From NCBI GenBank assembly GCA_015179125.1, contig WHVA01000334.1:1-64000 (forward strand): a stretch of 64,000 bases of DNA. Reading direction: 5' to 3'. The translations under genes were made by a program, and so were the position numbers. This document shows positions 1-64,000 of the stretch, one piece after another; the stretch's first letter is position 1, and each line of letters begins with the position of its first letter. Below the pieces are notes generated by a model, which ran no database searches, was not told where the DNA came from, and worked only from the letters and a program-made list of their open reading frames with translations. Source of the stretch: Gautieria morchelliformis (taxonomy: Eukaryota > Basidiomycota > Agaricomycetes > Gomphales > Gomphaceae).

Positions 1-94
1 TGCCGCGAACCCCACCAGAGGGGGAAGCAGCGACAGCCAGCACTCGAAGCGGACCGCCGTGAAGCGAAGCCGCGCAGAAAGTCCCGCCCTCCCA
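1..94. other. host flank left of KDZ transposon
   Basis: GC-rich sequence outside the transposon. It ends at the left 8-base target duplication (gcggcgag, 95-102). The matching host sequence resumes at 8632, so the interrupted locus is 1-102 joined to 8632 onward. I see no recognisable gene in this short piece. Confidence 0.5.
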
Positions 95-102
95 GCGGCG
101 AG
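95..102. repeat. KDZ target site duplication, left
   Basis: The sequence gcggcgag immediately precedes the left terminal repeat and is identical to 8624-8631 directly after the right terminal repeat. An 8-base duplication is the size expected for Zisupton/KDZ elements. Confidence 0.9.
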
Positions 103-728
103 CACCTGTACGGCACCAAATGGAAATCCAGTTGGACCCACACCCCACATGTGTGGTCTCAGTCTAACTAGAAATTTTCTCGTGAAGGACCTATTCCGCC
201 AATAATTCCGTGGAAAAGGTCAGTGCTCGCCTTGTGGTCTCTTGTCAGGTGTGGACTCATGTCATCGACGCGTCTAGGCTCATGCATCCGGCATCGTCCG
301 ATGTCAGTTTCCGGAACAACACGGCATCATCCCACGGACCACTGCAAACCACTCGTGCTCGTCGTCGCCGACGATGACCACGCAAGCAACATTGTAAATA
401 AATATTGATGTATAATAGATATATGACAATTATCCTAAAAATGAGAAGATGACGAATCTGAGCTTCTCTCAGCGTTAGCGCATCGCGCGGAGCCCGTGCT
501 CGTCATCGCCGACGATGACCACGCAGTCAACATTGTAAATAAATATTGATGTATAATAAATATATGGCAATTATCCTAAAAATGAGGAGCTGACGGATCT
601 GAGCTTCTCTCATCGTTAGCGGTTCACGCGGAGCCTGTGCTCGTCATGGCAGCCAGCGAGCATGCTTGTCATCCAAAACTAAACATATAGACAAGAAAAA
701 TTTATTGAAGATATCCTAAAATTCAGGA
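103..728 (+). repeat. KDZ left terminal inverted repeat
   Basis: About 626 bases that match the reverse complement of 8000-8623 with a few substitutions and small indels. The repeat contains an internal direct repeat of about 141 bases: the motif gtgctcgtc recurs at 355, 495 and 637, each time preceded by a similar AT-rich stretch. Repeated blocks in the subterminal region may be transposase binding sites (inference). Confidence 0.85.
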
Positions 729-937
729 GATCCCGATATGGGAGTGGGTCAGGTATCCGGCACCGTCAACCCTCATTCGCGTGTGTATAATGGCATCTTG
801 CACACGAACACAACAAAAAATTGAAACCAAGCAAGGAAAAGTTAACAACTGTAATGGAAGAACATGAGATAATAGAGTACCGTTTCCTGTACTGTTAGTT
901 CTCATTCGCCTGTACTTGAGATGCAAGCAGGTGGTTG
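729..937. other. spacer between left TIR and accessory gene
   Basis: About 210 bases between the inner edge of the left terminal repeat and the stop of the minus-strand accessory gene, presumably its 3' untranslated region. No further feature was seen. Confidence 0.4.
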
Positions 938-2446
938 TTAGTGGCTTTCTTTTGGAGCAGCTTTGGCTGTGTTCGTGTCCTTCTTTTGGCCCTTCGCACC
1001 AGTGCCGGTGGCTTTGCCCTTGCCCCTGCCCTTGCCACCCTTCTTCTTGCCCACCTTGCTTTTGGCAGCAGTGCTCGGGGAGTCATTCTCTTTGTCTGTC
1101 TCATGGGCTGTTTTGTGCCTCTTTGATCTACGATCACCTTCATTCTCCTCGTTTGAAGCTGTATTTGAATCAGACTCCGAACTCGAGCTGGTATCTGATT
1201 CAGCGGCTACGTGGGTCTTGCGCTTGCGTTGTTTAGGTATCACGTTGGCTTCAGCTTTCTTGAAAGCAGCCCTCCGGGTTTCCAACTCCTCGCTGGATAG
1301 TGTAACCCATTTACATCGCTCATTGGGATCCTCCAAGGTGAGTGCGGTATGTAGGCGACGGAGATGATGGAAGGATCCAATGTCCGAGACACCGCCGAAA
1401 GGGACATCAGGCGGCCAGTTGGTGAGTGCTACCCCCTTCTCCAGCACTATGAGTTTCTCATACCGCTCATATTGCATGTTGGTCTTCGGGTCTCCAGTAA
1501 TGGCCACTAACCCCTCTCGAATTAGACGACGAATGTTGCTTTTACATTTGGCCAGACGCCTGTTGTGGTTCAGGATTAGACCTTCAAGCCTAGTGAGAGA
1601 TTATAAAGAATATTTAAGAATTACTATTACCTTCAACATCGCCCAGAACGTAAGACTCGAACTCTTTGATGAGATCTGCCGTGTGCCTTTTCATACCATG
1701 GAGTACATAGCAGCTACCCTTCTCTGACGCAGCGAAGAAGCCTGGCATCGAATGTTCTGGTTTCCCCTTGACGGCAAAGAGGAATGTTTCCATATCTGTC
1801 CGTGCACTCAATGCTATAAGCTATGATCGTAGAGGAATATAGTTGTGACTGATGCCAGAATAATTACACCAAATACCTCATCAGCAACCCGTTCCAGAGT
1901 CAACCGGCCATCCTGGACGACTGCGCGAATACTTGCACGAGGCGCTGTATGCTTTTGATTATGCCAGATTTGTGTCTGGGTCCTCAGGAACACCTGCATG
2001 CCATGTGGGAGCTTAGACGCAAACTCTGCCCCACCCATCTGATAGAGTTTTGTCTGGATCTCCTGAAAACTAGTCTTCTCCTCGTCTGTTATGCCTGAAC
2101 GCCAAGCAACAACAAGTTAAGTGGGAAAATATCACTAAGAGTTAGACAACGTACTTCCATTACGTCCCTCAAGGAAACCTTCAATTTGCTTTGCAGCGTT
2201 GAATACGCTCACAGCACGTTTCTGACGGACAACACGCCCACCTTGAAAGAATTGGTGTTGAAACCAGGCAATAGAGCGGTGGTGCTTTTTGCTGAGTCGT
2301 TTGGCCTCATGGTCAATAACTCTCAGCATCGAATCTACATCATTATTAATAGCGACGCGTTTGGACAGAGCAGCAGCACGAGCTTGCTGACGCTGACGAT
2401 ACGTGAGAGTGGGGCCTTTACGTCTGTTCTTGCCACTAGGATGCAT
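938..2446 (-). CDS. KDZ-borne accessory gene, unknown function
   Basis: This is a minus-strand, intron-containing gene inside the KDZ element. The first exon (from 2446) encodes a very basic N-terminus with an Arg/Lys-rich stretch and a segment ending QKRAVSVFNA. A canonical GT-AG intron joins it to a segment with KLYQMGG and SKLPHGMQ. Further exons carry ARTDMETFLFAVKG and then VALTNWPPDVPFGG. The protein ends in an acidic Ser-rich stretch followed by a Lys/Gly-rich tail (exon 938-1507). From memory the order 'ARTDTE..LFAV' then 'NWP...F' recurs in basidiomycete proteins of unknown function; this was not checked. The basic ends suggest nucleic-acid binding (inference). One splice junction near 1810 does not keep frame as I read it, so the gene may be slightly damaged or spliced differently. 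Confidence 0.6.
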
Positions 2447-2589
2447 GATAGAGGTGGTTCAAGCATAAAAAATTCTGAGATAAAACTCCGAAAGCTAATT
2501 CGATCCATAGTAACATAGACACAGTTTGATTCATAGTAACATAGACACCATTTGATTCATAGGAACATTGCACTAACTGAACTAGTTGC
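2447..2589. other. spacer between accessory genes
   Basis: Short AT-rich spacer with a locally repeated phrase: ttgattcatagtaacatagac and near copies at about 2505, 2527 and 2551. It lies between the end of one accessory gene and the start of the next and may hold the promoter of the downstream gene. Confidence 0.35.
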
Positions 2590-3723
2590 TATTATTTATT
2601 TTCCAGATTCTGAGCAACGGCTTCGAGAGCATAAGTGGCAAGCACATCGGCGAGAGGGCTCTTAATGCCAGCATTCTCTTGAATGACCCCAACCAAGTGG
2701 CTTGGTGGAACAGCAAAGGCTGTGTCTATGAGCCACTGTGCCCATCTCATCGTATCCCTGTCACCAGGGAATCACAAGCTGTCCACCATATCGAATAGCA
2801 CGGCTGGGACTTTCCTTGTATTGCACTGAGGCTGCATGTCAGCCTGGTCTGCCGTTTCGAGTTTCAGCCTAAGCCACGAGTCAAATAAGAAATCTGGGAT
2901 GGTCGAAGGATTCTCCATAGGCTTAGCAGTAGGTGGCTTCTCATTAGCAGTGACAGGCGATGGGCTATGCAGATAGCCTTTGTGAGCAATGTGATCCCTC
3001 TTCGCTGGTGAGGTCACCAGTTCAGGGGTTTTATCGCCATCATGAACAATGTCAGGGGTGACTGCTCACGAATCAGCAGCATTCAAGGAAGATACTTGAC
3101 ACTCACATTTGGTAATATATCCTGCTTTGGCCGCCCTTTTTTTCCATTCATGAGTCCATGGCAAGGCAACACTGCTGGTGAAAGCCTCAGCAAGGGCAGT
3201 CACCGCCAGGTGGTGGCCAGATATATTGTCCCGGGGATTATCAGGGTGTTGCGCTTGAGAAGGCTTGGCCCAACTTCTGCCGGCGCCAACTTGGGGTCAT
3301 GCTCAGGGTGAGTGGTGATGAAAAGACATGCAGAACCTGTGAGGTTATTATAGACCGTGACCTAAAAACCATGGATATGACATTCGTAAGTAACTATCGG
3401 TGGCATGAAAAATATACAGAACTTACTAGATCGTTTATGTCCCGTAAAAGATCCATGCGCACGTGTGTGCGTTCACTTATGTTATGAATCCAGCCCGGAG
3501 GTAGCTGCAATGCCATGTTGGGATCCCATTGCTGTGATCCAAATCCAAAGGCACGAACATGCCGCTCACCCGCAATAGTGGCAGCTGTTGGCACAATACC
3601 ATGGGTTTCTTGCTCTTCAATCCACCGGTGGATATGGTCGGGGAGAAGCGAGGCGATTAATTGGCCTGGAGGGCCAGGAATGCCAACTGAACGAGCTGGT
3701 AAGTAATCTGAACTGTATATCAT
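2590..3723 (-). pseudogene. second KDZ-borne accessory gene, probably decayed
   Basis: A minus-strand coding stretch with at least three supported pieces. The first (3723 to about 3427) contains GPPGQLIASLLPDHIH and HVRAFGFGSQQWDPNMALQLPP. A GT-AG intron joins it to VTVYNNLTGSACLFITTHPEHD. A piece in a different frame reads DNISGHHLAVTALAEAF and TSSVALPWTHEWKKRA. After another GT-AG intron it continues TPDIVHDGDKTPELVTSPAK to VPAVLFDMVDSL, then an in-frame TGA near 2772, then FPGDRDTMRWAQWLID down to a TAA near 2590. The frame change near 3240 and the TGA suggest decay. I do not recognise the family. I considered a TET/JBP dioxygenase, which some fungal KDZ elements carry, but saw no convincing HxD motif. 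Confidence 0.45.
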
Positions 3724-4567
3724 GTTCTTCAGGAGCTCTGAGGGCCTGGGTTGGGCCCGTCAATAACAAGCACACGATGGAAGAGAGCAACTCGTGTTGT
3801 CACAGGCAGGTCACAAGCCTCACGGCTTTCAATCTAGAGACCGGCATTGCCGGTGCATCCCTTGTCAAAGAACTTCCAAATAGTTAAGTCAGTAATTCAA
3901 CAAGATTTACAATAAATTTGTATTATAGAAAAAAATTGGAGAAAACTGGGTTTTTATTCATAATGACGTCGGCATGCAAGGAATATAAGTTTTGTCGAAT
4001 GTTAAATCCGACACCTTTGGGAAACTACCTGTAACACAGTTTTCGTGAGAAAATATCGAAAGTGAAGAAAATCGAAGAGGTAAGTCATAATGGATGTAAG
4101 ATTAAGTTGTGTTCAAGAAGGAACATTAATTAGATGCCTTATATCGTCGTGGTCGAACATCAGGGGCTCGTCTCCTCACTATACTACTACCCGCCGCCAT
4201 TCCCTCTATGGGACAGAAGATAGAATAATACTTGATCCAGGGTCCAGGGTTTTGTGTGTTGGTTCAGGGGTTATGTGTGGCAGGAGGGCTTTGGTTCGGC
4301 TGTGTGTGTTTCCAAAATCTGTAGTCAGTACCTTACAGCTAGATCATTATGAATAGATAGATGTATATTAGAAGCATACCTAACACATCAGGCCCAGTGG
4401 TATAGATAGTGTTGTGTGAATCACTAGTATGAGTATACATCACAACTTAGCATGCATATAAGTTAGCTGAGTATAGCTGCATGAGTATAGCTGCGAACGC
4501 GCCATGGCAAGAGCGTGTGATCAGGACAAACACCCATTTTGAGATTGCATGTGTGACTATTTACAGT
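3724..4567. other. intergenic region inside KDZ element
   Basis: Non-coding as far as I can see. It separates the stop of the transposase gene (4568) from the next accessory gene. The AT content is raised, especially 3890-4080 and 4350-4500. A short phrase at about 3836-3869 (ccggcattgccggtg followed by cccttgtcaa) resembles 31382-31412 outside the element. Confidence 0.4.
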
Positions 4568-7500
4568 CTATTCAGCTAGTGTTAACTTCATAACCCCTTC
4601 AAAAACATCATTGATCATATCATCCATTTCCTCATCCTGTTCTGAGCCCAGATCTTCGTTGACACCATCCCGATGTCCTGCCTCCCGCTGTCCAATCCCA
4701 GCCTCACCTGAGTATCCATCAAGGTCATATATGTTGTGCAGAGTAGCTTGCACACGGCGGTTCACTCGTTTCTGCTCGGCAATAAAACCCATCATTGCCT
4801 TGGCAAGCAGCGGATCCGAGCCCTGACACTTGGTAATTGCCGCATCCAGACTGGCCTCATCATTGACGATCCAGGTCGCCAAGCGTTTCACCTCAATGTT
4901 TAACCTCTGAAGCTCCTCCTGCGCACGTAAGATTTTCAGCTGGCAAATACCAGCTTCCCGATGTCTGGCTTCTGCCCAATCCAGGTTACAGATGTCATCA
5001 CGGGCTCCTGATCGTAAGAGCTCAAATTCCGCGAGAGTCGTATATTCTACAATTTGTGACCAAGTGAGCTTGGGACGTGGAGGGTCGAGGGTGAGAGCTG
5101 CGTCATTGTACGCCTTCAATGCTCGTTGGATTGCTTTCGATCTACTCTGTAGTGCCTTGGATATATGCATGCGCATCTTGTAGCCTTTTGTAGATTAGTA
5201 GGATGCCAGGATGCAGTGTCTCAATGTCCATACCTGTCTGTGAAACATTTGCCTTTGTTAGTTCAAATAGCCGCTGCACAACGAGCCCCTCAAGCTTGTC
5301 AACCGCAACTTGAAACTTGCAGGTACGGATATAATCAGCTGCACGCTGGTATTCAGGCTGTTCGGGTGTCCATCATGTGCCTACGTCTAAGTTTTCCTCA
5401 ACCTGCTGAAGTTCCTTCTGAAGGAAAACCACACCCTCCCATGCATCGTGGGTGACCTGGCGCAAACGTGCCTGATTGGTAGCCCGGGTTGCTTGCGCTG
5501 CGAGCTTTTGAGAGGACGCCCAGAGACTGTGGGCTTCTTCATGTTTGCTGAGCAATCCAACGTACTGGGTAGCTAAGATATCCTTTTCCGGTTCGCTTTT
5601 CTTTGAGTTGAGATATTTGTGTTCTTCTTGAAGCCATGTTGAGAACTGGATATCTGATATATGCTGTCCTGGAAGCAGGCTTTGGATGCGGACAGGCATA
5701 TCACGAAGTATTTCTAACGCCTGCTTGTAGTTGTTAAGCAAAAACTGACCTAAAATGCGAATGAGTTGCTATCCACAATTTAAAGCCTGTCTTACCCAGG
5801 TGCTCATACTTTTCCGCATCCCATTGGCGGAAGAACATTTCAATGAACTGCCGGCGATGGAACTGGGTTGCATGCCGCGTGAGCTGAGCAACACTATTTG
5901 AAGCCGAAAACATGCGTTCACATGTTTCCAGGTCCTCCAAGCCAAACCCTTGAGACATAAGAATGTGAAAACCTAGCTGGCAAAACCTGTTATGTGCATG
6001 CCCATGGAATGCAGGGACTACCATGCGCAGCCCAGTCATCTGTTGCCTCTTACCAAGCGAACTCTGCCTCAGCGTCGTGGAAAAGGAGCAAGCAATGTCA
6101 TAACCAAGCCCAAGACCTGGAGGGAGCACTGATAGCAACCTATCTATGGTGGCCAATGGGTATTTTGCCCTGATGCCTGTGTTAGTGAATAATATAACAC
6201 AATATAGATAAATCATACGCACAGTTCGCCACTTCTTATCATGTCCACAATTGTCCAAATGAAGCCATACCGACACACTGATACAAAGACACCTGTCTCC
6301 TCAAAAGCATTGTACATGCCCTTGAGCGTATTGGCCATTGCTGCACGCCAGCGATCCGAACAAGTGGCCACACTTGAATGTCCATCAGTGGGGTCACCCT
6401 CTATCTCAACTTCAACCTGAATCATGTCTTAAATAACATACTAACATCAAAGAAGCATACTTACAGATTCCTTGTCTGATGTCTTGACTTTGCGTTTGAC
6501 CTCGTGTGCAAATTGATCAACAGTCTCCCGAGAAAGGAAGTAGTCACTGTTGAATGTGAGCGTGTCTGACTGTCGATCAGCCCTGACAAATCGCTTCAAG
6601 CTATTGTTACCGTCCAAGGCACCCATGATCGATGGGTTAAGTGGAGCTTCCCCTCGAGCTGTGAATTTCGGCTTGAGATAAAAATATACAAATTGATGGC
6701 ATCACGTACTTTATATTGACATGGTGGGCAGCTGTGAAGAATACGCCATGTAGGTCCATCGCGGCCCAGAGCCATTTTCAGGGTCATCCACATGACGTAA
6801 TATATTGAGGTATGCGTCGAATGCATCGGAAAATTGCTCCCGAAGTGTTGAAGTATAATTGATCTACATTAGATCAACTAGTTGCCCATAGCCTAGGGAA
6901 AGTATATACACTTACATTGGCCAGATCACATAGGACCTTCATCCACTGTTGCACACTGAATTGGGGGCACCGAAGCCGGCATCGCCGATAAAGCTCCAGG
7001 GTCGGAATAGGTATGGCGAGCTCGGGTTCTAATGGTGATGCTCCCAAAAGACCATGAAACAGGAGAGTTTCGTTCAGATAGTCATGCCGTTCATCCTGAG
7101 GTAATCCTCGCGCGGGTTCATAACCTTCGGAAATCAATGCGAATGATGTAGCTATTATTAGAAGACTTACCTTCGATCCCCAGGACACAAATATATACAT
7201 ATTTTGAACCACCTTGAGCTATCGATGCATGAACACCATACTTATACTGCATGTATGAATTATATAAGACCGGCATTTGCGTCTGCCAAGCCTCACGAAA
7301 TAAGTGTCTTCGAGACTGTTTGCTTTGAGAGGCATACTTTCGTTTGCTGAATGAATGTAAGAAATTTGTTTATGTGTGTGTAGTGTAAATACATACCTGC
7401 CAACGGCGTCTTGTGCCATGTTGAGAAATTGGAAGTTGTCACCTCCTTCGTGGCTTAAATCCACCAGTACTTCGTGATCAGGTACCGGAATGTTCAATGG

Positions 7501-7876
7501 TAGGTCTTCCCATGCGTCTGCATCGCCTATCATCCCGTCATCTATACCGACTGTGTTCCCAGTATCCAGTGCAACTCGGATAGCAGCGCGGCGCGACTGC
7601 TCTGGTAGCGCTAAAAGAAGTGTGTTAGATGAATAAAGTGTTGCTGTGAAACCTGCAGTACACACCATAGAGTTCAGCGCGTCGCATTTCATCCTCAAGT
7701 TCCCGGTGGGCTGCCAATTTCGCGTTGGAAATACGTTGCAAGCCCGGTGCTATACGAGCACGACCGTCTCCAACATCTGAGGGAGATCGTCGTCTTCTCC
7801 CTAAGCGGTTGATAATTACCCCTTTGCTCCCACCAGTCTTCACGCGTTGAACCGTGAAGCCTTGACCTTGGGGCAT
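4568..7876 (-). CDS. KDZ transposase
   Basis: This is the transposase of the surrounding element, a DDE-fold enzyme that cuts the element out at its inverted repeats. The gene has many short introns and reads from ATG at 7876 to the stop at 4568. Recognisable blocks in order: a basic N-terminus (MPQGQGFTVQ), SRRAAIRVALDTGN, EGGDNFQFLNMAQDAVGR, LELYRRCRLRCPQFSVQQW, a CPPC pair in ILHSCPPCQYKV, IMGALDGNNSLKR (first catalytic Asp), GLGLGYDIACSF (second catalytic Asp), VVPAFHGHAHNRFCQLGFH, then GLEDLETCERMFSASN (putative catalytic Glu) and TRHATQFHRRQFIEMFF. The C-terminus is a long helical region with SKALQSRSKAIQRALKAY, LDPPRPKLTWSQIVEYTTLAEF and an acidic tail. These blocks match the fungal KDZ family in order. 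Two splice junctions were traced and keep frame; the rest were not traced base by base. The start was chosen because the exon from 7876 splices in frame (GT-AG) into SRRAAIRV. Confidence 0.85.
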
Positions 7877-7999
7877 GTGTAAGATGAGGTGGCGAATTTG
7901 TTAGGTCACGTGATTCAACCTCCTCGGTTGGCATGATGTCATTCCACTGAAGTCCTTTCGAAAAGCTTTGAATGACATTATGCCAACCTGCCGAGTATA
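7877..7999. promoter_or_regulatory. transposase 5' flank
   Basis: These 123 bases between the transposase start and the inner edge of the right terminal repeat are presumably 5' untranslated sequence. The promoter must lie here or inside the terminal repeat. No clear TATA box was seen. Confidence 0.3.
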
Positions 8000-8623
8000 T
8001 CCTGAATTTTAGGTATCTTCAGTAAATTTTTCTTGTCTATATGTTTAGTTTTGGATGACAAGCATGCTCGCTGGCTGCCATGACGAGCACAGGCTCCGCG
8101 TGAACTGCTAACGATGAGAGAAGCTCAGATCCGTCAGCTCCTCATTTTTAGGATAATTGCCATATATTTATTATACATCAATATTTATTTACAATGTTGA
8201 CTGCGTGGTCATCGTCGGCGACGACGAGCACGGGCTCGCGCGATGCGCTAACGCTGAGAGAAGCTCAGATTCATCATCTTCTCATTTTTAGGATAATTGT
8301 CATATATCTATTATACATCAATATTGATTTACAATGTTGCTTGCGTGGTCATCGTCGGCGACGACGAGCACGAGTGGTTTGCAGTGGTCCGTGGGATGAT
8401 GCCGTGTTGTTCCGGAAACTGACATCGGACGATGCCGGATGCATGAGCCTAGACGCGTCGATGACATGAGTCCACACCTGACAAGAGACCACAAGGCGAG
8501 CACTGACCTTTTCCACGGAATTATTGGCGGAATAGGTCCTTCACGAGAAAATTTCTAGTTAGACTGAGACCACACATGTGGGGTGTGGGTCCAACTGGAT
8601 TTCCATTTGGTGCCGTACAGGTG
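8000..8623 (-). repeat. KDZ right terminal inverted repeat
   Basis: This is the inverted partner of 103-728, ending in ccgtacaggtg at the outer edge. Similarity stops abruptly at 8000, where the left copy stops at 728. It carries the same internal repeated block as the left copy. Confidence 0.85.
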
Positions 8624-8631
8624 GCGGCGAG
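8624..8631. repeat. KDZ target site duplication, right
   Basis: This is the second copy of gcggcgag. It abuts the end of the right terminal inverted repeat and matches 95-102 without mismatch. Confidence 0.9.
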
Positions 8632-9875
8632 CCCTTCTCCGCGCACCCTCTGAGCTAACGCTCAGGTCAGCTCAACCACGCTCTAAGCTTCACCACGCCC
8701 TTCGAGCCAGCGCGAGTCGAAACTGGATATGACGTATGTATGAACGATTTGAGTGTGCGAGCGTATGCGAATATCCCCTTGCTCTGCAAGGGCTCTGCAA
8801 CTGGAAAATCGTGGGAAAGCTGCAGGCACCAGGCACTTATACTAGTCCGTTGCCGTGTCGGCAGTTCCTTGTCTTATCTCTGCCGGTATCGGCCCTTACT
8901 AATGTCGGTAAACAAAAAGAAAGATGTATTAGCAATCTCCGCCCATCTTGCTCAAGGAAATGTCACAGAACGTAGCTGGGGCGCGTAGTCCTCTGTAATA
9001 ATCTTGCTGTTTTCCGAGGAGACTATGAGAAGTAACGTCATATATGTAGATCCGTTGTCTTCCTGCTCCATATCGCTCTCGAGATCCCAATCGCAGTGCA
9101 GGGTTTATGGGCAGGTCAGCTTTCAACCCACGCACTGCAGAGTAACACGCCATCAATTCTTTTCTATCATAGGACAGAACCTCCCGTTCCTGGATATGAA
9201 CAACACCAGTCTTACCATTCTTAAGGTGCTGCCATGCGTTGCCATTATGGCGACATAGTTTCACTGACAGCCAGTAGCTCTATTCATCTCTGTTACTGGC
9301 GAGCTGTTTAGCTGCTTTGTTGGTGTTTTCTCTCCCTGGTGGGTGAGCTAGATTGAAGGTCGACTTGGTGCACTAAAGCGAGCTATAGAGTTTTTACCGG
9401 GCAAACGTGCATTCGCCATGGCCCTCTTGCTGTATCACAGCATAGCATCCACAATGCTCTTTCAAAGCCCAAGGTTTATCCCGCACTCCTTCGGTCCCTT
9501 GGCGGAACAGTGAGTGATATACAACTATTCCCTTTACGTTGGTTCATAGGCTCTCAGGGCTAAATTAACTCCCGAGGTGCTTTGGGGAGCTTGTCACGGG
9601 ATTATAAGGTGTGCGACCCCCGTATCTAGTTGTTGTCATACTGAGCGTCCTCAATTTATTTTCTAGTCTGGGCCTTGGCATTTGGTGGCAAACGACCATT
9701 GGATACAGTCAAGTACTCAAGCAGGAATGATGGATGGGATCACGGTGCTTTATATCGGGGTGCTTGGTATCCGATTGCAAGCAATGGGTAGGCAATGCTT
9801 AGGCCAACTTGGGTCCTTTCTTTCATACCCAAGAGCATACCTGTTTAGTTCTGGCAGAGTCTGACAGGTTGTCTA
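8632..9875. other. host intergenic sequence, no gene recognised
   Basis: About 1.2 kb between the KDZ right target duplication and the 3' end of ATP10. The longest open frame here (minus strand 8929-9264, 111 codons) has no recognisable motif and does not extend into convincing exons. I looked for tRNA-like cloverleaf sequence and saw none. Confidence 0.4.
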
Positions 9876-11004
9876 TTAAGGCGATGATAATGATCCATCA
9901 TCCGGAGTTATCGTATCAGGGCCCGTTGAGACATCCTGTCCTTTGCTTAGTCGCTTTAACAGCACCCTGGCGCAATTCTGTAGCGAAAGATCCTCATCCT
10001 CCGTCGCAAAACCGCACCCTGCCCAGCGGATCTTGCAATTCTCGTCCACCAAGTAGATATATCCGATGTGTTTGTTCACCATCCCCATCGGTTCTCGCAG
10101 ATACTCCATGTTCTGCCGTGAAACGAGGTATGTGGGTTGCAAATGGACTGGCGTCCGAGTCCGTATTGATGAAAGAAATAAAGAAACCAAAAACCCTTTC
10201 AAAGGGTTCTCTTGTAGGTTTATCTATATAACGGCTATCAGATGGGGGTAGTGTGAAGCAGGAAGTACTGACCTGCACATATCGGAAAAGTGGGTTCCAC
10301 TGATGCGCCTCTAGAGCAAGGGCTGTAAAAGATTTGGCATGCTCCTGGTGGTGTGAGGTGTCAACATCGAAACCATTCACGCAACGTAGAAATATACCTC
10401 CGACCTGGTTGTCGAAATCATGGAAACAATCGATATCCGGCCCTCGAGGATCGACGTTGAGTGGGTTGTTTCTTGTGGTGTCAATGATACGCCGGCAACG
10501 TCTGGATAGTAAAGCGCTTTCTAAATAACACAAAGGAATCAGCTCGATACACTCAATGTTGATACTACAGCAAAACGCACGTCCTCCCGAATTAGAGAGT
10601 TCGGGGCAATCCATGTTTTGCCTTCATGATGCCTCAACGCATGATAGTCTTGGAAGTATCCTCGCGACGCCTCTTTTACTCTTGTAGCAAGTCACGCTCA
10701 GAGGCGCGCCTCTCCTTAAAACATCGACTCACAGATGTCGCCGTCGTTCGATATGCTTATCATAGTCTAGCATGTCTGCCTTCTTCTCTTCCCACGATTG
10801 TGGGATTGCGGAGGGCTTCCGTGTCACTCCAAGAGGCCGCGAAAGTTTCTCCAATGGGACAGCCTCGGCCGCATCAGGGGAGGATTCAACGGGAGGCGCT
10901 GGTGGCTCTGAAGATGTTTGTTTCCAGCGACGAACATATGGGGGTGTATGGATGAAAGAACTGCGAGCCAAAGTGCGAGCGGCCAACGGTCTGGCCGCAA
11001 GCAT
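9876..11004 (-). CDS. ATP10: mitochondrial ATP synthase assembly factor ATP10
   Basis: Required for assembly of the Fo sector of mitochondrial ATP synthase; known ATP10 acts on subunit 6 at the inner membrane. Five exons could be spliced by hand with GT-AG introns and an unbroken frame: 11004-10733, 10680-10581, 10520-10398, 10344-10273 and 10223-9876. They give 304 residues. The N-terminus (MLAARPLAARTLARSSFIHT) is basic and Ser/Arg-rich, as in a mitochondrial targeting peptide. Family signatures in order: YFQDYHALRHHEGKTWIAPN, REDKALYYPDVAGVSL, then near the C-terminus MVNKHIGYIYLVDENCKIRW with AGCGFATEDE. The length suits the family. The start is the first ATG, leading into the targeting peptide. 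The gene is intact. Confidence 0.93.
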
Positions 11005-11912
11005 ATCTAAAAGTGGCTATGATTTGGCGATGAGGTACGCAACGTCACGCGTGTCACACACACTGTATGAACGAAGAGCCTCTACCCTCCCAACTCTTTA
11101 GAGGGCTTATACCCAGTGAAAAGCGCCTTTGGTGATCTGACACCAGCTGGTTCAGAGTGGGAGATCCGCCCCTTGGTTGTCGTCGTCGTTGTGTCTAGTA
11201 CTCTCCCTGATCTCGTGTATCACACTGTTCCTGACGCGTATCTCTTAGCTCTGCAGCCTCAGCAGTAATACGAAGTATCCCGCGTTGGATGGTGCGCAAC
11301 AGCGCATTTATAGCACCCTCTGTGCATTCTTACTGACGTTGTATGCCTCCGCTGCAGATTCCACCATCCTCAGGACCATGTGCGATGACTCGGAGTCAGG
11401 CCTCAGCATCAGGCGCATTGCATTTGCGTACGTTGCGGCCATGTGGTGCGTTAAAAGCATGTTGCATATATACATATTATACTGATGTTTTCCCTTGCCT
11501 TTCCCACCTCCTTCCCCTGCCTCCATTTCTCCTGGATTCATTTCGGTTCGGATTTGTTGCAGCGGGACTTGGCGGGATAGCGGTAGGCGGTAGGTAGCTT
11601 AGCTACTAGTTGAATTTTCTAGTCCAATGTATCTATCTAGGTCTATAGTTATGAAAATATAATATCTTTCAACTATTAAATTGAGACCAGAACCCGGCAT
11701 ATACTCGAAAGACTAATCCATATGGTGCGCCGATTTGGCCCGTGGGTACAGGCTCAATTATCTGGCGACGTCCGGCGAGTGCAGGAACTCACCATCTCTA
11801 GCCAGAGTCAATTTTCACTGGGCATTACCGCTTCTTGAACACCAAAGGCACATTCAATGGCCTTATTATTGAGTTAGCAGGGTCACGAGTTGATCAACAG
11901 GTAGAACACCAC
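11005..11912. other. ATP10 upstream region and P450 3' flank
   Basis: About 0.9 kb between two minus-strand genes. It should hold the ATP10 promoter and the P450 terminator. It contains a pyrimidine-rich tract (about 11485-11540) and an AT-rich stretch (about 11640-11690). No convincing gene was found; short open frames on both strands overlap one another and lack motifs. Confidence 0.4.
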
Positions 11913-14358
11913 TCACGTCATCGTAATCACTTGGCGGTAACGGAGGAGCTTGTCACGTTTCTGGAGCAGAGTAAGCCCCTCATATTGCTCTGGGTTCTTT
12001 AGCTCAATTCTGTATCTCCGGACAATCAGCGTGAGGATCGCAACGCTCTGTGACGCTTGTTAGTTGTTTATACTAACCCCCATGTCCAGAAAACTTGCCT
12101 CTATCTCGGAAAATCTAGGGTAGAGCAGGGCCTATTGTCAGCTGAAAGCGTCGGACTCTCTTTCTTTCTACGCATACACACCTTCTCCCCAGACAGGCTC
12201 TCGCCCCTAATACATTTCAAAATCAAGCACTCTTTTATGAAGAAAGAGAAGAAACGCACCACCGGAAAATGGCAGAAATGCATCCTTTGGCCAATCTCCC
12301 AGAAATCTGGACGGTTTGAATGTCATCGGGTCCGGCCAAATACGCGCTATAATGTATTTCTCGTCAACGCACATCATAGTAGCGAGTATTCTGACGATGT
12401 GGCCGATACTCACGGTTGTAATGAAGGCCCGGTGGGTTGAGGATTAATACCGTGTCCTTTGGCACAACAATACTATCCATAGAGCCATCTGGTCGGAGGG
12501 TAGGGAGCGTCGTATCTTCTGCAGAGTATTTGGGAATAACCGGCGCCTATGAGACGGTGTGGTGAATGACATATACTTCCGGAGACATGGGGAACAAACT
12601 GAAGGGAAGAGCCGCAGCGTCTCGTAAAGCACAGCCAGGGGATAAGTAAGCGCGCTCATCTGCTCGTAGGTCTATTTCAGGTGATAAACGTCAGTGTCAA
12701 ATGATGGTGGAAGGGGCATAAACGTGTACGGGATTCTCGTTTGTGGGGACCAACGATATGATCTGTTGATAAAGGATCTCCTGCTCCTCTTGCTCAATTG
12801 CCAGGAGGCCAAGCGCGAAATACAATGTGTTTGCTGAGGTCTGTCAAAACACAGTAATAGGCAAAGAAATAAGTTTACCGGATGAAGACAAACATACCTC
12901 GTGACCAGCAATGAGGAAAATAAAAATATTACCTAGGCAAGATAGAACAATTCGTCAAATGTTCCCGAAAGCGACTCCTCATAAATTTACCGATCACTTC
13001 CTGATCTGACAATCGATTTTTCATGTCATCCTTTGCGTTGGCGTCGAGAAGAGAGCTGAACAAATCATGACGGTCGTCTATGTCTTCCGACGCCTTACGC
13101 TCTGCAACCATCTCCTGCATATATTCCTATCCAAGTCGCATCCAATTCAACAAGGCGAATGAAGACCGCCGTCATTTAAGCATGACTAACCTGAAGTTCA
13201 TCTACGGAATCTTGATAGTGGCGAAAGGTCTTTGAAAAGTAGTAGGCCCATTTCGGCACCACAATTTGGACCATAATATGGCTGGAGACGGTATGTAATG
13301 CGGCCCTGAATGTCATCCGGTGTCCTGGGGGAATCTCTTTGTCCTCCCCCCACGAGAGGCGCTGACCGAAGCCTAGCAGTATTTAGAGCCTAAGAGCGGA
13401 TTCAGGATGGGTCCACCCACCAGCTGCACCAATGACGAGAAGGGCAAGCTGGAGAGAACTCAACAAAGGTCAAAGATATAAACCATAATCCTGTACTCGC
13501 CTGTAGCGTGATGGTTGCGCCGTGATCTATGACCACCTCTGACTTATCTGTGCTCCAAGAATCAAACATGCCCACTGTGGCCTGAACCGCCTCGTCCCAC
13601 ACAAGTTTGTTGTTTCTCTACATTCCTCGTTAATTCACAGAGCACCTTGAAGATGAACCGTGTCGGACCTCTGAGAATGCGGGTGCTGTGACCTTCCGAT
13701 GTCTTTTCCATTCCTCGTGCTCGGTGACAATAACATTTTTCCCAAAGAAAGCGAGGACAGTGTATTGCTGAACAGGCTTGGGAAAGCGTGCGCGGTGAAG
13801 CGTGACTTCCTGCGAGGAAAGACAAATCAATCATCTGGCAATCTGAGATAGGCTCTAAACGCCGACTTTGACCGCCACGGGGTCTGCAAGCAAATATGTG
13901 GTGGTAACGCTCGGGTACGTCACGTAACTCAATACATTCACGCCGGCGCCAGCATACCCTGTGATCGAAGGGTCAACTGCTACTATACTTTCCTACAACC
14001 ATCGTGTGCTCACATTTATGCTTGTGAATCGATGACCAGTTCGCTCCCATCGACACGCCTGGGATGCGGGCAATGCCTCCAAACATTCTTATGAGCTTAC
14101 AGGATAAGTTTGAGATTGCTGATGAAAACAGTACATTGCCTAGGAAGCCATACACAGGAAACACCACGCGAAAGCCAGGGCGGTAGCTTTGCGAGGCTGT
14201 TAGGGAATCGATCGACCAGGGTCATCGAATTAGACGCACTTGATAGTTTCCAGCGCCCTGCGGTACTTGGAGTAGGAATTCAGGCCGAAAAGGAGCAGGA
14301 GACCACCAACTAAAAGCTGTAGGGCTCCGGTACTTGGAATGACGTCAAGACGGAACAT
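11913..14358 (-). CDS. cytochrome P450 monooxygenase
   Basis: A membrane-anchored heme-thiolate monooxygenase with about 17 short exons. Exon 1 (ATG at 14358-14356) encodes a hydrophobic N-terminal anchor (GALQLLVGGLLLLFGL). Further exons give FPVYGFLGNVLF, YLLADPVAVK, EEWKRHRKVTAPAFSE (helix C), an I-helix with FLIAGHETSAN, the K-helix ExxR in LYETLRLFP, the PERF-like FKPSRFLGDWPKDAF, and the heme loop FSGGARACLGRR with the ligand Cys, then FSEIEA. The C-terminus reads SVAILTLIVRRYRIELK. The stop is at 11913. One donor near 13500 is GC rather than GT. Exons 1 and 2 do not join in frame: exon 2 carries what looks like a small insertion near 14175, so this allele may be a recent pseudogene or the first junction differs. 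The substrate cannot be predicted, and no partner biosynthetic genes are nearby. Confidence 0.85.
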
Positions 14359-14808
14359 GGTGGATGTAGAGAAGTGGACAGCTTTAGTGCCGAACGTGTG
14401 TTACCATTGGCTGAGCCGCCATCGGGACGGTCGGATATGCAAGGCGTATCAAGGTCCTGCATAAAATTAAAAGGTAGCACGGTGGATGACTATCCGTAAG
14501 CCCATATAAGTTCTAAACCGTGGGAGCGACGCGTGTCCTCACTGATCATAACTATTGGATTTGATCTAGCTACTTTCATCAGCGATATCAGTATCTGGTT
14601 CCGCCACCGAGTGCGCCAGAGGGTAGATATCACCTTGCGTGACGTAGGCAGTGTTCCAAAAGTAAGCACGCCACATTCTGTCGCCTTAGTTAGGTCCACG
14701 AGAGGGCTGCCATCGGGACGGTCGGATATGCAGGGTGTATCAACTGTTGAGATCCCGGGCGGCACTTCGGTCACTACGGCATGCTGGCATAAGCCAATGA
14801 CGCGTGGT
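14359..14808. repeat. repeat-bearing region upstream of P450
   Basis: It holds two direct copies of a phrase of about 36 bases (14407-14443 and 14705-14741; core gccatcgggacggtcggat). It also holds pieces at 14461-14485 and 14610-14680 that reappear as one shorter block at 31258-31378, on the far side of the composite hAT element. No gene was seen. The P450 promoter must lie here. Confidence 0.55.
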
Positions 14809-15043
14809 TAGTGTTGCCGGCAGCTCCGCTCGGTTCGGCTTAAGCCGACAGCCGAGCTCCTTATTAACCGACCCGCGCCAGCTTTGAGCGTTATTTAGCT
14901 TGGCTGCTAGCCGGCGTCCAAACCGGCTAGCCCGGCAGCCGTTGACTAAGAAGCCCGGTAACGGAGTTACATAATACATTCCATGAAAGTCCCGTCTTAA
15001 GCTGCACCATTGCGCGATGATCTCGCCGTGGAATCAACACTTA

Positions 15044-16356
15044 TGACGAGGCTCCCGCGCCCTCTGCTAACCCTGCGGCTACACCAGCCAGGGGCATGTT
15101 TCGTTTCCTACGAACTGCTGGTTCAGACGATTCCAGCTCGGAATCAGAAAGCGCTGATGATGATGAAAGTGACAGCGATGGAGACGCGGCCCAGCCGCAG
15201 AAAAAGGTATCCCGGTCCAGACGTGATCAAGAAGACGAGCGCGAGGACGAAGACGATGTAAAAAGGATCGTCAAAAGCGCAAAGGTTAAGCGGTTGGAAG
15301 AAATGGAAGGCACGGGCAAGGCAATAGATAATGCCTTAAAAATCAATCACTGGGCGGCTATTTCGAATGGTGCGTCGCTTCAAGGGCCTCTTGCAGATTC
15401 TGACTTTTAAACAGAATTTGACAAACTTGTCCGCCTTGCTCAAAGACAGACCAACGTCGCCGAACGAATACCTGATTTCTATATCCGTACACTTTCGGGT
15501 CTCGAGGATTCTCTTAATAATGCTATGGCAAAGGAGAAAGAGGCTAAGGAAAAAATGAACCTTAGTAATTCCCGAGCGCTCAATGGAACGAAGCAAAAGG
15601 TGAAGAAGATCAACAAGGAATACGAGGCAGATATCAAACGTTTCCAGGAGGTACGCCTGAATCATTTAATTATTTATGACCAGATATAATGCTCAGGATC
15701 CAGAAGGGTTCGAGCGTGAATATGCTGCGGCTGTCGCTGAACCCGCAGTAGCTCAAGCAGAAGAAAGCTGTGAAGGTTGACGTCGAAGAGGAGGGGGATG
15801 AAGGTGGCGACTTCACCAGTGTTGGCAAAGGCTGCAAGGCTTTAGACTTTACCCCTGACAGTGTCTTCAAAAATCTCCAGAATGTACAGGAAAGCCGTGG
15901 TAAAGGTTGTATTCAGCTTAAGGCTTCATTGTGGCATAAGACTGATCAACTTGACTGTCAGAACACGGATCGAGCGGTACAGACCAATATCCTGGAAAGG
16001 TTGCTCGAGGTTGCCAATACCTCATATCAACGTATTCATGTCTTGCTTGCACTTATATCATCTCGATTCAATTACAACTCATCTGTATTGACTCATATGC
16101 CCATCAGTCTGTGGCTCGCTTCGCAGCGTGAGGTCGACCAATTGATTGCTATCGTCATGGATGACCCTTTGTATTTGGCACAAGAGATTACAGAGGATTA
16201 CGACAAGTTTACCAAAAGCTGGCAAAATATCCACCTGCACGGCACAGAATATGTGGATCGAATCAGGACGAGATAGGGCTGTACGAGCGCGTATGTCATG
16301 CGCAAGCTTTCTATGAGAAGACAAATCAGCGTCGCCTTGAACACATTTACTCCAAG
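15044..16356 (+). pseudogene. truncated copy of eIF3 subunit c (N-terminal part)
   Basis: eIF3c (Nip1 in yeast) is a core subunit of translation initiation factor 3. This copy holds only its N-terminal region. Recognised blocks: acidic FLRTAGSDDSSSESESADD, VKRIVKSAKVKRLEEMEGTG, KAIDNALKINHWAAISN, then EFDKLVRLAQRQTNVAERIP and FYIRTLSGLEDSLNNAM, DPEGFEREYAAA, and after a frameshift near 15760 GDFTSVGKGCKALDF, NTDRAVQTNILERLLEVAN, VLTHMPISLWLASQREVDQL. A segment after ITEDYD is missing, and the copy stops after RRLEHIYSK. The PCI-containing C-terminal half is absent. Introns with GT-AG borders remain (for example 15370-15414), so this is a DNA-level copy, not a retrocopy. It lies just inside the putative left end of the hAT element and is probably captured cargo (inference). 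Confidence 0.85.
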
Positions 16357-16457
16357 GTGATATTATGATGCATCTTTGTTGTACTTTTGAATATCTATTG
16401 ACCAAAACCTAGGCTGGTGCATCCAAGTGCTTGAGCAGACTGCTACCCAATCCAAAC

Positions 16458-17527
16458 TTTTATGATTAAAATATTAGGTTAATGCCTTCGACAAAGGATT
16501 CCGATTGCTTAGCGGCTGGGACCGCTATATCTGCCCTTTTCCTGTGTGCTGACTAAGCCTTCCGAGGCGCGTCCGGCACTGATGGATGAAGGTCACGTGA
16601 CCATGTCAACGAAAGAATGGTCTCAATCTAGAGTATAGCTGTCTCAAAAGGCTTCACTTTTGAGGTAGTTTAGAGTAAACAATAATAGTAGACTCTCAAC
16701 GAAGAATTGGAGAAAACTATTGAGATTTAAGTTCTGTAGCTATCAAACAAGACTACAGTGACTTCAGGGGGTGAAACAGTTGATTCTGGATGATTGATTC
16801 ATACATTCGTGGTAGCTACTTATACTATACTAGTGATAACTACCAGTGTTTGAGATAGTGAGTTAATGGGTCAAAAAACTACATATAACTAAAGGGGTGA
16901 CTACTTATAGTCATAAAGCCATGGGAATGATGGGGATAGTGTCAGGGGTGTTAGGCTTTGGAATAAAGTCTTGTACCTACTATACAAAGCCCCTGTCTAC
17001 ATGGTGTCAAGATAGTAATCAGCTGGTCGTGTCACGGAGCTCAATAGAAAATAGAAATCAAATCTCTCCTGTGTAGCATAAATGCTAGTCTTGGTGATGG
17101 GGCCGCTGTCTCTGTGCCTCTTCTATGGGGCAGCTGATTGAGCACACGTACTTGGAATGACATTCTATAGTCATTCCGCGACGTCCGATACTCCTGTGCA
17201 GTCTGTGCTCCTCTGTGGCATTTGGTGCCCGCACCTCCTCGGTGCCTGTGGCCTGGCGCCTGTCGACATCATGGCCGATGCCATCAGTCGATAGGCGCAC
17301 TGTCTCTGATCGGCTGCACGTGGTCGATGCTCTTGTCCCTGTATCTTATCTGATCTACAGATAAGATAGCTGCTTGGTCGTGATGTCATGTGTCTGTCAT
17401 CTGTGTGTGTCGAAGTCTGTTGTGAGTGTCGTTCCTATTATTTTGGTCGATTATTCTCTTGTTTCTTTTATTAGTTTCTTTATATATATAGATGACTTTG
17501 AATAGCATAGTTGCATGTATCACAACA
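16458..17527 (-). mobile_element. solo LTR-like insert, copy 1
   Basis: A 1.07-kb repeat flanked by the 5-base duplication caaac (16453-16457 and 17528-17532). In its own orientation it begins TGTTGTGATA and ends in TTTTAATCATAAAA. A second, longer copy of the same family lies on the opposite strand at 40547-41905 with its own 5-base duplication. The size, five-base duplications and lack of coding sequence fit a solo LTR, although the terminus does not end in the usual CA. Copy 1 lacks a roughly 290-base internal stretch that copy 2 has. It is a fossil with no coding capacity. Confidence 0.7.
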
Positions 17528-17532
17528 CAAAC

Positions 17533-18524
17533 TAGTGCCATCAACGACACTAGTTGCTCAGGGGTTGAGTTCCACCCTGATTCACTAAGTGTGTTTTTGT
17601 ACAAGTCTGATGATAACTCTTTTCTCTGTACATGTCCCCCCAGTCCATCTTGTCCTACGTCTGAGGTGTCTACGCCTCCAGTCCACCAATGACCCCCATC
17701 ACAGACTGCTGTCATGCTACGGTTTACCCCACCCACCGACTATCCAACCCCACCCGGCGGTCACCCTTCTCCCCTACCCACCGCCAGCCTTTTTCCTCAC
17801 CCGCCTTTGCCTGCCACAGCTACAATCCCATCTGTAGTCGTGCCTCTGGACAGTGAGCTGTTGTACCTACACTTGGTGTCGGACTGGCCCTATACGCAAC
17901 TGAATGAGCACGAATTCAGCGCTCTTTGGCCCAGGCTTCCTGGCTGGTCAACAGGTCGGTTTATTTCATATTTGTGCACTGCAAAATCACTTTATTAACG
18001 AGATGCATAGCAATACTTGCCAGTCCCAAACGCCAGGAACTATCCACTCGGTTTGTCCCCTGATGACCTGCCCGGGGTGGGACAGCTTCAAGAGGTATGT
18101 GTCTGCCGTTGTCCCTTTTACATCTGCAGTTCATTTATTTAATCTAGGAGGCACCCGAGGGGGTTGAGGCGCAAGATTTTCTCAAGGGCTAGGTAACAGA
18201 ATGGGTCAAGCGTCACAAAGGACAAGAGTGTGAGGTAGATCTAATTCTCCTCAGTTGTTTCACGTTTCTTTGCCTGGTTCCCGCCACCTCATGGGCTGCT
18301 GACCACTTAGATGCATTCAGCACCAGCAGTATACCATGGAGTCCGACAGCATTGGTGAGTCTATTAGCGCTAAGTGTAGATTTGTACTAAGGATATCTCA
18401 TGCAGGCTTTTACGATCCGCTTCTATGGGGTTCCATAAGATTCTGGCGACAATCCCTCCAAGTACACCGTGGTATAACTACTACAAGACTTGTAAGTCTA
18501 ATAGTATAAAAAGATTTCCCTCCA
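17533..18524 (+). pseudogene. unidentified decayed coding fragment
   Basis: Between the solo LTR and the hAT transposase lie exon-like pieces. One reads VVVPLDSELLYLHLVSDWPY and then FSALWPRLPGWSTG. A GT-AG intron (about 17955-18009) leads to QYLPVPNARNYPLGLSPDDL, and another to EAPEGVEAQDFLKG, where the frame meets a stop. The upstream part (about 17700-17830) is Pro-rich. I do not recognise the protein. It could be a second gene of the hAT element or another captured host fragment. Confidence 0.4.
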
Positions 18525-19525
18525 ATGCCACGCAAGAAGGCTGCTGATCAGTCACTGAAGCCTCAGGAACCCCAACCTCCAGCCATGGGGCCCCGTGTCC
18601 GTAAAAATACAGCATATCAAGATGCTATTCAACATATTGTTGAAGAGGATGAAGATGGTGATATGCATCAACCCCAAACTAGGCAGGGTACTAGGGTTCG
18701 TCTCTCCAGAGCAAAGAAAACTCTGGCCACTCCTGCCACAGATGTTGGAAATATGGAACCAGGCCCACCAGCGGCAGCCTTGAAGGCATGTGCTAAGATG
18801 GCTTGTGAGAAACGACGTGAAGATCGTTTGGCCTGCAATGAAGATGAGCGATAGGCTCATGATATTGGGGCTTTTTTCGTAGATGAGCCTGGTCATATCG
18901 CTGAAGGTGCGTTTCTTCTGTCTCTCTGGCTATAGTAATAGTAACATGTGTTTAATAGTATCACATGATCTAGCAGCATTGCCGGAAGATCAGCCACCTT
19001 CTCCTAGGGAAGACACAGCATCTATCTATGATCCTGCAACACCACAACCGGCCGCAACACCCCAACGTCCACATACAGCTGCTATCTCACAATCTCCATT
19101 TGGGCATGTCTCCGACCACCACGTTCCCGAACAGCCAACGACATGTGGCACTTCTTCAAGAGGGGTGCAACCAGAACTACATGTGCTTATTGCAAGTATG
19201 TGAAGGCATAATGTAGCTGGCGTGAGACTGATGGTATATTTCATTATCAGAAACCCATTTGAATATTCTCTAAAGACAACAACAAGTGTTCTTCGGGACC
19301 ACATCGAAGAATACCATATACATGAGTATGTCGAAGTATGTAAGCAAAACGGATGGGCAATCAAGATCAAATATCTGATGAGTAACTACCATGAATCAGA
19401 TCCCATAACTACACCACGTCCACTCTTTACTATGGCTTGGTTCAAGACTGCCTTTGCAAATTGGATTGTTGCTGATGATCAGGTAAGAATGATTCAAACA
19501 AAATGGTCCTGTCTGAATTGTCATA

Positions 19526-21770
19526 CTAGGTGGGTACCCGCGCTTCGCGCGGGGGTGTAGGTCAAACGCCTCGGTAAGGTCAAACACATCAGTAAGGGAG
19601 GGTGTTCACATTGACAACAATGTATATTCTTCTAGGATATATTAGATATCTTTTAAAATATCAACCCTAACCAAATTCATAATCCATCATTTTGAGCAAC
19701 TTGTATATTGTGGACATCCTAAATTTTTTTGAATGTTCTGATATTTTAAAAATATGGTTGTATGTGCTAAAGCATGGTGTGTATTGATATAACAGAGCAA
19801 TTTCAGAGAGGATGTGGATGACTATATATTAAAAGTATACATGAAACATGTTAGATGTACAATCACAGAATATAGAAGCAAGTATGGACAATACCTGTAC
19901 TATATTATTATATATGGTTGAGAGATCTGATTAGAAGGTATGTTTAAAATAAGATGCATGTATTAGTACAAAGATATGTAACTATTGATGTTTAGACAAT
20001 GGGGTATACACCCTTTCCTGGGGGAGCAGCAGACTGTGAGAAAGAACTTTGGGGCTAGGATTAAGCATGCCTTACAGGTGCTGGCAACTGCCTCAATTTT
20101 GATATATTTTATGAAATATAGATGAGCTAAGCTATATATACATATATATGACATGGATAAACATCCTCCAAGGCCAAGTGAATCAGTAAGGTCAAGTGCA
20201 TTGGGGTAAATAGGATCATGCAAAATATATCCCTGTTCATATAGTATAATGAATCATATATGCACCCATGGAACAGCCGAGCATGCAGACCTCTCTCTCA
20301 ACCTCTGGGATGGCCCTCCCAGCGACTCTAGACATGAAAGTGGTAATGGTCTTGACTGAATCATCAGAGATTATAATATTGCACCTATTGTCATAATCCA
20401 CAGGTTTCAAAGCTTGTGCATTGTGAAATAGATCCAATAGTGATCTTGGGGATCCTGAATTTTGACAATGTGGTTATATCAATATGCCAGCTGATCCTCC
20501 GGTGACACTCTCACAGAACCAGAAACAATACCAAAATCAGAAATGGGGGAAGACCCAAAGTGCAGTTGGATAGCATGTCCTCACACGTAACATGTCCTCA
20601 CAGGTAGCGTGTCCCCACACGTAACGTGTCCTCACAGGTAGCGTGTCCCCACACGTAACGTGTCCTCACAGGTAGCGTGTCCCCAAATGTAACGTGTCCT
20701 CACAGGTAGCGTGTCCCCACACGTAACGTGTCCTCACAGTTAGCGTGTCCCCACACGTAATGTGTCCCCACCGGTAGCGTGTCCCCACCAGCAGAACCAG
20801 AAACAATACCAAAATCAGAAATGGGGGAAGACCCAAAGTGCAGTTGGATAGCATGTCCTCACACGTAACGTGTCCTCACAGGTAGCATGTCCCCAAACGT
20901 AATGTGTCCTCACATGTAATGTGTCCCCACAGGTAGCGTGTCCTCACAGGTAGCGTGTCCCCACACGTAACGTGTCCTCACAGGTAGTGTGTCCCCACGT
21001 GTAATGTGTCCTCACAGGTAGCATGTCCCCACACATAACATGTCCCACACGTAATGTGTCCTCACATGTAACGTGTCCCCACAGGTATGGTGTCCTCACA
21101 CGTAACATGTCCTTGCAGGTAGCATGTCCTCACAGGTAATGTGTCCTCACAGGTAACATGTCCTCACACATATCAGGGACATGTATCAGTATCTATTTTG
21201 TGACATATAAAATAGCAAAAGAAACCACATGTAAGCAGCTGTTGTCATTAATTTTAGCAAAGTCAGGATAATTCATTGATATTTATATTTTTTTTTTCAA
21301 AAAAAGATAAAAAAAAACACACTACATTAAAACAGAAGTTGTTATTAACTTTAGCAAAGTCAGGATATTTAAGTTGGCTGTTATTAATGTTAGGAAGTTA
21401 GATTTATTGATGTCTATTTGCGAAAAAATATCAAAAAAATGTACAGGACATTGAAGCAGAAGCTGGTGCCAATTCACAGCCAAAGAAGCCCAGAGACACA
21501 CAGAAAGACACCAAGACCCCAGCCAAAGCAATAGTAAGCCCACCAGTACAGCCAGAACACAGGAAGACACCTGTGGGGAGTGCAGTTCTGCAGCATTGCT
21601 CTCTTTATACCAAGTGAAGGGTCGTGCACGGACCACCCTCGCGTATGGTCGCGAACCGGTCATGTGACCTGGAATGCTGCTGCGCCGCTTGCGCGCTCCG
21701 CTGACAAACTAATGACCAAGCATTGGTCAGCGCACCCACAACCACCCACCCCCCGCGTTTAACTCTTAGA
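19526..21770 (-). mobile_element. non-autonomous Helitron unit 1
   Basis: A unit of about 2.2 kb with the 3' terminus at 19526: CTAG plus a 7-base-pair hairpin with a ttc loop at 19537-19553. The other end on the minus strand is TCTAAGAGTT at 21770, a plausible Helitron 5' TC end. It contains the minisatellite 20575-21175 and no gene. Its layout and both ends resemble unit 3 (23276-25478), so these are two copies of one family. Confidence 0.6.
20575..21175. repeat. minisatellite, about 18-base unit
   Basis: Tandem variants of cacaggtagcgtgtcccc and cacacgtaacgtgtcctc alternate in a higher-order unit of about 36 bases. There are roughly 30 imperfect copies, interrupted by a duplicated block at 20787-20850 that also lies just before the array (about 20517-20580). 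Helitrons are known to accumulate minisatellites. This is not a CRISPR array because there are no unique spacers. Confidence 0.85.
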
Positions 21771-23275
21771 CTAGGTGGATACCCGCGCTTCGCGCGGGGG
21801 TGCAAGTCAAACACCTCGGTAAGGTCAAACGCATCAGCAAGGTCAAACGCCTTGGGTAAATCAAACTTGGGATAAGTCAAACACATTCGGATAAGAAAAT
21901 TTCATTCAGATAAGTAAAACACATCTTATTGATTGAAAGTAGCTCTAAGTAACACATCAAGGTAGGTAATGTTATGACCATGCTGCTTGACCAACTCTGG
22001 TACCTCCATGCCTCCTCTGGCTCTATTCCGCAACGTCCACACTTTGACCTTTTGATCCCCTTGTTCTTTACTATTCACATACTTCCCCTTTTGACTCTAT
22101 TCACCGGCCTTCCCTACTTGACCCTTAGCATAGCAAGTCCGGAGCATCAGGAGATCCATTTGTTCCACTATCAATGTTACGACTGTTCCGCTCAACCATC
22201 TCCACCATATCCGCATATCCTCCGCACCACCTCTGCACCGCCTCCGCACCACCTCCGACTCTATTCCACAACATCTGCACCATCTGCAACCCTCTACCTC
22301 GACCCTGGTGATTTCAGTACCCCTGGCCACCTCCAGATACCGGCCCCCGTACTCGACCCTGAACACAGCAAGATACCATTTCCGTAATTCCGTTTCTTCC
22401 GAGGCCTATTGTACATACTCACCTTGTTCTTTGCCATTGTACTTACCCTACCCTGCACCCCCCTTGTCATCCCGTTGTTCCGCATTAGTTACTTGCCCTG
22501 TATGTCTATCCGATTCCTGCACTCTCCAGAATTTGCTTAGTACCATACCATTACCTGTTGCTTCAGCTCTTTGTATAAAACCCCCTCATGTATGTCTCTG
22601 TTCCTGCAATCAGATAATCAACTTCGATACGTGATTCCCTTCGCACTGTCTCCTGTTCTTAGCACAGCGAGTTTTGCTAGTCTTGTCTCCTTCCACTCTC
22701 GACCCTCTGTCCTCCGCCTCTTCCGCCTCTTCTGACCTTTGTTCTCCGACCCTCGAACCTCGACTCTCAGTACTCTGTTCCCGACTTCTGCCTTCTCCGA
22801 TATCCGCAAGTCAATCCTGAAATACTTAGGACGGTAGTTCATCAGGGGCGCAACACATAAGTGGAAGCCGTTGTCCTTTCCAGTTCCGGCCTCTGGGAAT
22901 TCCAATACGTAACAATCAATTAGACCCACATTCCCCTTGTTCTTTTGCCTATTGATTGTTCTTAGTTCTACCCGGCACCCCCGTGTAGTTCCTCTTGTTC
23001 CGTATTAGTTACTTACTCCATTTATCCTAGTTACTTTTGCTTGCACTGGAATTGCTTACCTCTACCTTCTGACATGTTGTCTCAGCTCTTTGTATAAAAC
23101 CCAGTCATGTGTGCCTCTATTCTGCAATCAGATAATTGACTTTGATATGTGACTCCCTTTGCACAGTTTCCTATTCTTACCACAGCAAGTACTTGCAAGG
23201 CCTCTGTCTCTCTGACCTCTGCCTTCCAACTCGATTTCTGATATCCAACTTAACTCGATTCTTGACCCCTTACCT
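21771..23275 (-). mobile_element. Helitron-bounded unit 2 with LTR-derived filler
   Basis: A Helitron 3' end at 21771 (hairpin intact) is followed by about 1.3 kb of pyrimidine-rich sequence. It includes two direct copies of a segment with ctttgtataaaaccc and a downstream gcaatcagataatc-like phrase (about 22570-22650 and 23085-23160). That segment resembles the TATA-to-R region of the Gypsy LTR at 42380-42939, so the filler is probably decayed Gypsy LTR sequence. No gene was seen. The Helitron end at 23276 that closes this unit has a weakened hairpin and is preceded by T rather than A. Confidence 0.45.
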
Positions 23276-25478
23276 CTAGGTGGATACCCATGCTTCACAC
23301 GGGGGTGTAGGTCAAACGCATTGGGTAAATCAAACTTGGGATAAGTAAAACACATCTCATTGCAATTGAAAGTAGCTATAAGTAACAGATCAAGATAGGT
23401 AATGTCTCTACACATGTCTGCATGTGCCCAAGTATAGCGTGCATAGCATGTCCTCCATGCATAGCCTCGAATATAGGATGCTTATTGTGTCCCTGGTTTG
23501 TAACATGACCCCACACATAACATGTCCCCAAGTATAGTGTGTGTAGCATGTCCTCCATGCATAGTGTGTCTCCACATGTAGCATGTCCCCAAGTACAGTG
23601 TGCATGGCGTGTCTCACATGCATAGCATGTCCCTGGTTTGTAGCATGTCCCCAAACATAGCGTGTCCCTAAATTATAGCATGTGTGTCCCCCATGCATAG
23701 CGTGTCCACATGTGTAGCATGTCCCTACATGTAGTGTGTGTAGCATCTCCCTCAAGTATAGTGTGCAAAGTGTGTCCCCAATGCATAACATGTCCCCCAA
23801 GTATAGTGTGCATAGCATGTCCTTTGTTTGTAGCGTGTCCCCCAAGTATAGCATGTGTAGAATGTCCCTTGTTTGTAGTGTTTTCCCCTGTAGTGTGTCC
23901 CTTGTTTGTACCATGTCCCCCAAGCATAGTGTGTCCCCACATATAGTGTGCACATCCCCATGCATAGCGTGCGTGTCCCCAAGCATAGCGTGCATGTCCC
24001 CAAGCATAGCGTGCGTGTCCCCACGCATAACATTCGTGTCTCCATGCATACCATGAGTGTCTCCACACATAGCATGCGTGTCCCCAAGCATAGCGTGCGT
24101 GTCCCCACGCATAACATGCATGTCTCCATGCATAACATGCATGTCCCCATGCATAGTGTGTGTAGCATGCCCCTCAAGTATAGCATGCATAGCATGTCCC
24201 AATGGCATGTGTAGCATATCCCCAAGGGCCTCAAAGTGAAGCAAGCAGAGGCTGTTACTACTTATTAACTTTTAGCAAGCTCAGGGACATGTATCAATAT
24301 CTATTTTGTGACATATACAGACATAAATAAAATAGTCCAGGAAACCATATTTAAGCAGCTGTCATTAATTTTTAGCAAAGTCAGGATTATCTATTTTTTG
24401 AAAAAATGTCAAGAAAATGTCCAGTACATGTAAGCTGAAGCTGTTATTAATTTTAGCAAAGTTAGGGTTATCTATTTTTCGAAAATGTCAAAAAAATGCA
24501 CTGTACATTTAACCTGGAGCTGTTGTCAATTTTCACAAAGTCAGGATAATTTATTGATATCTATTTGCGAAAAAATGTCAAAAAAGTACAGTACATTGAA
24601 GCAGAAGCTGTTATTAATGCCCAGTCAAAGCCAGAGAAGCCCAGGGACTGACAGAGAAACCCAGAGCCATAGTAAGCCAGCCACCAGTATAGGTAAGCAG
24701 CTTTACAGTCCATAAAACAATAAAACAAACCACATTTAAAAGCAGAACCTATTGTCATTAATTTTAGAGGAAACTTATTGATGTCTATTTTCAAAAAAAA
24801 CCTGAAAAATATAGATATTACACTACAATTTTTTCACCACAGTCTGGGGATGTTATTTAAATCTATTTTCGAAAAAATTCAGAAAAATATAAAGCACATG
24901 TGACAATACAATATAATGAAAAAAAAGAAAGGAACCAATGAAATTACAAACACAAATAAAATAAAATACATGGCAATGCATTAAAAAAGAGATATTACCT
25001 ACCAATAGAAATCCAGCCAAGCCAATAGATAGCCAGCCAAGCCAAGCAAAAGATAGCTAGCCTGCCAAAGCAATAGACAGCCAGCCAGCTAAAGGAGGAG
25101 ACACCATAGAGAGCAGACAGCAGACAGAGCAGAGCAGACAGGGAACAGAGCAGACAGCAGCAAGAGGCATTGCCGGTGGGCAGATTCCTGCCATTCCATC
25201 CTTACCGTTCTGCCTTTATACCGTGCGCGCGCGTCGTGCACAGACCACGCGCGAACGGGTCACGTGACCGCTGCGCAGCGTTCGTTGCCAGCGCAGGGTT
25301 GAGCGCTGGAGCCCGCGAACCGCTCGCGCTCCAGGTTCACGCCGGTCTGCCGGTCACGTGACCGCTGCGCAGCGTTGGTGCTCGCGGCTGCGCCGCTCGC
25401 CGCTGACATAAGTTTTATGTAATATTATTTGTAAGCGGCGCCCACAACCTCCCACCGTGCTGCTTTCACCTATAGGAA
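23276..25478 (-). mobile_element. non-autonomous Helitron unit 3
   Basis: A unit of about 2.2 kb related to unit 1 at both ends. The 5' region (plus strand 25190-25478) shares with 21600-21770 a run of features: a tttatacc motif, paired GTCACGTGACC/GTCATGTGACC-like palindromes and a cccacaacc phrase. The middle holds a minisatellite (23400-24230), then repeated phrases built on tttagcaaagtcaggat and atctattt with runs of A (24240-24900). No gene was seen. Confidence 0.55.
23400..24235. repeat. minisatellite related to 20575-21175
   Basis: Degenerate tandem copies of units such as catagcgtgtccccaag and catgcatagcgtgcgtgtc. Because unit lengths are mostly multiples of three and stop-poor, long open frames arise on both strands. 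The longest is a minus-strand frame of 278 codons with repetitive Met-His-Gly-Asp-Thr residues. I regard these as by-products of the repeat. Confidence 0.8.
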
Positions 25479-25640
25479 CTAGGTGGATACCCGCGCTTCG
25501 CATGGGGGTGTAGGTCAAACGCCTTGGTAAGGTCAAACGCATCAGTAAGTCTAATGCATCAGTAAGTCTAACATATCAGTAAGGTCAAGTGCATTGGGGA
25601 AAATCAAAGTAATCAATTTGCATCAAGTAGATATCAGAAA

Positions 25641-27075
25641 TCAAGGAGCTCTAAGTAATACATCTTTATATACAATGTTGGTTGTGTTCAAACCCTCCTC
25701 AAGCAAGACCTTTACTTTGTTCCAGCTTGTTCCCCTTGAAACACCAACATACAACTGACCATGTCCAAACACTGGATATCTCAGGTCCAGCCCAACCGTA
25801 CCCAAAGACTGTCCCTGAGACTTGTTGATGGTCATTGCAAATGCCACATGCACTGGAAACTGTCTCCTCTGCAGCACAAATGGTAATTCTCCCTCTGATG
25901 GTGAAATAGTGATCCTGGGGATGAAAGCAGTATTTCCTGCATGTGGACCTGAGATGATCCTGACCTCCAACACTATTCCTCATCCTCACCAACCGCAACC
26001 TTGTCCCATTGCATAGTCCTTGCTTCTTATCCAAATTGCGCAACATCATCAGAGGCACTCCAGGCTTGACATCCAAGTGAGCAGGAGGAAGACTGCCCAT
26101 CTCTATGGAATTCAGATACTCCACAGGATACTGCTCTGCAAAGTCAGTTTCCTTGACAGAATCTGCACAGTGGAAGACCTGAGCATCACCTGGAAACTGC
26201 CTCAACACCATGGAATTGATCTCATTGACCTCAGTATTTCTGGGACAGAGGATGGCCCACTCCAAGAAATAATTGTCCTGGGCAGGGACTGCATTGCCAA
26301 TGCCAGGGTATATTTCCTGGATCAGCTCTGCAATTCCAGGGCCACAAACCATGTGTTGAGGGAGTGAGAAGGTATGATCTAGTGGGAGATCCTTTCCCTG
26401 ACCCACATTCTGCAGCCATTCTGCAAACCTGGCTCTGTCAGGGTCATTTCTCACCCGCATATTCTCTGTCAGATGGAGGACCTTGATCTTTGGCCACAGA
26501 TATGACTTCTGAAGGGTAGCTCCCACGATATCCTCCTTGGAGCCTTTGGGGACAATTGGGAGAGTCTGCTGAAAGTCACCTCCAAAGGCAACCATGATGC
26601 CACCAAAGGGTCGGTCAGGCTGGTCAAGGAAATCCCTCAGTGTCCTGTCAATGGCCTCTATGGCATGGTGATGCTGCATTGCAGCCTCATCCCAAATGAT
26701 GAGCCTGGCCAGTATTAGCATATCAGCCTGGTCAGAGTTCTTTTTGATGGAGGAGAGAGAGCCCTCATGGACAGGAATTGGAATTCCAAGCATGCTGTGA
26801 GAGGTTGTACCATTAGTGAGGATAAGTGCAGCCATTGCAGATGAGGCTACAGCAAGCACAATGAGATTCTCCGCTCTACAGGAGTGGATTAGGGTGTTCC
26901 ACGTGAATGATTTCCCAGCACCACCTGAGCCAGTGACAAAAAACATTTGTCAATTAGGTTTCTCCTGAGCATCTATGTCCAGTGCCGACTGTAATATCTG
27001 ATCATGTGCAGACCTTTGCCCCTCATTCAGCTTGGGAACCTCCTCATCAGCCTTCTGCCTCTCTTGAACAGGGTC
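25641..27075 (-). pseudogene. Helitron Pif1-like helicase, C-terminal fragment
   Basis: The helicase half of a Helitron RepHel protein; superfamily 1B, it unwinds DNA during rolling-circle transposition. Motifs in order on the minus strand: LNEGQRSAHDQIL, Walker A in MFFVTGSGGAGKSF, Walker B-like IIWDEAAM, MVAFGGDFQQTLPIVP, LHLTENMRV, and near the end MTINKSQGQSLGTVGLDL and YVGVSRGTS. An in-frame TGA lies just before Walker A (near 26950), and a frameshift near 25970 separates the last motifs. The N-terminal HUH nuclease is missing. The nearest intact relatives would be fungal Helitrons. Confidence 0.88.
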
Positions 27076-27149
27076 ATAGAAATTCCGATAAGTAAAACTC
27101 ATCTCGTTGCAATTGACAGTAGCTCTAAGTAACACATCAAGGTGGGTAA

Positions 27150-27575
27150 TGTCTCTACACATGTCTGCGTGTCCCCAAGTATAGTGTGCATAGCATACCC
27201 TCCATGCATAGTGTGTCCCTCAAGTATAGTGTGCATAGTGTGTCCCTGGTTTGTAGCATGTCCCCAAGTATAGTGTGCATAGCATGTCCTTTGTTTGTAG
27301 CATGTCCCCCAAGTATAGCATGTGTAGAATGTCCCTTGTTTGTAGTGTGTTCCCATGCATAGTGTGTGTAGTGTGTCCCTTGTTTGTACTGTGTCCCCCA
27401 CTCATAGCGTGTCTGTCCCCAAGCATAGTGTGTCCCCACTCATAGCATGTCTGTCCCCAAGCATAGTGCATCCCCACATATAGTGTGTACATCCCCATGC
27501 ATAGTGTGCATGTCCCCATGCATAGGGTGTCTCCACGCATAGCATGTGTGTCCCAATGGTATGTGTAGCATATCC
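27150..27575. repeat. minisatellite, third array
   Basis: Same unit type as 23400-24235 (catagtgtgtccccaag and variants). With the following AT-rich sequence to 27904 it forms a partial duplicate of 23343-24569. Confidence 0.8.
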
Positions 27576-30204
27576 CCAAGGGCCTCAAAGTGAAGCAAGC
27601 AGAGGCTGTTACTTATTATTAACTTTTAGCAAACTCAGGAACATGTATCAAGATCTATTTTGTGACATATACTGACATAAATAAAATAGTCCAGGAAACC
27701 CTATTTAAGCAGCTGCTGTCATTAATTTTAGCAAAGTCAGGATTATCTATTTTTCGAAAATGTGTCAAGAAAATGTCCAGTACATGTAAGCTGAAGCTGT
27801 TATTAATTTTAGCAAAGTTAGGATAATCTATTTTTTGAAAAATGTCAAAAATGCACTGTACATTTAAGCTGGAGTTGTTTCACAAAGTCAGGATAATTTA
27901 TTGATATCTATTTATAAGGCCATTTATGTCGTCAAATGCCCCGGATTTCGACATATGTTGCTTCTGCTTCAGGAAACCCTTTCTGACAAAGATATCCCAC
28001 ATCATACAACAACCCAGTCGTTAATAGTGTGGGCATGGGAGACTCAATTTGAAGAACTCAAGGAAGAATTACCGGTGTGCCCCAATGTATTACCAATATC
28101 CATATTCTCATATGGGCTTAGTATGCGGCTGGGAAAATTTCACTTACAATGGATGGGTGGGACGATAAGTCTATGCGTGCTATATTGCAGTAACCGCTCA
28201 TTACCTACGACGGTCAATATGTCCTACTTCAAAAACTATACAAGGACTGCTGGAGATGTATGCAGCACTCGTAGGATTTTTACCAATGCCAGGCCGCCAC
28301 TTTGGTCAGGATCTCACGAAGGGGCTCGTTTTTGTTACTGATCATGCAGGAATCACTGACAAGGTATGTTTTGACGGAGATGGCTAAAGCCGGTGACCAT
28401 CTATTATCACACTAGATTGGGTTTATTACAACAGATGGTGCCTCATATATGGCAGCGATGGTACAAGACTTTGAGGCTATCCTGAGGAACCTGTTTATTG
28501 ACTTTGAGAGCAAAGAGTGGCACATTGTGTATGTAATTTTATCTAGTTATTTTACTTGCATCCTGATTGCCAGCTTAGGTGTTTCCCCCACTGACTTCAT
28601 ACTTCAGTTACAGCGATGCTTCATGGGTGTACTAATGAAGTTGCGCTACAGAACACTACTAATGAGTTTGAGTCCCTTGAGAGGGAACCTGAGAATCCTG
28701 ATACACAAACCATGGCAGACGCACTTCAGTGAGACCCCATGGCAATTGTGCGCAATATTATCAACAATGTGAGGGCATCGCAGTTACGTTGTGAAGAATT
28801 TAAAGAGGTCATTGAATACAGTAATCGACAGTCTCAGTGGGAGGACAAAGATGGGCATAAGTATAGTCTTCCAGTCTTAGCTCTACTCTGTGACAATCCA
28901 CTTCGCTGGGGTTCAACATATATTATGTTGGAACAGTTTTTTCCTTCAAGCCGTAAGTGACTAATTAATTTACTAGCAAATACTCATGTACACTCTCAAG
29001 CCGATATATCTTAACCCTGGTATCATCAACATGCTTTTCAAGAGTAGACTTACGCCATGTGAGTGGAAAGTACTGGAAAGCATCAAGGAGATACTGGAGG
29101 TATGTACACTATTCTCTGTTGAAACAACAATCTTCAATGATTTTATGATATCAGCCTGCACATGCGCTACAGTCTGTAATGTGCTTGGAGTCGACCCCTG
29201 TGCTTGCCTGTGTTGTCCCAGCATTCAATTCCCTTCTGAGTGCTTGGTCATGTATGTGTGAGCAACCTGCAAAATCACATCTGAGACCAATGCTTCAAGC
29301 TGGCATTGACAAGCTATGCAGTCAGTACAACGACACTTGCTTTTCAAAGTCTTCGATCATTTGCATAGGTAATCCCTCGTTCTTGTTTTTGTGTAATGTT
29401 GTTCGGCTAACCTGTGCCTCAGTTCTTCATCTAGCCCTTTGTTTCTGATGGCTTGAAGAAATTTGGCCAGAACACCATGTAGTATATGCCAAACAAGTGA
29501 TAAAGGAAGAGGTAATAAAAATCATGAACTACTCATTAACTGCACTATATTGTTCGCTTAGACAGTATCGTGAGAATCACCTTGATGCCCAACCATCACA
29601 TAGTGCACCGAAGCACCATTCACCATCCAAGAATGCATTTAATATTTTGTTTGGCAAAAGGCGCTCCGCATCATACCACTGGTTGGCCCCAGCACACACC
29701 CTCTGTCAATGAGGAGTTCAACTCATATTGCCACACACCGAACTGGCCTGATATCTATTCCCTTGACCTTGTCAGTTGGTGGGAGTAAGCACTTAATATT
29801 GTGTGCTACAAGCAAACTAACACTATTATCAGCATCACGAAGACCACTACCCCATCCTCTTTCTCCTGTCGCTCGATTACCTCCCAGCGCAGGCATCCTC
29901 CGTGCCATCGGAGAGAGCCTTCTCCTCCAGTGCTGAGACAGATACATGTCGCAGAAACCGAATCAGCCCAGACCTTATGGAAAAGCCTCAGATGCTGAAA
30001 TTCCTGCTTAGGAAAGCACTATTGGACTTCACTGCTGGTGGGAAGTGTGATGAAAATGATCTAGAGTTAGAAAATGACTGCAAGGATGGAAGGGTGCAGA
30101 CACTCAGCAGCCGCATGAAAAATCAGAGGCTTCATAACCCAGTGGCGGAAACTAGTAGCGAACAGGACAGCGACGATAGCTTGTCATCTGGATTTGATGG
30201 GTAG

Positions 30205-31064
30205 GGTAGAAAACAACGCAAAATACTTAATTTTGTGGGGTATTAATAACATAATGTGCAAAATAACAAAGAGCCCGCGTTGCTTTCCTCTCGTCTCCAC
30301 CTTGAGATCTGAAAATAGAGATGGGAGGCTGAGCAGTGCAGAGCACACCACACTCAGGTGTGGCCGCATGCCTCTGAAGGCAGAGCTGATGTGGAGCGAT
30401 AGTCCCAGTCTGCCCAGACTCCGTAGGGCTGTGGAATCTAGAGCAGAGCATCGAATTGAGAGACCAGTGGGATAGATGAGCATGTACAGTATGGCAGCGT
30501 CATAGTGCAGGGGCTGTCCTTTCCGGGAGATGCTGCCATGCCTCTGCAGCGAGCCTGCCTGTGACGGAGTACCATGGGACACTTCAGTCAAGAGCACTCT
30601 GAGCCTTTGCTGCTTCGAAACCTGATTCTGCTTGACCCTATTAATGCTGTTGATGTCCATTCCGAACCCTTGCTCCTGTCCAGGTGGGATCCGCAACCTC
30701 AATTCACTCTGGACACAGGCCTTCTCCAAGTCGCTGTCCCAGTGGCATGCTACCGCATGCCAGGCAAGGACAACAGCGCAGTCCAGAGTGTATGGAGATG
30801 GCAAGGACTTCGACATCAATGTCTCCATCTCCAGGAGCATGTTCGATGTGCCAGGTGAAAGTCACAGAAGAGAGGGCCAAAGTCTGCAGCAATACCGGTT
30901 GCATGATGAAGCCACATGACTCGGGCTCCAGGCTGGCAGTTCGAAGCCGGCTGGAAGCTGAACCAGACCATTAGTATTGGTTCGGCTTCACTTGGATATA
31001 GCTCAGCGCAGCTTATTAATGGTTTGGCTTGGCTTGAACCCAAAACCGAACCTCAGCAACACTA
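30205..31064. other. hAT 3' non-coding region and right end
   Basis: The sequence between the end of the transposase and the right terminus of the hAT element. The last 150 bases are rich in GGCTTGGC and GGTTCGG motifs, the degenerate subterminal repeats usual in hAT ends. A minus-strand open frame (30184-30840, 218 codons) has no motif and overlaps the transposase tail, so I do not call it a gene. Confidence 0.45.
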
Positions 31065-33199
31065 TGCGTAGTGTAGTGAAAGGAATAAGGAGAACAAGGA
31101 ACGCAGCAGAGAACAGGGATTTCTTGTTCTCTGCAAGACAAATGATCATAGCATAATTAGACTAGTCTCCATGTATTTAAGGCAGTGATGAGAATTGCTG
31201 CAGGCTATCGAATCAACTACCGGAACTCTAATCTACTTCGACCTACATCAACATCGGTAAAATTAAAAGGCAGCACATTAATACAGTGGATGTCCGGTTA
31301 TTAATCGACCATGTGCGCTGGAGGGTAAATATCACCTTGCGTGATGTAGGTGTTCGTAAGCACACCACATTCTATCACTAGAGGCCGGTGTTGCCGGTGA
31401 GGCCCTTGTCAACAGTAATACACGGTTCACCGGGGCCGGTGCCACCTGGCACCAACCACCGCTGACTTTCGGCGGTCAACGGTGGCAATTACCATGAAGC
31501 ACTCACACCCACTCTCACCCACCCTCGATCTGCACCGCACGCTGGTGTGCGTTGTCACACAACACGTGGCACCGTTGCCCAACATGTCCCATTGCATGTC
31601 GCTTGCACCCAACACCAAGTGGCGGCCATTGGTGCACCATTGAGTTCTGCGAGGACCCTCATCCCCACTCACTCCCCCTCTCAGGTGAGCGCAGTTATTT
31701 AACATTCTGCGCTGACACTCACCGCTGCATAAGAGGCAATGTGCAGTTTGGAAAGCAGAAATCACGGCATGCTGAGAATTGCTTTAGTTGGCACGGATCA
31801 AGGCTGTGATCCGCTTGATTTGTTCAAAAGTAGAGGCTGGAGAAGGGAATGCAAGGCTCGTCACTGAGCGTGCACCCACATGATAGACATTCACAGAAAC
31901 TAGCGTCATCTCACAAATTAAAACTTGGCAGCATCGATGTAGATCATGCTGTGAACTGTCTGCAGCAGGTTCTGTGCACGAGCTGAGAACTGGTCCAAAT
32001 ATAGCGCACTGCAGTGATTGCTATTATAGGACAACATACTTTTCAGTTTTGTAAACAAGCAATGACATGGCCCAGGCTTCTACACCTTCCTTTGTTTTGC
32101 ACTGAGCATATTTGTTCTCAATCTATATTAACTGAACAGCCCTGCTCATGATGCTCGTCCATCATGTGGCCTTGCCTGTCTGCAGCAGTGTTACATAAGA
32201 CTGAGCAAACAGTGAAGCACTAGTTGAGCATACTTTTCAGGTGAGTAAGTGTCCACTAGGTCCGTGAGTGCAGGGATTGTGAGGACGAAGTACTCAGTGC
32301 CTGTGGAGGTCTTCCTTTGAAAGACCTCCATGACATGTTGGAGTATCTCAGTCCCCAGGGCCCCAGCTCCTGGCAACGAAAATACTGATTGCATGGGTAG
32401 CATCCACAGTCCGCTTTGATGTACCTGGATGGTGACCAAGAGACATCTCGGTCACTTGAGGGTGGGGAGGGAGGTGTCTCTGATGTGGTGCAAGCCTCAG
32501 GAGGTGCGGGAGGTGGGGGCCCGGTGAGAGACGTCGCCGCCTGAGTGTCAGGGGACACCCTGTTTTCCAGTTCTGACACCATGCCAAGTTCCGACTCCAT
32601 TTCTGACTCCACTTCCAGTTCCGCTTCAATTTCCGACTCCGCTTTCGGAAATGGTTCTGCTTCTGGGAGAACTTCCACCAGTTCTGTTCGCTTTGCCAAT
32701 TCCACTCCACTTTCCGACATCCGCTCTTGGAACATTGTCAGAAGTCAAGCGACTCGCGTAGTATGTGGCATCAAGGGTTGCTCAAGGGTCAGGGAGGTCA
32801 GGGGAATGCAGGGTTGATGGCAAGTGCTGAGCGTTGTCCCTAGCTGCGGAGCGTAGTATAATGCGGGCTCGCTGACATTGGGGGTCCTTAGACTTTTCTC
32901 TTTGGATTTCCCCTTGTCAGGTGAGAATCCCTTCTCTTGTGTACTCTGTTCATTTATACATACTTCGGATTTCCCCTTGTCAGTTGTGTGGTAGTGTGAT
33001 CTCCACAACTAGCTAGGGTTGCCCTTATAGCAGAAAAGTCTCTCCCTTAGAGGACCGGCGGTCGTACTGCGTGTCGCATTCGCCATAGGTGCATTCGGAA
33101 TCGGAGACAGCGACTCGGAGATCGTGACCTCTTCCATGCACATGGCGTACGGCGTACGACAGCCCCTCTTCTTATGTGGAGCTGCCAACCCTGGAAATC
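31065..33199. other. decayed repeat region between hAT and Gypsy
   Basis: It includes the block 31258-31378 related to 14461-14680, a short phrase at 31379-31412 resembling 3833-3870, and from about 32500 a stretch with many ttccgactcc-like repeats. The part nearest 33200 (two copies of atttccccttgtcag near 32906 and 32970) may be decayed Gypsy LTR or leader. Open frames at 32191-32439 and 32256-32735 on the minus strand are low complexity or unrecognised. Confidence 0.35.
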
Positions 33200-34401
33200 C
33201 CGTCCCATACTTCTCCTCCTTCAGACATGGATCCAGATGATCATCTTTGGAATGTGGAGGAGGAGTTGACGCAGAACCGGATGAAGACCGACGCAATTGA
33301 AACAGCCTTACAAATGATTTTGGCTAAGTTAGATATTCCATGAAGTGGTGGAAATGTGATGCAGGATGAGTCGTATTTCAGAAAAGTGGAAGTGGCGGAA
33401 GAGAGGATCTCTGCAAAGTTGGCAAAAGTCAAACCCGCAACTCTTGCGGACTTTGATGGAGATTGGGAGAAGGGATGCGCATTCTTCAACACATGCAGCA
33501 TCTACTTCACAATTGTCGGAGACCTCTTTCTGAACGACCAGGCTCAGATTCACTGGGCATTGTTCTTTTTCAAGTTGGACTGCGCAGCCCGTTTTGCAAA
33601 CAAGGTGATCTGACATGAAGCAAAGGGCAAGGGAAACTACTTCCGGGACTGGGATGCCTTTGAAAAAACCTTTTCCAACTAGTTCTGCCCGAAATGAGCA
33701 ACTCACAGCCCTTATGAAGCTTGAGGGGACCAGCTGGTACCAGGCCAAGGATCCGGTCGATGACTACATCGATCACTTCCAGGAGCTCATCGACCTTGTG
33801 GAGTATGAGGACGACAAGACGATCGTCATCAAATTCCGACAGGGACTTGATCTGACACTCCAGAACCAAGTTGCACTGCTTGGGGATGGAGCTCCAGATT
33901 TTGATGACCTGGAAGGGTGGTACCAGGCTGTGCAGGGGGTGTCCGGAAACAGGGAAGTGAATGAGGCCTTTGTGGAGACGAACCGGAACATGACATGCAG
34001 TTCCGCTCCTCCTAATCCACCTGCACCGAAACCCGGAACAGCATTCATTCCGACACGGAAAATATTTCCAACGGTTGTTCTGCCTGCCCCTACTAGGAAC
34101 CCCCTCCCTCGAAGAGTGGCCCCGCCCCAATGGATGTTGACCGCATGCGTGGAAAAGGCAATGGAACTGTCACCTGCTTCTGATGCTGACAGCCAGGTCA
34201 CTATGCCCACGAGTGCCCCCAAGCTTTTGACATCCGGTTTATGACCACAGAGGAGAAACTTGAGCTCCTCCCAGAGTTCCTCACACCGGCAGACATAAGC
34301 AGAGTGCCCACTGTGGAAGAAAGTTCTGAAAATGTGGAACATGGGGCGTCGGAAATGGAAGATGCATCGGATTTTGTGACGCGCAGCGGGTGAGATGTGT
34401 G

Positions 34402-34886
34402 TGTTGGGTGCATATATGCTCCTGCACCAAAATCAAGCATAATATATTCGATTTACTGTATGGTGTTTCAATCTCTTCTCAGATTGTTCTTGTACCATGC
34501 ATTCACTTCTCTGTTTATTTTCAAAATTTTCTAGTCACTCCCTACCTCTCCATTTCATTTTGTTATTCCTATTTTCACAAGCGGCTGCACCCAGCGGAGT
34601 TTTAAATGACTTCGACGCGCGCCTTGGGCGCTAAAGGGCCGGGTGCAGGTATATGCATTCTGAGACAGGATTGTACTCCTCTCTCAGTGACAATAAATTC
34701 ACTGAGAGAGGCGAGTAATATTCTTCATATTTACATAGCATGTTGACTGAAAATCATGTAGTGTGTTTGATTCTAGGTATTGTATCAATATAACAGTGAC
34801 AATAAATTCACTGAGAGAGTGTATTTGATTCTAGCTTTCTAAGAACTCTACCGAACCTTCCCTGCCATAGCCCCTAGTTGCTGACA
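34402..34886 (+). repeat. Copia 5' LTR
   Basis: Begins TGTTGGGTGC and ends CTGACA. It contains two copies of an inverted repeat built on ctctctcagtg and cactgagagag, which can fold as hairpins. It is almost identical to 39659-40146. Confidence 0.9.
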
Positions 34887-34892
34887 AGGGTT

Positions 34893-35764
34893 ATGGGCCC
34901 CGCAGACACTTCGCAGAAGCTTTTGGGTGTGGAGAAGCTTGCAACAGATGGAAGTAATTGGCCTCTGTGGCGAGCTACTCTCACAAGTTATTTTGAGTCC
35001 AAAAATCTACTCAGGCATATAGAAGGGAGAGCCATTCGACCTCCTGATCCTCCAGTCATGCCCCCAGGCCATATTCTTACAGAAGCTGAGGAAACTCAGA
35101 TTGAGAAGGCTGAGGAGAAGCTGGAGAAGTATCTTGCCAGAGAAGGACAGGCAAAAACCCAAATAATCGTCTCAGTGTCAGAGTCACTAGCTCTGATGCT
35201 ACAGAAGAAGCACACAGCAAAAGAAGTCTGGGATGCATTGGTCAATGAGATGACCAAAAAGCCCAAGATGGTCCTCACCAACCTACAGAGACAGCTTCGC
35301 AGTATGAGGTGTCCTGAGGATGGAGACTTGAGAGATCACTTGGACAAGGCCCAAGACCTCTATGCTCGTCTTAATGAGATGGGAGCCAGAATTTCTGAAG
35401 GAGAGTTCACCGACATCATCCTTGCGTCACTTCCACCCTCCTATGAGGCAGTTATGAATGCCCTTACCACGTCGCTCGAAGAATGTGGAATGCCCTTAGT
35501 GCCTGATGATATTATCAGAGTACTAAAGGCTCAATACGACAGGAGAAAGACCCTCAATATTTCACAAGAAGAGCAGGCATTTATTGGTTCATCTACGAAA
35601 GGGCAGAAGGGCCGGAAAGACCCGAAGGTGCCTGCATGCACTAATTGCCACAAGCCTGGACATGCTATAGAGAGTTGCTGGGCTAAAGGAGGTGGTAAAG
35701 AAGGCCAGGGGCCACGTCAGAAGAAGAAAGCGAAAGCCAAAAAGAAGAAGGGCAAAGCCAAGGC
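34893..35764 (+). CDS. Copia Gag region
   Basis: The capsid-type protein of the Copia element. It starts at the ATG in the primer-binding context. Features: SNWPLWRATLTSYFESKNLL near the N-terminus, a UBN2-like middle (AKEVWDALVNEMTKKPKM, ARLNEMGARISEGEFTDIIL) and a zinc knuckle CTNCHKPGHAIESC, followed by a Lys-rich tail. It is bounded downstream by the solo LTR insert. Described as a fossil part only. Confidence 0.85.
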
Positions 35765-36261
35765 TGTTGGGTGCATTTATGCTCCTGCACCAAAATCAAG
35801 CATAATATATCCAATTTGTTGTGTGGTTTCTCAATTTCTTCTCATTTTGTTCTTGTATCATGCATCCATTTCTCTGGTTATTTTCGAAATTTTCCACTCA
35901 CTCCCTGTCTCTCCATTTCATCTTGTTATTTCTATTTTCACAAGCGGCTGCACCCAGCGGAGTCTGAAATGACTTCGACGCGCGAACTCTTGGGCGCTAA
36001 AGGGCTGGGTAGTAGTACATGCACAGTGAAACATTTTCCCCCTCTCTCAGTGACAACTAAATTCACTGAGAGAGGCAAGTAAATTAGTCTAGCATTCTTT
36101 CGATTTATTAACCTAGAAATCCTCTGTAGTGAATTGTTTTCTAGGTAGTGTATAATATATTTATAGTGACAACTAAATTCACTGAGAGAGTGAATTGTTT
36201 TCTAGTCTATTCTTTTGAGCAACAAGTCCATACCTACTGCCTATAATTCCTGTCCTCTACA
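35765..36261 (+). mobile_element. solo LTR inserted between Copia Gag and Pol
   Basis: A 497-base LTR related to, but clearly diverged from, the flanking Copia LTRs. It begins TGTTGGGTGC and ends in CTACA. The 5-base duplication aaggc borders it at 35760-35764 and 36262-36266. It shows the same paired hairpin blocks (ctctctcagtg). Confidence 0.85.
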
Positions 36262-39200
36262 AAGGCGAATGTTGCCGAAGAAGTGTCCTCTGAGGAGGAT
36301 GAGAGTGGCAGTCCAGCCGCTTTCGCCAACTTCGACTGCTCTAATTTGAGTAGTTTATCTCTGGACACTGTTGTTATCCTCGACACTCGAACGACCGCAC
36401 ATATGACCCCTCACAAGAATTTATTGAGGGATTACAGTCCATTCTCACAACCGCGCACAATTCGTGCAGCCAACAAAGGCACTTTTGACGCCTTCGGTTC
36501 AGGCTCACTTGTGCTATCTAACAAGGTTGGAGATAAGACTGTGAACATTACATTGAAGGATACGTTCTACGCGCCCAAAATGGCTGTTACCCTGATCTCG
36601 ATCGGCCGGTGCGATGATGCAGGCTATAACACACAAATAGCTGATCAGAAATGCACAATATCCAATCGTAAAGGCAGGATATTGATGCAAGCACCGAAGC
36701 TGAATGGCTTATATCGATTTGATTTGCAACACACAAGTGCCGAAGCGCATATATGTGCATCAGCCATGGAGATACATCAGAAAATGGGGCACATTTCACA
36801 AAAGTCCCTACAGCACTTGCTCAACCGTGGCATGATATTAGGCATTGAATTGAGCTCAAAAGGTGACAAGGTTGTTTGCGATGCGTGCATTCAAGCGAAG
36901 ATTGCACGTAAATCACTTCCTCAGGAACCCAGAAGCCGATCATCAAAATTCGGTGACAGAATTTATTCTGATGTCTGGGGACCAGCGAGACACTCCACAA
37001 TTGACAAGAAATCCTATTATGTGTCCTTCATCGACGACTACTCAAGGGAATTGGTTATCTATTTGATGGCAAACAAATCGGAAGCATTTTCAAAATACAA
37101 ACTCTACGAGGCTTTGATGCTTCGACAGAGGAACGTGCACATTAAAGCACTTGTTTCCGACAGAGGGGGCGAATACACAAGCTCAGAATTCGAACAGCAT
37201 TTAGCCAAGCAAGGCACAAAGCATCGGTTAACCGTGCACGACACCCCAGAGTCAAATGGTGTTGCTGAACGTCTAAACCGAACTCTAGTTGAAAGAGCTT
37301 GTGCCATGCTATTGGAATCAAATCTTCCTAAGACTCTATGGGGGCATGCAATTTTGCACGCCAACTATCTTAGGAATCGGACACACACAAGAGCTTTGCC
37401 AGACAAAACCCCTTTTGAAATGATCCATCACGAGAAACCGAACCTGAAGGACATACACGTGTGGGGAATTGAAGTCTACGTTAAAGTCAAAGAGGGAAAC
37501 AAACTAGCAGCCTGTGCCAAAAGAGCTCAGTGGATAGGAATCTCTGGACAGAGCCATGGTCACTGCATCTATTGGCCTGACTCTCAGAAGGTTTCTATCG
37601 AGCGGAATGTTATATTTGACTCAGAAATGAAGGGGGGCAAAGCTCCAATCATTTCTATTGAAGAGTCACAGCTACCTACGTCCATAAAAGTGATACAGGC
37701 CATTTCGGTGCCAGCACCCATGCCTAGTCGCTTAGTCAGTGAGGAGGCAAAGATCGAAGAAATTGACGATGATGAACCAGAGGAACATCTGAAGGAGCTG
37801 CAACCCAGTCAGACTGTTGATATAAGACCTAAAGAAGCTGCTCCAACAAGGAGAAGCGAAAGGATCCGTCAGCAGCAGGAGCAGCCGGCCCCAAGTGGTC
37901 CCGTAACAAGATCTCAGGCTAAGAGACATGCTGGTGTAGACATCACTACACTAGCTTACGAGGACATTGAGGACCATCAAGACAAATTATTCGAACAAGA
38001 TTTACCCTCTGAAACTGACGGCATCAGTGATTATAACCTTGCCATCAGTACACTTTCAACATCCGATCAAAACAAAGATAAGGTGCTGCCAGATTTGAAT
38101 CAGACTGAGCCTAGCAATGCAGATGAAGCCTTAAATGATCCTATGTGGAAAGCATCGATGGATAAAGAGTACAAGGTGCTACTCGACAAAGGTGTATGGG
38201 AAGTGGTTAAACCACCTCCTGGGGCAAATATTGTCGGAAATAGATGGGTATTCCTCTGGAAACGCAATCCAGAAGGTGAACCCATTACACCTAGATCAAG
38301 GATGGTCGCCCAAGGCTTTACACAAAGTTTTGGAGTTGACTACAATGAAACCTATGCAACTGTTGCTCGGATGACTTCCTTACGGATTATATGTGCCATT
38401 GCTGCCAGGAACAATTGGCCTATTCATCAAATGGATGTGGACAGTGCGTATTTGAATGCTACACTGCCAGAACCTATTTACATGAGACAGCCGTATGGAT
38501 ATGAGACCGGGGACAAAGATGATGTCCTCCTGCTAAAGAAAGCACTTTACGGCCTCAAACAGTCTGGAAGGGAATGGTACAAATGTCTGAGTGGTGAATT
38601 TCTCAAGTTAGGATTCACTAAATCAGCTTCGGATGGAGCCATATTTTGCAGACGTGGACCGAGAGGGCATGCGATTATTGCAATGGCAGTAGATGACCTC
38701 ACTATCACAGCTGAGAGTCAACCAATCCTCGATGGGGTAAAGCACGACCTTGCCCAGGTTTTTAGTATGAAAGACCTAGGCGATATTCACTGGCTTTTGA
38801 AACTCAAAATCGAAAGAGATTGGAATAACAAATCGATTGGAATATCACAAGCCGCATACATCCAGAAAATCATCAAAAAATTCAATCTGGATGATGCCAA
38901 AACATTTTCCACGCCTCTCGACCCAGCCGTTAAATTATCCAGAGACCAATGCCCTTCCACAGATGAAGACAAACAGAAGATGTCAAGAATTCCATACAGA
39001 CAAGCGATAGGATCATTGATGTGGGCAGCAGTAGCCACCCGACCAGACATTGCATTCGCAGTGTCATTACTTTCTCAATTCCTCGAAAACCCGGGTCCAA
39101 TACATTGGCATGCAGTCAAACGTGTCTTTAAATATCTAAAAGGCACGATGGACTACAAATTGACACTTGGGAAAAATCGAGACGGCCTCATTGGGTATTC

Positions 39201-39645
39201 AGATGCGGATTGGGCTTCACAAGAGCACAGGCACTCATACTCGGCTTATATTTTTCAGATTGATGGAGGGACAGTATCATGGAGTTGTCAAAAACAATCC
39301 ATCGTAGCCCTATCATCAACTGAAGCCAAATTCGTTGCCCTGACTCATGCGAGCAAAGAAGCCTTATGGATGCACCACTTTATTTCTGAAGTATTCCAAC
39401 CGCTTAATTGTCCCATCAAACTTTATTCAGACAATCAATCAGCCATTGCCATTGTCTATGGCACTCAACAACACACGAGGACCAAGCATTTCGACATTAG
39501 ATTATATTTCATCCGAGATATAGTCGAAGATGAAGAAATTAAGCTTGTGTACCTACCAACGGAACACATGCTAGCCGATCTTCTCACTAAAGGACTTCCT
39601 AGTCCTAGAGTGAGAATCCTCAACGAGAGAGTCGGAATATATTAA
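36262..39645 (+). CDS. Copia Pol region
   Basis: The polyprotein region, with domains in the Copia order: a protease-like segment (about 36340-36480), the GAG-pre-integrase zinc motif (HQKMGHISQKSLQHL with CDACIQAKIARKSLP), the integrase core (YSDVWGPARHS, SFIDDYSRELVIYL, HDTPESNGVAERLNRTL), the reverse transcriptase (MDVDSAYLNATL, ALYGLKQSGREWYKCL, MAVDDLTI) and RNase H (GYSDADWASQEHRHS, LYSDNQSAIAI). Integrase before reverse transcriptase marks it as Ty1/Copia and not Gypsy. Fossil entry: parts and order only. Confidence 0.9.
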   Translation, partial: KANVAEEVSSEEDESGSPAAFANFDCSNLSSLSLDTVVILDTRTTAHMTPHKNLLRDYSPFSQPRTIRAANKGTFDAFGSGSLVLSNKVGDKTVNITLKDTFYAPKMAVTLISIGRCDDAGYNTQIADQKCTISNRKGRILMQAPKLNGLYRFDLQHTSAEAHICASAMEIHQKMGHISQKSLQHLLNRGMILGIELSSKGDKVVCDACIQAKIARKSLPQEPRSRSSKFGDRIYSDVWGPARHSTIDKKSYYVSFIDDYSRELVIYLMANKSEAFSKYKLYEALMLRQRNVHIKALVSDRGGEYTSSEFEQHLAKQGTKHRLTVHDTPESNGVAERLNRTLVERACAMLLESNLPKTLWGHAILHANYLRNRTHTRALPDKTPFEMIHHEKPNLKDIHVWGIEVYVKVKEGNKLAACAKRAQWIGISGQSHGHCIYWPDSQKVSIERNVIFDSEMKGGKAPIISIEESQLPTSIKVIQAISVPAPMPSRLVSEEAKIEEIDDDEPEEHLKELQPSQTVDIRPKEAAPTRRSERIRQQQEQPAPSGPVTRSQAKRHAGVDITTLAYEDIEDHQDKLFEQDLPSETDGISDYNLAISTLSTSDQNKDKVLPDLNQTEPSNADEALNDPMWKASMDKEYKVLLDKGVWEVVKPPPGANIVGNRWVFLWKRNPEGEPITPRSRMVAQGFTQSFGVDYNETYATVARMTSLRIICAIAARNNWPIHQMDVDSAYLNATLPEPIYMRQPYGYETGDKDDVLLLKKALYGLKQSGREWYKCLSGEFLKLGFTKSASDGAIFCRRGPRGHAIIAMAVDDLTITAESQPILDGVKHDLAQVFSMKDLGDIHWLLKLKIERDWNNKSIGISQAAYIQKIIKKFNLDDAKTFSTPLDPAVKLSRDQCPSTDEDKQKMSRIPYRQAIGSLMWAAVATRPDIAFAVSLLSQFLENPGPIHWHAVKRVFKYLKGTMDYKLTLGKNRDGLIGYSDADWASQEHRHSYSAYIFQIDGGTVSWSCQKQSIVALSSTEAKFVALTHASKEALWMHHFISEVFQPLNCPIKLYSDNQSAIAIVYGTQQHTRTKHFDIRLYFIRDIVEDEEIKLVYLPTEHMLADLLTKGLPSPRVRILNERVGIY

Positions 39646-39658
39646 GCTTGAGGGGGCG

Positions 39659-40146
39659 TGTTGGGTGCATATATGCTCCTGCACCAAAATCAAGCATAAT
39701 ATATTCGATTTACTGTATGGTGTTTCAATCTCTTCTCAGATTGTTCTTGTACCATGCATTCACTTCTCTGTTTATTTTCAAAATTTTCTAGTCACTCCCT
39801 ACCTCTCCATTTCATTTTGTTATTCCTATTTTCACAAGCGGCTGCACCCAGCGGAGTTTTAAATGACTTCGACGCACGAGCCCTTGGGCGCTAAAGGGCC
39901 GGGTGCAGGTATATGCATTCTGAGACAGGATTGTACTCCTCTCTCAGTGACAATAAATTCACTGAGAGAGGCGAGTAATATTCTTCATATTTACATAGCA
40001 TGTTGACTGAAAATCATGTAGTGTGTTTGATTCTAGGTATTGTATCAATATAACAGTGACAATAAATTCACTGAGAGAGTGTATTTGATTCTAGCTTTCT
40101 AAGAACTCTACCGAACCTTCCCTGCCATAGCCCCTAGTTGCTGACA
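39659..40146 (+). repeat. Copia 3' LTR
   Basis: It follows the purine tract after the Pol region and matches the 5' LTR nearly base for base, including the paired ctctctcagtg hairpins. It is followed by the gtgtg duplication. Confidence 0.9.
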
Positions 40147-40546
40147 GTGTGCCCCTGCTGCCTGTACATAACTAGTCTGCCTGTCTTGAAGTAGAGAATG
40201 AGAAGCCCCACTCCCCTCACTTCGTACAGACCCACCGGATAAAGTCACACAAAAGCCAAGTCCAACATCCCGCCCACTCCGCATCCAACGCCTCCCGAAA
40301 TGCTATGTTGTTGCCATCACCCTGGGCCCCAAGTCACTTGTCATTAAGGTTGAGATCCAGACGATGGACAGACTGTGGGGCCACTGGTCAGTTTGTGGAC
40401 TGGGACTATGTGGAATGGAACTGACTGACCACATGGAAGTTGCAACGTGCCATCCCAGTGTTCAATGTGGATGGAAGCCCCAATGAGGCAGGGTCTATCA
40501 TGGAGATAGTAGATGCAATTCTCCGCTACAATAGACACACGGAATG

Positions 40547-41905
40547 TGTTGTGATATACGCAACTATTCATTCTAAGTCATCTATGTATACAAAGAAACT
40601 AATAAAAGAAAAAAAGAGAAAGACTAAAAAGATAGGAACGACACTCATGACGGACATGTCAGGGTTCACACATTTCCTTCCACAAGTTTCTATTTCCTTC
40701 CATGAGTTTCCATAACCTTCCGTCAGTTTCCGTCACCTTCCATAACCTTCTACAAGTTTCTATCATCTTCCATGAGTTTCCACAACCTTCTACAAGTTTC
40801 CATCTCCCCTATTATGTAAACCTTGCCAGCACTATAAGACTGTAGCCAGTGTGGTGGCATTTCCTCAGCTTGATCTCTGAGGATACCCACTACACAGTTG
40901 GTTATTGTCCTTGCATCGGCCATTATCTCCTTGAGTATCTTTAGGTTGTGGCTTCGTCATTAGTGTTGCCCTCACAGGACATCAACACAGACGACAGACA
41001 CATGACATCATGAGCAGCTACCTTATCTATAGATCAGATAAGATACAGGAACACGGGCATCGACCATGTGTGGCCGATCAGAGATAGCACGCCTATCGAC
41101 TGATGGCATTGGCCATGACGTCGACAGGCGCCAGGCCACAGGCACCGAGGAGGTGTGGGCACCAAATGCCGCAGAGCAGTGTAGACTGCGCAGGAGCACC
41201 GGACGTCGCGGAATGACTATAGAATGTCATTCCAAGTACGTGTGCCAAATCAGCTGCCCCACAGAAGAGGCACAGAGACAGCGGCCCCATCACCAAGACT
41301 AGCATTTATGCTAGGCAGGAGGGATATTTTCTATTGAGCTCCATGACACGACCAGCTGACTACTATCTTGACACCATGTAGACAGGGGCTTTGTATAATA
41401 GGTACAAGACTCTATTCCAAAGCTTAACACCCCTGACACTATCCCCATCACTCCCATGACTTTATGACTACAAGTAGTCACCCCTCTAGTTACAAGTAGT
41501 TTTTCGACCCATTGACTCACTATCTCGAACACTAGTAGTTATCACTAGTATAGTATAAATAGCTACTACGAATGTATGAATCAATCATCCAGAATCAACT
41601 GTTTCGCCCCCGAAGTTACTGCAGTCTTGTTTGATAGCTACAGAACCTTTACTCCAATTCTTTGCTGAGAGTTCACTCTTACTGTTTACTCTAGACTACC
41701 TCAAAAGCGAAGCCTTTTGATATAGTTATCCTCTAGATCGAGACCAGTCTCTCGTCGACACGGTCACGTGACCTTCATCCATCAGTGCCGGACGTGCCTC
41801 GGGAGGCTTAGTCAGCACACAGGAGAGGGACAGATATAGCGGTCCAAACCGCTGAGCAATAGAAATTATTTGCTAAAGGCACCATCCAACATTTTAATCA
41901 TAAAA
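40547..41905 (+). mobile_element. solo LTR-like insert, copy 2
   Basis: The same family as 16458-17527, here on the plus strand and 1,359 bases long. The 5-base duplication gaatg flanks it at 40542-40546 and 41906-41910. It begins TGTTGTGATA and ends TCATAAAA. It sits inside the protease region of the broken Gypsy element. Compared with copy 1 it has about 290 extra bases (about 40650-40980) made of repeated cacaagtttc/ccttccat-like phrases. No coding sequence. Confidence 0.72.
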
Positions 41906-42004
41906 GAATGCACTTCCTTTGCAGTCACCAGCCTGGGGAAGCAAGACATCATCCTCAGGTTTACCTGGCTGCAGGAGCACAACCCGGAGATCAACTGGCA
42001 GACT

Positions 42005-42939
42005 ATCCGGTTCCTTGACCTTGGCTCGTGCTTCGGATTCGCGAGGTTTCGCGAGTTTGATGAACACTCGACGCATAAGCTCGTTGTCCTCGAGGTCACC
42101 GAGGTCCTTGGGCGGAAGGTTGGGGAGGTCCCGATCGTTGTCAGAACTTCTAGAGCCATCACCTGGATCACCTGAAGGGTCACCGAGGTTAGCCCTACCT
42201 TTGCCTTTGTTACTAGGCTCGGCGGGGTCTGCGAGGGGTATCCCCGGGGACGGGGGTGAGTCATCGGGGGCTTCCGAGAAACGTCGCTGTTCTGAGATAC
42301 CCCGAAGGGTGCGAGAACGAGTTATCATGGACATCGTGAAAAAAGGGATACGTAGGGTGTAAGCAGTCTGAAAATACTGTTACGATACGATCCGTCGTAA
42401 GGTTGACCGAGGTCGGGGACGAAACCCGAGTCAAGGTCCGAGGTTACAGGGCGAGGTTTGGATGGGGAAGTCGGAGAGGGACTTGGCTTCAGCTTATGTG
42501 CTGCGCCGACCCTACGCACGAGTCCCAACTTCGGAGGCGAACGAATAAGAGGCGAGTTTTGGCTTAAGAGGCGAGGCGTAGAAACTAGCTAGGGATCGAA
42601 GGGACACGATAGTTGATTTTCAGACTGAGGAGTAGGAATGCATACAAGGGGGTTATATACGGACGAGGTGCAAGTCAGGGGCGAACGGATTAGTGGAGGT
42701 CAGGGCGAGGTCAGGAGACCGAGGTCAGGGCGAGGTAATATACGAATGATGCGTGATGGAGCGGAATCAGTAACTAAGGGGATACGGGCATGGGATCAAG
42801 GTCGGATATGAGTTCAAGCTCGGGATCGGGCTCGGGCACGGATAAGTATCTTATGTACTCGGGCATGAATATCACAAGGCTCGGGCTCGGAAGAAGGTTC
42901 TACCGGTAAGTAGCCGGCCAAAGGCCGGGTCCTTACATA
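42005..42939 (-). mobile_element. Gypsy fragment: LTR plus start of Gag
   Basis: A minus-strand remnant. An LTR of about 560 bases (42939 down to about 42380) begins TGTAAGGACCCGGCC and contains a TATA-like tatataaccccc. A Gag start follows at 42334 (MSMITRSRTLRG, then Pro/Asp-rich). The fragment runs into the older plus-strand Gypsy piece near 42005. The LTR resembles the remnant at 63230-63790. Broken; a fossil. Confidence 0.7.
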
Positions 42940-44074
42940 GACCGACATTCTGCTTTCACATGCCCTTTCTTGCCACACTTCCAGCACTCCACGTCACTTT
43001 TTGTGGCGCTGGAGTTGTTGCTGCGGCCCTGGGGCTTCCCTTGACCCTTTGCTACTGCGAGCGCATTCTCGCTCACTTTCAGCTGGCATTGCTCGATGGT
43101 AAGCCTCTTGAACTCATCGATCAGCATCCCTACGACCTGGTCTGGCTCCAGCTTAGCTTTGGTGTGCACAGCTGACATTGTGACCATGTTAATCAACAGG
43201 CGATACGACTTGGGGAGTGAGCTGAGAATGACCGTGACTAGGTCATTGTCACTGAGCTTAGCGTTCATTCCAGCAAGCTGCTCCTGCATCCTCATAGGAG
43301 ATTCCAGGTGCATGCAGATGTTAGCATCATCTTCGCATTTTAGCATGTCCATCCGGCGCCACATATCGACCTTAACAGTGAGTGCTCAGGCCTTGTGCTT
43401 CATGCACACCGTGTCCCATACTTCTTTTGCAGTAGCAAGGTTACGTACTTTGATTAGCACACTGTCCGGGACCGTAGTAAAGATTTGTGCCGTGATCACC
43501 ACTTCATGCTGGTTATAGTCATCCCAGCGTTTCTCCAGCTCATCGAGCTCATCCTCCTCCTTGTCACTCAGTACGTGACCATTGGGTTAGGTGGGGATCG
43601 GAGGAGGAACCCAGGCAGTCCCTTCCAGGTGCCGCTTGGCGCCACGAGTTGACAACAACGTGGCCAGTGTCTGGCTCTTCCAGGTAACCCAATTTGAGCC
43701 ATCTCAGGCAAGCTCGGGGACAGCAAATGACTTTGAGTTAGTGGAGGACATTGTAGGCTCTGTGGGGCCCATAACCTGTAGCAATTATGCGCAGTAGCTA
43801 TAGACAGACAAGCTCAGTGAATGGGGAGTTTACTGAGCATATACTATTACTGTACCTATAGACAGACAAGCTACGAGACATGTGAGCAAGGTCTGCCTAG
43901 TTCTAGAGAAGGGTATACGCACCTCAGTGAATGGGAGTTCACTGAGGTGCACGTAGCTACTTGGCTGTATCATGTACTACCTCGGTCATACATGACCGAG
44001 GCTATTATGGTCTTTGTTGCTGGTTGTCCGGTGCGTCCGACGCACCGGCTGCGTTCCCGCTTACTCATCCCAAC
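42940..44074 (-). mobile_element. Copia fragment: LTR plus partial Gag
   Basis: A minus-strand remnant of a Copia element different from the one at 34402. The LTR of about 290 bases begins TGTTGGGATGAG at 44074 and ends near 43782. It is followed by a primer-binding-like aggttatgggcccc. The Gag region (about 43755 to 42940) has GAG-typical MQEQLAGMNAKLSDNDLVTV and ILSSLPKSYRLLI and a zinc knuckle CWKCGKKGHVKAEC. It ends abruptly at the neighbouring Gypsy LTR. The LTR holds three clear hairpins: 43922-43948, 43979-44002 and 44027-44050. Broken; a fossil. Confidence 0.75.
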
Positions 44075-44366
44075 AATACTCTTGGGAGGGAGCGTAGAAT
44101 CGAGTCAATCGACACGCGGGTGTGCGAGGTGTGTGGCCTGAGGCCTCGTGGGAAGACCCAACCTGGAGGGCGACCGGTGCGCCTGGGATGGCCTGATGCA
44201 GCTGTGCACGTATCTGCCATGCTGTCGACACTACAGTGTCGGCTGTGCCCTTTTCCTCTTCGCATATTTACGCCATGCAGTCGGATCGTTGTGATCCGCC
44301 GCCTCCTTCATATGGAGGACGTTGGCGTTACTGGGAGCAAGGTCTATAGACCGCGGTCTGTAGACC
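44075..44366. repeat. palindrome-rich stretch
   Basis: GC-rich sequence with a series of short near-perfect palindromes: cgacactacagtgtcg (about 44224-44239), ggatcgttgtgatcc (about 44283-44297), cctccttcatatggagg (about 44302-44318) and the 26-base palindrome 44341-44366 centred on CCGCGG. There is no gene with support; open frames on both strands lack motifs. Confidence 0.6.
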
Positions 44367-45343
44367 TGTGGACCTGGACCACTATGGGCGCTGAAGGAAC
44401 GCTGAGGTCACACCATTGAGGTCACACGTGCCGCGCCACTATATTTTAGGTTTAAATCTAATACGTCGATTATTTGGAACGTGTAATCACGCGATACAAA
44501 AAACAGTGACATTAACATGGAACGAAGTTTTGGTAATTATATACGGGGTTATCATCAGTATCGAAAAAGGATTGTGATTTATTAATCGGAATGTAGGATG
44601 GAAAAGGGACAATTGACTGAGATTTGGTACAAAAATCTGGCTTGCACATGTGATTATGCGGAAGCAGGAAATTTTCTATAATGACGTCGAATTTAGGAGA
44701 TATGTTTTGTAGAACGGATCCTCCTCCGTCGAGAAACAGTGGTAGATGCATTACATCGTTGTAGAAGCACGGGGGGACGATATGGTGGGTATTTACACTT
44801 TTGGTATTGCGATAATGGAATTGATTTGGTTGGAGGTGACCCTTGGGGAAATTGGTGAGGAAGGGAACACAGTCTAAGTTCGGGCATTGGCAACGATTGC
44901 AGACTTGTCGAAAAATGTGAGTAATTGTATTCAATACAATTTACGGCGTTTTCAGCGAGGTAGGGTTGAAGGAAAGGAAAACAGAAGATAAACGCCGTTC
45001 TGTTCAGGTATTTATTTGAATAAAGTTATAAAATCTAGGGGAGAGTAATAACGTCTGTTTGTTAAGATCGAGAAACGGCTTTGGACGCGTTGAAAAGATA
45101 TTGTAACATTAAGGTGGTTTTGTTGTTCGTCGTATCAGCTGTATAAGAAGTGCGTTTTGCCTTTTTTTTTTTTTACATAATTGAGGGGTTCAACGATTTG
45201 TGTTTTAATGAATTTCGGGAATGAAATTTTTTTACCCAGTTCCACAATGTATACTAATTATATACACGTCAGTGTATTGATTTGTGTACGCGTTATGTAT
45301 CTATCTGTGTGGGGATGGGTGCTAGTGGGGAGGTCTATGGTGT
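44367..45343. other. AT-rich block between two CCGCGG palindromes
   Basis: About 1 kb of markedly AT-rich sequence, strongest from 44430 to 45300, bracketed by related 26-base palindromes at 44341-44366 and 45344-45369. It has a T tract near 45163-45174. It contains one ATG-to-stop frame of 140 codons (listed separately). It could be a small mobile element with palindromic ends, but no target duplication was found. Confidence 0.45.
44512..44934 (-). CDS. hypothetical 140-residue Cys-rich protein
   Basis: An ATG-to-TAA frame in AT-rich sequence on the minus strand. The N-terminus has CNRCQCPNLDC, and a second pair (CKPDFC) lies near residue 105, a spacing that could bind zinc. The rest is rich in Asn, Pro and aromatic residues. 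I do not recognise it and see no neighbouring exons. In AT-rich DNA an open frame of this length on one strand is somewhat unexpected but not conclusive. Confidence 0.3.
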   Translation of the reverse strand: MNTITHIFRQVCNRCQCPNLDCVPFLTNFPKGHLQPNQFHYRNTKSVNTHHIVPPCFYNDVMHLPLFLDGGGSVLQNISPKFDVIIENFLLPHNHMCKPDFCTKSQSIVPFPSYIPINKSQSFFDTDDNPVYNYQNFVPC

Positions 45344-45369
45344 GGTCTATGGACCGCGGTCCATAGACT
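45344..45369. repeat. CCGCGG-centred palindrome, right copy
   Basis: A 26-base near-perfect palindrome, ggtctatggaccgcggtcca with six more bases to complete the arm. It is closely similar to the palindrome at 44341-44366. Together they bracket the AT-rich block. Confidence 0.75.
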
Positions 45370-45491
45370 GTCTGTCTCGGAACTTCTGTTCATATGTACG
45401 GCATCGGCCGCCGCTGTGTTCCCACCGGATTACCGGGGCAGCCGATTGTCTGGCCTGATCAGCAGCCGAGTCTCGAGGTGTTGTTGACGAC

Positions 45492-47260
45492 ATGCCAGCC
45501 AAAGGAGATCCAAATTCCTCTGGAGAAGACGAAAACTCATTGAACGAGAATCCAACCCCATCCGAAGAGCCTGAAAATGGCACTTCCACGACGGGTGAGC
45601 TTTAAATATCATCTCATTAGTAGTAACGGTTCGGCAACGCGTTGCAGATCCCGAAGATACAGTGCCACTTCCTGAACATACTCCAGCACAGGAATTGATA
45701 TATAAGTCTGAATTGCCCTCCGCTGTCGAACGTGATGAATCCGCATGTGATGTCAGGCGCTGCATGGCCAAGCTAGTCAGGTTCAGTCGCAAGGACAGCG
45801 GCGTATCTTGCAAGCCTACAGAAGTCGAGTTCCTCATAGAGGTCAAACCTACGCATTCAAATATTGTCCGGTATTTGGAGATCACGGACGAGTATATTTT
45901 TATGGAGCACTGTCCGCTCGGGTCCCTCGATCATTATCTTGCATCGCTTGCAGACGCGCCTGTGGTTGAATGGACGCTTCAGCTCTGTGATGCACTCGTC
46001 TATCTTCATTCTATGGGATGGGCGCACAACCAGCTCCGTCCATCGAATATTCTGGTCGCAGACAATGGTGCTCAATTGAAGATATGTGATTTTGCGCACG
46101 TAACCGCCATCAGAGACAAAGGCGATGAGAATAGCGAGGCACGAGACAATGCTTTCGATATATTTTGTCTGGGATTGGTGTCATGGTTCGTTCAACAGGC
46201 AGGTGAGAGTGTCCCAGACGACCTCTGGAATACTGATAGCAGTATATCCGGGGATCGGTGTCTTCCCATTGATGGGCTTCAATTGTCGGAAGTTATGGAG
46301 CTCTGCTGGTTGAAGCCCGACGTGCGCCCGAGTGCTATCATATTGCGTAATCTACTTCGAGAGATCCAGGAGAATTCCGGAGGTGGCGTTTCGCAGGCAG
46401 ACACTGTCAAACGGCCTGATGGAGATTATCAAAACCAGCGACCGACGCATGGCGTGGAACTCACGAACGACAAGGTTACCCAAGGAGTTGATTCCTCTCC
46501 GGCAAGTGTTTCAAGTTCAAGAGTTCGTCTCGCTGTGGTGAAATTTCCAAAGAAATACTTGCTGGATGTTCCCTTGTACGCACAGGCTAGACAGATCTCT
46601 TGGGCTGCCTTTGATAAGGAACGTACCTTCCTTCACTCCGTCAAACCAGTCCACCCGAATATCGTGCGGTACCTTGCCGTAACAGACAACGCCATATATG
46701 CGGAGCACTACATAGGGTCTCTCGAGTATTATCTTACTCCTGACATGAAGCCTCCCGTCTTTGAGTGGACATTACAGCTGTGCAGTGCCATAGCATACCT
46801 CCACGGGCTTAATTATGCACACTGCCAGGTGAGCCCTTACAACGTTCTCGTTGGCAAGGGAGGCTCGGAACTTCTACTTGGTGATTTTGGCACTGTGGAG
46901 TGTGCCGGCACGCCGTGTGACAAGGCCGACGAATATGGAGCGCCAGAGAACGCTATAACACAACACCAGACGTCCGAGGACTTGTCGGAATACCGCCCTT
47001 GTCGCGCAACGGACGTGTACACGCTTGGGTTGGTGACATGGTTCATGCAGAATGGGGGCAAGCCTATCCCCCACAATTATATATGGTTTCCGGACTCGAG
47101 TGGCTTTCCTCTTTATCTTGATGCGATCCACTCGCATGTGGACATAGTCGACTTCACAGGGCTGCAATTGGTAGAGTTCATGCGCGCGTGCTGGGCACCC
47201 AGTGTTTCCCGGCCGACTTCTAAAGATCTTTTAGAACGCCTACCCACCATGCGAGGGTAA
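45492..47260 (+). CDS. dual pseudokinase protein, copy 1
   Basis: Two exons (45492-45594 and 45648-47260, GT-AG intron) encode 571 residues. The start was chosen because the upstream exon (MPAKGDPNSSGEDENSLNEN) joins in frame; it is an acidic Ser/Glu-rich leader. The protein has two protein-kinase-like domains, roughly residues 70-270 and 325-565. Domain 1: THSNIVRYLE, HNQLRPSNILV where HRDxKxxN is expected, and CDFAHV where DFG is expected. Domain 2: AVVK (candidate VAIK Lys), HPNIVRYL, HCQVSPYNVLV in place of HRD, an intact DFG in LLGDFGTV, and an APE-like GAPEN. Both lack the catalytic Asp, so phosphotransfer is unlikely; a scaffolding or sensing role is inference. The two domains share THSNIVRYLEIT/HPNIVRYLAVT and EWTLQLC motifs, suggesting internal duplication. 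The paralogue is at 50791-52571. Confidence 0.85.
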
Positions 47261-47343
47261 TATTACGTCGAGGGGTCGTCTGGATCAGAGTTGGGGCACA
47301 AATTCTGTTGTTTGGTTCCTTACGCGCGGTAATGATGGATCTG
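47261..47343. other. 3' flank of pseudokinase copy 1
   Basis: Almost identical to the sequence following the paralogue at 52572. It ends at the MITE target duplication. Presumed 3' untranslated region. Confidence 0.5.
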
Positions 47344-47351
47344 ACGATGGG

Positions 47352-48214
47352 TAGTGATGGGCACGGCCTGGCTTGGCCTGAAAGCCGTGGCTTTGGCCTG
47401 GCTCACCCTGGCTTTGGCTTGCTAAAAACCTGAGCCAGGCCATTAGCACTTGGCCTGGCTCGGCTCGGGCTTGGCCTTGGCTTGGGCCGTGGCCTGTTGG
47501 TGGGATAGATTAGTAAGGTTAATAACTGTGATATATATACTATTACCTTGTGAAACACTCGCATATGCCTGTGAAGTGTAGATACATCATTGGGTGACTT
47601 TCCGTAGAGCTAAATTCCTAAATTCCACGTTCTAAACGTCGCGGAACATCGAGCCGAGTAGTAGCCGATGACAGGGAAGCGTTTTACAAGTCCGCTATGA
47701 CAGAAAAATTAATGTTTTAAACCAAAAATTATAGGTTGAAGTAGAATTAGAGTACGGGGTTTTGACAGTAGATTCGATGATCTATAACAGTTCAGATCGC
47801 TGACTTAAATACATAAACACTGTTCTAATTATAGTTGAATCCTTTTTTCTTTGCAAAGTACAAAGCGCGCTTTGTACTTTGCTGCGCTCCTTGTGCTCCT
47901 ATATCCTTTGTCTCTGCACGCGTCATCGGGTTGCGTAAGTGTGCCGAAGTGCCGCTATATCCAACAAAAATAACGGAAGGCGACTGTAACTACACTACAT
48001 ATCATTGAAAAATGTTATATACCCACCAGTATCAGAGCAAACATACCCTGTCCTGTATTTAGGCGCTCGCCAGGCCACGGCTTCCTGGCTCGGCTTTGGC
48101 CTGGAAACCTGAGCCGGGCCATGGAGCCGGATGCGCCAACTTTGGCCTGGCTTGGCCCGGCCTATTGGCGGCTCGGCTCGGCTCACGGCCTGGGCCAGGC
48201 CATGCCCATCACTA
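47352..48214. mobile_element. hAT-type MITE with known empty site
   Basis: An 863-base element with inverted ends tagtgatgggca and tgcccatcacta. It is flanked by the exact 8-base duplication acgatggg (47344-47351 and 48215-48222). The paralogous duplicate reads gatctgacgatgggacgagg without interruption near 52651-52670, which is the natural empty site. Both ends are rich in GGCCTGGC/GGCTTGGCC repeats and the middle is AT-rich. No coding sequence. Eight-base duplications and TAGTG ends fit the hAT superfamily. It inserted after the segmental duplication. Confidence 0.92.
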
Positions 48215-48222
48215 ACGATGGG

Positions 48223-48880
48223 ACGAGGCTCCTGGGCTCCACTATGACTTCCCCGTACAGAACCTGCGCTTTAGAACTTACAACCAATTACTCACCGCAT
48301 TTAGAAAACTCAAAGCGATCCCCACTCCTCTTTCCCAAATCGCCAGCCATACTGTCTGTCAAATTGACGTAAACACATGACTTGTTTGCGTGAGAAAACA
48401 CCTTGAAAGAAAGAACGGTTACGTTACGACAGACAAGCAAATACGGACACAGAGTACGTACAAGAGGACAGCAAAAATTTAGCACATATATGCATCGTCT
48501 TACATGGCCAAAAGGCACAAATGGATTAAAAGAGGACAAGCAAGCAAACCATGATGAGATGAACTCCGGCCGGGAAACACAACATTATATACGTACATGG
48601 CTTGGGAAAGACATACAAGATGGTCACAGGAACCAAAAAGGAGGTGGTGGGAAGGAAGTATTTAGAGCTAAAGATCCCGGGCGTGCGGGGGAGAAGGTAC
48701 GAAACGTTCCAACCCAAATCATACTGCAGGGGGAACCGGTCTGGCACTTATATACAACGCCAGCTAAATTGTCCTCTCAACCTGTCCTCAGATTGTGAGG
48801 CACCGGTCTAATTACAAATAAATTGCACTACACATAACACAGGTAGATCGGAATCGACATCTCGCCCATGCATGATCACT
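48223..48880. other. spacer between pseudokinase 1 and condensin fragment
   Basis: Matches 52667-53322 of the right copy with small indels. It contains no gene; short frames on either strand differ between the two copies and are not conserved. It represents the convergent 3' untranslated regions of the two genes. Confidence 0.5.
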
Positions 48881-49445
48881 CTACGGCTCATCTTCACTAC
48901 CTAGCAAATCGCCCACCTCTCCCTCCTCGTCGTCTGATGCATCCGGTCGGTGACTCTCGAGTAGGTCATTGATTTGCTCGTCCAACTCGGTCTCGTCCCG
49001 TTTTCACTTCGAGACAGGCTGCTCTTTGCTGCTCCTTTCGAATCAATCAGTCGTTCTGGTGATAAAACACTCAACGCCAGTCTGGACTGTCTGAACATAC
49101 CTTCCCTTTCGCTTGGCAGGCGGAGTTGGCGTGCCACTTCCGTCCTCGCTGTTCTCAGACTCGGATTCTGAGCCTGATTCTACAACGATCGAGGGCCGTG
49201 ATTCGCTGGGATTTCGGCTGGTGAGAGGAGTGATACGTGTGTATGGATGAGATACGCTCACGCGGCTCCTTTAGGTAACGTGCGAGGAGTGTCCTTGATC
49301 TTGCTGTTGACGTCACGAGGCGGTCAATGCAATTCGACCCGAAAGCGTTGATCGAGGGAACTTACAGAGCTGTCCCTTGCTCTTGTTTCTTGCAGCAGGA
49401 GTCGTGGCCTCGAAGTCCTCGTCATCTGAAGGTACGTTTAACGTC
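48881..49445 (-). pseudogene. condensin Cnd3 3'-end fragment
   Basis: A duplicate of the last exons of the condensin gene at 53323-57523. It retains the acidic exon with SGSESESENSEDGSGTPTPP and the last exon ending LLGSEDEP. In the last exon one codon that reads Arg in the intact gene (KRKR) is a stop here, and no upstream exons follow past about 49445. It is a by-product of the segmental duplication and cannot make a condensin subunit. Confidence 0.85.
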
Positions 49446-50774
49446 TCGTCCCCCCTTCTCCCTCGCTCGGGATCTTAGCCCCTTCGGCGGAACACCCGAT
49501 CACTTTCTCCAAATCTCTCCTGCCTTGTCACCCATTAACGCGCTCCAGCAACAGATGAAGAGACTGAATCAGAGTAATCCATCATTGCCATACATCAGGA
49601 TTCAGGAAAAAATGGTATGTATTAGTATTTCGTAGACGAAGTAGCGTACATAGAGCGAAGGCTACCCTTGTATATATGGTGTGAGGTACCCACAGTGCAC
49701 TATAGCGATACGGACACAACAGAGAGGCTCCTGTCGCCAGCTCGGCTTCGTGGACCTATTGCACGTGAAGAGTGGATTTAGAGTGGCGAGTGCAAAAAAT
49801 CAGATTAAAAATGCATTGTCCTCCTTCTCATACGACGAAATCTTCTCCCCACGGAAATAATTTATCCACAATGACGATACACTCACAGTACTGCTCAGGC
49901 TGCCAGAATAACTCCACCGACATGATAAAATGTGTTGTTATCAAGGATATTGGAACGGTAGAGACCAACATTGCGAGCAGGACGGTCGGAAACTGCATTG
50001 TAGGTCTTGAGCCACGCCTTGAGCAATCAGTTAAAGTAGATACCTACCATGTACGAGTGTCGGCTTGAGGACCCATTCAAAACGACATGCTATTCCAGCG
50101 ACGGCCCAGGGATTGTTAGCTTGAAACACGCTTCTCAACAAGGAGTGCCATAAGATCGAAGCTCGAGCTGGAAAACACATCGTGCGGTGGCTATGACCAG
50201 CGATACGCCAATGTTAAGTTAAGGCCGAACACAAGGAAAAGAATTGCATCCAACGCGATAAAAGAGAATGCGATCACTACTATACTGAGCCATGTCAGGT
50301 GAGAGTTTGATCCTGAGTCGGACTTGGAGTCCATCCTTGAGGTCTACTAAAGAGAAGATTCGAGAGGGGGCGAATCGCCGGCCTGCTCTTGGAAACGTCG
50401 GAGCCCTCTTACTGTAAAATGAATATTCAGCTTCCACTGATCCAGTGCGGCGAGTGTCGTTTTCCAGGCCCAATGATCTCCAGTACCAGAATTGACAGCT
50501 TACTGCATCATGCCGCATCATGAGTTAGCCTACTGTATAGGAATAGTCGAATTCCCGCCAGGGCAATTTGGTTGTTTCTGGATCAGTGATATAGTACTTG
50601 CAGAGCTTTCAGGTGTCCTATTGCAGTAGTGGCTAGTAATGAGGACTGGGCGTCCTCTTTGAGAACAAACGGTGTTTCCTGCGGCCAAGCTCAAACCGGG
50701 AAGTCGGACTGGTACCAGCAGCCGGACGTGTATTGCTCGGGAATCAAGTAAGGCGTCTGATCTTTTTGGACGAG
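49446..50774. other. unique spacer between duplicated units
   Basis: About 1.3 kb not shared with the duplicated units. A minus-strand frame at 50219-50521 and a plus-strand frame at 49772-50068 have no recognised motifs. The last part (50530-50774) is presumably the promoter region of pseudokinase copy 2. No repeat with a match elsewhere in the window was noticed. Confidence 0.4.
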
Positions 50775-50790
50775 GTTGTTGTCGACGACC

Positions 50791-52571
50791 ATGCCAGCCA
50801 AAGAGGAAGCAAACGTGTCTGAAAAGATGCAAGCCAACCTAGTGAGAAAGATGCTGAAGAACTTGACATTAATGTCGTTGCGGCCACAGGTGAACCTGAA
50901 ATTTCATCCCCGGAATCTTCATTTGTGGTTCACCAATGTTTCGCAGATTCTGAAGATACTGGGTCACCTCCTGAATATACTCCCGCACAGCAAATGATAT
51001 ATCAGTCTGAATCGCGTTCCGTTGTCGAACGTCATGTCGATGAATCCTCATGTGATATCAGACGCTGCATGGCCAAGCTAATCAGGTTTAGTCACAATGA
51101 TGACAGCGACGTATCGTGCAAGCCTACAGAACTCGTGTTCCTCCAAGACGTGAAACCTACGCATTCAAATATTGTCCGGTATTTGGAGATCACGAACGAG
51201 TATATCTTCATGGAACACTGTCCGCTCGGGTCTCTAGATCACTATCTTGGATCCCGTACTAACGTGCCTGTGGTTGAATGGACGCTTCAGCTCTGTAATG
51301 CGCTGGCCTACCTTCATTCTATGGGATGGGCGCACAACCAGCTCCGTCCATCGAATATTCTGGTCGCAGACAATGGTGCTCAATTGAAGATATGTGATTT
51401 TGCGCACGTAACCGCCATTAGAGACAAGGGCGATGAGAATCGCGAGGCGCGTGACGATACCCTTGATATATTTAGCTTGGGATTGGTGGCATGGTTCGTT
51501 CAACAGGCAGGTGAGAGTGTCCCAGACGACCTCTGGGATACCGATAGCAGTTTGTCTGGGGATGGGTGTCTTCCCATTGATGGGCTTCAATTGTCGGAAG
51601 TTATGGAGCTCTGTTGGTCGAAGCCAGACGTGCGCCCAAGTGCTATCATACTGCGCAATCTACTTCGAGAGATCCAAGAGAATTCCGGAGGTGGCGCTTC
51701 GCAGGCAGACACTGTCAAACGGCCTGATGGAGATTATCATAACGAGCCACTGAGGCGTGCCGTAGCACCCATGAACGACAAGATTGCCCAAGGAGTTGGT
51801 TCTTCTCCAGCAAGTGTTTCAAGTTCAAGAGTTCGTCTCGCTGTGGTGAAGATTCCTCGGAAATACGCACTGGCTAATACCTACGGTACGGAGGAAATGC
51901 AGGCCTCTCGGGAAACGTTTGAAAAGGAACGTACCTTCCTTCACTCTGTCAAACCAGTCCACCCGAATATCGTGCGGTACCTTGCCATAACAGACAACGC
52001 CATATATGCAGAGCACTACATAGGATGTCTCGAGTATTACCTTACTCCTGACATGAAGCCTCCCGTCTTTGAGTGGACATTGCAGCTGTGCAGTGCCGTA
52101 GCATACCTCCATGGGCTTAATTATGCACACTGCCAGGTGTTCCCTTACAACGTTCTCGTTGGCAAGGGAGGCTTGGAACTTCTACTAGGTGACTTTGGCA
52201 CTGTGGACTCTGTTGACACGAAGTGTGGTATGATCTCAAACGATGCATATGGACCGCCAGAGAACATTATAACACCGGAGCAGACGTCCGAGGACTTGTC
52301 CGAATACCGCCGTTGTGACGCATCGGACGTGTACACGCTTGGGTTGGTAACATGGTTCATGCAGAATGGCGGCAAGCCTATCCCCAACAATTATACATGG
52401 CTTGACCCCTTGAATGACTATACTTATCTTGAGGTGACCCCCTCGCATTTGGACGTGGTCGACTTCACAGGGCTGCAATTGGTAGAGTTCATGCGCGCGT
52501 GCTGGGCACCCAGTGTTTCCCGGCCGACTTCTAAAGATCTTTTAGACCGCCTACCCACCATGCGAGAGTAA
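50791..52571 (+). CDS. dual pseudokinase protein, copy 2
   Basis: Paralogue of 45492-47260, closely similar along most of the two kinase-like domains. The main exon starts after an acceptor that aligns with that of copy 1 (before SEDTGSPPEY, about 50950) and runs to the stop at 52571. Domain 1 has HNQLRPSNILV and CDFAHV; domain 2 has AVVK, HCQVFPYNVLV and DFGTV. The HRD Asp is again missing in both, so the loss predates the duplication. The leader starts MPAKEEANVSEK at 50791, but the frame that joins the main exon (SEKDAEELDINVVAA) is offset by one base, so the leader carries a frameshift or the real start lies further in (next ATG about 50994). Divergence is concentrated in the leader, the interdomain linker and the segment after AVVKIPRKY. 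Confidence 0.8.
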
Positions 52572-53322
52572 TATTACGTCGTCGAGGGGTCGTCTGGATC
52601 AGAGTTGGGGCACAAATTCTGTTGTTTGGTTCCTTACGCGCGGTAATGATGGATCTGACGATGGGACGAGGCTCCACTATGACTCCTCGTACAGAACCTG
52701 CGCTTTAGAACTTATAACCAATTACTCACCGCATTTCTAAAACTTAAAGCTACCCTCGATCCTCTTTCCCAAATCACTAACCATACTGTCTGTCAAATCG
52801 TCGTAAACACAAGACTTGCTTGCGTGAGAAAACACCTTGAAAGAAATAAAGAACGGTTACGTTACGTCGCGACAGACAAGAAAATAAATACGGACATAGA
52901 GTACAAGAGGACAGCCAGATGAAAAAATCAGCACAAATATGTTGTCTTACATAGGGTACTACCCCAAAAGGCACAAATGGATTAAAAAAGAACAAGCAAG
53001 CAAACCAGAATCGATGAGATGAACTCTGGCGGGGAAAACACAACATTATTTATGTACATGGCTTGGGCAAGACATACAATATGGTCACAGAGAACAAAAA
53101 GGAGGTGGTGGGACGAAAGTGTCTAGAGCTAAAGATCCCGAGCGCGCAAGGGAGAAGGTACCAAACGTTGCAACCCAAATCATACAGGTCTGGCACTCAC
53201 AACGCCAGCTAAATTTGTCCTCTCAACCTGTCCTCAGATTGTGAGGCACCGATCTAATTACAAATAAATTGCACTACACATAACACAGGTAGATCGGAAT
53301 CGACATCTCGCTCACGAGCACT
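52572..53322. other. convergent 3' regions, pseudokinase 2 and condensin
   Basis: 750 bases between the stop of pseudokinase copy 2 and the stop of the condensin gene on the other strand. It contains the empty MITE site near 52651-52670. No gene was seen. Confidence 0.5.
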
Positions 53323-56300
53323 CTACGGCTCATCTTCACTACCTAGCAAATCGTCCACCTCTCCCTCCTCGTCGTCTGACGCATCCGGTCGGTGACTCTC
53401 GAGTAGGTCATTGATTTGCTCGTCCAGCTCGGTTTCGTCCCGTTTTCGCTTCGAGACAGGCTGCTCTTTGCTGCTCCTTTCGAATCAATCAGTCGTTCTG
53501 ATGATAAAACACTTAACGCCAGCCTGGACTGTCTGAACATACCTTGCCTTTCGCTTGGCAGGAGGAGTTGGCGTGCCACTTTCGTCCTCGCTGTTCTCAG
53601 ACTCGGATTCTGAGCCTGATTCTACAACGATCGAGGGCCTTGATTTACTGGGAGTTCGGCTGGTGAGCGGGGGGATACGTGTGTATGGATGAGATACGCT
53701 TACGCGGCTCGTTTCGGTACGGTGCGAGGGGTCACGGGAGGCGAAGCGGCTCGACCAGTGTCCTTGATCTTGCTGTTGACATCACTAGGCGGTCAGTGGA
53801 ATTCCGAAAGCATTGGGGGAAATTACGCACCGTCTCTTGCTCTTGCTCCTGGAAGCAGGAGTCTTCACCTCGAAGTCGTCATCATCCGAAGGTGCGCTTG
53901 TAGACACACTTTGAGATCTATGCGGCACCCCATACTCAGCGCTCGGGCGATGTATCGCTTACAGAATGAGATGTTCACCTCGCAGCTCTTTTCCCAGGCG
54001 GGGGAGGGAAGGCTTCTCCATCCTCATCGTCAGATTTGAACTCATCCAAGAACTCGAATAGCTCCTTGAGATCCTCAAGTTTTCTGAAATCATCCTCGTT
54101 GAATCCCTCCAACGGCTGCGCGAAACGTTTTGTGAGCGCCTTGTCGAAGCGTAGCATAGCGTTCTTCGATGTCGTATCCCTGAGGGGTCGCCGCTATAGC
54201 GTAATCAGAGGGATGCCATGTGTATATTGCAATATAATGACGCACCCGTTGGAGAGTAGTCAAAAGGAGCTTCAGAGTTCGGATCTTGTCCTCATCCGCC
54301 TCGTCAGGGAAATACAGTTTGCCGAGCATCTGGCATAAGATCTTCTTGTCTTCCTCTGTAGAATATTAGGCGCATTGATACCGGAAGCACTAGTAACAGA
54401 TAATGAAACCCCGAGCTTACTGTATATTTCAGGCTTGAACAGGGCCCTCACGATATCGACGGCCAGGTCGACATGTATGACTTTGTCCATAACTTGACCT
54501 CGCATATCACTACGATATTCGATGAGTCACACACAAGCAGTAAAAGATACGTTAGCTCGTACACAGCGTTCCGTGGATCTGTCCAGTCTGCCAAAAGGAG
54601 CGAGATCTGCGAAGGGGGAATCATCTCTAAATCCTCATCCAAGTTTGAATATGTTTCAGAGAGCATCTCATAAGCCGATAGGGCGATCTATGATGTCAAA
54701 TGTTTATGATTTAGTCAGAGGAAAGAAAGGCTACGTACCTTCTGCATCCTTCGTTGGTTTGCAGGGGAGGAGTAGCAGTAGACGGGGAAGAAATATGAGA
54801 GACATTGCCGGAGCTCCTGGTTATCTTTCGTGTATGGGGAGATATAGACGAGGACAAGGCATTTAAGAACCTGTTCAGAACATTGAGAAACAGCACGGTG
54901 CTGAAATGCCAAGTAATCGCACCCGTTCGTCGGTTACCATGCCGCTGAGCATGAGCTTTGAAATCCCTACACAGGCAACCGCCTGGGCCTCCTCCGACTC
55001 CTCATTCTCAAGCACGTGGAGTAAAAATTCCACGATTCTTTCGCCCTGAATATTATCATCAGCATCAGCGCACCAAAACATGTAACACAAAAATATCTTA
55101 CCGCATCTCCTGGGCGTCCAAGAAACTCATTCTCGTGCACCATCAGGATGTCGAACACGATTTTGAGCACGCGGATCTTGAGGATCTCGGGTGCAGCCTG
55201 GACTTGATTTATGAATAGTTGGAACGAGTTCAGCGCCATCCTCTGTGCACAAAGGCAACATGAATCAGCATCATCATCCCACAGATTTAAAGTGAAAATT
55301 GAAATTTCTACCTTGGCAATCAAACAACATAAGCCGAGGCTAACCAAACCTTTCTCCCTCAGGGCCATCTCTTTTGCTTTGACATTTGGTAATATAAGCT
55401 CGCCCAAAATACCCTCTAACGTCGAGTTGTCTTCGAATGTCTTCTTCCCCCGTGAGTCAGGGCCGCACTATAGAATGCATGGATACAACGTACCCCGTTC
55501 ACGCGCTCGAGCATGCCGATGCAGAGATTCAAACAACGCAAATCAATCATTGCCATGCGCGCTTTGTCTTTCTCGGAGAGATCTGTGCGGGGGACAGTGG
55601 GCTCTGCGGTTTTCGCCTTCTTTGGAGTGTCGCCGGCCTGCGTCGCGTCTTCGGCTTCGTCCACCTGGTGCACGTGAAAATATGAGTGAGGGGGTGTGGA
55701 AAACAGAGTAAAATAGGACGGACTGCTTCTTCTTCTTTCTCCGGCTCCCCGTTATCGCGAAGCTCGTGGACAACTTCGACGACGACCCGAATAAGGTCAC
55801 GTTCATTGGGGGAGAGTATGCGGAGCACATCCAGACAGCGTGCCACGAGCCCCTCTGGCAGAGAGTCTTGTGAAATCATCTCACCTGGAACAGGGAGTGA
55901 GCGTGAGGCGGGAGCCAGCACATGGAAAGTGCGACGGGACGTACGGACGAGACCAAACATCTTGCGTCTACCTATTTCGTCGGCATAGTCCAGGTTGACT
56001 GCGAGGCGCAACATCTCGCCAATGACGAACTCTTGGTCCGCACGTGCCTCTTCGTTGGCCTCCTGCTCCTCTTCGTTGTACTTACCAAGGAGTCGGGCCT
56101 CTTCGTCCGCCTGGATCTGTTCGAGCAGGCGGTTGTAGGCTGCTTGGATTTTGAACGCCAGAGCAGTAACGACGGGAAGAGAAGATTCCAGGCGGCCATC
56201 ATCCTTGGTATTGATACAGTGTTCAACGAAAACACGAATGAGAAACGCCTTTTCAGGCGTCAACTCGTTCCAAAAGGCCTCTGCAACCCAGTAAGACACC

Positions 56301-57523
56301 ACTAGACTTACCAGTTCATCTGACTCACCATCGAACTCGGCATTGTCAAAAATATCAGGCCGTGTCACAAACACGGAAAATAGGGCGTCCTCCGCGACCT
56401 CACTTCCCAGTAGATCGAAGGTTAGCAGAAATTCTAGCAAGCCGCCCCCAATTACGCCTACCCAGGTCCCGATGAGCTTCCCCGCCGCTGCGCGAACGGG
56501 TGCCTGCCGGTCACCAAGGCCATTACGCACGATGAGTTCGCGTTGGGCGATTGTGAGCTGCTTCGGGTGCTGCAGATTGCTAAGGACGTGGGAGTAGACA
56601 ATTTTGCGGATGACGTCGTCGGTGTCGCGGGTGCGCGAAAGGATAGCATTGAATGTGCGTTGGGTAGCCGGGATATTGAGCAGGGCCGCTCGACGTACCT
56701 CTCTTCATTGTTACGGCAGTCAGTAGAAAGTTCTGACGACAGTGTAGTTGCCGCTCACGCTGCAGTATCAAATTGGAGGATTTCCATGAGGACTTCTATC
56801 ACGTCCGGTTCGCCCTCGTCGAGATCTTCTGGGTCTTCTGTGCCAGCAAGCTTAGAGAGCGCAATGACGGCCTGAATTCGCACAGAAGATTCTTTGTCGT
56901 TGATACGCTCCAACAACGACGCGCGTAGAAGGGTATAAATATCATCACTATGTGCCAGATGGGTGTTGGCGGGATATAATGGGCAAGTGTACTTACTCGA
57001 TCTCCCCGAGATGTGAAATCATTTCTGCAACGATTTGGAGGACGCGATACCGGACATTTTTGTCCTTGGCGAGGAAACCTTTGAGAAGATGCTTCAGAAG
57101 ACGCGCCACGAAGCGCGTGGCAGGCGTGTCTTCGTTTTCATCTCCGTCGCCCTTTTCCTCAGCAGCTACAACCCGTCGTCAGAGCATTCAGACCAGAACT
57201 AGTTCGAGCTCACCCTTCTCATTCATGAACCGGACAAAACCTCCCACAAACTTGACCACGCGGTCCGCCAGCAACACGCCCTTCTTGACATGAAGAACGC
57301 GATTCATCATATCGATGAAAGCATCCTCAAACGCCCTTTCTCCCACCAGCTTTACGCTTTCCCCATTCTGTACCGACTGGACATGCGTAGCAGCCTCCTT
57401 GTGGAGTTTGTGGAGAGCGACACGGTTCTTCTGGTGGTTTGCAGTGGTGCTCTGGGCTTGTTCAAAGAACTTGGGAAGGGCGGTAGTTATCGAGTCAGTA
57501 ATGGAGGACGTTCTGACAGGCAT
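53323..57523 (-). CDS. condensin complex subunit Cnd3/CAP-G
   Basis: A HEAT-repeat (HAWK) subunit of condensin, which compacts chromosomes in mitosis with the SMC2/SMC4 pair; known as Ycg1 in yeast and CAP-G in animals. About 15 exons on the minus strand from ATG at 57523-57521 (MPVRTSSITDSITTALPKFF) to TAG at 53323. Signatures in order: FEQAQSTTANHQKNRVALHK, SVKLVGERAFEDAFIDMMNR, DRVVKFVGGFVRFMNEKGE, RRAALLNIPATQRTFNAILS, DTDDVIRKIVYSHVLSNLQH, NGLGDRQAPVRAAAGKLIG, SYWVAEAFWNELTPEKAFLI, GEMLRLAVNLDYADEIGRRK, ARCLDVLRILSPNERDLIRV, and the Cnd3 C-terminal part (EKGLVSLGLCCLIAK, ALTKRFAQPLEGFNEDDF, LKELFEFLDEFKSDDEDGEA). It ends in an acidic Ser-rich tail and DDLLGSEDEP. The first GTG in frame upstream was not used because the family starts near PVRT. 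Looks intact; not every junction was checked. Confidence 0.9.
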
Positions 57524-57555
57524 GGGGGGGACACGGTCTAGGACGCGGTTTGACA

Positions 57556-57580
57556 CGAGTCACGTGCGACACGTGACTCG
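57556..57580. promoter_or_regulatory. double E-box inverted repeat upstream of condensin
   Basis: A perfect inverted repeat: cgagtcacgtg, a 3-base spacer cga, then cacgtgactcg. It holds two CACGTG E-boxes (57561-57566 and 57570-57575) about 40 bases upstream of the condensin start codon. CACGTG is bound by bHLH factors such as Cbf1 and Pho4 in fungi. Its closeness to the start suggests it lies in the core promoter or 5' leader (inference). Confidence 0.6.
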
Positions 57581-58547
57581 GGCCCTTTCAAAACTCGACA
57601 GCAGCCGCCCACATCCATTTCTGGATATAGCAGATTTGTCAACTGGGTTATTCGGCTTACAGTATAGAAAACCCTTTACTGCACGATCGAGGTTCACGCG
57701 ACCTGAGCCGACCCGGTTCGGGCCCGACCGCATGAAGGGAGGGTACGTCAGGAAATGTCGGTCCTCACCGTGCCCTTGCGCTCAAGTTTTCCAACCCAAA
57801 AACATAATCTATTTTATTCATGCAGTTTACATTCATTTTATGCCAGACGTGAGATGCTGAATCGGCAGACCAGCCGCTGACCAAGCCGGTTATTAGAGCC
57901 GCTGGTTAACATCAGACCTTCGGGCATCAGACTTGCCAGCACGAGCCTTTGTCAGCGGGTGAGGTTCTGCAAGCCACACCGAGTACTAACCGTATCACAA
58001 AAAGAGATGCCACTGACAGGACAGATTCAGAGTTTGTGTTATTGCTGGCTCCTACAGTAAATATCCACACCTTTTGAACAGGACTCTCACAGCACCCTGT
58101 GCTGGCAGCGTCACCAGGGGCTCGAAGAGAACAGTCTCACCTGAGCTCCATATGAGTATTAGTGATCCTATCCGTGCCATTCCATTACTGGCGGCAAGCT
58201 CGGCGAGGGTCAGTCATTCCGATTATTATCGCCCCACAGCCCTCAGTGTCTCGAATAAGCCTATGTTATTTTGACAGCGCAGTCATCGAGCTGAAACTCG
58301 GAGCAGCTGGGAGTGTCCCAAGATAGATCTGCTGCGGGTCTAGTCGTGAGAGTTGATGAATGTAATTATACCCTTCGGCATCTTCCGTATTTCAGAGCCA
58401 GCTCCCGCTCTCGCTTCACTACCATCCTCCATGACCAGCACGATATCCTCCTGGTGTAAGTTCCACGCTTGCTTTTCTCCGTGTCTGCTGACAAGCATTC
58501 GTTTTACAGATCATAACCAGTATTCTACATGGAATCGCACACGCCGA
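57581..58547. promoter_or_regulatory. divergent promoter region, condensin and RING gene
   Basis: About 1 kb between two divergent genes. It contains a GC-rich stretch near 57690-57735 (gacccggttcgggcccga) and otherwise no repeat. An upstream exon of the RING gene may lie here: a GT-AG intron candidate (58456-58509) ends just before the region encoding YSTWNRTRR. I could not fix an in-frame ATG in that exon. Confidence 0.45.
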
Positions 58548-60481
58548 ATGCAGGCGTCACCTTACCTTGCCCGTCCAGAGACCCAGACTTCCCGTGTAAC
58601 CCGCGCTGCCTCGCGGACAGATGCCCAGCCGGGCGACGCCATTATTAATATGGGCGACCTTCTTCCTCCTTCGTCGACACAGGCTGCCGCCAGGAAGAAG
58701 CAGGACACTCTTTTCGGCCCCAGCATCGGCGTTGTCAATCCTGGGCCCGACTGGGCGGATCAGAAGCTGGAACAGAGCGAGAAAGCGCAGCTTCAGGATG
58801 CCCTCACCCCAGAGCTCGTCAAAAGCTGGGTTGAGAAGAGCAAACAGGTACGTCCATATATGTCACGTCGCTAACCTCGGCTACACTATGACGTATTTCC
58901 CAGGCTTCGCAGCCCACAACAACGCTTCAAGCCCTTGTCAACCTTAAACGACCCTCTCTGAGGCTCTCTCCAATTTCTCAAGATGATGCCGGTGACTCCG
59001 TGCAGCCGCAGCAACACGGTCTCGAGTTCCATTTTGATTGCGATGCTCCGAAGTGCGGTATCTCCCTCCACATCATCACACCACAGCCCATAGATTCTTC
59101 CACCTCATCTTCCGGGACACAACTTGTTGATGTCTTCCACACAGCCGTTGAGGGCGGCTTCGGTCGTGTCCTCAAGCTTGAAGAGGGCGCAACCCTCGAA
59201 CTTGACAAATATGATACACTTGCCCATACAGCGTCCGCCTCTGCACCCGGGCCCGATGGGCCCCCAGTCACGACGTCCACGCCGCCTGCACCTACCGAGC
59301 CCGCAGCCGAGAATGGGCAGAACAAGAAACGCTTCACACTCCGCATCCGGAAGCGCACGCACCCTCATGCAGCCGAGGATGCAAACCGTGTTAGCGTTGC
59401 CGGACCGGCACTGCAGGTGGTCGATGCCGAGACCCCCGCGCACAATGGGAACGGGACTGGGAGTACGGTCGCAGGTATCGTCGGGAATGGGGCGAAGAAT
59501 GAGACGCAGGAAAAGGACGAGGGAGGGGTGAAAGTGCTCATCAAGCTTGAAGCTCTTGATGCGAATGGTGAGCTATTTGTGCCCATATACACACCGGCAC
59601 CGGCTAAATAACATACCTGGCAAGACCACACGCTCGTGTCGCCCAACTCTCAAGCTACCTACCTCCACATTGTCCGCCTCGGCGCCGCCCCAGCCGCATC
59701 GACACCCGATACCCGACCCTGGGTCGTTCGCGTCGTCAAGCGCGAAGCGACAATCGGCCCGCACACATTCCACCTGCACGAGATCTACGGCCTGACATCG
59801 CACTCCTCCCCCACGACACAATCTGTCACTAACCTCCAAGCCGAACCTCACGTCTACCCCCCCGCCGCAGGTGCCGTGGAAGACGACCCCACGAGCGAAT
59901 GCCTGCTGTGTCTCTCGAGCCCGCGCGAGGTCGTGCTCCTGCCATGCCGCCACCTTGTCGCATGCAAGGAGTGCGCAGTGAACATGGTGGAGTTTGGTGC
60001 GGGAGGACAGTTGGTGCATGGGGATGAGGCAGGTGCCAGCGCGGGGGATACGAATGCGAATGTTGCGGGCGCCACAACGGCGGAGACACCGGGAGAAGGC
60101 AGTGGTGCGAACGAGGGTGAGCCCGCTCCGGCTCCCGCACCGGTGACCCCGCAAGCTCCGCGCCCCATCAACCCCCGCCGCAAACGAAAAGCCAAAGGTT
60201 GGTTCTGTCCCGTGTGTCGACAGCCGTATACCTCGCTCCTGCGTATTTCGACAACCGCACCTAGCGTGAAGGCGAAGGTCGTGGGAGAGGGGGATGGGGA
60301 GGGTGATGAAGATGCTGTGCAGGTGAGCACGACCCCTGGCGTGGGTGCACCTGGGCAGCAAGCGGCGGGAGCAGAAACGCAGACACAGCGCCCCGGGTTC
60401 TTGCGTGCTATCTCAAATGCGGCGGCCCGCGTTACTGGATCGGACAACAGCAATGTAAGGGGAAATGCGGTTTCGGCCTAG
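58548..60481 (+). CDS. RING E3 ubiquitin ligase, MGRN1/RNF157 type
   Basis: A predicted E3 ubiquitin ligase of the mahogunin group, which transfers ubiquitin from an E2 to substrates. Exons 58548-58847, 58904-59567 and 59625-60481 (GT-AG introns of 56 and 57 bases) give 606 residues from the first ATG in exon 2; more N-terminal residues may come from an upstream exon. The second intron removes what would otherwise be an in-frame TAA at 59609. Domain order: a Ser/Pro-rich start, LVNLKRPSLRLSP, a beta-rich domain (FHFDCDAPKCGISLHII to SQATYLHIVRLG and HTFHLHEIYGL) as in MGRN1 relatives, and a C3HC4 RING: ECLLCLSSPREVVLLPCRHL, CKECA, then WFCPVCRQPY. A 77-residue Gly/Ala/Pro-rich insert separates the second and third Cys pairs of the RING, unusually long. 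Intact. Confidence 0.88.
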
Positions 60482-61742
60482 GACTGGCCACCTGGCCTCT
60501 CTCGTATTTCCTCCCTCTTATATCTTGTGCCCTCCCCCGTGTTCTCTCTTCTCTTCGTTCTTCCCCTTACCCATGTGAAGCACTTATTTATCAGTCCTCG
60601 CCCTAGGACTCCTCGCTTGATATACGCGGATTCCACATGTACTGATGATACTTGTACACATACTCAGCTGGGTACTGGAATGAGTGGTACTCCATCATGA
60701 TGTTTATTTCTTTTTGTGGTGATAGTGGTTGTTAGTAGTCAGTCATATATGCATAACGATTGGATGTGACGATCTAAATTGAGTCCCAGTGTGAGCGGAG
60801 TTGGAAGCCACGTAGACTTCGCATTTGATTCAATATGGAAGTCATGATGCAAAGAGAGAGTGCTCGAAGCGCTAAGCCCTATGGTGCATTATATCTACAT
60901 AATACAGTAGCTAGCCTGTTATAACAGAAGGCAAACGAAGTAAGAGGGCGACGTAGGAGGGGCCCACACTCACTTGACCCCGTGGTCGGGCGGGACAACG
61001 TTATAAACCTGTCGCGCTCTTAGAAGATGGTTGCATCTCCGATACCCAGTAGCGGTCGATCAAAGCTCCCCGTATCTCCAAGGATGTACAGCCCATACAT
61101 TAAACTCACGAGGCACTCATACTATTTGGAATGCGCGAACGAGGCTTGCCGCTTTAGCGTGCCGACCTCAACTGTCCCGGTTCGGGGGACGCCACGAGCG
61201 CAGGGTCGGGTCGGGTCGGGCCGGGTCAGTGAGTGGTGGGTCCGCCTGGCAGACGCGATAAAACCTCAACACAAGTGAAAGTACCTTTTTTTCATTTTTG
61301 TTTTACTTTGTCTTATGTTTTATGTTTTTATGTTAGTAATTCATACCCCGCCATGCCCCGACCACGCCAACTGCTATAGAAGGACTTGGAGAAAATCAAA
61401 GGCGGCAAGGCCCGAAGTATCAATAGCTATTTCTGCGTGTCGCTCGAAAAGGAAATCCTTTTCAGTGCATGTCACCTGCGGGTGGCCCATCTAATTACAG
61501 TGCAACCAGAGGTTCGTTTTCCTGTTCGGCGCACTCCTGCGGCTTTCCCTTCAGGTAGTGACTAGACTGCGTTCCCATAACGTTGCAAACGTATGGGGGG
61601 CAGTAGAGCGTGGCGAAGGCTTATATCGAAAGGAAAGGACTACGGCGCCTCGCCCTCTGTCGTTCGATCGCATTTTGCGGCTTCCATAGATAGTAACCAT
61701 AGCCTCATCGTGCGGCTTATCTGAAGTATACACTCGGCCTTC
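60482..61742. other. intergenic region with short GGGTC repeats
   Basis: 1.26 kb between the RING gene and the membrane-protein gene. It starts with pyrimidine-rich 3' sequence (60490-60600). Near 61201-61225 is a small tandem run of gggtc/gggcc units. The frame 61027-61278 is not supported by motifs. Nothing else was recognised. Confidence 0.4.
61202..61225. repeat. short GGGTC tandem repeat
   Basis: About five imperfect copies of the pentamer gggtc. Low-complexity sequence of the kind prone to slippage. Confidence 0.6.
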
Positions 61743-62998
61743 ATGTCGACGCCGACGCCGTCACGGTGGCTGCAGATTACCATCTTGGCCCTCAATGCCA
61801 CAGGTTGCGCACTCCTTTGTGTCCTCGTCGTCACCGTTTCACTATCCGAAACACTGCACCGACGCGATCCTGTCGTCAATAACTTCCTGTATACGTGGAT
61901 CATGATGTCGGCACTAACCAGCTTCGAGTAAGTTGCAAGAGTGCCACTCGTGCTCGACTGATGAACACGTCCTTTAGTACACTAGCTACTCTTGCTGGCA
62001 GGGACATAGGAGACTCCATCCTGATTGAGGTTCGAGAATCGGTGTTCATTAGTATGTATGTCCCGAACGGTCGCTATCTGTTCCTTTCCATAGTAACTTG
62101 CCTCATGGCCTGCTCGCAGCTCCATAGTCTCCACACTAAACCTTTCCATTCATGTACGTTCATGTCTCGGATCTCTTTCAAGATCCTTCACCGTCATTTC
62201 AGCTATGGTATATTATGCGCTCGGCGTTCCACCAAAGCTCAGCAAGAACAAAAAAACTACGCACGCTTGGGGTAAGGTGCTGAATAAATGTCGCGGATAG
62301 CTATTGATGATTCTTTATTGGGAAGCTTGTGATCACCCCTTACATTTGTGGTCTCGTTCCTTTGGTACGCATGTGCCAGTTTCAGCCTTTGTTATGCAAA
62401 ACCGACAGGCTCTTCAGTACGGGTTGCATTCAGATGATGTCGGAAACTTTCTTTTCGGGGGGCTTGTTCATATTGTTGCAATACTTACTCCTGCCGCCGA
62501 TGGTATGTATCACCAAACGTGCTGAAACTTGTCATCTTATGCAACCTTTCGCAGCCGTTTTGTTGTTTTATTATTGGCGGTGGTATCGTAAAACCACAGA
62601 GGCCATCCCTGGAGTCATCTCATTTTCGTTTTTCACCAGGCTATTGGCATTTAGTCTATATCAGCTCCCTTACATTAGGTAAATTGTCTTTGACTCTCAT
62701 CCCTTTCAGCTGAATATCTTCCTAGTTTGTTTGCAAGTTCATCATTTTTTCAGGCATATGAAGCATTCGAGATATTTCAAAACCTATGTGAGCGTGTGCT
62801 GTTTCGATGTGTTTTATAATACACTTAGTGTTTTGTTGTTCCAAAGTCCCGCTACTTGCTTTCTGTGTTGTAGGTCTTCACAAGGTGAGCATTGTTGCAG
62901 TGCACCACAGATCACCAGCAATGACCCATCGTCTAGGACATTTTACAGTTATGGTTCCCCTGCTTTTGGAAGACAAGGCGCATACAAGAAGATATAAT
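61743..62998 (+). pseudogene. multi-pass membrane protein gene (7-TM-like), degraded
   Basis: The first exon encodes a hydrophobic helix (ITILALNATGCALLCVLVVT) and a second partial one ending IMMSALTSFD across a GT-AG intron (61929-61977). Later segments are hydrophobic: VTPYICGLVPLVRMC, TFFSGGLFILLQYLLLP and a loop with WYRKTTEAIPGVISFSFFTR followed by another helix. The combination of helices and an Arg-rich cytoplasmic loop recalls a family of basidiomycete seven-TM proteins sometimes annotated as receptor-like; ligand and function are unknown. The pieces fall in different frames, and not all joints look like introns, so the gene is probably decayed. Confidence 0.45.
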
Positions 62999-63229
62999 TA
63001 TGGAGTCTTTGAATAATGCTCCTCGGGCTTCCTAGGATAATGAAGGCTGATTGGAGACGTGTGTTGAGTAAAAGGTCGACGGCTCTGATGATGTAGATGA
63101 CCGCAATCTCCCCACATCTAGTAGATAGCTATCTGAGCCAGTACCTTGAAGGCTGAGACCCAGCTCCCTACTGTGGTTATGACATATAATATATGATATA
63201 GTGGAGTTGAAACCTGGACCATATATACT

Positions 63230-63790
63230 AGATAGCCTGAACTTGAAGTCTTGAAGACTGTTAAGGCTGGAAGTCATACTGAGACAGGGCTCTAAACGAG
63301 AGCCAAGCTGATGTTTGGAACTGAGGGCTTGGCTTCAACCCTTCAGAGGGAGGGTGACTGAGCTCGGGGGCAAAACCCAAGGTAAGGTCCAAGGTTACAG
63401 AGCAAGGTTCAAAGAGGGAAGTTGGAGAGGGACTTGGCTTCAGCTTGTGTGCTGCGCCTGCCCTATGTATGAGTCCTAATTTCTTAGGTAAACAAATAAG
63501 AGGCGAGGTTTGAACCAAGAGGCAAGTATTTAGAAACTAGCTAAGGATCAAAGGGAGTACAATAGTCGATATTCAGACTGAGGAATAAGAGTGCATACAG
63601 GAGGGTTTATATATGGGCAAGATAAGGGTCGGGGGCGAGCATATGCCAGGATACTGGTGAGGTAAATAACTAATTGATGCATGATGGGACAGAACAGATA
63701 ACTAAGGGGATAAGGTCAAGTGGTTAAGCTTGGGCATGAGCTTGGGGTCAAGCATGGTATCACAAGGCTCAGGCACAAGTATCACAAGGT
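63230..63790 (-). mobile_element. Gypsy LTR remnant
   Basis: About 560 bases related to the Gypsy LTR at 42380-42939, in the same orientation. Shared phrases include ggagagggacttggcttcag, agaaactagct and tttatatatggg-like TATA sequence. The outer start (TGTAAGG) is not seen. It is more AT-rich than its relative, with many C-to-T type differences, so it looks old. A fossil; no coding sequence. Confidence 0.7.
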
Positions 63791-64000
63791 GTCAAGATTG
63801 GATTTTAGGCGTTAATATCATGTATTAGTGAACACAGCGAATGCCCGAACAGCTTGTGCAATGAAGTGTGTAGTTCAGCAAATAAGGTTAAGCCGATAAA
63901 TGTTTTAGAAGGTAAGAGGGCTACCCAAACGGGGCTCGCCCTATCTACAGTCATAGCGAAATAGCCCGTGATACTTGACGATGTAATGTACAAGGTCTCA
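63791..64000. other. window end, nothing recognised
   Basis: The last 210 bases show no motif or repeat that I can place. They may be host sequence interrupted by the Gypsy remnant. Confidence 0.3.

Follow-up and report, generated by a model that had tools for sequence, protein, structure and literature searches.

JAK proteins carry one active kinase domain (JH1) together with FERM and SH2 domains, and the pseudokinase MLKL carries an N-terminal four-helix bundle of about 120 aa. In plant tandem kinase-pseudokinase proteins, one of the domains is thought to be the recognition or decoy part. Fungal pseudokinases appear to be little studied, and a 2009 paper in New Phytologist, which is said to treat the expanded kinase families of Laccaria, may be the closest account. 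Kinase-like gene expansion in mycorrhizal fungi has been described both for the tyrosine-kinase-like families of Laccaria bicolor (PMC2838846) and for Rhizophagus (PMC4219462). By description, these expansions resemble the family reported here in that kinase-like genes have multiplied in a particular fungus, and the accessible parts of the two accounts contain no mention of double pseudokinases. A literature search, with most subscription journals outside its cover, found no paper on fungal double pseudokinases.

The locus analyzed here lies in a window of 64,000 nucleotides from the fungus Gautieria morchelliformis (contig WHVA01000334.1, positions 1 to 64,000). All coordinates refer to this whole stretch, and all features are on its forward strand.

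Gene models and domain content

Two neighbouring genes in tandem, A (45492-47260) and B (50791-52571), each encode a product with two kinase-like domains. The splice sites of gene A (GT..AG) are predicted from copy-to-copy comparison, and the resulting model is common to four intact copies. Exon 1 (45492..45594) would encode an acidic leader starting MPAKGDPNSSGEDEN, and is followed by a 53-nt phase 1 intron (GTGAGC..TGCAG, 45595..45647), the position of which matches other copies. Exon 2 (45648..47260) is an open frame that holds both kinase-like domains, as recognized by Pfam, and the stop codon. The predicted spliced product of gene A is 571 aa. Exon 2 of gene B (50947..52571) is also open and also contains both domains according to Pfam. 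In the exon 1 remnant of gene B (50791..50889), the start codon (ATG at 50791) does not share the reading frame of exon 2, and translation across the splice would end after 49 aa. Gene B is thus probably disabled at its 5' end and gene A intact, as judged from the reading frames. Given this 5' damage, only one of the two neighbours would be a working gene. The proposal of the initial annotation that open frames are kept in both copies is right for exon 2 of each gene and fails at the start of B. Transposons are present in the same window.

Taken singly, each of the four domains exceeds the gathering scores of both PF00069 and PF07714. The nearest known group is the protein kinase-like superfamily, on its TK/TKL-like side. 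Counted from beta3 on, domain 1 of A (45758..46384) reaches 61.9 bits with PF00069 (cut-off 31.7), and domain 2 (46526..47257) reaches 42.9 bits with PF07714 (cut-off 23.1). NCBIfam, which is built for prokaryotes, returned only general kinase models with scores far under their cut-offs. Aligned with each other, the two domains of A show 39% identity (E 3e-43 in a single comparison), and both have Gln at the HRD Asp position.

The motif losses described in the initial annotation are all present. Where HRDLKPxN is expected, domain 1 has HNQLRPSN (46025..46048 in A, by pattern search, and 51333..51356 in B) and domain 2 has HCQVxPYN (HCQVSPYN at 46820..46843 in A, by pattern search, and HCQVFPYN at 52128..52151 in B), i.e., Gln replaces the HRD Asp that an active kinase has in its catalytic loop. 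Domain 1 of both genes has DFA and a shortened activation segment, with the beta3-type Ala-Lys and the alphaC Glu kept. In domain 2, AVVK, the alphaC Glu, the Asn and DFG are all there in the five open copies, and the APE motif reads APE in two of them, including A, and PPE in three. None of the five open copies has a Gly-rich loop of the form GxGxxG in its exon-2 protein, and the full-length product of A has none either. The degenerate GVGSS that B and C811a have some 15 residues ahead of the domain-2 AVVK may be a remnant of this loop. The single-domain Pfam scan is uninformative on the loop, since its pieces were cut at beta3. The A and B domains therefore differ from the kinase superfamily in the HRD Asp, the Gly-rich loop and, in domain 1, also DFG and the activation segment.

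When a profile of the four domains was compared with 1636 PDB sequences, GCN2, PYK2, EGFR, TYK2, TAK1, JAK2 and CSK were among the best 60, with E from 2e-16 to 6e-12. A tandem architecture like that of JAK had been suggested, and the likeness to the pseudokinase-kinase tandem of JAK/TYK2 extends to two kinase-like domains in a row. However, both domains lack the Asp in A and B, JAK2 matches no better than PYK2 or TAK1, and Pfam detected neither FERM nor SH2 in the A and B exon-2 proteins up to E 1. A and B are not members of the JAK family, and the resemblance is architectural only. Gene A is probably not of the MLKL type either, as the 71 aa ahead of its domain-1 beta3 are too short for a four-helix bundle. 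FunK1 (PF17667) is also a large family of fungal kinase-like proteins, with at least 118 matching stretches in this genome, and Pfam gave no match to it in either A or B up to E 1. By the available part of their description, plant resistance proteins such as Yr15 (PMC6170490) share the tandem of kinase-like domains, but these combine a kinase with a pseudokinase whereas A and B have a pseudokinase in both positions.

The family in the genome

In pattern searches of the same genome, all 8 first domains and all 6 second domains had Gln at the HRD site. Two decayed relics also reach the site, one with HNQ and the other with HNH. As the Gln motif is found in every copy of this genome that holds the site, the HNH relic excepted, the loss of the HRD Asp is, by this comparison of copies, ancestral or at least old. 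As a control, 32 other kinase loci of the genome gave 27 catalytic-loop pattern matches in matched frames, and the Asp is kept in 25 of these (24 distinct, as L051 and L060 overlap), while the other two are antisense to the kinase.

The copies have two upstream types, P1, which includes A, and P2, which includes B. All four P1 copies are predicted to splice into intact proteins of 570-574 aa and all four P2 copies are damaged. They are arranged as head-to-tail P1-P2 pairs and also as single copies, and more relics are found at C149:411 kb, C523, C362 and C432.

Homologues with intact HRD motifs, which according to the initial annotation would make the pair ordinary decayed kinases, were not found in this genome. 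The nearest HRD-type kinases are remote, with E 3e-4 when the whole protein was the query and 3e-3 for domain 2 alone, and HMMs of both domains gave only remote matches to the 32 kinase loci (best 28.5 bits). No relatives were detected in viral contigs (scan with A3) or prokaryote genomes (A2). Neither of these is a fungal collection, so the two scans are silent on the distribution among fungi. The family may be confined to one species or lineage.

Selection and sequence exchange

The comparison of A and B agrees with the earlier observation of nearly identical motif blocks next to a divergent leader and linker. With kappa set to 1, pairwise dN/dS (NG86) is 0.23 for domain 1, 1.66 for the linker and 0.98 for domain 2; kappa 3 raises these values to 0.30, 1.96 and 1.19, respectively. 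For the five open exons, which represent only five closely related paralogues, omega is 0.46 in domain 1 (2dlnL 16.7 against omega 1). In domain 2, the core has an omega of 0.36 (2dlnL 17.2) and the loops 1.58, for which the excess over 1 falls short of significance (p 0.06), with core and loop borders that were set after inspection of the data. When the comparison is restricted to the four intact copies, omega in domain 1 is 0.53 (2dlnL 8.2). Domain 1 and the domain-2 core are under purifying selection. Whole domain 2 gives 0.79, which is indistinguishable from 1 (p 0.16). Values near 1 across the domains, combined with a lack of transcripts, had been named as evidence against a selected function, and the result for whole domain 2 partly goes in that direction. 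That the exon-2 frames are open by chance was rejected, as all five stay open in 0 of 2000 neutral simulations.

Site models were also compared for domain 2. M2a over M1a gives a 2dlnL of 16.1 for the five open exons, a value reached in 0 of 120 parametric bootstraps, and with the tree picked per segment the sum is 26.4 (6 df, p 2e-4). In segment 294-405 (2dlnL 12.6), 12 of the 14 flagged sites fall in a patch comprising the beta3-alphaC loop and the start of alphaC (46544..46606 in A). In segment 460-541 (2dlnL 12.9), 12 of 16 fall in a second patch after alphaF and around alphaG (47072..47146). The patches were placed by sequence landmarks and the flagged sites are naive empirical Bayes calls. 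The variable activation segment (46901..47005) is not significant alone (2dlnL 0.80). There is a signal of diversifying selection in two parts of domain 2. It weakens when just the four intact copies are used, for which the site test falls to 12.2, a value reached in 2 of 200 bootstraps.

Sequence exchange among the copies is visible and can inflate site tests of this kind. Gene conversion alone was considered as the source of the near-identical A-B blocks. In domain 1 (columns 60-120), dS of the A-B pair shows no reduction (0.27-0.41, with dN 0.07-0.10), which points to selection on this domain. In the conserved block of domain 2 (columns 340-420), dS is 0.09-0.14 and thus under the A-B mean of 0.18, in the last 40 codons it is 0.02, and the 86 nt directly 3' of the two stops are identical. 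Exchange therefore explains part of the likeness between A and B in domain 2. Columns 480-520 have 18 replacement differences against 1 silent, and this replacement excess is, on these counts, left unexplained by exchange.

Ordinary birth-and-death would account for the locus as a family of kinase-like copies that decay in repeat-rich surroundings and have hardly any function or none, and for the variable loops as relaxed constraint. It fits the damage in 4 of 8 copies together with the relics at the four further sites, the omega of whole domain 2, and the transposons in the window. Still, we consider this unlikely, if far from negligible, as omega is far below 1 in both domain 1 and the domain-2 core, four gene models are predicted to splice intact, the five frames stay open in none of the neutral simulations, and replacement changes are in excess in two parts of domain 2. 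The initial proposal of selection for a non-catalytic function is backed at the level of the family, by the Gln motif, purifying selection and open frames, but does not extend to gene B, which looks disabled.

Proposed role of the dual pseudokinases

We propose, with about even confidence, that the family consists of non-catalytic dual-pseudokinase binding proteins of about 570 aa with one constant and one fast-changing module. An ancestral kinase-like domain whose HRD Asp was already gone would have been duplicated within one gene, and the protein would act through binding, without phosphorylating. The more constant domain 1 may contact a conserved partner. The fast-changing parts of domain 2, i.e., the beta3-alphaC loop and the alphaF-alphaG region, may recognise or mimic a changing target, such as a kinase that evolves fast, a protein of a parasite or a determinant of self and non-self. 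The copies would swap sequence and decay, with the P1 type of gene A staying intact and the P2 type of gene B becoming damaged.

With the Asp missing from both tandem domains through ancestral loss, and selection split into a constant and a diversifying part, such proteins would be a clean natural test of what a kinase fold can do once it no longer catalyses. Should the fast-changing parts prove to be a recognition surface, the family would be a fungal counterpart of the plant tandem-kinase recognition proteins. A much bolder version, which we hold to be improbable, is an intracellular recognition receptor made of dead kinase domains only, where the constant pseudokinase would signal, the second would diversify against non-self or parasite proteins, and the copies would be shuffled by tandem duplication and exchange.

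The proteins could also be decoys or dominant-negative partners of one active kinase of the same fungus, co-evolving with it and without any foreign or non-self recognition. Many pseudokinases serve in this way, and the fast-changing segments correspond to kinase parts that frequently bind regulators or substrates. However, the search for a close active relative in the genome gave nothing better than E 3e-4 with the protein, and a fixed partner alone gives no reason for diversifying selection, which makes this explanation equally improbable. An atypical active enzyme, in which domain 2 would bind nucleotide and carry out an unusual transfer reaction under regulation by domain 1, would agree with the AVVK, Glu, Asn and DFG of domain 2 in the five open copies, but is likewise improbable given that all five lack the HRD Asp and GxGxxG, that APE is kept in only two with PPE in three, and that domain 2 is the less constrained of the two domains.

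AlphaFold2 gave no usable model from the alignment of A and B (pLDDT 29.5) or when domain 2 was combined with the remaining three domains (pLDDT 34.0). In the low-confidence model of domain 2, the predicted secondary structure follows the kinase order from beta3 onward, which we take as a hint only.

Family structure and loss of the catalytic Asp

The window lies on contig C376 of a genome assembly of 122 Mb in 1113 contigs. The family protein matched at least 22 stretches of this genome, where gene counts are lower bounds as the search scores best candidates only. At least eight copies hold most of domain 1 or more, namely A and B in the window, three on contig C149, two on C811 and a truncated one on C333. 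Relics were found on C149 near 411 kb, C523, C362 and C432. Two distant kinases were matched as well; from their translations they appear to be an Ssk2-like MAP3K (C494) and a PDK1-like kinase (C157).

Each of the four domains of A and B, scanned singly, exceeded the gathering scores of both PF00069 and PF07714. The catalytic-loop sequence is HNQLRPSN in the first and HCQV.PYN in the second domains, with HNQ in 8/8 copies and HCQ in 6/6 second domains; the two relics that extend to this site carry HNQ and HNH. As a control limited to loci whose catalytic loop is not split by an intron, 32 further kinase loci in the genome yielded, within their matched frames, 27 catalytic-loop pattern matches, 25 with Asp (24 distinct) and two without it, both on the strand opposite to the kinase. 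Loss of the catalytic Asp is therefore old and common to the family. Domain 1 retains the beta3 Ala-Lys and alphaC Glu, but carries DFA, and its activation segment is greatly shortened, whereas domain 2 retains AVVK, Glu and DFG, followed by APE in A and C149b or PPE in B, C149a and C811a. No GxGxxG was found in the exon-2 proteins of the five open copies; a degenerate GVGSS stretch lies upstream of domain 2 in B and C811a. Since domains 1 and 2 of A share 39% identity (E 3e-43, a single comparison), duplication is their most likely origin, and because Gln is present in both, the Asp loss would most simply predate it.

Intact and damaged copies

Gene A is predicted to run from an ATG at 45492 to a stop at 47260 (+), with a 103-nt exon 1, a GT..AG intron of 53 nt and a long exon 2, giving 571 aa. 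Gene B (+) has the same layout, with its ATG at 50791 and exon 2 at 50947-52571, but its exon 1 does not join exon 2 in frame, such that the spliced reading stops after 49 aa. As exon 2 of B is open, with an in-frame Met about 20 residues upstream of domain 1, a different start is conceivable.

The stretch upstream of the ATG sorts the copies into two types. All four P1 copies (A, C149a, C149b and C811a) are predicted intact after splicing, at 571, 574, 570 and 574 aa, while all four P2 copies (B, C149c, C811b and C333) are damaged. Spliced readings of B, C149c and C811b are 49, 167 and 43 aa, and C333 reads 382 aa with an unrelated tail only when a lost splice acceptor is ignored. Head-to-tail pairs, P1 then P2, occur at three loci, one in the window, one on C149 and one on C811; the latter two pairs are 92% identical across 4.2 kb. 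The tandem pair proposed in the initial annotation thus consists of one working-looking gene, A, and one probably disabled gene, B, in a recurring P1-P2 arrangement.

Selection within the two domains

The initial annotation had suggested selection on a non-catalytic function. Between A and B, NG86 dN/dS at kappa 1 is 0.23 in domain 1, 0.98 in domain 2 and 1.66 in the linker; at kappa 3 the values are 0.30, 1.19 and 1.96. Codon models were run with a purpose-written program on aligned exon-2 sequences from five copies in which this exon is open (A, B, C149a, C149b and C811a). With a single omega over the tree, the estimate was 0.46 for domain 1 (2dlnL 16.7 against omega 1, p 4e-5) and 0.72 for all columns (p 0.003). 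Domain 2 as a whole gave 0.79 (p 0.16), the lead 0.78 (p 0.57) and the linker 1.59 (p 0.19). Domain 2 is a mixture of a core with omega 0.36 (p 3e-5) and three loops with 1.58 (p 0.06), the loop borders having been chosen after the data were seen. The four intact copies alone gave 0.53 in domain 1 (2dlnL 8.2), 0.36 in the domain-2 core (2dlnL 13.9) and 1.60 in the loops (2dlnL 3.0).

The M2a versus M1a site test, which requires no preset borders, gave 2dlnL of 16.1 in domain 2, 1.5 in domain 1 and 11.4 overall for the five copies. Of 120 simulations under M1a, none reached 16 in domain 2 (largest 9.7). Two alternative topologies gave 23.0 and 21.1, omission of the first loop 10.5, and the four intact copies alone 12.2, a value attained in 2 of 200 simulations. 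When each of three segments of domain 2 was given its best topology, columns 294-405, 405-460 (the activation segment) and 460-541 gave 12.6, 0.8 and 12.9 (sum 26.4, six degrees of freedom, p 2e-4), and so the signal is confined to two parts of domain 2, not three.

In neutral substitution simulations on the tree, every one of 2000 runs broke at least one of the five frames, with 4.8 broken on average. The frame of B was still open in just 63 of 2000, which suggests that its exon 2 was under constraint until recently.

Sequence exchange between A and B

The conserved blocks of domain 1 differ between A and B at silent sites, and thus their likeness is probably maintained by selection. The pattern of informative sites reveals exchange of sequence towards the 3' end. 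Directly past the stops, 86 nt are identical (47266-47351 and 52580-52665), while 45628-47351 and its copy show about 12% divergence overall; this identity is a sign of recent exchange. As silent distance is also low in columns 340-420 and the tail of domain 2, exchange between A and B has contributed to the likeness there.

Possible function and known relatives

Domain 1 and the domain-2 core are constrained, while replacement is fast in two parts of domain 2, located by sequence landmarks beside alphaC and around alphaG. Regulators and substrates of kinases are often bound at these two sites. The family proteins may act without phosphotransfer, with domain 1 binding a constant partner and the changing parts of domain 2 touching a changing one. 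A recognition or decoy protein would fit, a reading based on a small alignment. The most economical alternative is ordinary birth and death of gene copies, with loops under relaxed constraint; however, the results for domain 1 and the domain-2 core oppose a complete absence of function. The closest functional analogy may be the plant tandem kinase-pseudokinase resistance proteins (PMC6170490).

The resemblance to JAK proteins put forward initially was not singled out by a four-domain profile: among the best 60 of 1636 PDB matches, GCN2 (2e-16, summed over several stretches), PYK2 (9e-15), EGFR (4e-14), TYK2 (7e-14), TAK1 (1e-13) and JAK2 (1e-12) show similar strength across several kinase groups. 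JAK membership was rejected, with no FERM or SH2 match and no active kinase, as was MLKL membership, since the 71 aa upstream of domain 1 are too short for the MLKL helical bundle. FunK1 membership was rejected for lack of a PF17667 match; the genome has at least 118 FunK1-matching stretches. Together with short introns and the KDZ transposase in the window, these stretches point to a fungal source, probably an Agaricomycete. The nearest known context of the family may be the TKL kinases that have expanded in mycorrhizal fungi (PMC2838846, PMC4219462).

Surroundings in the window

A gene-like stretch ending in ...DASDDEEGEVGDLLGSEDEP and a stop was duplicated along with the pseudokinase gene (48860-49700, minus, and 53313-53899), with more copies on C333 (86%) and C330 (73%). 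An inverted repeat of about 1 kb (16457-17529 and 40545-41906, 88%) also adjoins family copies or relics on C149, C333 and C811, and is a dispersed repeat found near the family at several places. The Ty1/copia element at 34401-40146 is a recent insertion, with terminal direct repeats (34401-34886 and 39658-40146) 99.2% identical, gag- and pol-like open frames inside and an internal 81% repeat-like piece at 35765-36205. Inverted repeats of 629 bp (103-731 and 7997-8623, 98.7% identical) flank a KDZ transposase frame at 5737-6300, together a candidate young DNA transposon. Dense minisatellite-like repeats at 20514-28000, with a PIF1-type helicase frame at 25702-26949 (minus), are possibly a Helitron.
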